From Acorus gramineus (taxonomy: Eukaryota; Streptophyta; Magnoliopsida; Acorales; Acoraceae), in NCBI GenBank assembly GCA_030737835.1, contig CM060855.1, positions 10,995,927 through 11,059,926 of the forward strand: a DNA stretch of 64,000 nucleotides, in the 5' to 3' direction. The notes beneath the pieces are model-generated. The model was not told where the DNA came from. It made no database searches and saw nothing but the letters and a program-made list of their open reading frames with translations. The position numbers were made by a program, and so were the translations under genes. This document shows, piece by piece, positions 1 to 64,000 of this stretch (positions are counted from its first letter, which is position 1; each line of letters starts with the position of its first letter).

Positions 1-1569
1 GGCCATGGATTAATTGCCTAAGATATTGTTTTGCCATTTATCCCCAGCAGCGATCACTCTTAAGTGCCCATTACTTCACCCACTAATATTTTTGCACCAA
101 ACATCAACCTCAGCATCCTCATTTTACAGCCCTTGACTTTTTATATGTTGTTTTTTAAGAGATCAACATCTAGAACCATGAAAATTCCACTGTAATTTTC
201 TGAAGTGCTTGCGGTGCGGGTCACATGTGCAACTGGGCTTCACTTTCCACGAGTCTACATACATTCATGGTGCTTAGACCAAATTTAAAAAGGTCATCAC
301 CCATCCTATTCTGCCAGTCCATAAAACTGCCCATTCCTTTGAATGTTTAATCACTCATGCCTTCAGGCAATGTAAATTTAAACTCTGATAACTGAGGCCT
401 GCACGTGAAGGTTGAGAAATCTTGACTACTCTTTAAAACCTCGAAATTTACAGTTAAAGTTGGATGCTGATTGCCCATGCTTCCTTTAGGCTCCATGCTG
501 TTATTCACAATTTCTTGAATAAACAATACATGTACAAGGAGTTACTCTGTGGATGTGATGAATGTACATTATGTATGAAGGTTGGGAAATTTTAAATTAT
601 CCCCTCCTCAAAATTCCATCTCTTGATGTGAAGAGTGAAGACAGTGAATCCCTATTCTCTTCCTTAAATTTCCATTCTGTTATTTACAATTCATAGAATA
701 AGCAGCACATCGTGTGAGGGATTTTTTTTCTTTTCTTCTATGGTGAGCTTTGGAAGCTCATGAGTTTTTTTTATTGTTATTTTAGTGAATTTGTTTTTAC
801 CATTGAAATGTGCTTCTCGCTTCCTCACACCCTCATTCCATCCTTGTTCTTTTCTTGTCGCAAATATAATACTATTTTCCAAAGAGACCTTGCATCACAA
901 ATTATGACGTTTAATCCCATATTTTTCTTACTGTTTCTGTGCTTGACTTTGTCAATTTTTTTTTTTTTTTTTGAAAGATCAAATTTTGATTTGTTCTTTC
1001 TTCCAAGAGTTATCATTAACATCCAGATCAACTTGGCCTGTCTTTTCCTGTATCACCATAATATCTACTGAAGGTAATAAAATCTGTGAGATTTTTTTTA
1101 CCATATATAAATTAGTTGCTTTGTATTTCTTCACATATGGGATATGGAGTCTGAGAATTTTTTTCTATTAGAATCATTTCATGTATTTTGCCACTTTGAA
1201 TAAACTTTGTCACAATGACTTTGGAAGAGCTTTGGCCTTCAATTTAATAGCAGGAAAATAAGACCTTTAATAATTACTTACAATAAGGTTGGTCAGTATA
1301 TCATTTGTCTGTTCGGTGGTGATAAATAAAGTTGTAAACAGTCTTCTAATTCTAGGCTCTTTCAGACCTTAATGTAAGTGTTCTCATTCTGGTTTTGGTT
1401 GATGATCAACGAGTACTATTTCAATGTTTTCTGTATTGTTATTAAAAACAAAGAAAGAAAAAGAAGAAGTTTCTGTATTGTTGCCGCTTGTTTTTCTTGT
1501 ACAAATTGTTTTTCTTTTCCTTATTCATTGTACTGACAAATTGGTTCCACACCTTGTTAATTTCGATAG
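1..1569 (+). other. Upstream intron/5' part of kinase gene, non-coding
   Basis: No exon recognised. The kinase reading frame enters at 1570 behind a splice acceptor (AG at 1568-1569), so at least one upstream exon lies outside the window and this stretch is most likely intron. It is T-rich on the + strand, as plant introns are. A diverged direct duplication is visible: the block starting at 407 (gaaggttgagaaat) resembles the block starting at 577, and ctgttattcacaa at 498 resembles ctgttatttacaa at 677, giving a period of about 170-180 bp. Confidence 0.6.
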
Positions 1570-4500
1570 GAGCTGGAAAGCGGGGAGCTGGAAGTAGTTG
1601 GCTATCTGTAAGTCAGGGTATTGCTGAAGATAATTCTGATTTAGTTTCTGGATTTGCAACCGTTGGTGATGGTTTAAGTGAATCGGCTGACTATGCAAAT
1701 GAATTCTGGGATTCTGATGAATATGATGACGATGAGGATGTTGGATACATGCGACAGCCTATTGAAGATGAGACCTGGTTTTTAGCTCATGAAATTGACT
1801 ATCCAAGTGACAATGAAAAAGGGGCTGGGCACAGCAGTGTCCCTGATCAGCAGGAAAGAGTTGCGGCAAAAGATGAGGATGATAACCAGTCATTTGCAGA
1901 AGGGGATTCGTACTTCTCCGGTGAGCAGTTTTTCCAGGAAAAAAATATAGAGCTAACTGCATCTGAGGATCCTATTGGCCTCCCGATGGTAGAAATGTAT
2001 GGAAGAACAAATGCCAATGATATGATGGCTGGTTATGATGGTCAATTGATACATCCTGAAGAGCTACATTTGATGCGTTCAGATTCACTTTGGCAGGGCT
2101 TTGTTCCTCAGGACAATGAACTTATGATACTGGAAAATGGGAGGGTTCCAAATGATTGTGTACAACATCAGCCTGATGACCTATGCATGGATGATGATCA
2201 ACGTGGTTCAGTCAGATCAATCGGCGTAGGAATCAATAGTGATGTTGCAGATATTGGCAGTGAAATACGTGAAAGCTTGCTGGGGGGTAGCAGTGAAGGG
2301 GATTTAGAATATTTTCATGATCGTGATATTGGAATCAGTGGTTTTAGGCATTCCCACCATGACACAAGCAAAAGTAATCTTGATAAACTAAAGAGAGAGA
2401 AAGCAAGAAAATCAAAGCCTCATTCAGATCAATTCATCTTGGGTTCTGAAAAAGTTGTTAGTGCTCCTAGCACGAGTTATGCTGACAGTGGCTTTTCATT
2501 CCCACCTCCTGCGAAAGCTGATGATTTGTTGCAGGCTGAATCTAGTAAATCTTTATGGTCCAATAAGGGAAATATGGTGTCTGGTGGTGAGACAGATGAC
2601 TTTGAGAATGGCTTGATGGGGACTGATGATAAGCTTTCCTCATGGAGGCCAAAGAGCAGTGATTCTTCATCTGCCAAGAGTTTAAGAGAATCAAATACAG
2701 AAAATGCCATAAGATCATCAAACTCCACTGCTTCATCAAACTATTGCTTTGCTGAGCGAGAGTATACTAAGAAAGAACAAGATGAAAATGCAAGTGAAGC
2801 GAGAGAAGAAGATCCAAGGGAAGTATTGGAGGATGAAGAAGCAGCCGCTGTGCAAGAGCAAGTTAGACAGATAAGGGCCCAAGAAGAAGAATTTGAAACT
2901 TTTAATCTCAAGATTGTGCATCGGAAAAACAGGCATGTGTTTCCTGTTCCCTTTCATTGAACAATCTGCCAGTAAATGTAGAAGGCATTTATTAATTTTG
3001 TATGTCTTTCCTTATTCTACATAATCATGTGAATCTATGATTGCGAAATCAACTCAATCTTCTGCTAGTTTATGAGAGGTTTTTTAGGAGGTGATTAACT
3101 CTTTTTTTTTCTTTCTAATTTGAAATTTTTTTTTTTTTTTTTTTGTCATCTGCTCAGAACCGGTTTCGAAGAAGATAAAAATTTCCATGTTGTTCTGAAT
3201 TCAGTGATCGCTGGGCGTTATCATGTTACTGAATATCTTGGATCGGCTGCTTTTAGCAAAGCCATTCAGGCTCATGATCTGCACACAGGCATGGATGTAT
3301 GTATGAAAATTATAAAGAATAACAAGGATTTCTTCGACCAGAGTTTGGATGAGATAAAGCTTCTAAAGTATGTTAACAAGAATGATCCTGCAGACAAGTA
3401 CCACCTTCTTCGTTTATATGATTACTTCTATTATCGTGTAAGTTGTTGATTTATCTTGTTTTCTTATGCCTGACCTACATTTAAAGTTCTTGCTGTTTGT
3501 TTGTCTAACTGTTCAAATGACAGTTTTTCCTCTCATCAGTCATTTCACCCTGAAGATAAATTCTAATAGTTACTTGAAATTTATAGATGATGTACAGCAA
3601 TACAACACTGCAACGCACTTTTAAGTTTATAAATCAATAAATCTGTTGTCAGGTCCATTTTTTTAAGGATGTAGTCAGGTTCCATTAACAGGCATGCAAT
3701 AACCTGTAGCCAGAAATGAGGCTTTGGTGAGAGAGAATGTTTAGATCTTTGCCACAATTAGGTTGGAGGTATGTCTGTCTGGATTGAATGACTAAGCCGG
3801 ATGGAATGTGCTTAGATCCTTGCCACCATTAGGTTGAGATATATCTATCTTTCCTTAGAAATACCCAGAAATGCCTCTGGTTCACACCCCCCCCTTTCGG
3901 TGTGTTTCTCTATGTGGGGCTTTCATCTGATTATCATTTCAGGTGGTGGGATCCCACTATTTCTCATTAAAAAAAGAGATAAATAAGCCTGATAATGAGC
4001 AGTGTAATTAATGTTTTACTTCTGCAATTAATGAATTGGGACATTGTAATTAATGTGCCTCTTTTGAAAAGAACAATTTAGTTCGTAAAAAAGAAACATG
4101 GGTGTCAGAGTGGCTGGAAATTATTATTGCTAGTTCTGTGACCATAAAATCCTTCTTAGATGGTGCTAGCTCTGTGACCATAAAACCTTCCTTACATGAG
4201 ACCCCTAAAAGGTTTTCAGTGGGGGATGCTCAGGAATGCATGTGCAGAGGTTGCCATATAAGCAACATGAAACTGTAATCACAAATGATTGCAATAATAA
4301 ACATCTTGTATTGGTCTTACGACTACTTTTTTTTTTGAGTGAAATTGTAATAAATTATAGTAATAATAGTAGTAGTAGTCTTACGACTACAAATTATTAA
4401 ATGAATAGTTCAGAGCTTCATATGATCTGAAAGCATATTCTTATCATTCTTGGTGTTGATATTGTTTCCATGTGATCAATCCAATTTGCCTCTCATGCTG

Positions 4501-7500
4501 GGGATCTGATTTTTGCAATTGTACTTCTTGTGTAGTGGAACAGACATCCTTTAAAGAGGCTCCTTGTCAGTGGATGTTTGATATGGTTGCAGATTATACC
4601 ATTGTAGTCACTCTAGTGAACTACATGTTAAAATAAAGTTTGGACAATATAATATGCCATAAAGCTGGGAAGAAGATATGTAAGAGCCATGGAATGATTA
4701 TAATAAATAGAAAACAATGCCAAATAGCTATGAGAGAAACATAATTGGATGAGAGATTTTTTGAATTCTGTCTCCTCCTCCTCCTTTTTATTATTAATAT
4801 TAATATTTTTTTTTGGAAATACTTTTAGGAAATCCCTTAGTCTGTAGGAGGGAAAACATTAATAGGTATATACTGAGGAGAATAATTAGAAGAAAATCTA
4901 TACTTTACCAATCATTTCAATGCACTATTGTGATATGGAAACTTGGTATACTTATTTTCTAGTTAGCTTTGGATGATGAACTGAAGTGCTTTGAGTTCTG
5001 CAGGAGCATTTATTGATAGTATGTGAACTTCTCAAGGCAAATTTATATGAATTTCACAAGTTCAATAGAGAATCTGGAGGAGAGGTTTACTTTACAATGC
5101 CAAGGCTGCAGGTTGTATGCTTCTTTTTTTTTAAAAAAATAAAAATAAATCAAATCATGTTGTTTCACTTCATTTTACATCCCAAATTGACACACTTACA
5201 CTGTGTCATATTTACAGTCGATTACAATTCAGTGCTTGGAGGCCCTTCAGTTTTTGCATGGCCTTGGTTTAATTCATTGTGACTTGAAACCGGAGAATAT
5301 CTTGGTGAAAAGCTACAGTAGGTGTGAAGTGAAGGTCATTGACCTTGGAAGTAGTTGCTTTGAGACTGATCATCTTTGCTCTTATGTACAATCTCGGTCA
5401 TATCGTGCACCAGAGGTTATTTTGGGTCTTCCATATGATAAGAAGATAGATATCTGGTCCCTTGGCTGCATCTTGGCAGAACTTTGCACTGGAAATGTAA
5501 GTTTTGTCAAAATCTTGTGAGTTAAAATAAGTTTATTTCTTAATGGATGTTGTTCTCATATTTACTGTTTTGACAAACTTGTTGTAGCCTTACAGGTTTG
5601 TAACATTCGTACTGTAAGTTGCAGGGTTCTATATAAGTGATACTTCTGTGTTGTGTTGTTTGGATGGTCGAATCTATTTTCTTAAAGATCTTTTTGCTCA
5701 TCAATTAAAAATTGAATTTCAATTTCTCATTAAGGTTTTCTATTGATGATTGTCAGATGAACGCTTTCACCATTTATTTAATGTCAAATTAGTCTAAAAA
5801 ATTGTATATTTGAGTTCCATCAACTCATTGATTTCTCTGAACATGCTTTAGAAAAATGCAATAATAAGTGAACAAATATATGTTATTAAATTCTGCTGCC
5901 TGAGCTCGACATTACACCTAATTTGCTAATGTTCTTCAGTTTCTCAACAAGTATTTTTTTGGAAGTTAAAAGTTTTTTCAACAAGTTAGATTTCATTGAT
6001 GGGATATGAAAATGAATACCTGTGAAAGTTGTACAATTGTCAGTCACTCTCCATGAGACAAAAGGAGATTGGACTTCTTCACAAAAACCCAGAACAGACC
6101 ACAAGTTGTCCAATTTCCCCCTTGCAATGCCTTTAATAGTATGGTTCTGACACACTTTATTACTTTTATAGCCGTTTTACTCAGTGGAGTTTTGCTGTAC
6201 TCATCAACAATTGTTGAAACCTTACTCATAAATTATCTCCATTAATCCTTTAATGGAAAGAAGAAGAATTACAATCTGTTTTTGTTATGTTCCATTTGCC
6301 TGGGAGAAACTGGATCTTGACGATAGTACAAGCGTGTATATTTGAATGCTATTTATATGTCATGCGATGATTTTAGTATCATCTGTTCCATGAATTGCAC
6401 ATAAATTTGGGCTTGAATGTTTTGGAACATGTTATTGTGTAGGTTCTTTTCCAAAATGATTCTCCTGCAACGTTACTTGCACGAGTGCTCGGTATTATAG
6501 GCCCGATTGAACAAGGCATGCTTGCTAAAGGACGAGATACATACAAGTATTTCACAAAAAACCAGAGTCTTTATGAAAGAAATCAGGTACTACATCTGTT
6601 CTTTTGATGTTTTTGTTATATTTACCGCTGAGTTGCGCCATATGTTTTTTATTAGTGGAAGACATGACATATATGCAAAATTGAAATCTAGGCTATCATA
6701 TATCCACCTGTTCTGAATAACTTATCCTGTCAGTTTGCCTATTGTACCCCCTTCAGAATGGAAGACGGGGAATATCTTTTATCCCATTGCCATATAATTC
6801 CTCACCATTTGGAGTTCCCCAATCTAATAGTAACCCTTGTGTTTATTCATTTCCTATAAGCAATCTCATCATAAAATGGAAAGAATTTAAAAAGAAAGAT
6901 GGGTCCTCCTATTTTAGTGGTAAATGCAGTAATACCTGACTAAAACCTACTTCAGTCTGAGGAAAACATTTGTTTCTACATGTACTTGTCCTTTTCCATT
7001 TTCTGCAATTGTCCACACAAATCACAGACATCCTTTTTTTTGTGCTGGGTAAATCACAGACATCTTGGTTACAAGTACATTTCCAATTGCGAAATAAAAA
7101 AAATCCGTGTATCGTGTACATATTTTTTACTTTTTGGTAATGTTGATCAAACGTCTCAAACTTGCTGGCCTCAAGAAGCAATTTAGCCATTGAGACACCC
7201 ATAATTATGTTATTTACTTGACCTTTTGGTGTTGCTTAACCAGCCTGCTATCTTTTTATTGTTCCATCATGGATGGTTTTAAACATAGTTGTCTGGGAGA
7301 CGCCTAGGCGACTAGGCAATCCATACAGGCCTAGGCATTTGTTTGCCTAGTCAGCAGCGCCTGGGCTGTGTACGCATCTAGGCATGCCTGCCTCACCTAG
7401 GCTTAATAAATGGATCGGGTGGACGATCAATGAACATGGTTCATTTATTATAAACAACTGACATTTAAATAAATAAATAGCTTGGATTTAATTAAAACAA

Positions 7501-8043
7501 CATTAATAGGTATCTAAACTAATTGTTTTGACTTTTGATTAAAAAAACTAATATAAAGCATGAATAATTAGATAATAAGTATTAATAAAAGCATCATCTT
7601 ATTACAGACTATGTAATTAAGCGTTGCCTAGGCGGCTACGTGCATGGCCACCGCCTAGGCTTGCATGGCCTCCTAGACAACTATGGTTGTAGATAAACAA
7701 GAAGCCTCGGTATGTGCTTTACCTGTCAACATGATGTAGTTAAGTTTGGATTGACATAAATGGCATTGGCTTTCATGTGCATAATTGACATCCTTGGTCT
7801 CTTTTAAATGCTAATCTTTACTCCTATAACCTGTACATACAATCTTTCTGTCAGGAGACAAACAGGTTAGAATATTTGATACCGAAGAAGACGTCCCTGA
7901 GACATCGATTGCCAATGGGGGACCAAGGATTTATCGACTTTGTGGGACATATTCTTGAAGTAAATCCGACGAAACGACCAACTGCATCGGAAGCATTGAA
8001 GCACCCATGGTTGTCATTCCCGTATGAGCCCATTTCATCTTGA
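1570..8043 (+). CDS. Plant DYRK-group (DYRKP-like) protein kinase, 3' part of gene
   Basis: Six exons read in phase: 1570-2932, 3158-3437, 5004-5111, 5218-5496, 6443-6586 and 7855-8043 (TGA), encoding 786 visible residues; the N-terminus is outside the window. Residues 1 to about 455 are low-complexity and acidic ([13 protein letters not shown]) and end in a charged helix. The kinase domain starts near residue 475 ([14 protein letters not shown]). It has the lysine in VCMKIIK, the catalytic loop [15 protein letters not shown] in the DFG position and the activation segment [11 protein letters not shown]. The layout and these motifs match the plant-specific DYRK subgroup (Arabidopsis At3g17750/At1g73460 type), a relative of DYRK/YAK1. 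In animal DYRKs the activation loop carries YxY; here the first Tyr position is Cys (CSY). Serine/threonine kinase activity is inferred from the family. The first visible intron uses a GC donor (CAG|GCATGT at 2933), required by phase. Two introns hold inserted or duplicated sequence. Confidence 0.93.
3438..5003 (+). other. Kinase intron with local tandem duplications
   Basis: Canonical intron (GTAAGT ... CAG). It holds a diverged direct duplication at about 3739-3850, where 'ttagatctttgccac' is followed about 70 bp later by 'ttagatccttgccac', both ahead of 'attaggttg'. A second, 36-bp-scale duplication at about 4120-4190 repeats 'gtgaccataaaa'. An A-rich stretch at about 3968-3980 could be the tail of a retroposed fragment, but I cannot assign a family. 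Nothing coding is seen. Confidence 0.45.
7284..7685. mobile_element. MITE-like element with CCTAGGCG-rich inverted ends, in kinase intron
   Basis: The ends are inverted copies: catagttgtctgggaga at the left, and the reverse complement of the right end reads catagttgtctaggagg (14 of 17 identical, first 10 perfect). The subterminal parts on both sides are rich in CCTAGGC/GCCTAGG and the core is AT-rich. This is the build of a non-autonomous DNA transposon of about 0.4 kb. I find no clean target-site duplication, so the superfamily is not assigned. It sits between the fifth and sixth visible exons of the kinase and appears to be removed by splicing. Confidence 0.7.
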
Positions 8044-9279
8044 TATTTAATCTTCAGAGATAGTCGCTTATCATCTTGCACATACCAGTGGACCATGGAC
8101 TCCAATTTTTACCAACTTGTCGGCCAGCCTCTGAGGCCAGGATATGCAACTGCAAGTGGGGCTGAAAGGAATTTCTGCCATCCGACACGCTCGCATTGCG
8201 CTGATTGTATCTGTACACTTTTAACCACCACTCTAAATTGGAATGTAACTGTGCAACTGGACAAGTCCGTCTCTCTGTTTTTTTTATTCACTCTTTTTTG
8301 ATGGCTTGGGTGGGAAATCTATCCTGTTGTATATGATGTGATTATTCTTTGAAAGGCTGTTATGCCTTTTGCAATGTTAATTGACAGTCCTATGCTGCAT
8401 GGTTCCTTGGTGTATGCTGAGCATCACCTTGACTTCTCTCCTTTTTGTGCTGCCTTGGCCTCTGATTTTTTTTTTTTTGCTTGGTAACCTCTGATAGTGA
8501 TATCCTTCTCAACCAAGGATTGATTGTAAAGCATAACCCATGAAATGTGATCCAGTTAGTGCTTGATTCTATCAATTATGATAACTTTATCTTACATGTT
8601 AATGAAGTTGTGTAAGCTGATAAACACTGACGAGATTCATTGAAGCCCATGTCATAATCTCGTGTACAATTTCAATTTTTATGTGCTGTAAATTTTTTTT
8701 TTTAAAATTAACAACGCATGTACATTCATAAAAATCAAATATATACCCTTATTTATGCAAATATTAAACAGTTAAACATGTACTTGTGTGTAACAACATC
8801 CATCGAACGTTTATCAATATTACAAATTCATAGTTCTACACGAGTTTTCCAAGTCGTGGTCGAAAATGGAATGTCTATATATTAGTTCGACCATACTCTA
8901 TAGTTATAATTATTATAGTTATAATTATTATATATATATAATAATGCCACATGTAAAAATCAAACAATAATGTATTTGATTATGATTCATTCTTCATGCA
9001 TGTGATCAGTGATCTGAACCGTTCACCCCTTTCTGAACCGGACCGACCACCTAGGTTCAATCTCAACCGTCCGATCTTCCTTAGCGTTGACCCCACCAAT
9101 AAAATTGTGTTCTTTGATAATCGACTTTCACTCGTCGGACTTCACAGGGTAAGCGTAAATCGATTTTTATCAAAAGCTTTTCATCATTTTCTCTCTCTCT
9201 CGATTTTTCTCGTCCCAATTCGTAAACAAAAACAAATAAATAAACGTCTCTTGTTCGCTCGCGCGTCAAAAGAAACCGA

Positions 9280-9319
<40 letters not shown>
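8044..9319. other. Kinase 3'UTR, spacer and TMN promoter/5'UTR
   Basis: About 500 bp of probable 3'UTR follow the kinase stop. AT-rich spacer comes next, with a short (TA)n-type tract around 8910-8942. The last ~300 bp are the promoter and leader of the TMN gene. No other gene is seen. Confidence 0.5.
9280..9319 (+). repeat. (GA)n microsatellite directly before the TMN start codon
   Basis: About 20 GA units run straight into the ATG at 9320, so they lie in the 5' leader. GA/CT tracts are common in plant leaders and core promoters and bind BBR/BPC proteins in known cases; a regulatory role here is inference. The tract is probably length-polymorphic. Confidence 0.9.
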
Positions 9320-9323
<4 letters not shown>

Positions 9324-12300
9324 GGGTTTCGAAGGTGGGTTTGGTGTCGGTGGCGGTTCTGTTGTTCGTGCTCGATCTCGGCGGCCTCGTGAAATCGGAC
9401 GGCTCGGATCACCTTTACAAGGCCGGAGATCCGGTCCCTCTCTACGCCAACAAGGTCGGACCCTTCCACAACCCCAGGTAAGCCTGATCCGTGAATCTCC
9501 ACCGTCGGATCTCTCTCTCTGTCTCTCTCTTGAAACGGTTCCCTTCGGGTTTGATCTAACGGATGCGTTCTGTAAAGGAAATGATGGGATTTTGAATCTT
9601 TTGAGGGGTTTTGATGTCAGATCTGGCCTTTTTGAGACCCAGATTTCTTATCTTGTAATTCCTGACTGCATTATGAAGACAAATTTGTTGATTTTTTTAG
9701 GGAATATAAAGCTGTTTATTTTAGTTATGTAATATTTGATAAATAGTGAATGAAAGATCTGATTTTGTTTTATGTTTCTGTTTTTTGTCCAGCGAGACCT
9801 ATCGGTACTTCGATCTCCCGTTCTGTGAACCAGGTTTTTTTATTTTTTATGTTGATTTCTCTTCTGGGTTTCTTTTCTTTCTTCCAAAAAGTTATGTCTT
9901 TGTTCATGATTGCTTGAAAATAATACATTTTTCCAGAACATTTAACCGAGAAGAAGGAGGCTCTTGGGGAAGTCTTGAATGGTGACCGCCTGGTAGATGC
10001 GCCTTATAAGCTCGATTTCTTGGTTGATCACGACTCGAAAACTGTGTGCAAGAAGAAGCTCAGTAAAGATGACGTTGCTCGGTTCCGGAGTGCAGTTTCC
10101 AAGGACTATTACTTTCAGATGTACTACGATGATCTCCCCATCTGGGGTTTCATTGGGAAGGTTGATAGGGAAGGGAAGACCGACCCGAGCGAGTACAAGT
10201 ACTTCTTGTACAAGCACATCCACTTTGATGTACTCTACAACAAGGACCACGTGATTGAGATCAATGTTCGCACAGATACGAATGCGCTGGCGGATGTGAC
10301 GGAGGACAGGGACATGAATGTGGAATTCTCGTACTCGGTGAAGTGGAAGGAGACGACCATCCCCTTTGAGAAGAGGATGGAAAAGTATTCGTCGACGTCA
10401 TCTCTGCCACACCACCTGGAGATCCATTGGTTCTCGATCATCAACTCATGTGTCACGGTCCTCCTTCTCACGGGGTTCCTTGCCACGATCCTCATGCGTG
10501 TGCTTAAGAATGATTTCATGAAGTATGTAATGTTTTATAAATGTCCAGGCACTCATTTTTTTATATATATGTATTCTATGTGCATGTGAAAATGAGTATT
10601 GCTGTGTTTACACAAGTTCATGCATATGCACAGATGGGCGGACTCATGGAGTTGTTGCATGTATCTTGTTTATTTGTGTTTAGGAGGTTGCACGTATACA
10701 TCTAAGCTATATATTCTTTATGTTTTTGTTCTATTGTCGGTGGCATAATATTGTTTTGTGTTTGCATTTGTAATTTTTTTTTTATCGTTTGGTTATTTTG
10801 AATTTAATATATATATATGGTTAATTGCTTCTTTATTTCTTTATACGGTGTGTGTTTGTCATTTGATTGTTTTTGGTAAGAGTTTTGGGATCAAATATAC
10901 CTTTGGATAGTATTTGTCTAGCTATGAATTTATCTTTCATCTATCAATTGATCTTTCATTTTTTAAATGTAACTTTACATGTTTTTTAAAGGTATGCACA
11001 TGATGAGGAGGCAGCTGATGACCAAGAAGAGACTGGATGGAAATATATCCATGGTGATGTTTTTAGGTATCCCAAGAACAACTCGTTGTTTGCTGCTGCC
11101 CTTGGGTCCGGTACCCAGCTTTTTACCCTGTATGTATTCTCAATAGTCTTGCTCGGTTTAACTTTTTTAAATTGAAACAAATATCTTAAAATTAAACCAA
11201 TTCTGGCATAATGAAGCATCATTTATAATCTGTAATGGCCGTCATAAATCATTTCTAATACTTGATTCTTTTTCATAATGTGCAGCACAATTTTCATTTT
11301 CATACTTGCTTTGGTAGGGGTATTCTATCCCTATAACCGTGGTGCTCTATTTACTGCTCTTGTTGTCATATATGCGCTTACATCTGGCATTGCTGGATAT
11401 ACTGCGACTTCTTTCTATTGCCAGCTTGAAGGAACCAACTGGGTAAGTCTCATATATTTTGCTTGCTGTTGTTATCAGCATAAACCTTTTCTTGTATTTT
11501 ATTCTCTCAATTAAACATGTTTTTGTATATTTGCATCTATAGATATATTTGGATATATCTTTTCCTGTGTTGTTTATCCAAATATGTAAGCATGTATCTG
11601 ATTAACTATTGAGAATGCATTCAGGCTATTTTTCGATCAAGGAGTTGCTAAACTGCCTTCCATGTTCTTATCCCGATTTTGTTTTTTTAAGTGTTGCTGT
11701 CGTGATACTTGTGTTTCTGTATTTTTTTGACTAATACGTGGTTGAATTTTGGGTTGCTATACTTTCTTTCCAAGGGTTTCCTTGCCTTACTTTCTATTTC
11801 ATAATGACCGGTTCTATATGCATTTCAGTATGCGTAGGTTTATTATTGATGTAAATTATGCCTTGAATGGATTCAGCTTATTTGATGTTTATTTTGAACT
11901 AATGATGGTTTGAATGCTTGGATTAACAGGTGAGGAACCTTTTGTTGACTGGGTGTCTCTTTTGTGGTCCTCTGTTCCTCACTTTCTGCTTCCTCAATAC
12001 TGTTGCAATTGTCTATAGTGCCACTGCAGCTCTACCATTTGGCACAATAGTTGTTATTGTTCTCATATGGATGCTTGTCACATCTCCATTGCTTGTTTTG
12101 GGTGGAATTGCTGGGAAAAATAGCAAGGCAGAGTTCCAAGCCCCATGTCGCACCACAAAGTATCCTAGAGAGATTCCACCCCTGCCTTGGTACCGCGGGA
12201 CCATTCCTCAAATGGCAATGGCTGGCTTTCTTCCCTTCAGTGCCATCTATATTGAACTTTACTACATATTCGCGAGCGTGTGGGGCCACAGAATTTACAC

Positions 12301-13724
12301 CATTTATAGCATTCTGTTTATAGTCTTCATCATTCTCCTCATTGTGACAGCATTCATCACGGTAGCACTCACATACTTCCAGCTTGCTGCTGAAGACCAT
12401 GAATGGTGGTGGAGGTAAGCAAGATACTCTGTATGTTTTTTTTTTTTTTTTGGGAAGGGGAGGGGGGGACTTGGGAGGAACTCTTACCACCTTAATTCAT
12501 TAAAATTCAATGGGTGGAGTCCCAAGCAGCATTTTTTTTTTTATAAATCTAATCAGTAAATGAGCAATCTACTATTGGAGCCACCGATACAAAAAAAGAA
12601 AGGAAAATAAAACCAGGGCCTAAGAACATCAGCCCAAATACTATGTATGCTATTTTGCATTTTTAATACCTGCTTTCATAATCCACATTGCAACTGCCAA
12701 TATCCTTTCCCTTTTCCTTTCTATCTGTCAGCAAGTAATTCATTTAGATTTGCAAGTTCAATTTCATTCATTTGTTCAGTTAAATGTCCCAAAACATGTA
12801 ATAATGTATTCTTAAAATTTGGTTCAAAAGAATTGTTGAATTAAATTTTTTACATTCAAGCTTCTTTTTATGGAAAATATGTAGAGATTTTTTTCGACCC
12901 AAGATATTGAACTGAGCGTTGTTTTTTGATGGATTGGACTGTATTGAATAAATATAATAATATAATAAAAGGGGATATGACAACAAAATGGACAGTACAA
13001 TTTATATGGTTGACGTGTTGCTTGCAAGGTATGTTCATTTCTCCATGTTCTCTGTCACATCACTAAACATTGTCCATTTCTACTTTATTGTCTAGTTTGC
13101 TGCCGTTTATTCTTTACTCATCTGGTTTAACTTGCTGAACACCGTCTTACTCATTTTGCAAATACCTGTGAGCCCTCTGTTTAAGAACTTTTTGAATCGC
13201 ATCTGTGTTGAGTGGACTTGTTGCCCTACTTCCATTCCAGTAGGTTTCCATGTAGAGTGTAATGAAGTGTGAAACCTGACTCCAATTTGAAATATACTCT
13301 CAATTAAAGGGCTAGCGCCAAATGATGACAATTATGTTTCCCTAATTCAGCTTTTAAAGGTATAATGTTTGAAGGGAATTCGTCAAAGTTTATGGTTCGT
13401 TGCCCATTTCATTTGTTGCTGATTACTACTAGTCAATTTTGGCAGATTGTATCAAGTTCCAATCAAAATTTTAATTTTTTTTTTTTGTTAATGATCTTAT
13501 ATAGGTCTTTCCTTTGTGGAGGATCGACTGGCCTCTTCATCTATGGGTACTGCTTATACTACTACTACGCTCGATCAGACATGTCAGGGTTCATGCAGAC
13601 GTCCTTCTTCTTCGGGTACATGGCATGCATCTGCTATGGCTTCTTCCTCATGCTTGGGTCTGTTGGCTTCCGCGCCGCCCTGTTGTTTGTCCGCCACATA
13701 TACCGTTCGATCAAGTGTGAATAG
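9320..13724 (+). CDS. Transmembrane nine (TM9SF/TMN) family protein, Golgi/endosomal nonaspanin
   Basis: Seven exons join in phase to 594 residues: 9320-9477, 9793-9833, 9937-10522, 10992-11129, 11286-11442, 11930-12414 and 13505-13724 (TAG). The start follows a GA repeat and opens a signal peptide (about 1-26). A lumenal domain of about 200 residues follows (YRYFDLPFCEP, GDRLVDAPYKLDF, YYFQMYYDDLPIWGF), then the first membrane span near 231-256 and eight more spans in exons 4-7, including EGTNWVRNLLLTG and PREIPPLPWYR, which are family hallmarks. The tail ends RSIKCE; a C-terminal KXD/E motif is the known COPI-binding Golgi-retention signal of plant TMN/EMP proteins. Length and topology are normal for the shorter plant TMN group (TMN2-4 type). 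Exon 2 is only 41 nt. The family acts in Golgi/endosome membrane protein sorting; the cargo here is unknown. Confidence 0.96.
12436..12620 (-). mobile_element. Probable LINE 3'-end fragment in TMN intron 6
   Basis: A run of about 16 T at 12436-12451 is followed by a G-rich then mixed-composition stretch (ggagtcccaagcagc) unlike the AT-rich intron around it. It resembles the minus-strand 3' end of a plant L1-type LINE with its poly(A) tail. I could not define target duplications or any ORF, so this is a tentative call. Confidence 0.35.
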
Positions 13725-15403
13725 CTGATCGATATTGGCAAAGTCAGGTATTTATCCCCCTTTTGTTCCTCAACCTTGTTATGTAGGAGTATATTTGAAA
13801 TATGTGAGCAGTCACAGACTTGGGTTTTCTTTTTTCTTTCTTCCCCAGAATTAGGGCTACGGAAAAGGAGGCCGCTTGAAACGTTGCTCACAGGAGGGGG
13901 GGGGGGGTCTGTTTGGGAGCAAAGATGTCGCGCCTGTTGAAATCTCCTGAGTCACTTTAGGAAGATGGTTTTGTATGGTTTATATATACGTACCTGCCCT
14001 ATGTAGACCATTGTTTTCTTATAATGTTCTTCTGGTTTATTTTATGTGTTACGAACCATATCTCAAATGTTGAAAATGTCAAATTATGAATCTGGAAAGA
14101 GTACGCTAAGGTATTTCATTCCACTGAACAGGGCCTGGATATAACTTGTAAGCATCTTATGCACGTGTATATTTGTTTGGTCTTGCATATTTATTCTATG
14201 CTCATTCCCTTTATAAAATAATATTTGAAGATGAATATCTGGGCAGCGAACCCAATGTAGATTGTGGAACCACCAATCCACCATCCGTAAGACTTCTCAC
14301 CCTTTTGAAAACGCCATTCATGTTGATAGTTTTTGTAAATGCTGGGACTTGGAAGCCATGATGTATTTGTTGCAAGTACTCTTGTTAATTATTGGGTTTG
14401 GAGTCCAAGCCCCGATTGTTAGGGATGGTTATTGTAGTTACTTAAAGGTATCAACGTGTTTTAAATTTTTTGAAGATATATATTTGTTTAATAATGTATG
14501 TGTCTTTATAAAAAAAAAATGAATATATTTTTGAATAAATTGAATGTATATTTTTTTTACATTTTTCTAACTTTAGTATGTATTAGCCTAAATATATATT
14601 ATGACAGAAAAAGTAAGTTAGGGTGTAACTTGGATTAGATAAAGTGAATTGAGCTTTGGTTAATTGGTTAGCATCCCACTATATGAAAATGAGGTCATGT
14701 GAGTTTAAAATGTGAACATGAGAGGAAGGTGCAAATGAATGTGAGTTTTGTGAAGGTTATTATTATTTTTTTTGTAAAAAAAATTGTGTACATAAATTAA
14801 AGGGTGTGTAAATCAAACAAATTTGAAATCTTATTTAAAGATGTGTGTAAACATATTTTAGGGATGCAAATAGAGGAGAGGAGGTTTAGATCCTTTGTGT
14901 GAATCACATATAATATTTGAGATGTCTAATGAAAACACGTCACATAGACGTGGAAAAAATAATTTCATGAAAATACTATTATATGTGATGTTATTACATG
15001 AAAATTCAATGCATGCATACTTTAATTTCTTTCAAACCATCTACATGGTACATACTAATTGATCAATATAAAATTTTTGTGTTAAGGACACAAAGAATCA
15101 CATAGGGCAGGGCGAGATGTGACACTGGACTACGGGGCGGAGGAGGAGTAAAAGTTGCCATAAACGTACAATCAAACGGGACCTAAGTTACTTAAAAGTG
15201 AGAACTGCATTGTGAGATTCGGTTTCGGATGTGCGAGGATCCGTATCCAAACCCGACCCGTCCACGCCTCACCGACCACCGATCCATCTCCCCGTCGTAC
15301 ACCCTTATCAAGCGAGAGGCTACAAGCGAGAGGCCCGGATTTCTCGAGACCCTCTCCGCGCGCCGCCGAGCCGAGCCTCCCCAACACGATCCACCGAGGC
15401 GGG
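13725..15403. other. TMN 3'UTR, AT-rich spacer and CpG-rich promoter of next gene
   Basis: About 300 bp of probable 3'UTR follow the stop (with a G-run at 13898-13908), then AT-rich spacer with a SINE-like remnant. From about 15110 base composition switches to GC/CpG-rich, marking the promoter and leader of the gene starting at 15404. Overlapping open frames on both strands at 15172-15540 are a by-product of that composition. Confidence 0.5.
14650..14790 (+). mobile_element. Diverged tRNA-derived SINE remnant (tentative)
   Basis: The stretch tggttaattggttagca at about 14657 resembles a pol III A box, and gaggtcatgtgagttt at about 14691 resembles a B box. Their spacing is tRNA-like, and a T/A-rich tail with (tta)n follows. 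No target-site duplication was found, so the limits are approximate. Confidence 0.4.
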
Positions 15404-18400
15404 ATGGCCGCCTCCGCCGTCGACCTCCTCCCCTTCTCCGTCTCCCAACCGACCAAGATCGGCGCCTCCCCTCGCTCCTTCACTCCTCCCCTGGTAAACT
15501 CAACTTCTCATCCTTTCTTCCGAAACCCGCGTAAACCGTAAAACAAACCATGTCTGCAGCTCCAAAACCCTCAGTGGACCCGATGTCGTCCGCCGCCTCT
15601 TCGCGTCCGACCTCCCGCGGCGATTTCCGGAAGGAGAACGGACGGCGGCGGGACGTTCGATCCGGAGCTCCGGTCGGTGCTCGAGCTCGCCACGGATGAG
15701 GAGTTGTGCGAGCTGGAGAGCATTCTCTTCGGGCCCAGGTAAATTTTCACTCATTTACGGGTATAAAGAGTCTGCAAGTTTGAATCTTTATGTAGTCCAC
15801 GCTTTGCTGCAGTTACTTCAGTCCCTTGCTAAAATCGATTATGAATAAACCGGATGTTGGGGATGAAATTCACGGCGAAGATTACGAGGCGCGAGAAGAT
15901 TTCATTGAGCATCTCGAGTCACGGTTCTTGTTTCTCGCCGCAGATGCTCGATCTACATTGAGGTATGCTTTTTTTTTTTTTTTTATTCACTGTTTAATTG
16001 ACAGACTATTCCATTCAAAGTTAGTTTAAATTCCTGATTGCATTGCATTTATTTATTGGACAATCTTTCTCTTTATATGCAATTGTTTATTACTTCTTTT
16101 GTGATCTTTTGAAAGGGGTTGGAGGCCTTCATACAGAAATGTCTTGCTCGGTGTAAGAAGAAAATTGGGTGTTCCTTGTTCGAGCAAACTGTCCACGGGA
16201 GATCTTGAAGCGGAAATTTATCTTCATCTGTTGCATGAATACTCAAGGTATTTTCTTCCTGGTTTAACTTGATAAAAACGAAGGGCCTTCTTTTTACAGA
16301 AAGCTAGTTTTTTTTTGAAAGATTGGGACTCCCCTGATTAAATTAAATCAACTGAAAATTCCTCTATAGAGTTGAGGGATCTCCTAAAACAGAAAATAAA
16401 ACAAATAGAAGTCAACAAAGAAATGATGTCACAACATACAAAAACAAAGGATGCCCAAACAACCACATACTGCAACTCCTTCTTACAGCCATCCCCGTTA
16501 TAGTAGATCTGGGGTCCCCTTCAAGATAAATTTCATCCAATCTTGCAAGGTTGAATTGATGCTCGTCCAAATGTTTTCTATGTAAAATGGTCTTTCTTTG
16601 AAAAGACATTCATTGTGCATGATCCAAATGCACAACATACATGTAGGACGGAGATGAGGAATTTATAAAGCTAGATGTTAATGTGTGTATTGGACATGCC
16701 GGCCTGCCAATTAATGATCACTGGAAATGAGTACATTGTCCCCCCCCTTTTTTTTAAGTTGTGTTCTTGGGTCAGTGAATTTATATATGTCAGTCTACCT
16801 GTATTACTGTTTAAGTTATGGAGATCTGCCTGCATTACTATTTTAAGAACTTCCTTAGTTTTTATTCTACTTGTACTATTGAAGAGCAGATAATTTATTA
16901 CGGAGCATTTTTTCTTCTTATTTTTTTTTTGCAGTCAGGAAATTCACAGTTCTTCATGGGATGAAATTAAATTTTCGAATAGTCATGGTAATCTCGAACT
17001 TGGAGTCAATCATTGGAAGGGTCATAGTCTTGCTGCCTTCAAAGTTGGGGCAGAAGAGTTGAAATCCATGATTTTGAAGGTTTACCTATCTCAGCTTTTG
17101 CATTACATTAGAACTAGTCATGTTAACTATGTATGAATGCAGAGCTGAATCTAATTATTTTTTTAACAGGGTGGTGGCTTATTGTCTGTGGCAAAGATTT
17201 ATCAACTGGTGGGTAAAGAACTTTTATATTTTATTTGATGTCGTTTATCCATTTTTTGAATTTCAACATCTTTCACATTTTGTGTTAGTTAGCAAGGAGA
17301 TTATCTGGAAAGATGTTTTTGGAAGCTGCAAACTATCAGATAAGACATGAGCTTCTGAAAAAGGTATACTTTTCTTAATTAATATGACTATCCCCCATGC
17401 GAAATTTGATGCCTAACAAAAATGTGTTCACTGCACATAATGGCCCCATTTTTCAGTCAGAGTTAGCTAGGATCTCTCAAGTGCTCTGTTTGAAAGATGG
17501 TTGTTTGACCTTGAGATATATGATGATGCACATGTATAGATAAAAATTAACCAATAAGTAAAGCATGTTTTTTCTTTATAAAAAAAAAAAGTAAAAAAAG
17601 CAAAGCATGTTTTCATCAGATTTGCATAATGTCATACTAAAATTCTTCAATAACTTTTGTCTATTGTGTAGTTTATCTGAATATAGATTGAACAACTTAT
17701 TGAATTGACCAATGTCACATAAGGTATTTTTTGCTCATGCACTTTACTCTCAGTAAACCCACTTAATGATATTCTTACTATAGTGAAGGTGGGCATCCTT
17801 GGGCCTTTTTCCCCACTTTGCACTGTTGTTAACTTGGTGAAGTGCTGAATCCAGGATCCTATTTTCCTCTTCCTAGCATCCTTATGTTTATGATCCCTCA
17901 CATTTGCTTTGTGTCTCTATGCAAAAACCTTACCAACTAAATAGAAATAGAAGAAAAAATACATGATGTGCAATTAATTTGACAAGCAGGCAAACATACC
18001 TTTCCTGATTATTATTGAGAATTTGAAGGTGGCTGTTATAATGAGTACTGTATGTTTAAAAGTTTGTCAAAATGGTATGGATCTATACTAAGATTTTAAG
18101 ATTGTCACCAGCTTATCATATTATTCTGAGAGTCTTACTATTTTAGACATTGCTCTCATTGACTTTCAGGGTGGCCAGTTGGCAGCTATAAATCTGGAGT
18201 CTAGAACTGCTCTGCTTGTTGCAAGACAGGTGATCGTGATTCTATAAATTAATTTTATATATTAGCTTTCACTATCCATCAACATTTGTTGGATGAACCT
18301 GGCTATCAACTCTGGAAAATTTGTTTATGTTCCATAATATTATTATTATTGAAGAATGCCTAATCTGAGTCTGTGATGTTGTTCATTTTGACAGGGTCTT

Positions 18401-20165
18401 GCTCGTGCTGCATCACGATACTTTGGCCTGAGAAGTTTAATGACATTAGTTGGTCCAGTGTATGATACTGCTCCACTCTTCTGATATCTCGTACTGCAAG
18501 TTAATCAAACATGTAGTGTTAATATATGGTATACTAGAGTTCTTATACAGAACTTGTATGTTATTTTTGATGCATCCTGGTTTTCCACATGGTTGATCGC
18601 CTCTGCCCATGCATACATCCCAAGGGTGTGCTTTTGCCATATGACATTATAGCATGTGATGTTGGCACAAATTCATTTTATTAGGTAGTCCATGGATGAC
18701 TTACATTTTATTAGGGTGTGCTTCATTGCATCTCCTGATTTCATAACTAGCATGAACTATGTGAAGCTGTTATGTTATGTCAAAGCTTTCTGAGATCTCT
18801 TGTTCCTTTTTCTCAAAAAAAGCTTTTCAAGAGTTTTATAATATGTACTTTACAATGCTTTATTCCCTTGAGGTCACAAACCAGGAGTTTCTTTCTTTGC
18901 TACTAGATTGTTGATCAGATAGTTCGTGACACAGTTAAGTAGGTGTATAATCTTTGTTTGCTCCTCGCTGGTGTTTATTCTTCGTATACTGCTCCTCGCT
19001 CTTTTAAATGGTCCTTCTCAAAGATTTCTATGAATTTTCACCCACTGATTATCTACTCAACTACTCTTTGTAGTGTCTTTTTTCTATTCTTTATGTAGTA
19101 GTGGCAATTAGGTTCTTAGTTTTCTGTTTTTTATATCTTTGCATAAAAGGTCATTACTATATTTAACCAACACATAAATCATGTTGGCATTTTATTAAAA
19201 AAAAAAAAAGGAGACATGCCCAGACAACTGTGTGCATGTGTTTGTGTTTTTCACACATCACACCTTGCTTTGATTTGTCAAGATGTGCTTTCTTCAGCCA
19301 TCGCAGGTGAGCTTGCCTCAGTTTTACATCATAAGATGATTTGATTATTTGATCTCAACTAGATTATTTCTATTAATCTGCCTTTGCTCCACATATGTAG
19401 CAACTGGAACTTTGCTTCAAAGACAGAGCGATGTATCTAACAACAAATCCGGAAATCTATTCCAAGTATATTATCCTGATAATCTTAGAATCATGTTCCT
19501 GGTTCTTAGATCTTGAGATGGATAGTAATTTGGTGAAGTATGCTAGATCAATCATTCTCCCTTTGTTGTTGTGAACTTTTTGGTTTCATATGAATAATGA
19601 AGTCACCCAACAAAATCTGGTGAGCTCAAACAAGTGAACTGATAAATTTTAAGTAGTAAATTGCATCTATATGAAAGATAGTTTGACAGGCTTAACACTC
19701 TTCTGAATTGGCTGCCAAGTGCCAACCTGAGTTAATATCTATTTTGGGGCTGGTGGTATGAGTAAGATAGGCAAATTTGGTTTAATTATTGGCGCAAAAG
19801 GACTTCATAAATTGGATACGTATCTTTAGGAAAATGATTTTATCTTTTATCTTATAGGAAAATATTTCCTATTCACTTTATTTCTTAAGTATTTTTTACC
19901 TGCAAGCCTGTTTAACTGATTCACCTTCCGTGGTAAAAATGCAGGCTATGGGGAACGCTTTTGGCAGATATTGTGATTCAAATGATGGGCACAGATTATG
20001 CTAGAATTCTGCAAGCAATCACTGCATTTGCGCAGGTAAACTCAGTGTGGTGCTAATGGGTCTATGCAAATTTTTAAGAACTTCAGATAGTGTTAGTTAT
20101 GCTGCTTTTTTCATTTGCAGATCCGCCTCACTCGTACTTATGGGTGGACATCTAACGAGGACTAA
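15404..20165 (+). CDS. DUF3944/YaaW-like protein, probably plastid-targeted
   Basis: Eleven exons join in phase to 356 residues: 15404-15493, 15560-15738, 15813-15962, 16116-16247, 16935-17079, 17170-17208, 17289-17363, 18170-18229, 18395-18459, 19945-20035 and 20121-20165 (TAA). Residues 1 to about 60 are Ser/Pro/Arg-rich and poor in acids, like a transit peptide. The core begins FDPELRSVLELATDEELCELESILFG and continues with RRKLGVPCSSKLSTGDLE, a Gly-containing helical hairpin GGGLLSVAKIYQL, ARAASRYFGLRSL and a C-terminal hydrophobic stretch LWGTLLADIVIQMMGTDYARILQAITAFAQIR. This order matches bacterial YaaW (DUF3944, annotated by similarity to the ubiquinol-cytochrome c chaperone family) and its plant relatives. 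Function is unknown. Exon 6 is only 39 nt. Exon 9 ends at CCAGT|GTATGA, chosen because the other GT in the site breaks the frame. Confidence 0.88.
16308..16666 (-). mobile_element. 5'-truncated L1-type LINE in intron of the YaaW-like gene
   Basis: The insert is flanked by the 8-bp direct repeat aaagctag (16300-16307 and 16667-16674). It starts with a T run at its left edge, the poly(A) tail seen from the minus strand. Read on the minus strand, it resembles the C-terminal zinc-finger/3' region of a plant L1 ORF2, with an open stretch reading WIMHNECLFKERPFY. It is 359 bp long, so heavily 5'-truncated, and it is antisense to the gene. Confidence 0.75.
18460..19944 (+). other. Long intron of the YaaW-like gene
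   Basis: A GTATGA donor and GCAG acceptor enclose 1.5 kb without a recognisable exon. The T-rich + strand is typical of introns. An A run at about 19195-19209 could mark the end of a retroposed fragment, but I cannot assign one. Confidence 0.5.
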
Positions 20166-22959
20166 TTTCTTGTGTATTCTGTAAGTTGCACTTTGTTCTT
20201 TTGTCGATACAATTATTATGTAATGGTTTATCAAGATATATACTTCACTTATTTACTTTGTTCGACGAGTATATAGTTTTTTTTTTCAAAAAAATCGAAA
20301 CGGTTGAGGACGGTAAACTGCAAACGGGATTGCAAATGGTGTTTGATCAGGAGGTTGAGGAATAGGAGGCGAGTGAAAAACATAGTATGCATGATTCTCA
20401 AAGAATGTGACATGACAAGATGTTCGAAAACGACGAGCAACAAGATCATAGCATCGATATTCTTTAAGCTCATTACTGAACCCAAGAAAGACACACATAG
20501 TGGAACAAAGAGACAACTTGGTACGCTCAAGAGGAGAAAGTAAGACAAAACACTTGCATCCAAAAACACGAAGACGAGAATAATCGGGAGGACTATGATA
20601 AAGACGTTGAAAGTGGGAGATGTCAGCATCGATAGACGAAGGAGTGCGATTGATGAGATACACACTTGTAAGAACAGCCTCACCCCAAAACTGAATAGGA
20701 ACAGAAGCAGAGAGGAGTAAGGACCGGGTCGTTTCGAGGATATGACGGTGTTTACACTCAGCAACCCCGTTCTGCTGATGAGCACAAGGAGTGAAAAACT
20801 GTGGTAGAGTGCATTGGGAGGATAAAAAATCACAAAAAGCACGATAACAATATTCTCCCCCACAATCAGAGTGAAACACCTTGATACGTTTGAAAAACTG
20901 AGTTTCAACCATTGTAGCTAAAGATTTATAAATGGGTAACAACTTGGAAATACTATGCATCAAATATATCCAAGTAAAACGAGAAAAATCATCAATAAAA
21001 ATAACATAATAACGGTTACCTCCTTTAGAAGGAATAGGGGAGGGGCCTCAAACATCAAAGTGAACTACATCAAAAGCAGAAGCAGAAATATGATTACTAG
21101 CTAGTAGGAAATGGAAGAGTCTAGTGAAATGGAAGAGTCTAGTGTTTTGTCAACTTGCAGCCCACACATGGTTAAAGCTCAGTTTTTAAAAAGGAACTTA
21201 AAACACTGGTACTTATTAGATAACGAAGTCTTGAAGGAGAGAGATGGTCAAGACGGCGGTGCCAGACATCAAAGAAGGAAGGAGAAAAAGAAATCAAGCA
21301 AGCAGAAGCTGCTGAAGACGAAGGAATATGAAGATGATCCATGTAGTAGAGCCCACTGCGTCTAGAGCCTGTCCCAATCTGCTTCCTCGTACGATGATCC
21401 TGTACAGAACAAGTAGAAGAATCAAAAGTAATGAGACAATCATGATCCGCAATTTGACCAACAAAAAGCAAATTTAATGATAGACCAGGAACATGAAAAA
21501 CTTCAGGAAGTTGAAATCGATGAGAATGATCAGCAAGAGAACCAGAACTCGACACAGACAGAGAAGTCTCATCTGCCGTACGAATAACAAGAGTGAGAAA
21601 CAAGCGAGTATGACGACTAATAAAGGATGCCTGAGAAGTCATACGATGGGAAGCCTCAGAGTCAAGAATCCATGAGGAAGTAAGGTTACATGTCGCCACA
21701 GTAGAAGCAGAAAAGGGAGCAGATGAATCACTCCCAATCACTGAGCGAAGCATATCTTGGAGCTGTTGTTATTGAAGATGGAGCTGCGCAAGACTCTCAG
21801 TGATCTGATAGGGAGAATATACCGGAGGATCAGTAGGAAAATCAGATGCAACAATAGCTGCATGTTGAGACTGAGAACGACGTGGAAGAACTGTAGATGG
21901 TGCCCGAGGCACTGGTGTGCGAGATACTGCATGATCTAGTGGACGAGGTGCTGAAGGAAGTGCTCCAGGAGCTGAAGTGCGAGGTACATAAACAAGAGGA
22001 GCACCATCACGAGCACGCTTACGACATTCTGATTGACGTGTCCAAATTTATGACAATAATAGCAAGTGATCTGAGTGTTGCGATTGTCTTGACGATGTGC
22101 AGCATTGACAGAACTTTGATCAATGATAGACAGAGTGACAACAGTGCGAAGATGCATCTCCTCAACAACCAACTCAAAAAGAATCGTATCGAGAGACGGT
22201 TTGGGAGAGCGATGAGAATCTGTGCACGAATAGCCTCAAACTCAGGACGAAGACGCATCAAAAATTGGTATAATCGCTGACAATTACGGTACTCACGATA
22301 GCGTGTTAGAAAAATACCTTCCATCTGAGGATCCATATGTGCGAGTTGATCCCAGTAATCAGACAAAAGAGAATAAAAATCACGAATAGAAAGCTCCCCT
22401 TGATAAGAAGTAGAAATGGCCTGATGTAGATAGAATTCCTGAGCACCATCGGTCTGCGTATAGAAATTCTTAAGAAAGTCCTAATATTCCTTGGCTGTAA
22501 TGAACGGCTTCAAATGTTTACGGATATTTGGAACAACCGAAGAAACAATAGAGGTTTTCACCCGAGAATCGGCCTCCTTCCATGTCAACAATGCCTTAGT
22601 ATATGCCTCAGCTCTGGCCTTGATGGTGGTCTCATCGGAACCCGGTGGAGATGATTCAAGTACAGCAACTGAATTGGTGCTAGTAACATGACCCAATAGA
22701 CGACGATAATCAAGCTGAAGCTCAAAACTAATTGACCAGACATCATAATTGTTACCATCAAACTTGACATCGATGATTTGAGTGCAGAACGAGAATAACA
22801 GAAAAAATATGTCTCGGATGATGAAAATATAGTCACAGATGCGTGCAGAACGAAAAATGGAGCAAAATGAGTACCAATATGACTATATTTGGACTCTGAA
22901 TAAACCCGTAGCGGCCGGATAAAGAAAATACCAAAAAAGGCGATGACGGGGCGGTAAAC

Positions 22960-23545
22960 GGGTCGCGGATCCGGGTTGGGCAGGGGATCCGGGTCGGGCA
23001 GGCGCACGCGGATACCCGGTCAGGCGTAGGGCCCGGTTCGGGTCGCGCACGGGGATACCAGGTCTCGCGCGGGCAAGTGTTGGGCTGGGCGCGAACGGGG
23101 CTGGGTCGGGCGCGAACGAGGTTGATTCGAGTGCGCGCACGATTGGGCTAGCACGAGCTGTCCCGGGAAATCTGCCCGGGCGGATTGTGTGGACGTGGCA
23201 GATCCAGGGAAATCCGGGCACGACCACAGGCGCGCGTAGGCAGGTTACGGAAGGACGACGTGGACGCGGCAGGGGGCGCGCGCAGGTGACTTGGCGCGGC
23301 AGGGCAGGATGCACACGCGGGTTACTGGGCAGCACAGGGTGGCACAGGGCAGCGCTGGGCGGCGGCAGGGGGGCTCAGGCGGCGCTGGGCGGCGGCAGGG
23401 CGGCTCAGGCGGCATTGGACAGCGGTTGGGCTGCGACATGGGCAGCGGATCAGCGCGGGGTAGCGGCAGGGCTGCGCTGGGGTGACATGAACGGGGAGAC
23501 GGACAGCGGAGCATCGACGATCTCGCGAACGGAGAGTAACGCCAA
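22960..23545. repeat. GC-rich leader with short tandem repeats inside the copia fossil
   Basis: GC content rises abruptly over about 580 bp between the primer site and the gag region. It contains tandemly repeated ggcggcaggg/ggctcaggcggc modules (about 23350-23425) and many GGGTCGGGC-type motifs. Open frames on both strands here (Pro/Arg- or Gly/Arg-rich) follow from composition and are not taken as genes. Confidence 0.6.
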
Positions 23546-23587
23546 CAAAAAATCAAAGAAAAAAATTGGATTCAAGCTCTGATACTA

Positions 23588-23720
23588 TGTTAGAATAAAA
23601 AATTGAAGAGAATAGATCAAGAATATTATTAGTCTTTGTATCCAATATTTATAGTACAAAAAAAGAAAATGAAGAAAAGACTAATCTAACCTTAATCCTA
23701 ATATATATATACATTTAACA
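23588..23720 (-). repeat. Short LTR (133 bp) of the copia fossil
   Basis: It begins TGTTAG and ends TTAACA on the + strand, so it has the usual TG...CA ends. It abuts a sequence complementary to the 3' end of initiator tRNA-Met (gctctgatacta, 23576-23587), the standard copia primer site. At 133 bp it is short for a plant copia LTR. Confidence 0.8.
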
Positions 23721-24337
23721 ACATGTAGTTAGGACAAGAATGCATCAAATCTAAACTCACATAGTAGAGCACGCACTTTATATTTCTTATACTAAGTTAA
23801 TGCATGAGAGTATGAGTATCAATAGTTTTCCTGCTAATTACATGATTTCCATCCAAGCTAGTTAGATGGACACGATACATACAAGCGCGCTGGGAGATAC
23901 ATGTAGTTTTTATATGCAGTCTTGCTTATAGTCTCACTTTTTCAACAAAATAGTGAAATATACACTTGTTTGGGTAAAAGATTAATATGCTGCATTTAAA
24001 AGGCAAAGCATGTGAGGACCATGAAAGAAAGGGAATGTAAATAAGACTGCGTGGAACATTATTCATACATATATAAAATCTAAAAATGTTTATAAGGTTA
24101 TACATAAAATCGACTGCTAGATATATGAAATAGTTTCAGGAGAGCAAGAACTGAAAGTCCAAATGATATTACAGGCTCACACTAAAACGATGGCCAAAGC
24201 CAAATGATAGACTAGAAATATAAAAATCAACAACAACAACAACATTATTTATCCAAGTTTATATAACTTCTGCAGAAGTGCTCGTTCATAACCAAATTGT
24301 TTTTTTTTTTTTTGAGTGAAGAGCATAACTAACACAA
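23721..24337. other. AT-rich spacer
   Basis: Between the copia LTR and the reductase stop codon I see no gene. The last ~100 bp are the reductase 3'UTR, with a T run at 24300-24313. Confidence 0.5.
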
Positions 24338-26735
24338 TCATGTCTCTCCATCCCAAAGATCTTCAGCAGTCTTGAATGGCCCATTGGGACCTATGAACTC
24401 AGACCCTGGGAGCCCCCTCCTCTGCGGAACATCACCGATCTTGATACGATCCTCTTCGCTTAGCTCCCAATCAAAGATTTGGAGGTTTTGTCTCATCCTC
24501 TCCTTGTTGAAGCTCTTCACTATAATCGCCACCCCTTGCTCATATAGCCACTTTAAAGCAATCTGTGAAATGATCAACAAAACCAACTAATTGTATGTTA
24601 TGCATTAACCTTTAATTTGATAAATTCAATCTCATCAGTCTCTAATGAGAAAACTGACATGTGTCACACCATATGTTTAATATGTGAGGTGTCATATATT
24701 TTAAATCAGATACATGTTGGCCTTCACTGGATATTGACTGAGACCTGATGAGATTCTAGAGAGAGAGAGAAACCTGAGCCTTGGTCTTTCCCTTGGCTAC
24801 TGCAATTTCGTCGATCAACGGGTTTTCCATGACCGCATTGGATCCCCAAAAAGCGCCATAGGAACCCAGAGGAGACCACACGCACAGAACAATGCCTTTC
24901 TCCTTGCAGAACTCCTTTAGCTTCTTCTGTTGCCACCCCACATTCATCTCCACCTATTTTTTAAAAACAAGTTCAAACCATACAACATGTTTTTCATCAC
25001 CATATATACTCAATTGGTTTCTAGTACTACTGTTGTTATAGTTGTAGTTTGTGTATTGTCTACCTGATTCACAACGGGAGGGATCTGAGCGAGCGCCAAC
25101 AAGTCAGTGAGCTTTTTGCAGGTGAAGTTGCTGACGCCGATGGACTTGGCGAGGCCGAGTCTCTGGCATTCCTCCATTGCTTCCCAAGTCGGGCCCATCT
25201 CGAATGGGAGAATGTCTTCCAGGTCGACATTGAGGGTTATCTCCTTAGGCTTCAGCCTCACTGGCCAGTGAATGAGATACAAATCTATGTAGTCCAGCCC
25301 AAGATTACTGCAAGTACCCACATTAACATACAGAATTTCATTCTTTAGAAAACCCTTGGTATAGCCAATTTATCTGTGACATTGTTGAATATGTCATCTA
25401 TGTTCTTCATCAATCATCCTTTGAGGCATAGTTAGCTAATATATTGTGTGTTTAAAATGTACTAGAGATTCTAGCTAGAAAGGTTGATGGGATCTGGCTT
25501 CATCACTCCCCAACATAGGACTAACTAATAATGTTAAAACCCCGTAAAATAGAGTAATCACTCACCAACATAGGACTAACTAATAATGTCACAACACCCA
25601 GCTCACATGTTAGGAGGTAAAATAGAGTTTTTCCCTTCAAATGTTATTGGGTTTGTAAGAATAAACAAAGATTGTTATCCTATATGTTTAGGAAATGGAA
25701 TAATGTCTTAAAATGGCATTTTTAAAATTAACCTTAATTAAATAATTAAGATTAAAAGTAGCATTTCTCAAAAATTATTTGCACAAGTGACCCTCTACCA
25801 TTTTTTTTTGACTATTTGACCATGCCACATCAGCGCCACCTCACGATTCTATTTTTTCTTTATTTAATGATTATCACTATTCAAAGGGAGAAACATTATG
25901 AGTTTTAATGCATGTGAGTTTCATGCCATTAACTACTCATTAAATTCTTTCTATCTCTTCATCACTAGGGATTATGTTTTGTTTTTTTTTAATTCAAATT
26001 TTTTTGGAAAAAAAATCAAATAAGATTTTTTGGAACAAAAATACAAATATAACGGTATAGTGGTCAATTTGGGTTTCAAAATTATTAAAGATTTTTTTTT
26101 TGGCAAAATTTTAGAGAATGACTGATTTGCTATTTTAAAATTTTAGAAAATGAGAAAGAGAGGAATATCCCAAAAACCACACCATTATTTTCTTTAGAAA
26201 ATGAGAAAGAGAGAAAATTGATTTTTTTTAAAAAACATACTTTTTCTATTTTTCTGTTATAAATTATTTATAAATTATAACTATAAACTTGAATCATTTC
26301 AATTAATCATTCAAAGTTGAGGTAATCTGCTCACCCTAATCTCCTATGAGAAACCCATTGTTAGGCAAATGATGTAAAGATCAACCAAAAAAAAAAAAAA
26401 AACAGGGAGAACAAACAACATTGCCTTAACGTCTCCTTGATAGCGGGGAGGACCAAGTCATGATGGTTGTAGGTGCACCACAACTTCGACGTTATGAACA
26501 GCTCGTCCCGGCTCTTGATCAGTCCCCTCCGGACAGCTTCCTCTATAGCCTGTCCGAGAGGCTTCTCCGTCGAGTACGCCAACGCCGTGTCGAAGTGTCT
26601 GTAGCCGGACTCGATCGCGTCCAAGAAGATCGCTATCATCTGATCAGACGGCAAAGGTGGGGACGCGGTGCCGAAGCCAATGACAGGTATCTCCTGTCCT
26701 GAACTCAGTAGCACTTTTGGGATCACTTCAGCCAT
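24338..26735 (-). CDS. NAD(P)H-dependent aldo-keto reductase, AKR4 group
   Basis: Four minus-strand exons give 319 residues: 26735-26425, 25307-25064, 24953-24774 and 24562-24338 (TGA). The catalytic tetrad is complete: Asp49 (FDTA), Tyr54 (AYS), Lys84 (TSKLW) and His117 (LIHWP). The cofactor loop [12 protein letters not shown] near the C-terminus suits NADPH. Sequence and exon pattern fit the plant AKR4 clade that includes chalcone (polyketide) reductase, methylecgonone reductase, codeinone reductase and galacturonate reductase; the substrate cannot be told from sequence. It probably acts in the cytosol, as no targeting peptide is seen. The intron 1 donor is GC (TTAAG|GCAATG at 26424), forced by phase. 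Intron 1 (26424-25308) is long and has a partial direct duplication. A TATATA box lies at about 26797-26802. A broken tandem copy lies 7 kb further along. Confidence 0.94.
25495..25620. repeat. Short direct duplication in AKR intron 1
   Basis: The block 'caacataggactaactaat' occurs at about 25511 and again at about 25567, with similar flanks including gtaaaatagag. The period is about 57 bp and there are two copies. Confidence 0.7.
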
Positions 26736-26795
26736 CTCTTGTGTTTTTTTTTTTTTTAACTCTGTTTAAACGACAATGACAGTTGATTGAGATGC

Positions 26796-26803
26796 ATATA
26801 TAG
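26796..26803 (-). promoter_or_regulatory. Putative TATA box of the AKR gene
   Basis: On the minus strand the sequence reads CTATATATGC about 60 bp upstream of the ATG at 26735, a normal plant spacing that leaves a leader of about 30 nt. This is a position and motif match only. Confidence 0.5.
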
Positions 26804-27177
26804 AGAGAGGTTCCATTGTAGACTATTAGATATGGGAGAGTTGTGAAAACACATTAGAAGATTAGACAACATTGGTTGGACTATTAGGAATTGACAGTTG
26901 AGTCCATGTTACACATTTCCTGCCTTCCAACCTGCTCCACCAACCCAACTCCACCGAGAAAAGTTGGTGGATTCTTAGTTTGTAAATTATGATCATTTGT
27001 ATATTCAACGGGTGGAAATTAGTTTATTAGTCTAATCATTCAGATTCTCTATTAATTAATCCCATATTTAGTGGTACTTTCATTAGATAGCATTGCTAGG
27101 GTGTCAACTTTTGGATGCATGCTTGGAGGAGTTCTGAGTTCATATAAAATTTCTTGGTGACATTTCATACAGTTATT

Positions 27178-27307
27178 ATTATTTTTATTATTTTTTTTTT
27201 CTTTGTCAAATCTTCTCCTATCAGCAGGCGGCAAGACTCGAACCTAAGTCCCAAGTCCTCTCACTAAAGAGGGGGTACCTCTCTTATCCTACCAAGAGGA
27301 GGTTCGA
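27178..27307 (-). mobile_element. tRNA-derived SINE with 14-bp target duplication
   Basis: The insert is flanked by perfect 14-bp repeats ttcatacagttatt at 27164-27177 and 27308-27321. On the minus strand it has an A-box-like TTGGTAGGATAAGAGAGG, a clear B box GGTTCGAGTC, and then an A-rich tail ((AAT)n-like) at its 3' end, next to 27178. Its length of 130 bp is typical of plant SINEs. The intact target repeats point to a fairly young insertion. Confidence 0.82.
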
Positions 27308-28497
27308 TTCATACAGTTATTCGAGAATGAGAGAAACGTGTTTATTCCTTATATGCTTTGATTTGTTATTAAACATATATACTTGTCTCTATGTGTGGTT
27401 CCGCCCTTGGAGGGTGTATATGTGTGAATATCATCAAAGGTGAAAAGGACCGAGAATGATCATATTTTTTATTTTTTATAAGATAAAAAAGAATTTTTTT
27501 CATCAAATTGTTCTCAACCTAGTTGTTTATACTATCAACAAACTTTTGATAAAAAAACTATTTTTATTGATTTTTTAATACGTTTATTAAAAAACACCCT
27601 AAGGGTCTGTTTGGATAGGAGTATTGGGTGCCTGGATTGGGATTGAGAATCCCAATCCAGGTCAATAATTTGTTTGGATAATTTTTAAAAGGGGGATTGT
27701 GATTGGAAGAAAGGGATTGAGAATCCTTCATTAGAGGGATTGAGAATCCCACTCAAGAGGTGGTATTCCCCCAATCCCTATCTAGGTGGATTGAAAAAAG
27801 ACTTTTTTACCCAAATTTTTCATATCCCTTTTTTAATAATTGATTTTTCTTTTCTTTGTCAATCCCAAACCATTCTTGCCGCATGAAAAAATTTTCCATC
27901 TCCACCAGCCAATAATATACATAAAAAACAAAGACCTCTTTTTCGTAAAAGCCCCTCGGTAAGACCAAAGAAACTTCTTTTTCGTTTAATTTTTTTTTTT
28001 TTTTTGTGCCTATGTGTCATCAATGCTGTCATCGTAGCATTGGATTTCATTCATTTTTAAATATTATTTTATATTGATTAGTTATTCATTTTGTTTTTAT
28101 ATTGATTTTTTTTTTGTGCTTATGTGTCATCAACGCATGGATTTCATATGTATTTAATTTTTTTTTTTATGTTTGTTAGTTTATAGACCCTCTGTAAGAC
28201 AAACACATTAGTTTAATATTGATTTTGTTTATTCCTTGGTTTAATATTCTTTAGTTTAATTATCAATTTGATTTTTTTTGTTTGAATTTATATATATATT
28301 TTAATTTGCTTTGTATTTTTTAAAGATGAAAAATTAAACATGAATGTTTGCCTATAAGATGTTGATTTTATTCACATGACTAAAATATTTTGTTATAGAT
28401 AATTCTATGTATTGTTAATTATTTTGGTATATAGTTGTTACTCTCATCTTATTCACCTGAATGAAATTTTTTTAATGAACAACAATTTAATGCAGTA

Positions 28498-29836
28498 ATG
28501 GCTCGTAGACATTTGGGAAGGAGAGAAAAGTTGTTGTTGGCACATTTACAAAATATGATGGTGATTTTAATTGCTATTGTTGCAGAGAGGATCTATAAGA
28601 AATATTTGCTAAAACGTCAACCTCGTAGTTTGACATTGTTACGTATGGAAAATCTAAATGAGATGATTTTCAGAAATGATGTGACATGTATCGAACAACT
28701 AAGAATGGATAGACAGACATTTAACGTATTATGTACTATGATTCGCACCAATCGTTTATTAAAGGACACGAGGCACATTACAGTAGAGGAGATGGTTGCA
28801 ATGTTTTTACACATTCTCGCGCATCATGTAAAAAATCGAGTTATAAATTTTCGATTTGTGAGATCTGGAGAAACTGTTAGCAGGCATTTTAATGCAGTGT
28901 TGAATGCAGTTGTTTGTTTACATGACTTACTATTTAAAACACCTGAACCCGTTCTAGAGAACTGTACAGATCCAAGATGGAAATGGTTTAAGGTAAATAT
29001 AATTTGTGTTATAAGTTACTTATATTTTATTAGAATTTAGAATATGAAATAATGTTAACAATTTTTATATTGTTTACAGAATTGTTTGGGAGCCCTAGAT
29101 GGGACTTATATTAGAGTTCATGTGCCAACGGCTGATAAACCTAGATATCGGACTAGAAAAAATGAAATTGCAACAAATGTTTTGGGAGTTTGCTCCCAGG
29201 ACATGCAATTTATATATGTTTTACCAGGTTGGGAGGGTTCAACAGCTGATTCTCGAGTGCTTCGAGATGCTGTGACTCGAAGACATGGCTTAAGGGTTCC
29301 ACATGGTAACATGCAAATTATATTTAATTTTGTTTTTAAAAAAATCATATTATAATTAACTAATAAAACTTTCATTTATTTTAGGATTTTACTACCTTGT
29401 CGATGCTGGATATACGAATGGTGAGGGATTTCTTGCGCCATACAGAGGGCAAAGATATCATCTAAATGATTGGAGAGGTGGACATATTCCAAATACACCC
29501 GAAGAATTTTTTAACATGAAACATTCTGCTGCTAGAAACATTATTGAAAGATGTTTTGGCTTGCTTAAAAGGCGTTGGGCGATTCTTAGGAGTCCTTCTT
29601 TCTATCCAGTGAAAACGCAATGCAAAATTATTCTCGCTTGTTGTCTTATCCACAATTTAATAAGAAGAGAGATGCCTACAGACCCAATAGATTGCATAGT
29701 GGAAGAGTTTGATGAACATGCACTGCAAGGTGATCCCATTACTACAGTTGAACCATCTAATGAATGGAGTGTATGGAGGCAAAACTTGGCAACACAAATG
29801 TTTAATGAATGGCAGGCCAGTAGACATGGTGCCTAA
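28498..29836 (+). CDS. PIF/Harbinger transposase (DDE, nuclease-type)
   Basis: Three exons, 28498-28992, 29080-29305 and 29385-29836, join in phase to 390 residues. The N-terminal part has a helix-turn-helix region (MDRQTFNVLCTMIR ... VEEMVAMFLHILAHHVKNR). The catalytic acids are all present: Asp in GALDGTYIRV, Asp in EGSTADSRVL and Glu in RNIIERCFGLLKRRW. The motif DAGYTNGEGFLAPYRG is also typical of the family. Length and introns match plant PIF-type transposases. Known family members cut and join DNA at TWA targets and need the Myb-like partner protein. I see no disabling change. Confidence 0.92.
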
Positions 29837-30084
29837 TGGAGTGCAAGGTGTTTAATGAGTTTTTTTTTTTAATGTAAAAAAATTGTGGTCTATTGTGACA
29901 CTCAAGAAACAGCTTTAATTTGCTTTTAGTTTAATGTTAGATTTTCACCATTATAATTGTTCATTACTATTGTGGTATTGTTCATATGCTTTTGAATGTG
30001 ATTGTCCCTTTTTTGTCTTAATTAAATTGTCCAATAATATATTTGTACAACTATTTTATTTAACTTTTCAAGCATTCTTTTAGG

Positions 30085-31052
30085 ATGGATAGTGAACAAA
30101 TCACACAGATAGGTAGAGATGCTAACAATAAACATGTATGGACGTCTCAAGAAGATTTGATACTAGTGGAGAATATGGTTGAATTGTGTGTTGCTGGAAA
30201 AATAAAAGCAGACAATGGGTTTAAGCCAGGTACTTTTGGAGAGATTGAGAAAATGATGCATGATAAATTACCTGGATGCGGAATTAAAGCACATCCACAC
30301 ATCGAATCCAGATTGAAATATTTGAAGAATAAATACAATGCAATAAATGAGATGCTAGAACATGGTAGCGGGTTTGCATGGGATGAAGCCAAGAAAATGG
30401 TGATATGCGAAAAAACAATTTATGACGGATGGGTAAAGGTAAATAGTTGTGATTTTTTTTATTTTATCTTAATAAAATTTGTGATTTATTCTTTTTTTTT
30501 TTTTTGTAGAGTCACAAAATTGCCCAAGGATTGTGGATGAAACCTTTTCCACATTATGATGACCTTGCACTTGTGTTTGGAAAAGACCGAGCTAATGGGA
30601 GAGGATGTTTCACACCTACAGAACTCGCAGAAGATGTAGAACAAAATACTAATCCACACATTCAGGATGAAGGCTTGGAGAACATTGTTAATGAGGATAT
30701 TTCAGTGACCCAACCACGGCGGACAACACCGACTGGGGAAGAGGGAACACAGAGTCGTAGGAAGAGAAGGAAGAGCTCTGATTCTTTCACGACAGAATTT
30801 TCTAACTTGGTAGAGGCTTTTAAACTTTCAGCCAATGCAATTGCAGATAGTCTTAACAAGCTTGATGAAGCCACAATTAGAATGGATAAAGTTTTTTCTG
30901 ACGTGTTCAACATATTGGGTAGGGATGATGGGCCTCGTTGTTTGCGAGTAACTGAAATTATAATGCGTGATCCTGTGAAAGTTAATTTGCTCTCAAACAT
31001 GCCTGAAGAACTGAAGAAGGATTGGCTTTCATCTTTACTTCTGTCAGATTAA
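30085..31052 (+). CDS. Harbinger ORF2, Myb/SANT-like DNA-binding protein
   Basis: Two exons, 30085-30438 and 30510-31052 (TAA), give 298 residues. Residues of about 18-115 form a Myb/SANT-like domain (VWTSQEDLILVENMVELC, a trihelix pattern, then GSGFAWDEAKKMV). The middle has a basic patch RRKRRK that could act as a nuclear signal. The C-terminus is helical. In rice Ping/mPing and animal Harbingers such a partner recruits the transposase to the ends and the nucleus; that role is inferred here from the family and from the position 250 bp downstream of the transposase. Confidence 0.88.
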
Positions 31053-31583
31053 TTAATCAGGCGAATGGCTTTTGAATTGAGGTTGTGAACTCTAGTGTTA
31101 ATTTGTTTATGTGTGTCAACTCTAGTGTTAATTTACTTATGTGTTTAGAGTAAGAAAACTTATCTGATTATTTTTCAATAATTTTTTAGCATTTTCTATT
31201 AATAATTTATTTTATTTTACTTGTGTTGTCAACATATTGGTCGTTAATGTTACAACATTGAAGAAAAGTTTATTTAAAAAAAATCATGAATTTCGATGCT
31301 TAACATTGTAAAGAAAGAATGTTTGTTAAAATTTTATTAAATAAAGGATAATTTTGGAAGATGTGTGTGTATTAGATGATGTAAAATTGACTATGAGTTA
31401 ACATATATTTGATTTTATAGAAAGGGTATTTTTAGAAATATATATTTTTTATATTGTAATCCATGCAATACCAAACACATGATTGGGATTGGGAATCCCA
31501 ATCCTATTTTTTGAATCATGTTCCTTACCAAACAGGTTGATAGGATTCTCAATCCCAATACATCTGGATTTGGAACACCCTAG

Positions 31584-32233
31584 GTTAGTGAAAAATAGAG
31601 ATTTTTTTTAATATATATGATTTTAAAAAGTAACTGATTTAGATATTTTTAACTTTTAAAATATTTTTTTTAATATTTTTTCTATTATTTACCTTGTTAG
31701 GTGATTTCATGTATTGTGATAGGGATTTAATCATGCTACCAAATTCAAAAGAGGGCCAAAGTTGTCCAAGTTCAGCCTGAGAAAATCTACATCATCATCA
31801 TTATCAACCCTCACAAAAATCAAGCATGACCATTTAGCAATCCTATCAACTATTAAGATCCAAATTCATCTCATCATGCCCTAATCACATCTACGTCACC
31901 ATCGGCTCTAGTTATATAAATCTTCTGATTCAAATTCGTTGAGATTTCTAAACATTTAATAATGAAAACTTATCATGTCAATGTTAGCTGATTTAGATTT
32001 TAGGCAAAATAGCATTGTCCCCCGTACGATATATATGTCCATCCAATGGCAAAATACTCTCTAAGTTCTCAAATAAAAAATTTGAATTATACTATCCAAA
32101 ACTTAGGTTTTATTTACTCATTTAGATCTGGTTCGTAATCGTTCAATCACTTTGAAGTAATCAAAATCCTAACACAAGAAAATGAGCCACAAAGCACAGT
32201 CCCTAATAGATAGTGGTAACTGGTAGATCACCC
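31584..32233. other. AT-rich spacer
   Basis: No gene or clear element is recognised between the Harbinger end and the GGGTC-rich insertion. Confidence 0.45.
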
Positions 32234-32242
32234 TGGTACTAG

Positions 32243-32915
32243 GCCTGTCAACGGGTCGGGTCCGGGCCGGGTCGGGGTGGCCCCGACCCCGCCCCGTGAC
32301 AGGACCCGGCGGGTCCGGGTCCAACCCAAGACCCGGCGGGTCCGGAGAAATGTGGACCCGGACCCGGGTCGGGTCCGGGTCCGACCCGACCCGGATGGTT
32401 GGGTAAAAAAAAAAAAAAAAAGAGAAGAGCTCATGTATTTGTTTGTCTTATCATTCTATTTGAAATTTTTTGTAATAAAGTATTATTGTTAATGAGACTA
32501 TGCTTGAAAATAATTTTATACAATTCAAAATAAGTAAATGAATTATTAAACAACATCCAAAACAATAAACACTAACATATTAACCTAAATAATAAACATA
32601 AATCATGCAACAAACTAATTAATCATACAAATTCAAATGCTAATAAATTAATTGTCCAAAACAAACCGATTTATAGGCTTGTTATGATTATGATTTATGA
32701 ACTTGTAGATACAAAAATAAGTTAAGTAAGAAATAAAATTATGTATCAACTAATACTAATGGTCTTATAATATATGAACATATATTAAAAAAAACAGTCG
32801 GTCCAACGGGGGACCCGACCCGTTTGTTTGTTCGGGTCCGCCGGGTCGAGTCTAAATCGGGTCGGGTATATTACACGTGTAATCGGGTCCGGGTCGGGTC
32901 GGATCCGGGTCCGGA
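32243..32915. mobile_element. GGGTC-rich non-autonomous element with 9-bp flanking duplication
   Basis: A 673-bp insert is flanked by the perfect direct repeat tggtactag at 32234-32242 and 32916-32924. Both ends (about 150 bp left, 110 bp right) are dense in GGGTCGGGTCC/GACCCG motifs, while the core is AT-rich. Direct repeats of 8-9 bp suit hAT or Mutator-type DNA transposons. The left end starts GCCTGTCAACGGG, but the right end is not a clean inverted copy, so the superfamily is left open. No coding capacity is seen. Confidence 0.7.
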
Positions 32916-32924
32916 TGGTACTAG

Positions 32925-33546
32925 TGAGAAATGAACCAAAGTGATTAAAAAAAAACAGTGGGTCAAGACTCAAGACTCACGGGCATACACCCTCAGGACC
33001 CACGTCTGGGACTTTTCTATCTAGACTAGGTATTTAGATGATGATGTTGTGATTTAAACAATAAAAAGACCTATAATATGAGTTATTTTGTCCCTAATCA
33101 ATAATAAAATGACGCCAACAAATATAAATGTAATAGGCAAAGCAATAAATTGCTAATGAAAAAGAAAAGAGGAATTGAAGAGCAATACCAGCGTTAGAGA
33201 CAATCCACTGTGATGAAAAAGTTTTTATTGAAGATGGAGCACCCCAAATACAAAATATATCTCGTACAAGAGATGGGAACCCAAATACAAAACTCTCCGT
33301 TTTGGTGGAGAGGAAGAGAGACCCCGAAGAAGTTACGGACGTCCCACACCCTTGATTCACCCGAAAAAAAAAAAAATTGCTTTGTACATGGTCCTCAAAA
33401 ATTAAAAGATTTTTTATCATGCATATCTAACTTGTTAGGTTTATGTGCATGGGCATGCACGTATAAATGCCCACTTGATACAAATAGAGCCCTTTAGGGC
33501 TTGGTCTTCTTCTTCACGGGATTGACGCGCGGCCAGAGAGAACATC
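32925..33546. other. Spacer, nothing recognised
   Basis: Mixed-composition spacer between the GGGTC-rich element and the reductase pseudogene. A short stretch around 33200-33350 is less AT-rich, but no family was recognised. The fourth exon expected for the neighbouring reductase copy is not found here. Confidence 0.4.
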
Positions 33547-36178
33547 AGATTTCCCTCTGTCGTTGGCGATTTCTTTGAGAACATCAGATTCCATGACATC
33601 ATTCATGGCCCGTGGTGTTCCTTTGGCCCCCAATGGAGAGTATGCGGTCACATGTATGCCTCTTGCTTTGCAGAATTCTCTCTTCTTCTGTTGTCATAGC
33701 GGATTCATTTCCACATTTCACAAAAAATATATAATAAATAAATAGAAAAAAAAAAAAAAACTCATTCATAGTTTCAAAGTAACATTATGCAAAAAATGTT
33801 TTTTGAAAAATGAGTCTTACACTACTTTAGAAACCGTGGGTTTGAAATTTTTTTGGATATTCAGCTTTTACAAAATCATATTTAACAAAACCATATTTTT
33901 CAAACACCCTTAACGATCACATATGTTAACAAAAGTGAAAAATAACTTATAGACATACGTGCTTCCCATAAAGTTGTTTAAAAAAATTGATATAAGTGAA
34001 ATTTATCTTTTTAAAACTCTTTTTCAATTGAATGAACCATAAAGCTAGCTAACCTTATTAGGCTCTTGAATGGTGGTTTTTTCTCTGTTTATAAAAAGTT
34101 TTTTTTGGGGGGAAGTGCGCAATTGAAAAGATGCTTGGATTAAATATGAAATTCTACGAAAATATAATAATTTAAAAATGTTTTCAAATAGGAATCCTAC
34201 CAGTACATGCTTGAATGGATGACATGTGTCTATCAAACAGTTAAAGATCATTCATCAATTATATAGAAATTAAAATCACATAAATGTTCATTGATGAACA
34301 TGTATCATTCATCCAAAAAAATGCTAACATGATTTCCATCAGCACGTAATAGTATGATATATGTTTTATGGGAAGTCATTGATATTACCTGATTAACTGC
34401 AGGAGGGATCTTTGTTGTTACAAGCAACTGAGTGATCTTCTTTTGTGTGAAGTTGCTGATACCAATGGCCTTGGTGAGTCCAAGCCTCTTGCAGTGTTCC
34501 ATGCCTTCCCATACTGATTTTATGTCGAGAACCATAAAGTCTTTTGGGTCGATTGGCAATGAATAACGTCCTCGCTTTAAGCTCCATCCTAAATGTATCA
34601 AATACAGATCAAGGTACTCCAGTTGAAGATTTCTGCATGCATGACAAATGAGATATTCAAACACTCTTTAAATTATTTCATGATAGATAACTATTTTAAT
34701 ATAGATGATTACATCATCAGAACAAGTCATTTTCTGTTTGTTTGTGTTTTAACTCATGCTTGGATAACATAATGTGAAGAATATGGTGAATTATTGGTGA
34801 ATAAACTCAAAAGTTGAGTATAACTATATTAAAATAAGTGGGAACAAACTCATATTGGTATTTAAGATCTTCTTAGAACTGTTTTATTTCACTCAATCTA
34901 TTCTACTGGTATAAGAAATTGACATGTCAAATCACTTGTCATCACCTCTTATAAATTAGAAAATTCATATGTCAAATTACATATCATTACCTTTTATAAA
35001 TTATGAAGTTCACATGTTAAATTACCTATCATCACCTCTTATAAATTATGGGCTCACATGCTAAATCACATGTCATCACTCATTACAGCAAAATTATATT
35101 TTATATTAGATTTTGTAGAACCTAGTAAATTTATATAAATTAGAAATAAAATAACAACATTTATAAACACAGATGATCATACTCTATTTTAAAATATAAT
35201 AAAGCTCGAGTCATATAACATTCCCCATTAATATATTGTACATTTTAAGTTTCTATTACATTATTTTAAAAAGTTTATGCATGGTTGAATACATATTGGT
35301 ATATGACAATTTATTAGACGACAAAATTACAAAAAAAAAATCCCGAGTATGCGAGGGTATTTTCAAAATTTTAAAAGGAATATAATCTAATAACTTAAAG
35401 TCATTCAATTTAGTAATTCAGACTAATGTAAAATAATTTAAAAAATGATAGCACTCGTACACTTATGTAACTGATTTAGATCACTTAAATCAGAAACCAT
35501 TCTAGCATAAAAAAACTGATAGCACCCATAAAAAAATGGATTTTTTTTATTTTAAGTCTACATAAACTATATGATTTAATAATTGATCTCTCATTTTTTC
35601 ATATTACGATTTAAGATCTTATGTTTAAAGGATATGTTCTTTAGTAATCTTTGGGAGGAATCCATCACTAAATTGTTTGGTTTTTTTATTAATATCTGGA
35701 AAGGACTAAAAAAGAATATATCTTTTAAATTGGTGACTTAATCTATAATATGAAAAAAGAAATGATCGATCATTAAATCCTATAAAATTAAAAAAATAAC
35801 CCCCCTCCCCCCCCCCCCCCAAAAAAAAATAGAAAAACAAAAGGTAAAGCCTAGATCCTTACTTGAGAGTCTTTTGAAGAGCGGGGACGACAAGGTCGCC
35901 GTGCGCGTCAGCACACCAAAGCTTGGACGCGACGAAGAGCTCGTCACACGATGAGATGAGCCCTAGAAAGAGAGCCTCAGCGACGGACTCGCCAAGAGGC
36001 TGCTCGGACTAGTGCAGGTAGATGAGTAGATCATGGCGGTGTCGAAGTGCCGGTACCCGAGCTCGACAGCCTGGAGGACCGCCTCCCACGTCGTGTCCGA
36101 CACTGTGAAAGGGTAGGCCGCCGTGCCGATGCCGATCAGGGGCATGGACCCTGTCCCCAGAGACACCTCCGGTATGAT
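33547..36178 (-). pseudogene. Decayed tandem copy of the AKR4 reductase
   Basis: Exon remnants on the minus strand are about 36178-35863, 34632-34389 (244 nt, the same length as exon 2 of the intact gene) and 33714-33547. They carry [39 protein letters not shown] and HVTAYSPLGAKG. Defects of this host gene: no ATG upstream of PEVSLGTG in frame; a frame break with extra bases near 36006-36021; His followed by LGW where the family has WP; no AG acceptor in front of exon 3; TGA (33696-33694) at a Trp position; and no exon 4. Its sequence differs enough from the neighbour at 24.3-26.7 kb (PIDPKDFMVLDIKSVW against [15 protein letters not shown]) to suggest an old duplication. Confidence 0.9.
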
Positions 36179-39100
36179 AAGCCATAGTTCACAAGGGTTT
36201 CCTGGAGTCTATGGTCTTGTTTTAAATTTATGCACATGGAATCTAATGTTTTAGATATTGATATTTATGGTTAGCATGGGCTTGGATGTTATTGTTTTAA
36301 ACTGTTGTTTTTTATTTTATTGTTTTGTTACATTGGACCCTTTGTTTGAATAGTCTCATCACTGTGTTGAATTTTGGGTAGTGGCGGCTGCCACATGTTA
36401 TTATTTGAAATAATTGATGACTTTTTTGTTTTTGAGAAGAATTGTTTGGAAAATTAAACCTGTATTCAAAAAAACTTGTAGTGCTCGTTCTATGGTTTTT
36501 TTGTTATAATAGTTTTTGTGACTAATTGTTTTAATACCGTTGTTACACAGCTAGCCTTGATCTCGCCAGTAGTCTAATATGCATTGATAGCTGTTTATCA
36601 AGATACAAACTTTGTTAGATGTTATAAAATTTTGAAAATATGCTATTTAAAAAAAAAAAAAATCAAAATCGATGCGGAAGTGGGATTGTGTTTGACATAT
36701 TTCTTGTTTTAACATGTCATGGTCCATTTATTTTATTTTTCTATATATGAACCTTTTTTTTTCACTTATAATATGTTTTTTAATATTATTGTTACACTAA
36801 ATCATTGTTGAAAAATTTTAACATTTTTTTATAAATCATATTATTCAATTAATTAATTAATTATAGGTGTATTGAATGGAGTGTAATATATGTTTTTTAA
36901 AAATTGATATCATTTAATAAGAAAATGTGAAAACTTTTCATAAAGAATGAGTGTAACTGTGAAAGTGTGTAACAGAGCAAAAATAGAAGGATAATGTTAA
37001 ACACCCCAGTGATGGCCCCAGTGTGGAAAACGCCGGTGTGTGGGCTTTGAACCCTGGTTAAGTTGTGGGCCATGATGGCCCCAGTCTTGTCCTTATGGGC
37101 TTAGTTTTAGTGGGTTTTGCTTACCACTCTTCTAAACCCATACTGTCCACTAATGTTCCTGTGCACAAAAAGTGGATTTCACTCTATTGCAACCCAATCC
37201 CTAGTCTACACTACTTTTTTTTAAATAAAATCATAAACTCTCCCATTAAATGTTGTTATATAAATAAAATATATATTAAGATATTATAATATATTTTTTT
37301 CATTTTGAAAAAATAAAAATTTAGTGTTCTTTCACTGGCATGTAAAAAAGAACGTACGAATTCCATTCTTCATTTGCCTTAGATACCAAGATTGCCTCCT
37401 TATGAACGTGAAACGCTAAGGATCTCCATTTAGCTCGAGGTCGGAAAGCCCAGCCCGTGGGCCAATGGGGAGGCAATAAACTTAATCCCCCCGTATGGTA
37501 TGAGAAATAAGTCTAAAATAAGGAAGAATACAAGAGAATAGTAAAAAAAAAATTGTTTGTTTTGACATAATAAACCCTGATAGTTATGTCTGGATAAGCT
37601 AGGATAAATTCTGATAACTATTCTAAGGAAATGTTAGAATTGCTTATCAGGACTTATCTATGTCAATGGATAAAAATACTCTTCTCTGTCATTTTAATAA
37701 ATTTATCTCACCTAACAGTTTTACACATATTTCAAAAACTGTCACATCTATCAAATCAATCGTACATTTTTCACACTATTCCCAGGGGTATAGTTGTAAT
37801 TTAAAAAGTCATAAACTCTTATTCATCCATTATCAACCATTTATCATCACTTTATCCAAGATGAACCAAACAACAAAAAATCACTTTTACGTTTTTCAAT
37901 GAGAATAACAGAAAATGCAACCAAACAAAAAATTGCTTATTTAGTCTGAATTGTTATCTATCATAGTATAGCTATCAAGAGCGAATAACTCAATGTCACA
38001 CCCCATATGGGGGGAATGGGTCACATGAAATTTTATGTAATTTTTATTTGAATTGTGATTTAATTATACAAATTATTGACATTTATGTAGATGTCAATCT
38101 AGTTAGGTCCATGTAAGATTCAGTTTTTTAAATAATTAATTCATTTTATATTTTATTTTTAAAAATTCAATTAATATAAATATTTTTTTCAATATTATAT
38201 ATTCAATTTTGCGTTATTCTAACATATATATACAAATAAACAACTTAAAATTTGGGTCGATTAAATCACATTTGAATATATCCAAACTGTTATATTTTGT
38301 TTTGGGTTAGTATTATTGGTTTGGTTATGGATTAAAACTTTAGTAAATTTATCTGATTCGATTTGGGTTCGTGCTTAAGAAAATGAATTAAATCAATCCA
38401 AACTGAATTACATATAAACCAATACTTATTTTATCATCATTTTCATTTGAGGTTTAAACTCATTTCGTTCATATAAAAATGGCTTAATTGTGTCATGAAG
38501 TTCTTTCTAATATATATAATTTTTTGTTGGAAAATGTTAGCTTAATCTTTTTACAGTCTAAAACACATGCCACATATGTTTTTAAAAATAGTAAAACTCA
38601 TTTAACGAGATATATAATTTGATGAAAAATACATATCGTTTCATTTCGAATTGAATAACCTTATTTTTAATAAATATAAAAAAATAACAAGGTATATTCC
38701 TCATCTAAAAATGCATATACTTCATTGGATTTTTACAATATATATGATATTGTAAATTGAACTGTAAAAAAAACCGAAGTGTACTAGCGTCCTTTTTTTT
38801 TGTCTTGGTTTATGCTACAAAATTTTGAGATGAAAGTGGTAAATATTACGGTGGAAGTTATATACGTTATATACTTTGTTATGCTTTATTGGACAACAGA
38901 CATTTCGATTGATATCAAGTAGTTTTAAAATTTACATTCTATTAAAAATAAAAAATATATGATGATTTATATATCCGTTTGGTTCACTTCGGTTCAGGTT
39001 GATTAAAGATATTCGGTTTGATAGACAGTTTGAGCAACAATTCGGTTTTCAAATTCAGATAGGTTCAAATTGACTAAACAAATTTGATTCAATTTATGGT

Positions 39101-39890
39101 TTGAACAATAAATTGTACAAAGGTTAGATAGTAGTCATGGTCTGTTGATGGCCATGTTGTCTATACACATTTGGCATGATGAGATTTGATTCATTGACCT
39201 AATTTTCAAAGAGAAAGGAACTAATTGACTAATCAAATGTCGGTTTGTGACATACAAGGAACCCTAACCAATGCAGATGATGTTCAATGGATCATCCAAT
39301 AATCACATTTGATGTATAATTTTAATTTAATCAATTTTGGAGTGTTATGCTAAGTTTTATCAAGATGTTTTGATAGACATTTTTACTATCTCAATGTGAA
39401 ACTTGATAAACCGAAGAAAAATGTGATTATTTAATAAGTTATATTTTAATTTTTATTAAATTGATAATCTAAATTTATTTTATTAATCACAATCACACAA
39501 AACATATCATCATATAATATTATTTTGAAGATTTTGAATCGAACATTGTCAGATATTTTAAATGCAATCTCATAGATAATCCACATATATTTTAAATTTT
39601 TATAAATAGTAAACATTATCTTATGATGTAAATGCTTTGATGAAAAAAATGTACATCAATGCATTTTTAAATGAATTGACCTTTTTTTAAACAAAAATAG
39701 ATAGACAAACACACCTTGAATTTTATTATTAAAATCAAGTGAATACCCAATTTATAAATAGACTTATTTTAAACAAGTGAAAAAAATATTAACAAGCTAT
39801 ACCATAAGAATAAGAAAATATATACGTGGTTGAACGGTTAAATAGACATAGACCTTTTTTTTTATATAATAACATCACTTATTCACTTTT
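36179..39890. other. AT-rich intergenic region, no gene seen
   Basis: 3.7 kb with no frame showing protein-like character. Short T- and A-runs are frequent. A less AT-rich patch at about 36990-37110 repeats gatggccccag twice, and another lies at 37370-37500; both could be element remnants, but neither can be assigned. Confidence 0.5.
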
Positions 39891-39897
39891 TAGTTGC

Positions 39898-40062
39898 ACC
39901 ACGAACACCATGACCCTTCTTAATTACATCTCCAACGGTCCTAAACAAGTCTCCAATTAATTGTACCACGAACACCATGACGTCAACCCTTCTTGATTAC
40001 ATCGTTGGTCCAACGGTAAAAAACGAGCCTCCTCCGCGTCGGCCATTGAGGGCCTATAAATA
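39898..40062 (+). promoter_or_regulatory. Candidate promoter with duplicated MSA-like motifs, TGACGTCA and TATA box
   Basis: A 66-bp direct duplication (accacgaacaccatgac at 39898 and 39964) carries TCCAACGGT twice (39931 and 40009), close to the mitosis-specific activator (MSA) core bound by three-repeat MYBs. A palindromic bZIP site TGACGTCA lies at 39978-39985 and TATAAATA at 40055-40062. Further down, the leader has a telobox-like agggttagggtt at about 40119-40131. This combination is typical of a plant pol II promoter directing + strand transcription; the link to cell-cycle control is inference. Confidence 0.6.
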
Positions 40063-40172
40063 CAGCACAAACGTCTCTCCAAGTACATTTTGATTTTCAC
40101 AGACTTATCTTTTTCAATAAGGGTTAGGGTTCCTGAGGCTTCTCGATTTCGTTTTTGGAGATCGAACGAACG

Positions 40173-40229
40173 ATGGACGCCTGCTCTTCCTCGCCATGTC
40201 GCGCAGCCCTTCTTGCACGGTTTGCATAG
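40173..40229 (+). CDS. Very short ORF or first coding exon behind the promoter, uncertain
   Basis: The first ATG downstream of the TATA box opens an 18-codon frame (MDACSSSPCRAALLARFA, then TAG). It may be a leader ORF, the start of a spliced micropeptide or untranslated. If a donor at 40219/40220 were used with the acceptor before 59878, the frame would continue ten codons (RQPGFDIILF) to a stop. I recognise no homologue. The locus may equally be a long non-coding RNA. Confidence 0.25.
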   Translation: MDACSSSPCRAALLARFA

Positions 40230-40419
40230 ATAAGCATTGTCGAGCTTTCTCTGATTTTTGTTTTTTTGATTGTTTGGGTTTGAGTTCGGGTAGGTAGAAC
40301 GAGTAGTATGGGATTTGAATTGGTTGTGGTTGCTCAAATACATTGCATTTGATTTTGGGTTTTTTTTTTTTTTTTTGGATGTGATCTATGATTTAGGGTT
40401 TTACTTGATACTCTCCAAC

Positions 40420-41320
40420 CAACATTGATTTGGCCTTTCATAATTTCTAGGCTCCCTAAGGAATCAAGGACTTAATATTCGACTTGTTGGAGGGGAGCCA
40501 ACCTCCTATAGACTCGTGAGGGAGTCAAATCTCTTGTTTTAGGGTTGAATTCTTCTATAATTTATTCAGAAAATATGGAGTCTGTAAATAGACTTTGTTT
40601 TACAAAACTGTCATCCTTATCCCGGTGGATCTCTATCAAGATGTCTATCATTCCTCTCACCTTCAAAACAAACTTTATCCTCAAGGTTTTCATGGGAGAA
40701 TCAAGAATGAGACCGTCAACTGATCTATCCCTATTGTATCTTTGTATATCCCTTCAATTGATATTATCTTCCAATTTCACATCACAAGTCTAAGGCTCTG
40801 TAGCAACTGAATTGTAAAGCACCACGTCTGAACTTTTCAAGTCCAATGGATACATATCTGTGGTGAAACAATAGCCCTAGATCTCCATTGGGGAACACAT
40901 TTGTGTTTGTGAAAAAAAATATGTTGATTTTTTCTTAGGGCTTTAAGGAAACCCCCTTGAAATCTTAGCTATTTGGGATTTCTATTGTCTTTTTGATAAT
41001 TCATATTTCCCCCAAAAAGTCAATTGTTTTTAGAAAAGAAAATGCATCATATGAATAATGCTTTACATACATTTTACTCAATCACCCATCCTCCACCACA
41101 AAATCTATATTTTTGACCACCAAAATTTATTTTCCCCAATCCTGAAGGAGATGCATACCCATGTGATACTCATGCTCACCACATCAAAATGTTACTTCAT
41201 TACATGTAAGAAATTCCCTAATACGTTGCATGGGAAAACCAACTTTCCCAATACACCGCATGGGCTATCATCACGATGAACTTACCTTTCTTATTTCTAT
41301 CTCCATTGAGGTGAGGATCT
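40420..41320. other. Insertion-like block of different composition near the array's left end
   Basis: DNA matching the array monomer stops after gggttttacttgat (about 40395-40410) and resumes at about 41330 (cagtggtcttgattacact). The 0.9 kb between is C-richer on the + strand and opposite in skew to the array. Read on the minus strand it has a short open stretch (about 40793-40560). It may be a decayed mobile element; the family is not recognised. Confidence 0.4.
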
Positions 41321-43280
41321 GAATGAAGTTTTCTGTCTTCAGTGGTCTTGATTACACTCTTCTGGGAATGATATTGGATCTGGTTGTGGTAGGTTGAGGG
41401 GTTTGTGAATTTGCACGATTTCATTTTGATTCCACAAAGATTTGGTGCTGCAGTTGATTCTAGGGTTCTTTTGGTGGTCTGATTACACCTATTGTGATTG
41501 ATTTGGATTGATTGTTGTATTGGACTATGGTTTAATTTTGTTCATTGGGGAGTTTTCGTGGCTGATTGTTGCTTTTGGAGAGAACAGATTGTGGACGACT
41601 GGTTGATTAGATTGGGATTGTATTGTTTTTAGGCATTTGTCTGGTGGGTTTCATTATTTGATCTTTGAACATTGGTTTGTGGACGACTGGAATTTGATTA
41701 GATTGGGATTGTATTGTTTAGGCATTTGTCTAGTGGGTTTCATTATTTGATATTTGAACATTGGTCTGGGTGAATTCTTCATCAGGTTGTTGGATTGGGT
41801 TTGATGAATGTATTTGATTTTAAATCATAATTAGTTTATTTAGTTTGATCAATAGATGTTTTATATCAAATTCAAAGGTCTACATGGGTGAGTCAAAATC
41901 ATTGTGGGATTGAATTTGTTGATCGTGCTTAGTGTTTTCAATCATTCCAACCGTGTCCTTGATTTTTTTTTTTAAGTTGTCCATTGAGGGGATTTTATGT
42001 CTCGTTGTTTATTTTTGAGGTATAATAGTATATAATTGAGGTTGATTGAGGTTTGATCAGATTGACTTAGTATTGTTTGGGACTTGGTCGTAGGATTCAT
42101 AATTTGATCTTTGAGCTCTAGGTCTGCCTGAGATGTTGGATTGGGTTTGATGTATGGTTTAGGCATTTGTCTGACGGGTTTCATTATTTGATCTTTGAAT
42201 GTTGGTCTGGGTGAATTCTTCATTAGGTTGTTGGATTGGGTTTGATGAATGTATTTGGTTTATATATTAAATCATAATTAGTTAATTTAGTTTGATCAAT
42301 AAATGTTTTATATCAGATTCAAAGGTCTACATGGGTGAGTCAAAATCATCGTGGGATTGAATTTGCTGATCATGCTTTGGTGTTTTCAATCATTCCAACC
42401 GTGTCCTTGATTTTTTTTTGGAAGTTGTCCATTGAGGGGATTTTATGTCTCATTGTTTATTTTGGAGGTATGATAATATAATTGAGGTTGATTGAGGTTT
42501 TATCAGATTGGCATAGTATTGTTTGGGACTTGGTCGTAGGATTTATGATTTGATCTTTGAGCTCTAAGTCTTCCTAAATGTTGGATTGGGTTTGGTGAAT
42601 ATCAGATTTATGATAAGTTGTAATTAGAGGATTGAGTTTGATCAATAGATGGTCTAAATCAGATTTAAAAGTCTATTTGGGTGAGTCAAATCATGAGGGA
42701 TTGAATTTGTTGATTGTGTTTATTGTGTTCAATCATCCCGACTATGTAATTCTGTCCCTCATGTTTTATGTTGTTTATTGAGGGGCTTTTGATGTATGAT
42801 TGTTTGTTTTGGAGAGATCTAATTGATGTTGATTAGAGTTTAACAAATTGGCATAGGGCTTGTTTGAGTGGGATTCGTGATTTGATCTTTGAGCTTTGGT
42901 TGTTAATGAGGTGTTGGATTGGGTTTGGTGAATATTAGGTTTATGTTAAATCGTATTTAATGGATTCAGTTTGATTAATAGATGATTTATATCAGATCCA
43001 AAAGTCTATCAGGGCGGGCCAAAATCTATGTGGTGGTTCGAATGCAATGCATTTGATTTGATTTGGTTGGGGAATTTTTTTTTTTTGTGGATCTTATGGA
43101 TCTCAATCATATTTTGCACTGATTTGGGGTTTTTACTTGATTGGAGTTTGATGAGATTGGCATAGTATTGTTTGAGGGCTTGCTTGTGGGTTTCATGATC
43201 TGATCTTTGAGATCCGGTTCTTCATTAGATGTTGGATTGGGTTTCGTGAATATCATCAAGTTTATGAAAAAAATTTAATC

Positions 43281-43585
43281 AGAGGATATAGTTTGATCAA
43301 TAGATGTTTTATATGAGATTCAAAGATTACATGGGTGAGTCAAAATCGTTGTGGGATTGAATTTACTGATCATGTTTAGTGTTTTCAATCATTCCGACCG
43401 ATTAATGTTTTTTTAATGATGTCAGAGGATATAGTTTGATCAATAGATGTTTTATATGAGATTCAAAGATTACATGGGTGAGTCAAAATCGTTGTGGGAT
43501 TGAATTTGCTAATCATGTTTAGTGTTTTCAATCATTCCGATCGTTTAATGTTTTTTTAATGATGTTGTCTATTGAGGGGATTATT
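43281..43585 (+). repeat. 153-bp direct duplication within the array
   Basis: The block starting agaggatatagtttgatc occurs at 43281 and 43434, with nearly identical sequence through to atgtttttttaatgatgt, giving two short sub-monomers in tandem. Confidence 0.8.
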
Positions 43586-44714
43586 ACTCTGATTGTGTGT
43601 TTTTTAGAGGTATCAAATTGAGGTTAATTGAAGTTTGATCAGATTGGCATAGTATTCTTCGGGGACTTGGTTGTGGGTTTCGTGATTTGATCTTTGAGTT
43701 AGTTCTTCCTAAGATGTTGGATTGGGTTTGGTTAATGTCAGGTTTATGATAAGTTGAAGTTAGCGGATTCAATTTGATAAATAGATGGTTTAAATCAGAT
43801 TTAAATGTCTATCTGGGTGAGTCAAAATCAGGGAGGGATTGAATTTGTTGATCATGTTTATTTAAATTATCGTTGTGACTGTGTAATTTTGTCCCTGATG
43901 TTTGATGTTGTTCATTGAGGGGGTTTTATTGATTGGAATTTGGCAGATTGGCAAAGCATTGTTTGGGGACTTTTTCATGGAGATTTGTGATTTGATTTGT
44001 TAGCTTTGGCAGTTCATGAGGTATGGGAATGGATTTGATGAATATCAGGTTCATGTTAAATCATATTAAGTGGATTTAGCTTTATAAATAGATGGTTTAT
44101 ATCAGATTCAAAAGCATGTCTGGGTGAGTCAAAACCGATGTGATGGCTATAATTCAGTACATTTGCTTTGATTTGGTTGGGGAAGTCTGGTGTTTTATTT
44201 TTATTTTTTTTTGTGGATCTGATCGATTTCAATCAGATTTCACACTGGTTCAGGGTTTTACTTGATTCTAGGGTTCTTCAATGGTCTTGATTACGCACTT
44301 ATGTGAATGATATTGGATCTGGTTGTGTTAAGTATGGGATTTGTGAATTTGCTTAATGGCAAAGAATTGTTAAGAGACTTGTTTGAGGGGGGTTTGTGAT
44401 TTGATCTTCAACTATGGTTGTTCATGAGGTATTACATTTGGGTTTCTTGAATATCAGGTTTATGTTAAATCGTATTTAATGGATTCAGTTTGATCAATAG
44501 ATTGTTTTTATCAGATTTAAAAGTCTATCAAGGTGATTCAAAATCAATGCGGTGGCTCGGATAGGGTGCATTTGATTTGATTTGATTGGGATTTTTTTTG
44601 GTGGGTATAATCGATCTCAATCAGATATCGCACTGATTTGGGGTTTTACTTGATTCTATGGTTCTTCAATTGTCTTCATTATGCTTTTCTGTGAATGATA
44701 TTGGAATTGGTTTT

Positions 44715-44938
44715 GGTGAGTGAGTGGTTTGTTTTAGTCACTGAGGAGTAGGCTGAAGCTTGGTTTTTTTTTATGTCCTAGTAGATATCTCCTCTATGAT
44801 TATATTTTAGTTTTGTCTAATGTAGGGCTATCGATGTGGTTTTTGTGTATGCTTTGGGCTTTTGCATTGCTACTAATCTAAGATAGAAGCCTACCACTTC
44901 ACTAAAAAAAAGAAAAAACAAACAAATAAAAATAAAAA
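44715..44938 (+). mobile_element. Retroposed poly(A)-tailed insert carried in the array (copy 1)
   Basis: Between the monomer blocks ggttttggtgag and ttaggggcttgcgaatttgc sits about 220 bp that no other monomer has. It ends in an A-rich tail (aaaataaaaa) and has a higher C content. This looks like a retroposed SINE, truncated LINE or transcript fragment. The left limit is approximate and target repeats were not resolved. Confidence 0.6.
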
Positions 44939-45922
44939 TTAGGGGCTTGCGAATTTGCTTGATTTCATTTTGATTCCGTTGAGATTTGGTGTTGTAGTTG
45001 ATTTTATGGTTCTTTAGGGGTTTTGATTATACCTGTTGGGATTTATTTGGATCTGATTTTGATGTTTCTCATCAATAAGGGTGTTTTTTTAAATTTTATT
45101 GTATGCTTGTTGTTTCTGTAGAAATCTGATTAAGGCTGAGAGGATTTTGATTAGTTTGGGATTGATTGTTTAGGCAATTGTTTGAGGGGATTCAATATTT
45201 GGTCTTTGAATGTTCTAAGAATTCTTCATCGTGTATTGGATTGGGTTTGATGAATGTTTATGGTTTATATTAAATCACAATCAATGAATTTAGTTTGATC
45301 AATAGATGGTCTATATCTGATTTGAGGTCTATACGGGTGAGTGAAAGATGGCATGCCATTGAATTTTCCGATCATCATAGTATTTTCAATCATTCCAACC
45401 GTGTAATTCTATCCTTGATTTTTGTTTGATATTGCCCATTGAGGAGATTTTATGTCTAATTATTTGTCATAGAGGAACCTTTATTGAGGTTGATCGGAGT
45501 TTGATCGGATTGGCATAGTATATTTTGGGGGCTTGTTTGTGGGTGAGTTGATCATTGAGCTCCGGTTCTTCATTAGATGTTGGATTGGGTTTCTTGAATA
45601 TTAGCTTTATGATAAATTTGAAATCGAAGAATATAATTTGATCAATAGATGTTTTATATCAGATTCAAAGGTCCAGTGCGCCAGTTCTTTAACTGTTGGA
45701 TTGGGTTTCATGAATAATATTAGGTTTATGATAAATTTGAAAACCAAGGATATAGTTTGATCAATAGATGTTTTATATTTGATTCAATGGTCTACATGGG
45801 TGAGTCAAAATCGTTGTGGGATTGAATTTGCTGATCATGTTTAGTGTTTCGAATCATTCCAACCATGTAATTCTGTCCTTTACTTTTATTGATGTTGTCC
45901 ATTGAGGGGATTTTCTGTTTCA

Positions 45923-46084
45923 TTGTGTGTTTTGGAGGTATCTAATTGAGGTTAATTAGAGTTTGATCAGATTGGCATAGTATTGTTTGAGGACTTGGTT
46001 GTGTTGTGTGTTTTGGAGGTATCTAATTGAGGTTAATTAGAGTTTGATCAGACTGGCGTAGTATTGTTTGAGGACTTGGTTGTG
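45923..46084 (+). repeat. 81-bp direct duplication within higher-order copies 1 and 2
   Basis: ttgtgtgttttggaggta occurs at 45923 and 46004, each followed by gtttgatcagactggc-like sequence and gaggacttggttg. The same doubling is present in copy 2 (about 50701-50862), so it predates the copy 1/copy 2 duplication. Confidence 0.8.
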
Positions 46085-49029
46085 AGTTTCGTGATTTGAT
46101 CATTGAGTTCTAGTGCTTCCTTAGATGTTGGATTGGGTTGGGTGAATATCACGTTTATGATAAGTTGTTATTTGAGGATTCCTTAGATGTTGGATTGGGT
46201 GAGTCAAAATCGGGAAGGGATTGAATTTTTTTTTATCATGTTTAGTGTTTACATTGATTATGACTATGTAATTTTTGTCCCCGATGTTTGATGTTGCTCA
46301 TTGAGGGGCTTTTTATGTGTGATTGTTTGTTTTGGAGAGTTTTAATTGAGGTTGATTGGATTTGACAGATTGGGATATAGTATTGTTTGGGGACTTTTCT
46401 AATGGAAAATTGTGATTTGATCTTTAGATGAGGTGTTTGATTGGGTTTGATGAATATGAGGTTCATGTTAAATCGTATTCAGTGGATTTAGTTTTATCAT
46501 TGGATGGTTTGTATCGGATTCGAAAGCCTATTTGGGTAAATCAAAATCGATGCGGTGGCTTTAGTTCGGTGCATTTGATTCGAAAGCATTTTTGGCAGAT
46601 CTGATCAACTTCAATTATATTTTGCACTGATTCAGGGTTTTACTTGATTCTGGGGTTCTTAAGTAGTTTTGATTATGCTCTTATGTGAATGATATTGGAT
46701 TTGGTTGTGGTGAGTTAGGGATTTTTGAATGAGCTTGATTTCATTTTGCATCAATAGAGATTTGCTGTTGCAGTTGGTTCTAGGTTTGATTATAACTTTT
46801 GTGATTAATTTGGATTTGATTATGTTGTTTTATCGGACTATGATTTTATTTTGTTCAATTGAGGGGTTTTTAAATTTTAGTCTGCTTGTTGCTTTGGGGA
46901 GATCTGATTAAGGCTGACTGGAATTTGATTAGATTGGGATTGTATTGTTTAGGCACTTGTTTTAGGGCTATCGTTATTTTATCTTTGAACGGTGGTGTGG
47001 ATATTTGCACATGAGGTATTGGATTGGGTTTGAAGAGTGTATTTGGTTTATATTAAATCATAATCAGTAATTTAGTTTGATTAATAGATGGATTATATAT
47101 GATTCAAGGCCTGTATCAGTAATTTAGTTTGATTAATAGATGGATTATATTTGATTCAAGGTCTGTATGGGTGAGTTAAATCCATTGTGGGACTGAATTT
47201 GTTAATAATTTGAGTATTCTCAATCATTTCAACTGTGTAATTTTGTCCTTCATTTTTGTTTGATGTTGTCCATTGAGGGGATTTTATATCTGATTGTTTA
47301 TCATGGAGGAATCTAATAGAGGCTGATTGGAGTTTGATCATATTGCCATAATATTGTTTGGGGGCTTGTTTGTGAGTTTTGTGATTTGATCTTTAAGCTC
47401 CAGTTCTTCGTTAGATGTTGCATTAGGTTTCATGATAAAATTGAAATGAGAGGATGTAGTTTAATCAATAGATGTTGTATATCAGATTCAAAGGTCTACT
47501 TGGGTGAGTCAAAATCTTGCTGATCATGTTTAGTGTTTCCAATCATTCCCACTGTGTAATTCTATCCTTTGATATTGTCCATTGAGTGGATTTTATGTCT
47601 CATTGTGTGTTTTGGAGGTATGAAATTGAGGTTAACTAGAGTTTGATCAGATCAGCATAGTACTTACTGTTTGGGGATTTAGTTGTGGGTTTTGTGATTT
47701 GATCTTTGAGTTCTAGTTCTTCCTTAGATTTTGGATTGGTTTGGTTAATATCAGGTTTATGATAAGTTGTAATTAGAATATTCATGATCAATAGATGGCT
47801 TAAATCAGATTTAAAGGTCTATCTGGGTGAGGCAAAATCGGGGAGTGTTCATTGAGAGGATTATTACTCTTATTGTTGTTTTAGAGTCATCTAATTGAGG
47901 TTAATTGGAGTTTGATCAGATTGGCATAGTATTCTTTGGTGACCTGGTTGTGGGTTTCGTGATTTGATCTTTGAGTTCTAGTTCTTTCTTAGATGTTGGA
48001 TTGTGTTTGGTTAATATGAGGTTTATGATAAATTGTGATTAGAGAATTCAATTTGATCAATAGATGGTTTAAATCAGATTTAAAGGTCTATCTGGGTGAG
48101 TCAAAATCGGGGAGGGATTGAATTTGTTGATCATGCTTAGTTAAACACTCGTCATGACTGTAATTTTGTCCCTGATGTTTGGTGTTGTTCATTGAGGGGC
48201 TTTTTGTGTCTAATTGTTTGTTTAGGTGAGTTTATGTAGTTGAGGACGATTGGAATTTGGCAGATTAGCATAGTATTGTTTGGGGACTCTTTCATGGAGA
48301 TTTGTGATTTGATTTGTAAGCTTTGGTTGTTCATGAGGTATTGGAATGGATTTGATGAATATCAGGTTCATGTTAAATCATATTAAGTGGATTCAGCTTT
48401 ATCAATAGATGATTTATATTAGATTCAAAAGCTTGTCTGGGTGAGTCAAAATTGATGAGGTTGCTATATAACTCAGTGCATTTGGTTTGATTTGGTTGGG
48501 GAAGTTTGGTGTTTTTTTTTTTGGTGGATCCGATCGATTTGAATAAGATTTCGCACTGATTCAGGGTTTTATTTGATTCTAGGGTTCTTCAATTTTCTTC
48601 ATTATGCACTGATGTGAATGATATTGGATCTGGTTGTGGTAAGTGATGGATTTGTGAATTTGCTTAATGGCAAAGAATTGTTAAGAGACTTGTTTGAGGG
48701 GGATTTGTGATTGGTTGTTCATGAAGTATTTCATTTGGGTTTGGTGAATATCAGGTTTATGTTAAATTGTATTTATTGGATTTAGTTTGATCAATAGATA
48801 GTTTTTATCCAAGGTATTGGAATGGATTTGATGAATTTAAGGTGCATGTTAAATCGTATTCAGTGGATTCAGCTTTATCAATAGATCATTTATATCATAT
48901 CCGAAAGCCTATCTGGGTGAGTCAAAATCAATGTGGTGGCTATAATTCAGTGCATTTGCTTTGATTGGGTTGGGGAAGTTTGATTTTTTTTAATGGATCA
49001 GATCGATTCAATCAGATTTTGCACTAATT

Positions 49030-52000
49030 CAGGGTTTTACTTGATTCTGGGGTTCTTCAATGGTCTTGATTACGCACTTATGTGAATGATATTGGATCTG
49101 GTTGTGTTAAGTATGGGATTTGTGAATTTGCTTAATGGCAAAGAATTGTTAAGAGACTTGTTTGAGGGGGGCTCGTGATTTGATCCGCAACTATGGTTGT
49201 TCATGAGGTATTACATTTGGGTTTCTCGAATATTAGGTTTATGTTAAATCGTATTCATTGGATTCAGTTTGATCAATAGATTGTTTTTATCAGATTTAAA
49301 AGTTTATCATGGTGATTCAAAATCAATGCGGTGGCTCGGATAGGGTGCATTTGATTTGATTTGGTAGGGATTTTTTTGGGTGGGTATAATCGATGTCAAT
49401 TAGATATCGCAATGATTTGGGATTTTACTTGATTCTATGGTTCTTCAATGGTCTTCATTGTGCTTTTCTGTGAATGATATTGGAATTGGTTTTGGTGAGT
49501 GAGTGGTTTGTTTTAGTCACTGAGGAGTAGGCTGAAGCTTGGTTTTTTTTTATGTCCTAGTAGATATCTCCTCTATGATTATATTTTAGTTTTGTCTAAT
49601 GTAGGGCTATCGATGTGGTTTTTGTGTATGCTTTGGGCTTTTGCATTGCTACTAATCTAAGATAGAAGCCTACCACTTCACTCAAAAAAAAAGAAAAAAC
49701 AAACAAATAAAAATAAAAATTAGGGGCTTGCGAATTTGCTTGATTTCGATTTGATTCCGTAGAGATTTGGTGTTGCAGTTGATTTTAGGGTTCTTTAGGG
49801 GTTTTGATTATACCTGTTGGGATTGATTTGGATCTGATTTTGTTGTTTCTCAAGAAGGGTGGTTTTTTAAATTTTATTGTATGCTTGTTGTTTCTGTAGA
49901 AATCTAATTAAGGCTGAGAGGATTTTGATTAGTTTGGGATTGATTGTTTAGGCAATTGTTTGAGGGGATTCAATATTTGATCTTTGAATGTTCTAAGAAT
50001 TCTTCATCATGTATTGGATTGGGTTTGATGAATGTTTATGGTTTATATTAAATCACAATGAATGAATTTAGTTTGATCAATAGATGGTCTATATCTGATT
50101 TGAGGTCTATATGGGTGAGTCAAAAATGGCATGCCATTGAATTTTCCGATCATCATAGTATTTTCAATCATTCCAACCGTGTAATTCTATCCTTGATTTT
50201 CGTTTGATATTGCCCATTGAGGAGATTTTATGTCTAATTATTTGTCATAGAGGAACCTTTATTGAGGTTGATTGGAGTTTGATCGGATTGGCATAGTATA
50301 TTTTGGGGGCTTGTTTGTGGGTGAGTTGATCATTGAGCTCCAGTTCTTCATTAGATGTTGGATTGGGTTTCGTGAATATTAGCTTTATGATAAATTTGAA
50401 ATCGGAGAATATAATTTGATCAATAGATGTTTTATATCAGATTCAAAGGTCTAATGCGCCAGTTCTTTAGCTGTTGGATTGGGTTTCAAGAATAATATTA
50501 GGTTTATGATAAATTTGAAAACAAAGGATATAGTTTGATCAATAGATGTTTTATATCTGATTCAATGGTCTACATGGGTGAGTCAAAATCGTTGTGGGAT
50601 TGAATTTGCTGATGATGTTTAGTGTTTCGAATCATTCCAACCATGTAATTCTGTGCTGTACTTTTATTGATGTTGTCCATTGAGGGGATTTTATGTCTCA
50701 TTGTGTGTTTTGGAGGTATCTAATGGAGGTTAATTAGAGTTTGATCAGATTGGCATAGTATTGTTTGAGGACTTGGTTGCGTTGTGTGTTTTGGAGGTAT
50801 CTAATTGAGGTTAATTAGAGTTTGATCAGACTGGCGTAGTATTGTTTGAGGACTTGGTTGTGAGTTTCGTGATTTGATCATTGAGTTCTAGTGCTTCCTT
50901 AGATGTTGGATTGGGTTGGGTGAATATCACGTTTATGATAAGTTGTTATTTGAGGATTCCTTAGATGTTGGATTGGGTGAGTCAAAATCGGGAAGGGATT
51001 GAATTTTTTTTTATCATGTTTAGTGTTTACATTGATTATGACTATGTAATTTTTGTCCCCGATGTTTGATGTTGCTCATTGAGGGGCTTTTTATGTGTGA
51101 TTGTTTGTTTTGGAGAGTTTTAATTGAGGTTGATTGGATTTGACAGATTGGGATATAGTATTGTTTGGGGACTTTTCTAATGGAAAATTGTGATTTGATC
51201 TTTAGATGAGGTGTTTGATTGGGTTTGATGAATATGAGGTTCATGTTAAATCGTATTCAGTGGATTTAGTTTTATCATTGGATGGTTTGTATCGGATTCG
51301 AAAGCCTATTTGGGTAAATCAAAATCGATGCGGTGGCTTTAGTTCGGTGCATTTGATTCGAAAGCATTTTTGGCAGATCTGATCAACTTCAATTATATTT
51401 TGCACTGATTCAGGGTTTTACTTGATTCTGGGGTTCTTAAGTAGTTTTGATTATGCTCTTATGTGAATGATATTGGATTTGGTTGTGGTGAGTTAGGGAT
51501 TTTTGAATGAGCTTGATTTCATTTTGCATCAATAGAGATTTGCTGTTGCAGTTGGTTCTAGGTTTGATTATAACTTTTGTGATTAATTTGGATTTGATTA
51601 TGTTGTTTTATCGGACTATGATTTTATTTTGTTCAATTGAGGGGTTTTTAAATTTTAGTCTGCTTGTTGCTTTGGGGAGATCTGATTAAGGCTGACTGGA
51701 ATTTGATTAGATTGGGATTGTATTGTTTAGGCACTTGTTTTAGGGCTATCGTTATTTTATCTTTGAACGGTGGTGTGGATATTTGCACATGAGGTATTGG
51801 ATTGGGTTTGAAGAGTGTATTTGGTTTATATTAAATCATAATCAGTAATTTAGTTTGATTAATAGATGGATTATATATGATTCAAGGCCTGTATCAGTAA
51901 TTTAGTTTGATTAATAGATGGATTATATTTGATTCAAGGTCTGTATGGGTGAGTTAAATCCGTTGTGGGACTGAATTTGTTAATAATTTGAGTATTCTCA

Positions 52001-53827
52001 ATCATTTCAACTGTGTAATTTTGTCCTTCATTTTTGTTTGATGTTGTCCATTGAGGGGATTTTATATCTGATTGTTTATCATGGAGGAATCTAATAGAGG
52101 CTGATTGGAGTTTGATCATATTGCCATAATATTGTTTGGGGGCTTGTTTGTGAGTTTTGTGATTTGATCTTTAAGCTCCAGTTCTTCATTAGATGTTGCA
52201 CTAGGTTTCGTGAATGTCAAGTTTATGATAAAATTGAAATGAGAGGATGTAGTTTAATCAATAGATGTTGTATATCAGATTCAAAGGTCTACTTGGGTGA
52301 GTCAAAATCTTGCTGATCATGTTTAGTGTTTCCAATCATTCCCACTGTGTATATCTGTCTTTTGATGTTGTCCATTGAGTGGATTTTATGTCTCATTGTG
52401 TGTTTTGGAGGTATGAAATTGAGGTTAACTAGAGTTTGATCAGATCAGCATAGTACTTACTGTTTGGGGATTTAGTTGTGGGTTTTGTGATTTGATCTTT
52501 GAGTTCTAGTTCTTCCTTAGATTTTGGATTGGTTTGGTTAATATCAAGTTTATGATAAGTTGTAATTAGAGGATTCATGATCAATAGATGGCTTAAATCA
52601 GATTTAAAGGTCTATCTGGGTGAGGCAAAATCGGGGAGTGTTCATTGAGAGGATTATTACTCTTATTGTTGTTTTAGAGGTATCTAATTGAGGTTAATTG
52701 GAGTTTGATCAGATTGACATAGTATTCTTTGGTGACTTGGTTGTGGGTTTCGTGATTTGATCTTTGAGTTCTAGTTCTTTCTTAGATGTTGGATTGTGTT
52801 TGGTTAATATGAGGTTTATGATAAATTGTGATTAGAGAATTCAATTTGATCAATAGATGGTTTAAATCAGATTTAAAGGTCTATCTGGGTGAGTCAAAAT
52901 CGGGGAGGGATTGAATTTGTTGATCATGTTTAGTTAAACACTCGTTATGACTGTGTAATTTTGTCCCTGATGTTTGGTGTTGTTCATTGAGGGGCTTTTT
53001 GTGTCTAATTGTTTGTTTAGGTGAGTTTATGTAGTTGAGGACGATTGGAATTTGGCAGATTGGCATAGTATTGTTTGGGGACATTTTCATGGGGATTTCT
53101 GATTTGATTTGTTAGCTTTGGTTGTCCATGAGGCATTGTAACGCATTTGATGAATATCAGGTTCACGTTAAATCGTAATCAGTGGATTCAGCTTTATCAA
53201 TAGATGATTTATATCAGATTCAAAAGCCTGTCTGGGTGAGTCAAAATCGATGTGGTGGCTATAATTCAGTGCATTTGCTTTGATTTGGTTGGGGAAGTTT
53301 GGTGTGTTTTTTTTTTTGGTGGATCTGATCGATTTGAATCAGATTTCGCACTGATTCAGGGTTTTATTTGATTCTAGGGTTCTTCAATTGTCTTCATTAT
53401 GCACTGATGTGAATGATATTGGATCTGGTTGTGGTAAGTGATGGATTTGTGAATTTGCTTAATGGCAAAGAATTGTTAAGAGACTTGTTTGAGGGGGATT
53501 TGTGATTGGTTGTTCATGAAGTATTTCATTTGGGTTTGGTGAATATCAGGTTTTATGTTAAATTGTATTTATTGGATTTAGTTTGATCAATAGATAGTTT
53601 TTATCCGAGGTATTGGAATGGATTTGATGAATATCAGGTGCATGTTAAATCGTATTCAGTGGATTCAACTTTATCAATAGATCATTTATATCATATTCAA
53701 AAGCTTGTCTGGGTGAGTCAAAATCAATGTGGTGGCTATAATTCAGTGCATTTGCTTTGATTGGGTTGGGGAAGTTTGATGTTTTTTTAATGGATGAGAT
53801 CGATTTCAATCAGATTTTGCACTAATT
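49030..53827 (+). repeat. Higher-order repeat, copy 2
   Basis: Nearly identical to copy 1, with only scattered substitutions and small indels seen by eye (for example ccattgtggg against ccgttgtggg near 51960). Repeated short frames at 46242/51020, 46729/51507 and 47156/51934 are all exactly 4778 bp apart. Confidence 0.9.
49494..49720 (+). mobile_element. Same poly(A)-tailed insert, higher-order copy 2
   Basis: Nearly identical to the insert at 44715-44938 and at the same place within the repeat unit, so it was copied with the unit rather than inserted anew. Confidence 0.6.
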
Positions 53828-56800
53828 CAGGGTTTTACTTGATTCTGGGGTTCTTCAATGGTCTTGATTACGCACTTATGTGAATGATATTGGATTTGGT
53901 TGTGTTAAGTATGGGATTTGTGAATTTGCTTAATGGCAAAGAATTGTTAAGAGACTTGTTTGAGGGGGGTTCGTGATTTGATCTTCAACTATGGTTGTTC
54001 ATGAGGTATTACATTTGGGTTTCGTGAATATCAGGTTTATATTAAATCGTATTTAGTGGATTCAGTTTGATCAATAGATTGTTTTTATCAGATTTAAAAG
54101 CCTATCTAGGTGATTCAAAATCAATGCAGTGGCTCGGATATGTTGCATTTGATTTGATTTGGTAGGGATTTTTTTTGGTGGGTATAATCGATCTCAATCA
54201 GAAATCGCACTGATTTGGGGTTTTACTTGATTCTATGGTTCTTCAATGGTCTTCATTATGCTTTCTGTGAATGATATTGGAATTGGTTTTGGTGAGTGAG
54301 TGGTTTGTTTTAGTCACTGAGTAGGCTGAAGCTTGGTTTTTTTATGTCTTAGTAGATATCTCTTCTATGATTTTATTTTAGTTTGGTCTAATATAGGGCT
54401 CTCGATTTGTTTTTTATGTATGCTTTGGGCTTTTGCCTTGCTACTAATCTAAGATAGAAGCCTACCACTTCACTAAAAAAAAAGAAAAAATAAACAAATA
54501 AAAATAAAAATTAGGGGATTGCGAATTTGCTTGATTTCATTTTGATTCCGTAGAGATTTGGTGTTGCAGTTGATTTTAGGGTTCTTTAGGGGTTTTGATT
54601 ATACCTGTTGGGATTGATTTGGATCTGATTTTGTTGTTTCTCAATAAGGGTAGTTCTTTAAATTTTATTGTATGCTTTTGTTTTTGTAGAAATCTGATTA
54701 AGGCCGACGGGATTTTGATTATTTTGGGATTGATTGTTTAGGCAATTGTTTGAGGGGATTCAATATTTGATCTTTGAATGTTCTAAGAATTCTTCATCAT
54801 GTATTGGATTGGGTTTGATGAATGTTTATGGTTTATATTAAATCACAATCAATGAATTTAGTTTGATCAATAGATGGTCTATATCTGATTTGAGGTCTAT
54901 ACGGGTGAGTGAAAAATGGCATGCCATTGAATTTTCCGATCATTATAGTATTTTCAATCATTCCAACCGTGTAATTCTATCCTTGATTTTTGTTTGATAT
55001 TGTCCATTGAGGGGATTTTATGTCTAATCATTTGTCATAGAGGAACTTTTATTGAGGTTGATTGGAGATTGATCTGATTGGCATAGTATATTTTGGGGGC
55101 TTGTTTGTGGGTGAGTTGGTCATTGAGCTCCAGTTCTTCATTAGATGTTGGATTGGGTTTCGTGAATATTAGGTTTATGATAAATTTGAAATCGAAGGAT
55201 ATAGTTTGATATAGTCCATTGAGGGGATTTTATGTCTTATTATTTATCATGGAGGAACCTTATTGAGGTTGATTGGAGTTTGGTCAGATTGGCATAGTAA
55301 ATTTTGGGGCCTTGTTTGTGGGTGAGTTGATCTTTGAGCTGCAGTTCTTCATTAGCTGTTGGATTGTGTTTCGTGAAAATTTGTTTTATGATAAATTTGA
55401 AAACAAAGGATATAATATGATCAATAGATGTTTTATATGTGATTCAACGGTCTACATAGGTGAATCAAAATCGTTGTGGGATTGAATTCGCTGATCATGT
55501 TTAGTGTTTCCAATCATTCAGACCGTGTAATTCTATCCTTTACTTTTATTGATGTTGTCCATTGAGGGGATTTTATGTCTCATTGTGTGTTTTGGAGGTA
55601 TCTAATTGAGGTTAATTAGAGTTTGATCAGATCGGCATAGTATTGTTTGGGGACTTGGTTGTGAGTTTCGTGATTTGATCTTTGAGTTCTAATGTTTCCT
55701 TAGATGTTGGATTGGGTTAGGTGAATATCACGTTTATGATAAATTGTAATTTGTGGTTTCAGTTTGAGGATTCCTTATATGTTGGTTTGGGTGAGTCAAA
55801 ATCGGGGAGGGATTGAATTTTTTTATCATGTTTAGTGTTTATATTGATTATGACTGTGTAAGTTTGTCCCTGATGTTTGATGTTTCTCTTTGAGGGGCGT
55901 TTTATGTGTGATTGTTTATTTTGGAGAGATGTAATTGAGGTTGATCGGATTTGACAGATTGGCATGTAGTATTGTTTGGGGACTTTTCTAATGGGAAATT
56001 GTGATTTGATCTTTAGATGAGGTGTTTGATTGGGTTTGACGAGGTTCATGTCAAATCGTATTCAGTGGATTTAGTTTGATCAATAGATGGTTTGTATCGT
56101 ATACAAAAGCCTATTTGGGTGAATCAAAATCGATGTGGTGGCTCTAATTCAGTGCATTTGATTTGATTTGGTTGGGGGAGGTTTTTGTTTTTTTTTTTTT
56201 GTGGATCTGATCGACTTCAATTAGATTTCCCACTGATTCAGGGTTTTACTTGATTCTGGGGTTCTTAAGTAGTCTTGATGATGCTCTTATGTGAATGGTA
56301 TTGGATCTGGTTGTTGTAAGTTAGAGATTTTTGAAGGTGCTTGATTTCATATTGCGTCAAAGAGACTTGCTGTTGCAGTTGGTTCTAGGTTTGATTTTAC
56401 CTATTGTGATTAATTTGGTTTTGATTATGTTGTTTTATCAGACTTTTATTTTATTTTGTTCAATTGAGGGGTTTTTAAATTTTTTTCTGCTTGTTGCTTT
56501 GGCGAGATCTGATTAAAGCCAACTGGACTTTGATTAAATTGGGGTTGTATTGTTAGGCATTTGTTTTAGGGCTGTCATTATTTGATCTTTGAACGGTGGT
56601 CTGAGTATTTTCACATGAGGTATTTGATTGGGTTTGACGAGTGTATCTGGTTTATATTAAATCATAATCAGTTATTTCGTTTGACTAATAGATGGATTAT
56701 ATCCGATTGAAGGTCTCTATATGGGTGAGTTAAATCCGGTGTAGGACTGAATTTGTTGATCATTTTAGTATTCTCAATCATTTCAACCGTGTAAATTTGT

Positions 56801-58380
56801 CCATTTTTGTTTGATGTTGTCCATTGAAGGTTTTTTTATATCTGATTGTTTATCATAGAGGGATCTAATTGTGGCTGATTGGAGTTTGATCAGATTGCCA
56901 TATTATTGTTTGGGGGCTTGTTTGTGGGTTTCGTGATTTGATCTTTATTAAATCATAACCAATTATTTAGTTTGACTAATAGATGGATTATATCCGATTG
57001 AAGGTCTATATGGGTCATCTAAATCCGGTGTAGGACTGAATTTGTTGATCATTTTAGTATTCTCAATCATTTCAACCGTGTAAATTTGTCCATTTTTGTT
57101 TGATGTTGTCCATTGAAGGTTTTTTATATCTGATTGTTTATCATAGAGGAATCTAATTGAGGCTGATTCGAGTTTGATCAGATTGCCATATTATTGTTTC
57201 GGGGCTTGTTTGTGGGTTTCGTGATTCGATCTTTGCTCCAGTTCTTCATTAGATGTTGTATTAGGTTTCGTGAATATCAAGTTTATGATAAAATTGAAAT
57301 GAGAGGATATAGTTCAATCAATAGATGTTTTATATCAGATTCAAAGGTCTACATGGGTGAGTCAAAATCGTTGTGGGATTGAATTTGCAGATCTTGTTTA
57401 GTGTTTCCAATCATTCCAACCGTGTAATTCTGTCTTTTATTTTTATTGATGTTGTCCATTGAGTGGATTTTATGTCCTCATTGTGTGTTTTGGAAATATC
57501 TAATTGAGGTTAACGAGAGTTTGATCAGATCGGCATAGTACTGTTTGGGGATTTAGTCATGGGTCTCGTGATTTGGTCTTTGAGTTCTAGTTCTTTCTTA
57601 GATGTTGGATTGGGTTTGATCAATATCAGGTTTATGATAAGTTGTAATTAGAGGATTCATGATCAATAGATGGTTTAAATCAGATTTAAAGGTCTATCTG
57701 GGTGAGTCAAAATCGTGGAGTGTCCATTGAGGGGATTATTACTCTTATTGTTGTTTTAGAGGTATCTAATTGAGGATAATTGGAGTTTGATCAGATTGGC
57801 ATGGTATTCTTTGTGGACTTGGTTGTGTGTTTCGTGATTTGATCTTTGAGTTATAGTTCTTCTTTAGATGTTGGATTGGGTTTGGTTAATATCTGGTTTA
57901 TGATAAATTGTAATTAGAGGATTCAATTTGATCAATAGATGGTTTAAATCGGTTTTAAAGTTCTATCTAGGTGAGTCAAAATCGGGGAGGGATTGAATTT
58001 GTTGTTCATGTTTAGTTAAACAATCGTTATGACTATAATTCTGTCCCTTATGTTTGATGTTGTTCATTGAGGGCTTTTTATGTCTAATTGTTTGTTTTGG
58101 TGAGATGTAGTTGAGGTCGATTGGAATTTGGCAGATTGGCATAGTATTGTTTGGGGACTCTTTCATGGAGATTTGTGATTTGATTTGTAAGCTTTGGTTG
58201 TTCATGAGGTATTGGAATGGATTTGATGAATATCAGGTTCATGTTAAATCATATTCAGTGGATTCCTCTTTATCAATAGATGATTTATATGAGATTCAAA
58301 AGCTTGTCTGGGTGAGTCAAAATTGATGAGGTTGCTATATAATTCAGTGCATTTGGTTTGATTTGGTTGGGGAAGTTTGG
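53828..58380 (+). repeat. Higher-order repeat, copy 3 (more diverged, rearranged)
   Basis: It starts with the same anchor 4798 bp after copy 2 and keeps the same order of blocks, but has more differences. It also has an extra internal duplication of 291 bp (attaaatcataa at 56656 and 56947). Its match to copies 1-2 stops at about 58380, where ggggaagtttgg jumps directly into another monomer block (tcagattggcatag), a visible recombination junction. Less ordered monomers continue to about 59860. Confidence 0.82.
54290..54510 (+). mobile_element. Same poly(A)-tailed insert, higher-order copy 3
   Basis: Same position in the unit, with more differences (shorter T run, several substitutions), in line with copy 3 being the oldest or most diverged of the three. 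Confidence 0.6.
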
Positions 58381-59845
58381 TCAGATTGGCATAGTACTGT
58401 TTGGGGACTTGATCGTGGGTTTCGTGATTTGATCTTTGAGTTCTAGTTCTTCCGTAGATGTTGGATTTTGTTTGTTGAATATCACGTTTATGATAAGTGG
58501 TAATTTGAGGATTCAGTTTGAGGATTCCTTAGATGTTGGATTGGGTGGGTGTGTCAAAATCGGGAAGGGATTGAATTTTTTTTTATCATGTTTAGTGTTT
58601 TCATTCATTATGAATTTAATTTTGTCCCTGATGTTTGGTGTTGTTCATTGAGGGGCTTTTTATGTCTCATTGTTTGTTTTGGAGAGATGTAATTGAGGTT
58701 GATCGGAGTTTGATGGATATAGTATTGTTTGGGGACTTTTTCACGAGGAATTGTGATTTGATCTTTAATCCTTGGTTGTTCATGAGGTATTGGATTGGGT
58801 TTGATGAATATGAAGTTCATGTTAAATCATATTCAATGGATTCAGTTTGATCAATAGATGGTTCGATCGGATTCTAAAGCCAATTTGGGTGAGTCAAAAT
58901 CGATGTGGTGGCTCTAATTCAGTGCATTTTATTTGATTTGGTTGGGAATTTTTTTTTTTTTTGCTAATCGATTTCAATCACACTGATTCAGGGTTTTATT
59001 TGATTGGGTTTGATGAGTGTATTTGCTTTATATTAAATCATAATTAGTAATTTAGTTTGATCATTCAAGGTCCATATGGGTGAGTTAAATCGGTGTGGGA
59101 CTGAATTCGTTGATCATTTTAGTATTCTCAATCATTTCGACCGTGTAATTTTGTCGTTGTTTTTTGTTTGATATTGTCCATTGAAGGGATTTTATATCTA
59201 ATTATTTATCATGGAGGAATCTAATTGATGTTGATTGGAGTTTGATTAGATTGGCATAGTATTGTTTGGGGGCTTGTTTGTGGGTTTTATGATTTGATCT
59301 TTGAGCTCCAATTCTTTAGTAGATGTTGCATTGGGTTTCATGAATATGGGATTTATGATAAATTGTAATATGAGGTTATAGTTTGATCAATAGGTGATTC
59401 AATGATTTAAAGGTCTATCTGGGGGAGTCAAAATTGGTGCGTGATTGAATTTGTTGATCTTGTTTAATATTTACAATCATTCTGAAAGTGTAATTATGTT
59501 CCTGATTTTTATTGATGTTCATTGAGGGGCTTTTTATGTTTGATTGTTTGTTTTGGAGTGATGTAATTGAGGTTGACTGGAGTTTCACAGATTGCATAGT
59601 ATTTTTAGGGTACTTGTTTGAGGGGGATTCGTGATTTGATCTTTGAGCTTTGGTTGTTCATGAAGTTATGGAATTGGGTGTGGGGAATATCAGGTTAATG
59701 TGCAATCGTTTTTAGTGGATTCAGTTTGATCAATAGATCATTTAGATCTGATTTAAAAGTCTATCTGGGTGTTTCAAAATCGATGTGGGATTGAATTTGT
59801 CAATCATGTTTGGTGTTTTCAATTATTCCAACTGTAATTTTGTCC

Positions 59846-59942
59846 CTTATTATTATTATTTTTTTGTTTATGTGCAGACAACCAGGATTTGATATTATAT
59901 TGTTCTAGTTCCATATCTCTGAGTACTGGATGATATTTTTAG
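59846..59942 (+). other. Possible splice acceptor and exon at the array's right end
   Basis: The array ends in a T-rich tract (tattattattatttttttg) followed by ttatgtgcag, with AG at 59876-59877, an excellent 3' splice site. The non-repeat sequence acaaccaggatttgat follows from 59878. A donor-like AG|GTATCT lies at 59942/59943. This could be the second exon of the transcript starting near 40090; no protein homology is seen. Confidence 0.3.
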
Positions 59943-60130
59943 GTATCTTATGTTCACTTTAATTAATTTTAAGGTATCTTATGCCTTCTTGGTTGTCTTT
60001 TTTTTTTTTTGGTGGTGTCATCCTTTCTCTTACAAATTGCAAGGTATAAGTATCTTGTGTGCTGACGTTTGTACAATTTTTTTCTATGTGGATTGAATTT
60101 TTTTTCTTTTATGCCTTGAATTACACCTCT

Positions 60131-60476
60131 TTTGGATGTGCTTGGAGCATCCATTTTCATCTGTCATATCTATCTGTCCTCATCGTTTCTTTTGTTGCAC
60201 TCATCACATTCCATTGTCCAAGATCTGAAGTCTTTATCCTCTATTTTTCTTGGGAATTGTTTTTGCAGTGGTTCCAAGGTTGCCCTTGCTTCTCCCCCAC
60301 CCAAACTTTTGGATGTGCTTGGAGCATCCATTTTCATCTGTTATATCCATCAGTCCTCTTTTCTTTTGTTGCACCCATCACATTCCGTTGTCCAAGATCT
60401 AAAGTCTTTATCCTCTCTTTCCCTTGGGGATTGTTTCTGCAGTGGTTCCAAGGTTGCTCTTGCTTCTCCCCCACCC
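60131..60476 (+). repeat. 177-bp tandem duplication with frame kept open
   Basis: tttggatgtgcttggagc begins at 60131 and again at 60308; the two copies differ at scattered positions. Because 177 is a multiple of three, the same frames stay open through both copies (60059-60487 and 60132-60491). The second frame repeats LDVLGASIFIC and CSGSKVALASPPP. No family is recognised and the code may be fortuitous. Inside each copy, tgcagtggttccaagg also resembles an acceptor plus exon start. Confidence 0.75.
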
Positions 60477-60529
60477 AATCAAAATAAATAACTGATCTTT
60501 CTATTTTTTTTTCGGTAAGGGTGCCATAT

Positions 60530-61040
60530 AGGCATATTATATATGCATAAAAAAATTACACGTTAAGGAACATGTATCCCACCTTCAGCCTGTACAAAAT
60601 CTATACAGATGTATATTATCTACAACAGGCTCTAGTTTACGACGAATTGCTGGATCCTGAAGTTCTATACACCACTTTGATTCAACTTTCCTTTGGGCAT
60701 AATGCGGAAGAACTTCAGGGGCATGAACTATAATTCCCTGGGAACTTTACAACACTCCATTTGATGAGTAGGCCTAATATATCTCAGCAACTGCATCCTG
60801 CACTTGAGGGGGGGACCTGGGCCTCTTGTTTTTAGAATTTGTAAAATGGGTACAGAGTCCAAACATATACGAACCTGTGTAATTCCATTTCCACATAGGA
60901 ATCTAATTCCCCGTCGAACGGCCTAGGCTTTCTTTTGAATCGGAGACTGGTCTTTCTACTTATTCCATGATGTAATTTCTTGCTACACAGCATTCCTTGA
61001 GCCCATCTTGTTAAGTGCTGCATTCATTTTCTTTACACTA
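60530..61040 (-). pseudogene. Decayed coding remnant of unknown family (tentative)
   Basis: Minus-strand frames show protein-like stretches such as HAPEVLPHYAQRKVESKWC followed by ELQDPAIRRKLEPVVD (about 60610-60720), and NALNKMGSRNAV-like sequence near 61020, broken by stops. Codon-like composition contrasts with the AT-rich surroundings. I do not recognise the family. It may be a gene fragment captured here together with the RRM exon that follows. Confidence 0.3.
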
Positions 61041-61155
61041 AAAAAATTGATTTAATTGGTTTGGGAGGTAGGCTTTCGTTTGATATATTCCATATTACCA
61101 TATCTTTTTTGTTTGTTCTTTGAATTGTATTGATTACATTTCTATGTTTCATAGG

Positions 61156-61310
61156 TAATTTGGATGAGAAGGTGACTGAAAGAGTCTTGTCTAAGATTCT
61201 TATCCAAGTAGGTCATGTAGTAGACCACCACATACCTCAGTATAAGAAAAGGCTATGCTTTTGCTAAATATATATGAGACTGAGGAGATTGAGACTATGC
61301 TATTAAGTTA
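61156..61310 (+). pseudogene. Decayed exon of an RRM RNA-binding protein gene
   Basis: After a splice-acceptor-like ttcatag (AG at 61154-61155), the frame reads NLDEKVTERVLSKILIQVG and then HVVDHHIPQ. This matches the first RRM of the plant SF3B4-like/RBM family (typically GNLDERVTDRVLYDILIQ...VVDLYIPRDKE...KGYAFAEYETEEI). Downstream the match continues in other frames as GYAFA and YETEEIET, so a piece of the loop is lost and two frame shifts have occurred. Keeping the intron/exon border argues for a DNA-level duplication rather than a processed copy. The other exons were not found. Confidence 0.6.
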
Positions 61311-64000
61311 TTTTTTTGGCCTTAGTCTCCATAATAAGACACTAAAATTTGCAGTGCGCTTTTTTTTTCACATACTCTACAATTCAGGAATATATTGGGG
61401 TTCAGAACTTCTTAGTCATGTATAGGAGCATAGGGACCCCTCCATTTAACTCAAAATTCACCTTGCCTTTCCTACTATTCTTGTCAGTTAGTTCATAGTG
61501 CTTGTAAAATATGTGTAGCTTAAGTGCAATGTTTGTTGTTGTTGCTTAGTTTAGTTACTGTGGTGGTCAGTCAATTAATCTTGCTATTTGTTTGGTGTTG
61601 CTTGATGTGGATGCAATTCTCTTTGGTTTCATGTAAGAAAATATGTTTTCTAGGCAGGCCATCGGTAGTCAGTATGACCATCCTGTAAATATAGTGTTCT
61701 TTCTTTCTTAATCATCAATGGTGAACGTCATGTCTATTACCTTGTGAATGGTTCTGAAATAGCAAGATAGTTTTCTTCATTAATGGGGCTATTTTTGTGC
61801 CACTATTCCTGGTGGTGCTTACCATTTTTTTTTCAGAATATTTTTGTTGCATGGTGTTTTTCCCTACGTTCACGGATATAGATTATCCAAGCATAAAATA
61901 TTTATACAAGGATAGATGAGAATTAAATGATTTTATGTTTGATTCACTATTCATTTCTCGATTTTGATAAATTTTCATCTTTTTATCAAGATATACTTAA
62001 AGATTTAGATGTATAAATAGGATTAAAATATACTTCTTGGTTATGGTTATTGGAGTTTCACTAGGAATGAATGCATATTTCATAAGAGATTCTATATGGA
62101 AAATACTTGGACTCAATTTTTTTCGAATCTCCGATGTTGGTTTTCATAATATGAGGAGCAGGCAGATACTCCTTGAATCATTACGGGTAATCTTTGGTTT
62201 GGGAAAATAACAGTCTGGGGTGATTTCTGGTAGGATCCAAATTCCCTTGTTTCTCTATTCATTTCCTTCCTAAACTGGTTTTAAAAAGCCAGCTTAATTA
62301 AAAAATTGTCTACAGTTTTTAGTGCAAAATGACTTTTTTAAAAAGCGCAGAAAATACGCTTTCTAGGAATCAAAGTCTATTTAAGTTGCTTTATTCAAAA
62401 TCTTATATTTCAAGCGTGTTTCTAAATGGCCCTTAACCCATGTTTGATTCGAGAATAAGCTCAGAATAAATTGGAATTGATCGGAATAATCTCATTATGG
62501 ATGTTTAGATGACTGGATTAAATGAGAATTTGTATGCTTAAAATTAACTAGTATCAAGTGGCATATGGATTTCATCTACCCATTAGAATTAAGTAATTTC
62601 AGGACATTCAAATCAAAAGAATACGTTGGTCCATTGTCAAATCAACTGTCATAATTCTTTCACCTTTTATAACTTCTTATTCACACTTTATTCACATTTT
62701 ATCCAGACAAATAAAAAATTTATTATTACCATTTTCTAAAGAGAATAATTTAAAACACAATCAAACACAAAATCATGGTACCATGGGAATTCTAATTCTA
62801 CCAAGTTTTGGAATACATTCGTACATTTAAAGTTAATTGAATATAAGCTTTTTTTTGTCAAGGATTTAATTCACTCAAATGCAATTGAACCATACTGCTT
62901 GTATTTATTTGAATTTATAGACTTTGTTATATTGGAAATCATGACTTTAATCTAGTTCAAGAAATGCAGAAAATGGACATGTGATATATTTTTTTCCCTT
63001 GAATTGGTTTACATGATCATATGTTCTTATATTCAGGTGATGTTTGGAAACACACATGAACGTGTTTTCGCTTTTGTAGAAATTAAAAAGTGCAAACATG
63101 TTTTTAAATGATTTTAAAAAAACATAATTAATTGAAAAGATTGTTTCAATTTTTAGTGTAAAAAGTATGTTTTTGAAAGAAAAAAACAATAAAGTGTTTT
63201 TGAAAATAAGTTAATTAATCCTTTCTTTTTAATAATCATGGGAAGGGATTCGGGTTGAGTTATGTCAAGTAAAAACGTGTCTCCGGTCTTGAATGGCTAA
63301 ACCTGCTTTGTTTTAATTTACACACCTTCAATCCACCCGCAACCTGTACATGACCCGATCCAATCGGGTTGGATCAGGTGACGTTCGGTAGCCATGGTGT
63401 GATGCATTACATTTATGTCACCGTGGATTCAATTATGTTCGGAACATAGTGATATCGACACGACGTCTGCTCTCTTATGTTGTATATACTGATCTTCTTT
63501 TTCAAAAAGAAGGCAATACGGCATATGAAAGGATTCCAAAGGGACAATTGTGTTTTTTTTTGTGAATAAGCCCAGTATCAACCGTTCATGGCTGGAAACA
63601 CGATAATTTGTAATCTGAAAAAAGGATAGAACTAAAATGGCCTAAACCGCTGGAAAAGCTACAAGCTGATGCTTTAGGTACAGATTTTTGTTAGAACTAA
63701 AGCCACCAGTCTAATTAGTCTGGCATTGGGGTTAATATAGGAAATCTGACTTTGTTGAGGTTTCCGTCCCGGTGGATGAATGCTGAACTGATCTGGATTT
63801 CTGTTAAATCCTTTATGTATTTACTAATCATATATATATATATATATACATAAATTGTAAATTTAAATCATATTCTTTTACATTAATATTCATTCTTTAT
63901 TATTGAACAGAAAAAATGAGGCGATGACAAATAGAAATCTTCTATTTTTATAAATTTAAAAAAAATGAAATTTGCAAAGCTATGTAGAATTCAAAAAGCA
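61311..64000. other. AT-rich spacer with MITE-like pieces
   Basis: No gene seen. A stretch at about 62451-62767 begins TGTTTGATT and ends with its inverted copy AATCAAACA, about 317 bp, as a MITE would. Related sequences around 62290-62345 and 63125-63180 both contain a block like tttttagtgcaaaatgact/tttttagtgtaaaaagtat, suggesting two copies of one small element. A (TA)n microsatellite lies at about 63830-63848. Confidence 0.4.
63830..63849. repeat. (TA)n microsatellite
   Basis: A pure tata run of about 20 bp. Confidence 0.85.

Follow-up and report, generated by a model that had tools for sequence, protein, structure and literature searches.

A 64,000-nucleotide stretch of Acorus gramineus DNA, referred to here as the window, carries a long tandem array organised at two levels just downstream of a short leader with a TATA box. 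Two-level organisation is typical of satellites, and the array raises the question of whether it was dispersed from elsewhere or arose where it lies. Our preferred reading, held with a probability of roughly 0.66, is that it is a local tandem repeat, born from the intron that it fills and enlarged there by local copying. The features concerned, with the evidence for each, are as follows.

40,055–40,062, plus strand: TATA box, TATAAATA (exact match)
40,087–40,289, plus strand: putative exon 1, a leader with a short reading frame (sequence; candidate donors)
40,309–40,413, plus strand: first, old array unit at the 5′ end of putative intron 1 (local alignment, score 60)
40,414–41,335, no strand: insertion of about 920 bp splitting one array unit (model positions meet across its edges)
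41,336–59,862, plus strand: main tandem array with a period of about 345 bp (69 matches to the monomer model or fragments of it)
44,019–48,811, plus strand: higher-order copy 1 (4,793 bp)
48,812–53,606, plus strand: higher-order copy 2 (4,795 bp; 2.6% substitutions relative to copy 1)
53,607 to about 58,381, plus strand: higher-order copy 3 (rearranged; middle about 80% identical)
44,734–44,937, 49,513–49,718 and 54,310–54,509, plus strand: A-tailed, retroposon-like insert of about 204 bp, one per higher-order copy (3/3)
46,003–47,183, plus strand: identical tract of 1,181 bp (base-for-base identity with 50,781–51,961 in copy 2)
59,867–59,877, plus strand: 3′ splice acceptor, TTTATGTGCAG (sequence)
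59,878–59,942, plus strand: putative exon 2, ending ATGATATTTTTAG and followed by GTATC (sequence)
61,155–61,362, plus strand: decayed RRM exon with frame shifts and stop codons (profile and Protein Data Bank matches)

When the whole window was compared with itself by BLAST (E ≤ 1e-5), 845 of the 852 direct off-diagonal matches fell inside the array and no inverted match was found. The single orientation given in the preliminary description was thereby confirmed, as was the two-level tandem organisation, for which the alignment of the higher-order copies (see below) also speaks. An iterated 330-bp monomer model gave 69 matches or fragments spanning 41,532 to 59,853, with 18, 18, and 17 of them lying wholly within higher-order copies 1, 2, and 3, respectively. 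The monomers had been described as diverged and 310–350 bp long; diverged they are, with a mean difference of 26% (0.264) between out-of-register monomers (508 pairs, 33 monomers), but the full units are about 290–390 bp long and are of two kinds, which have roughly the first 110 bp in common. When the rest of the window (1–40,250, the insertion, and 59,863–64,000) was searched with the two repeat models at E ≤ 1, each model found a single match, with E values of 0.99 and 0.038, which do not rise above chance. No Rfam family reached the gathering threshold and no tRNA genes were found. A 30-base pattern of the monomer had no match in viral contigs, a collection that is uninformative for plant sequence, and a 15-base pattern matched at least 118 stretches in bacterial and archaeal contigs, which, with a single match each among the 80 listed, were taken as chance.

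In its content the window has the look of plant genomic DNA, with kinase, EMP70/TM9, and aldo-keto reductase exons together with Copia-type pieces, and the following domains were recognised by Pfam.

20,286–21,047, minus strand: Copia rve and SH3-like
21,172–21,768, minus strand: Copia Pol_BBD and gag_pre-integrs
25,010–25,369 and 34,305–34,667, minus strand: aldo-keto reductase, PF00248
29,360–29,836, within 28,465–31,052: transposase piece, DDE_Tnp_4/Plant_tran

Broken Copia-type retrotransposon pieces occupy 20,286–22,882 (minus strand), assigned beyond the Pfam matches by reading frames only. Between 28,465 and 31,052, the transposase piece is followed by a Myb/SANT-like protein (PF12776), an arrangement which we take to resemble a Harbinger-type element; the frame at 28,465–29,040 had no Pfam hit. 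Two aldo-keto reductase genes or relics lie at 24,338–26,765 and 34,305–36,208 (minus strand), the match at 35,963–36,208 being just below the Pfam cut-off, and a 45-bp unit is repeated 3.7 times at 34,915–35,079.

Within the array, higher-order copies 1 and 2 aligned with 4,649 matches and 124 mismatches (4,773 aligned bases, proportion differing 0.026) and 10 gaps. The large unit, previously put at about 4.78 kb in three copies, stands at 4.79 kb for the two clean copies, but copy 3 is rearranged, with 4.4–5.2% substitutions in its first 1.6 kb and 7.3–7.9% in its last 1.4 kb on either side of the less similar middle. Nearest relatives were compared for 38 monomers, each with 250 or more aligned bases, of which 29 lie within 44,000–58,400. 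In 24 cases, all from that region (24/29 there), the nearest relative was found at a distance of one or two higher-order periods. In-register pairs (n = 20) had a mean difference of 0.10, compared with 0.264 for the other pairs; four of the 20 showed values of 0.25–0.34, which are probably a product of the ±80 bp register tolerance. The array is thus a higher-order repeat, in that same-register monomers of different large units are more alike. In centromeric-type higher-order repeats, diverged monomers are contained within a near-identical larger unit that is homogenised by exchange; the present array shares diverged monomers inside a near-identical larger unit and, on the proposed account, homogenisation by exchange, and differs in having only three copies and in lying beside genes.

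The A-tailed insert gives an order to these events. Its versions in copies 2 and 3 are 99% and 92% identical to that in copy 1, and it is absent from three comparable aligned units (at 46.6, 56.2, and 41.3 kb); since all three large copies have it and the comparable units lack it, the insert came first and the large unit was copied later. A BLAST search of the remainder of the window gave only short matches to the insert, of which the best covers 25 bp of the A-rich tail, and it is possibly the end of a SINE or LINE. The difference between copies 1 and 2 was patchy, with two 250-bp segments at 11.9% and 8.5%, while the segments flanking the identical tract differed by 3.2% on the left and by 0.4–0.8% on the right. 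The identity over 1,181 bp suggests that gene conversion or exchange has recently taken place between these copies, which were partly made identical more recently than the large unit was copied. Plant substitution rates are 5–7e-9 per site and year, and on a rough estimate from these rates the large-unit copies would have separated about 2–3 million years ago, whereas the oldest monomers would date back some tens of millions of years.

At the 5′ end, transcription was assumed to start near 40,087, about 30 bp past the TATA box, and the leader is followed by two candidate donors, CGG/GTAGGT (40,290) and TAG/GTAGAA (40,294), which are only moderate matches. The first array unit begins 15–19 bp past them. 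Its score of 60 against the best array unit was not reached by any of the 596 window segments that served as controls (maximum 39); in 500 shuffles, the maximum was 35 against the best unit and 45 against any of seven units, and the observed score was reached by 0/500 shuffles for six of the seven units and by 2/500 for the seventh. This homology is short, about 105 bp, and partly poly-T. A model of the longer unit (B), built from 41,320–60,000 only and hence without the first unit, matched 40,318–40,413 (E 1.2e-8, the bias correction being large); with the plain monomer model, no match to the first unit was obtained (E 0.66).

The array breaks in mid-unit at 41,336 (model position 203), and the missing part of the unit is met at 40,413 (model position about 197–204), which indicates that the first unit was split by an insertion of about 920 bp. 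Segments inside the insertion scored at most 30.5 against the array, compared with 60 for the first unit, and no convincing terminal inverted repeats were seen among the 25 inverted pairs listed out of 45. In a sliding scan of 39,001–41,445 against the array, only noise-level segments were found besides the first unit and the array edge; three were slightly above 20 shuffles (39,001, 29.5 versus 29.0; 39,301, 33.0 versus 32.0; 40,501, 30.5 versus 27.0), and that at 40,001 equalled its shuffle maximum and was taken as noise. The array had earlier been placed from 41,320 onward, some 1.2 kb past the TATA-bearing leader. That start lies close to the right edge of the insertion and has to be moved, as the homology reaches upstream to about 40,309; the TATA box is present as described, but the gap behind it is explained by the insertion, which displaces the rest of the array beyond 1.2 kb from the promoter.

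At the 3′ end, the last monomer match ends at 59,853, the array at 59,862, and the acceptor at 59,877, so that the array stops about 15–24 bp before the acceptor. When exon 2 was joined to the exon from 61,155, the product read IFLGNLDEKV, in which IFLGNLDE is presumably an RRM RNP2 motif, and a stop codon directly follows this first piece. A second piece, in another frame, contains the RNP1-like KGYAFAKY and also ends in a stop. The three pieces joined, with the breaks as X, scored 24.1 bits with Pfam RRM_1 (cut-off 20.7) and matched SF3B4 (E 3.1e-7) and RBM7 (E 1.8e-4) in the Protein Data Bank; the first piece alone scored 12.3 bits, below the Pfam cut-off, with SF3B4 at E 0.034, and the third piece alone had no Pfam hit. 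As predicted from this profile match, the relic is the start of an SF3B4/RBM7-like RRM domain, and its frame changes and stops indicate that the RRM gene copy has decayed and is not functional as an open reading frame. The putative second intron contains two tandem copies of about 174 bp (60,129–60,478) that are 91% alike and do not match the array. We infer that leader and RRM exons are parts of the same gene; leader and relic could also be unrelated to each other.

Judged by the candidate donors, the acceptor, and the RRM exons downstream, the array stretch is probably an intron, namely intron 1 of the decayed RRM gene, so that the composition formerly called intron-like can be put in more definite terms. 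The array would then be the near-complete fill of one intron, with about 19 kb of about 19.6 kb. Because the first unit lies directly after the candidate donors of the leader, the seed looks like the intron itself, and the suggestion of a local, self-made repeat gains support in this sharper form. In the proposed account, a segment of intron 1 of the RRM gene copy, 15–19 bp past the donor, would have been duplicated head to tail, and unequal exchange would have led to about 50 monomers, which are now diverged. Next, a block some 14 unit lengths long, already containing the 204-bp A-tailed insert, would have been copied as the 4.79-kb higher-order unit, parts of the higher-order copies would be kept identical by gene conversion, and the array would in this way have come to occupy almost the whole intron. 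The two-level repeat, the first-unit homology, the identical tract, the splice-like sites on both flanks, and the RRM exons in their decayed state are present at this locus, whereas the direction of growth and the mechanism of exchange are proposed.

It is unlikely that the array is instead a patch of a genome-wide satellite, for example a centromeric or subtelomeric one that was dispersed and landed here, or a set of transposon-internal repeats. The two-level organisation would suit a satellite, and plant satellites that came from retrotransposon repeats are described in PMC7004042. A satellite that had landed here would, however, have to account for array edges that nearly coincide with the intron edges, a first unit that adjoins the donor, genes and gene relics on both sides, and the finding that the window contains no further convincing copy outside the array. 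In addition, a Pfam scan of the five array frames of at least 80 amino acids found no transposon family, the two weak hits in array frames (E 0.13 and 0.064) being below the cut-off.

The composition of the array bears on what it might do. GC skew was at least 0.26 in 36 of 36 array segments of 500 bp (mean 0.44); outside the array the mean was 0.05, with 2 of 90 segments above 0.3, one of them at 0.45. Strand skew of this strength and uniformity could favour RNA–DNA hybrids. From the transcript-strand skew throughout the array and its start beside a promoter, it might be proposed, at rather long odds, that the intron is a self-expanding element, in which repair of hybrids after transcription duplicates sequence, while the copied splice-like and enhancing words keep the intron transcribable. 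At CpG sites in the array, C had changed to T in 37% and to other bases in about 1%, and G had changed to A in 27% and to others in 8%, a transition bias as expected under methylation in the CG context and thus a likely sign of past CG methylation. Heavy methylation as a special feature was discarded, the CpG ratio of the array (0.50) being within the range of other parts of the window (0.27–0.95), which leaves the transition bias as the one notable feature. As far as function is concerned, the array is probably for the most part neutral ballast in a gene relic.

That the array functions as an oversized enhancing intron, with its TTNGATYTG copies raising transcription from the upstream promoter, is highly doubtful. 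This motif occurs 37 times on the plus strand and once on the minus strand (expected on the plus strand 7.9, sd 2.5, 30 shuffles) and ranks 35 of 7,560 letter permutations, and its effect has been reported to depend on dose, up to 20 copies at least (Gallegos and Rose 2019, PMC6760150). According to the same report, the effect is gone from 1.8 kb on, whereas none of the 37 copies lies within 1 kb of the assumed start, one lies within 1.8 kb, and 36 lie farther away; the motif enrichment expected of enhancing introns (IME) is therefore seen, but not the position within about 1–1.8 kb of the start. For CGATT, the second enhancing motif, the plus strand shows no enrichment (15 versus 14.3 expected), the exact TTNGATYTG is missing from the plain monomer consensus (four in the longer B consensus), and the downstream gene is decayed. 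Moreover, repetition multiplies any word, so that motif copies in the array are not independent. The array is thus like UBQ10-type enhancing introns, as described in PMC6760150 and PMC8157754, in being a promoter-proximal first intron enriched in TTNGATYTG, and unlike them in that its motif copies lie beyond the published range and its transcript strand has no excess of CGATT.

We also give little credence to a role in keeping transcription of the long intron going, in which GGTGAGTC, found in many units, would bind U1 and suppress premature polyadenylation (telescripting). GTGAGT was found 51 times on the plus strand and never on the minus strand (expected on the plus strand 9.1, sd 3.1), the 5′-splice-site-like GGTGAGTC, with 26 copies, comes first among its 840 permutations, and the best-kept blocks of the monomer include TGGGTGAGTCAAAAT; U1 telescripting is reported from Arabidopsis (PMC11489095). 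However, in a test for selection on blocks within the monomer the best-kept block was not significant (p = 0.0525), GTGAGT alone ranks only 5 of 60, and poly(A)-like words on the plus strand are if anything slightly commoner (AATAAA, 8 versus 4.7 in shuffles), while the multiplication of any word by repetition applies here as well. An assembly artefact is hardly credible: the tract identical in copies 1 and 2 might suggest one, but misassembly does not create monomers that are 26% different out of register or higher-order copies that are 2.6% different with 10 gaps, so that copy number alone could be wrong.

Regulatory tandem repeats are reportedly present at maize b1; the array resembles them as a local tandem array beside a plant gene, and differs in that its units are diverged and intronic. 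For the Drosophila Y genes kl-3 and kl-5, gigantic introns with satellite DNA are described, in which, as here, tandem arrays make up most of the intron, and which are transcribed with the gene (PMC6508621). Those introns lie on a heterochromatic Y and run to megabases of simple satellites, unlike the present 19 kb with a 330-bp monomer and higher-order units in a plant. A primate satellite was derived from single-copy intronic sequence (Valeri et al. 2018, cited in PMC7004042), so that intron sequence was the seed of a tandem array there too; as cited, it became a major satellite, whereas the array described here is still in its presumed intron of origin. Rice heterochromatic first introns, as described in PMC7145194, are repeat-bearing, promoter-proximal, unusually long, and carry transposons. 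The present intron is likewise long, repeat-bearing, and promoter-proximal, with apparent signs of past CG methylation, and is unlike them in that its content is tandem repeats rather than transposons. Among the papers listed on intronic tandem repeats, intron expansion, satellite higher-order repeats in introns, tandem repeats and paramutation, R-loops and skew, and U1 telescripting, no comparable plant intron array was found. The likeliest account is that the array grew from the intron that it occupies; it would then be a variant of intronic tandem arrays, and primates offer a precedent for a satellite that arose from an intron.

The beginnings of satellites can seldom be seen, since the copy that founded them has as a rule disappeared. 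In the present case a presumed founder, diverged monomers, a higher-order unit marked by a shared insert, and an identical, conversion-like tract occur in one intron, so that the steps can be put in order. If the intron were indeed a self-expanding element, it would be a nursery where an intron turns into a satellite. The array would be a striking example of an intron enlarged through copying in place, and it suggests that local tandem duplication, in addition to transposons, can lengthen plant introns.
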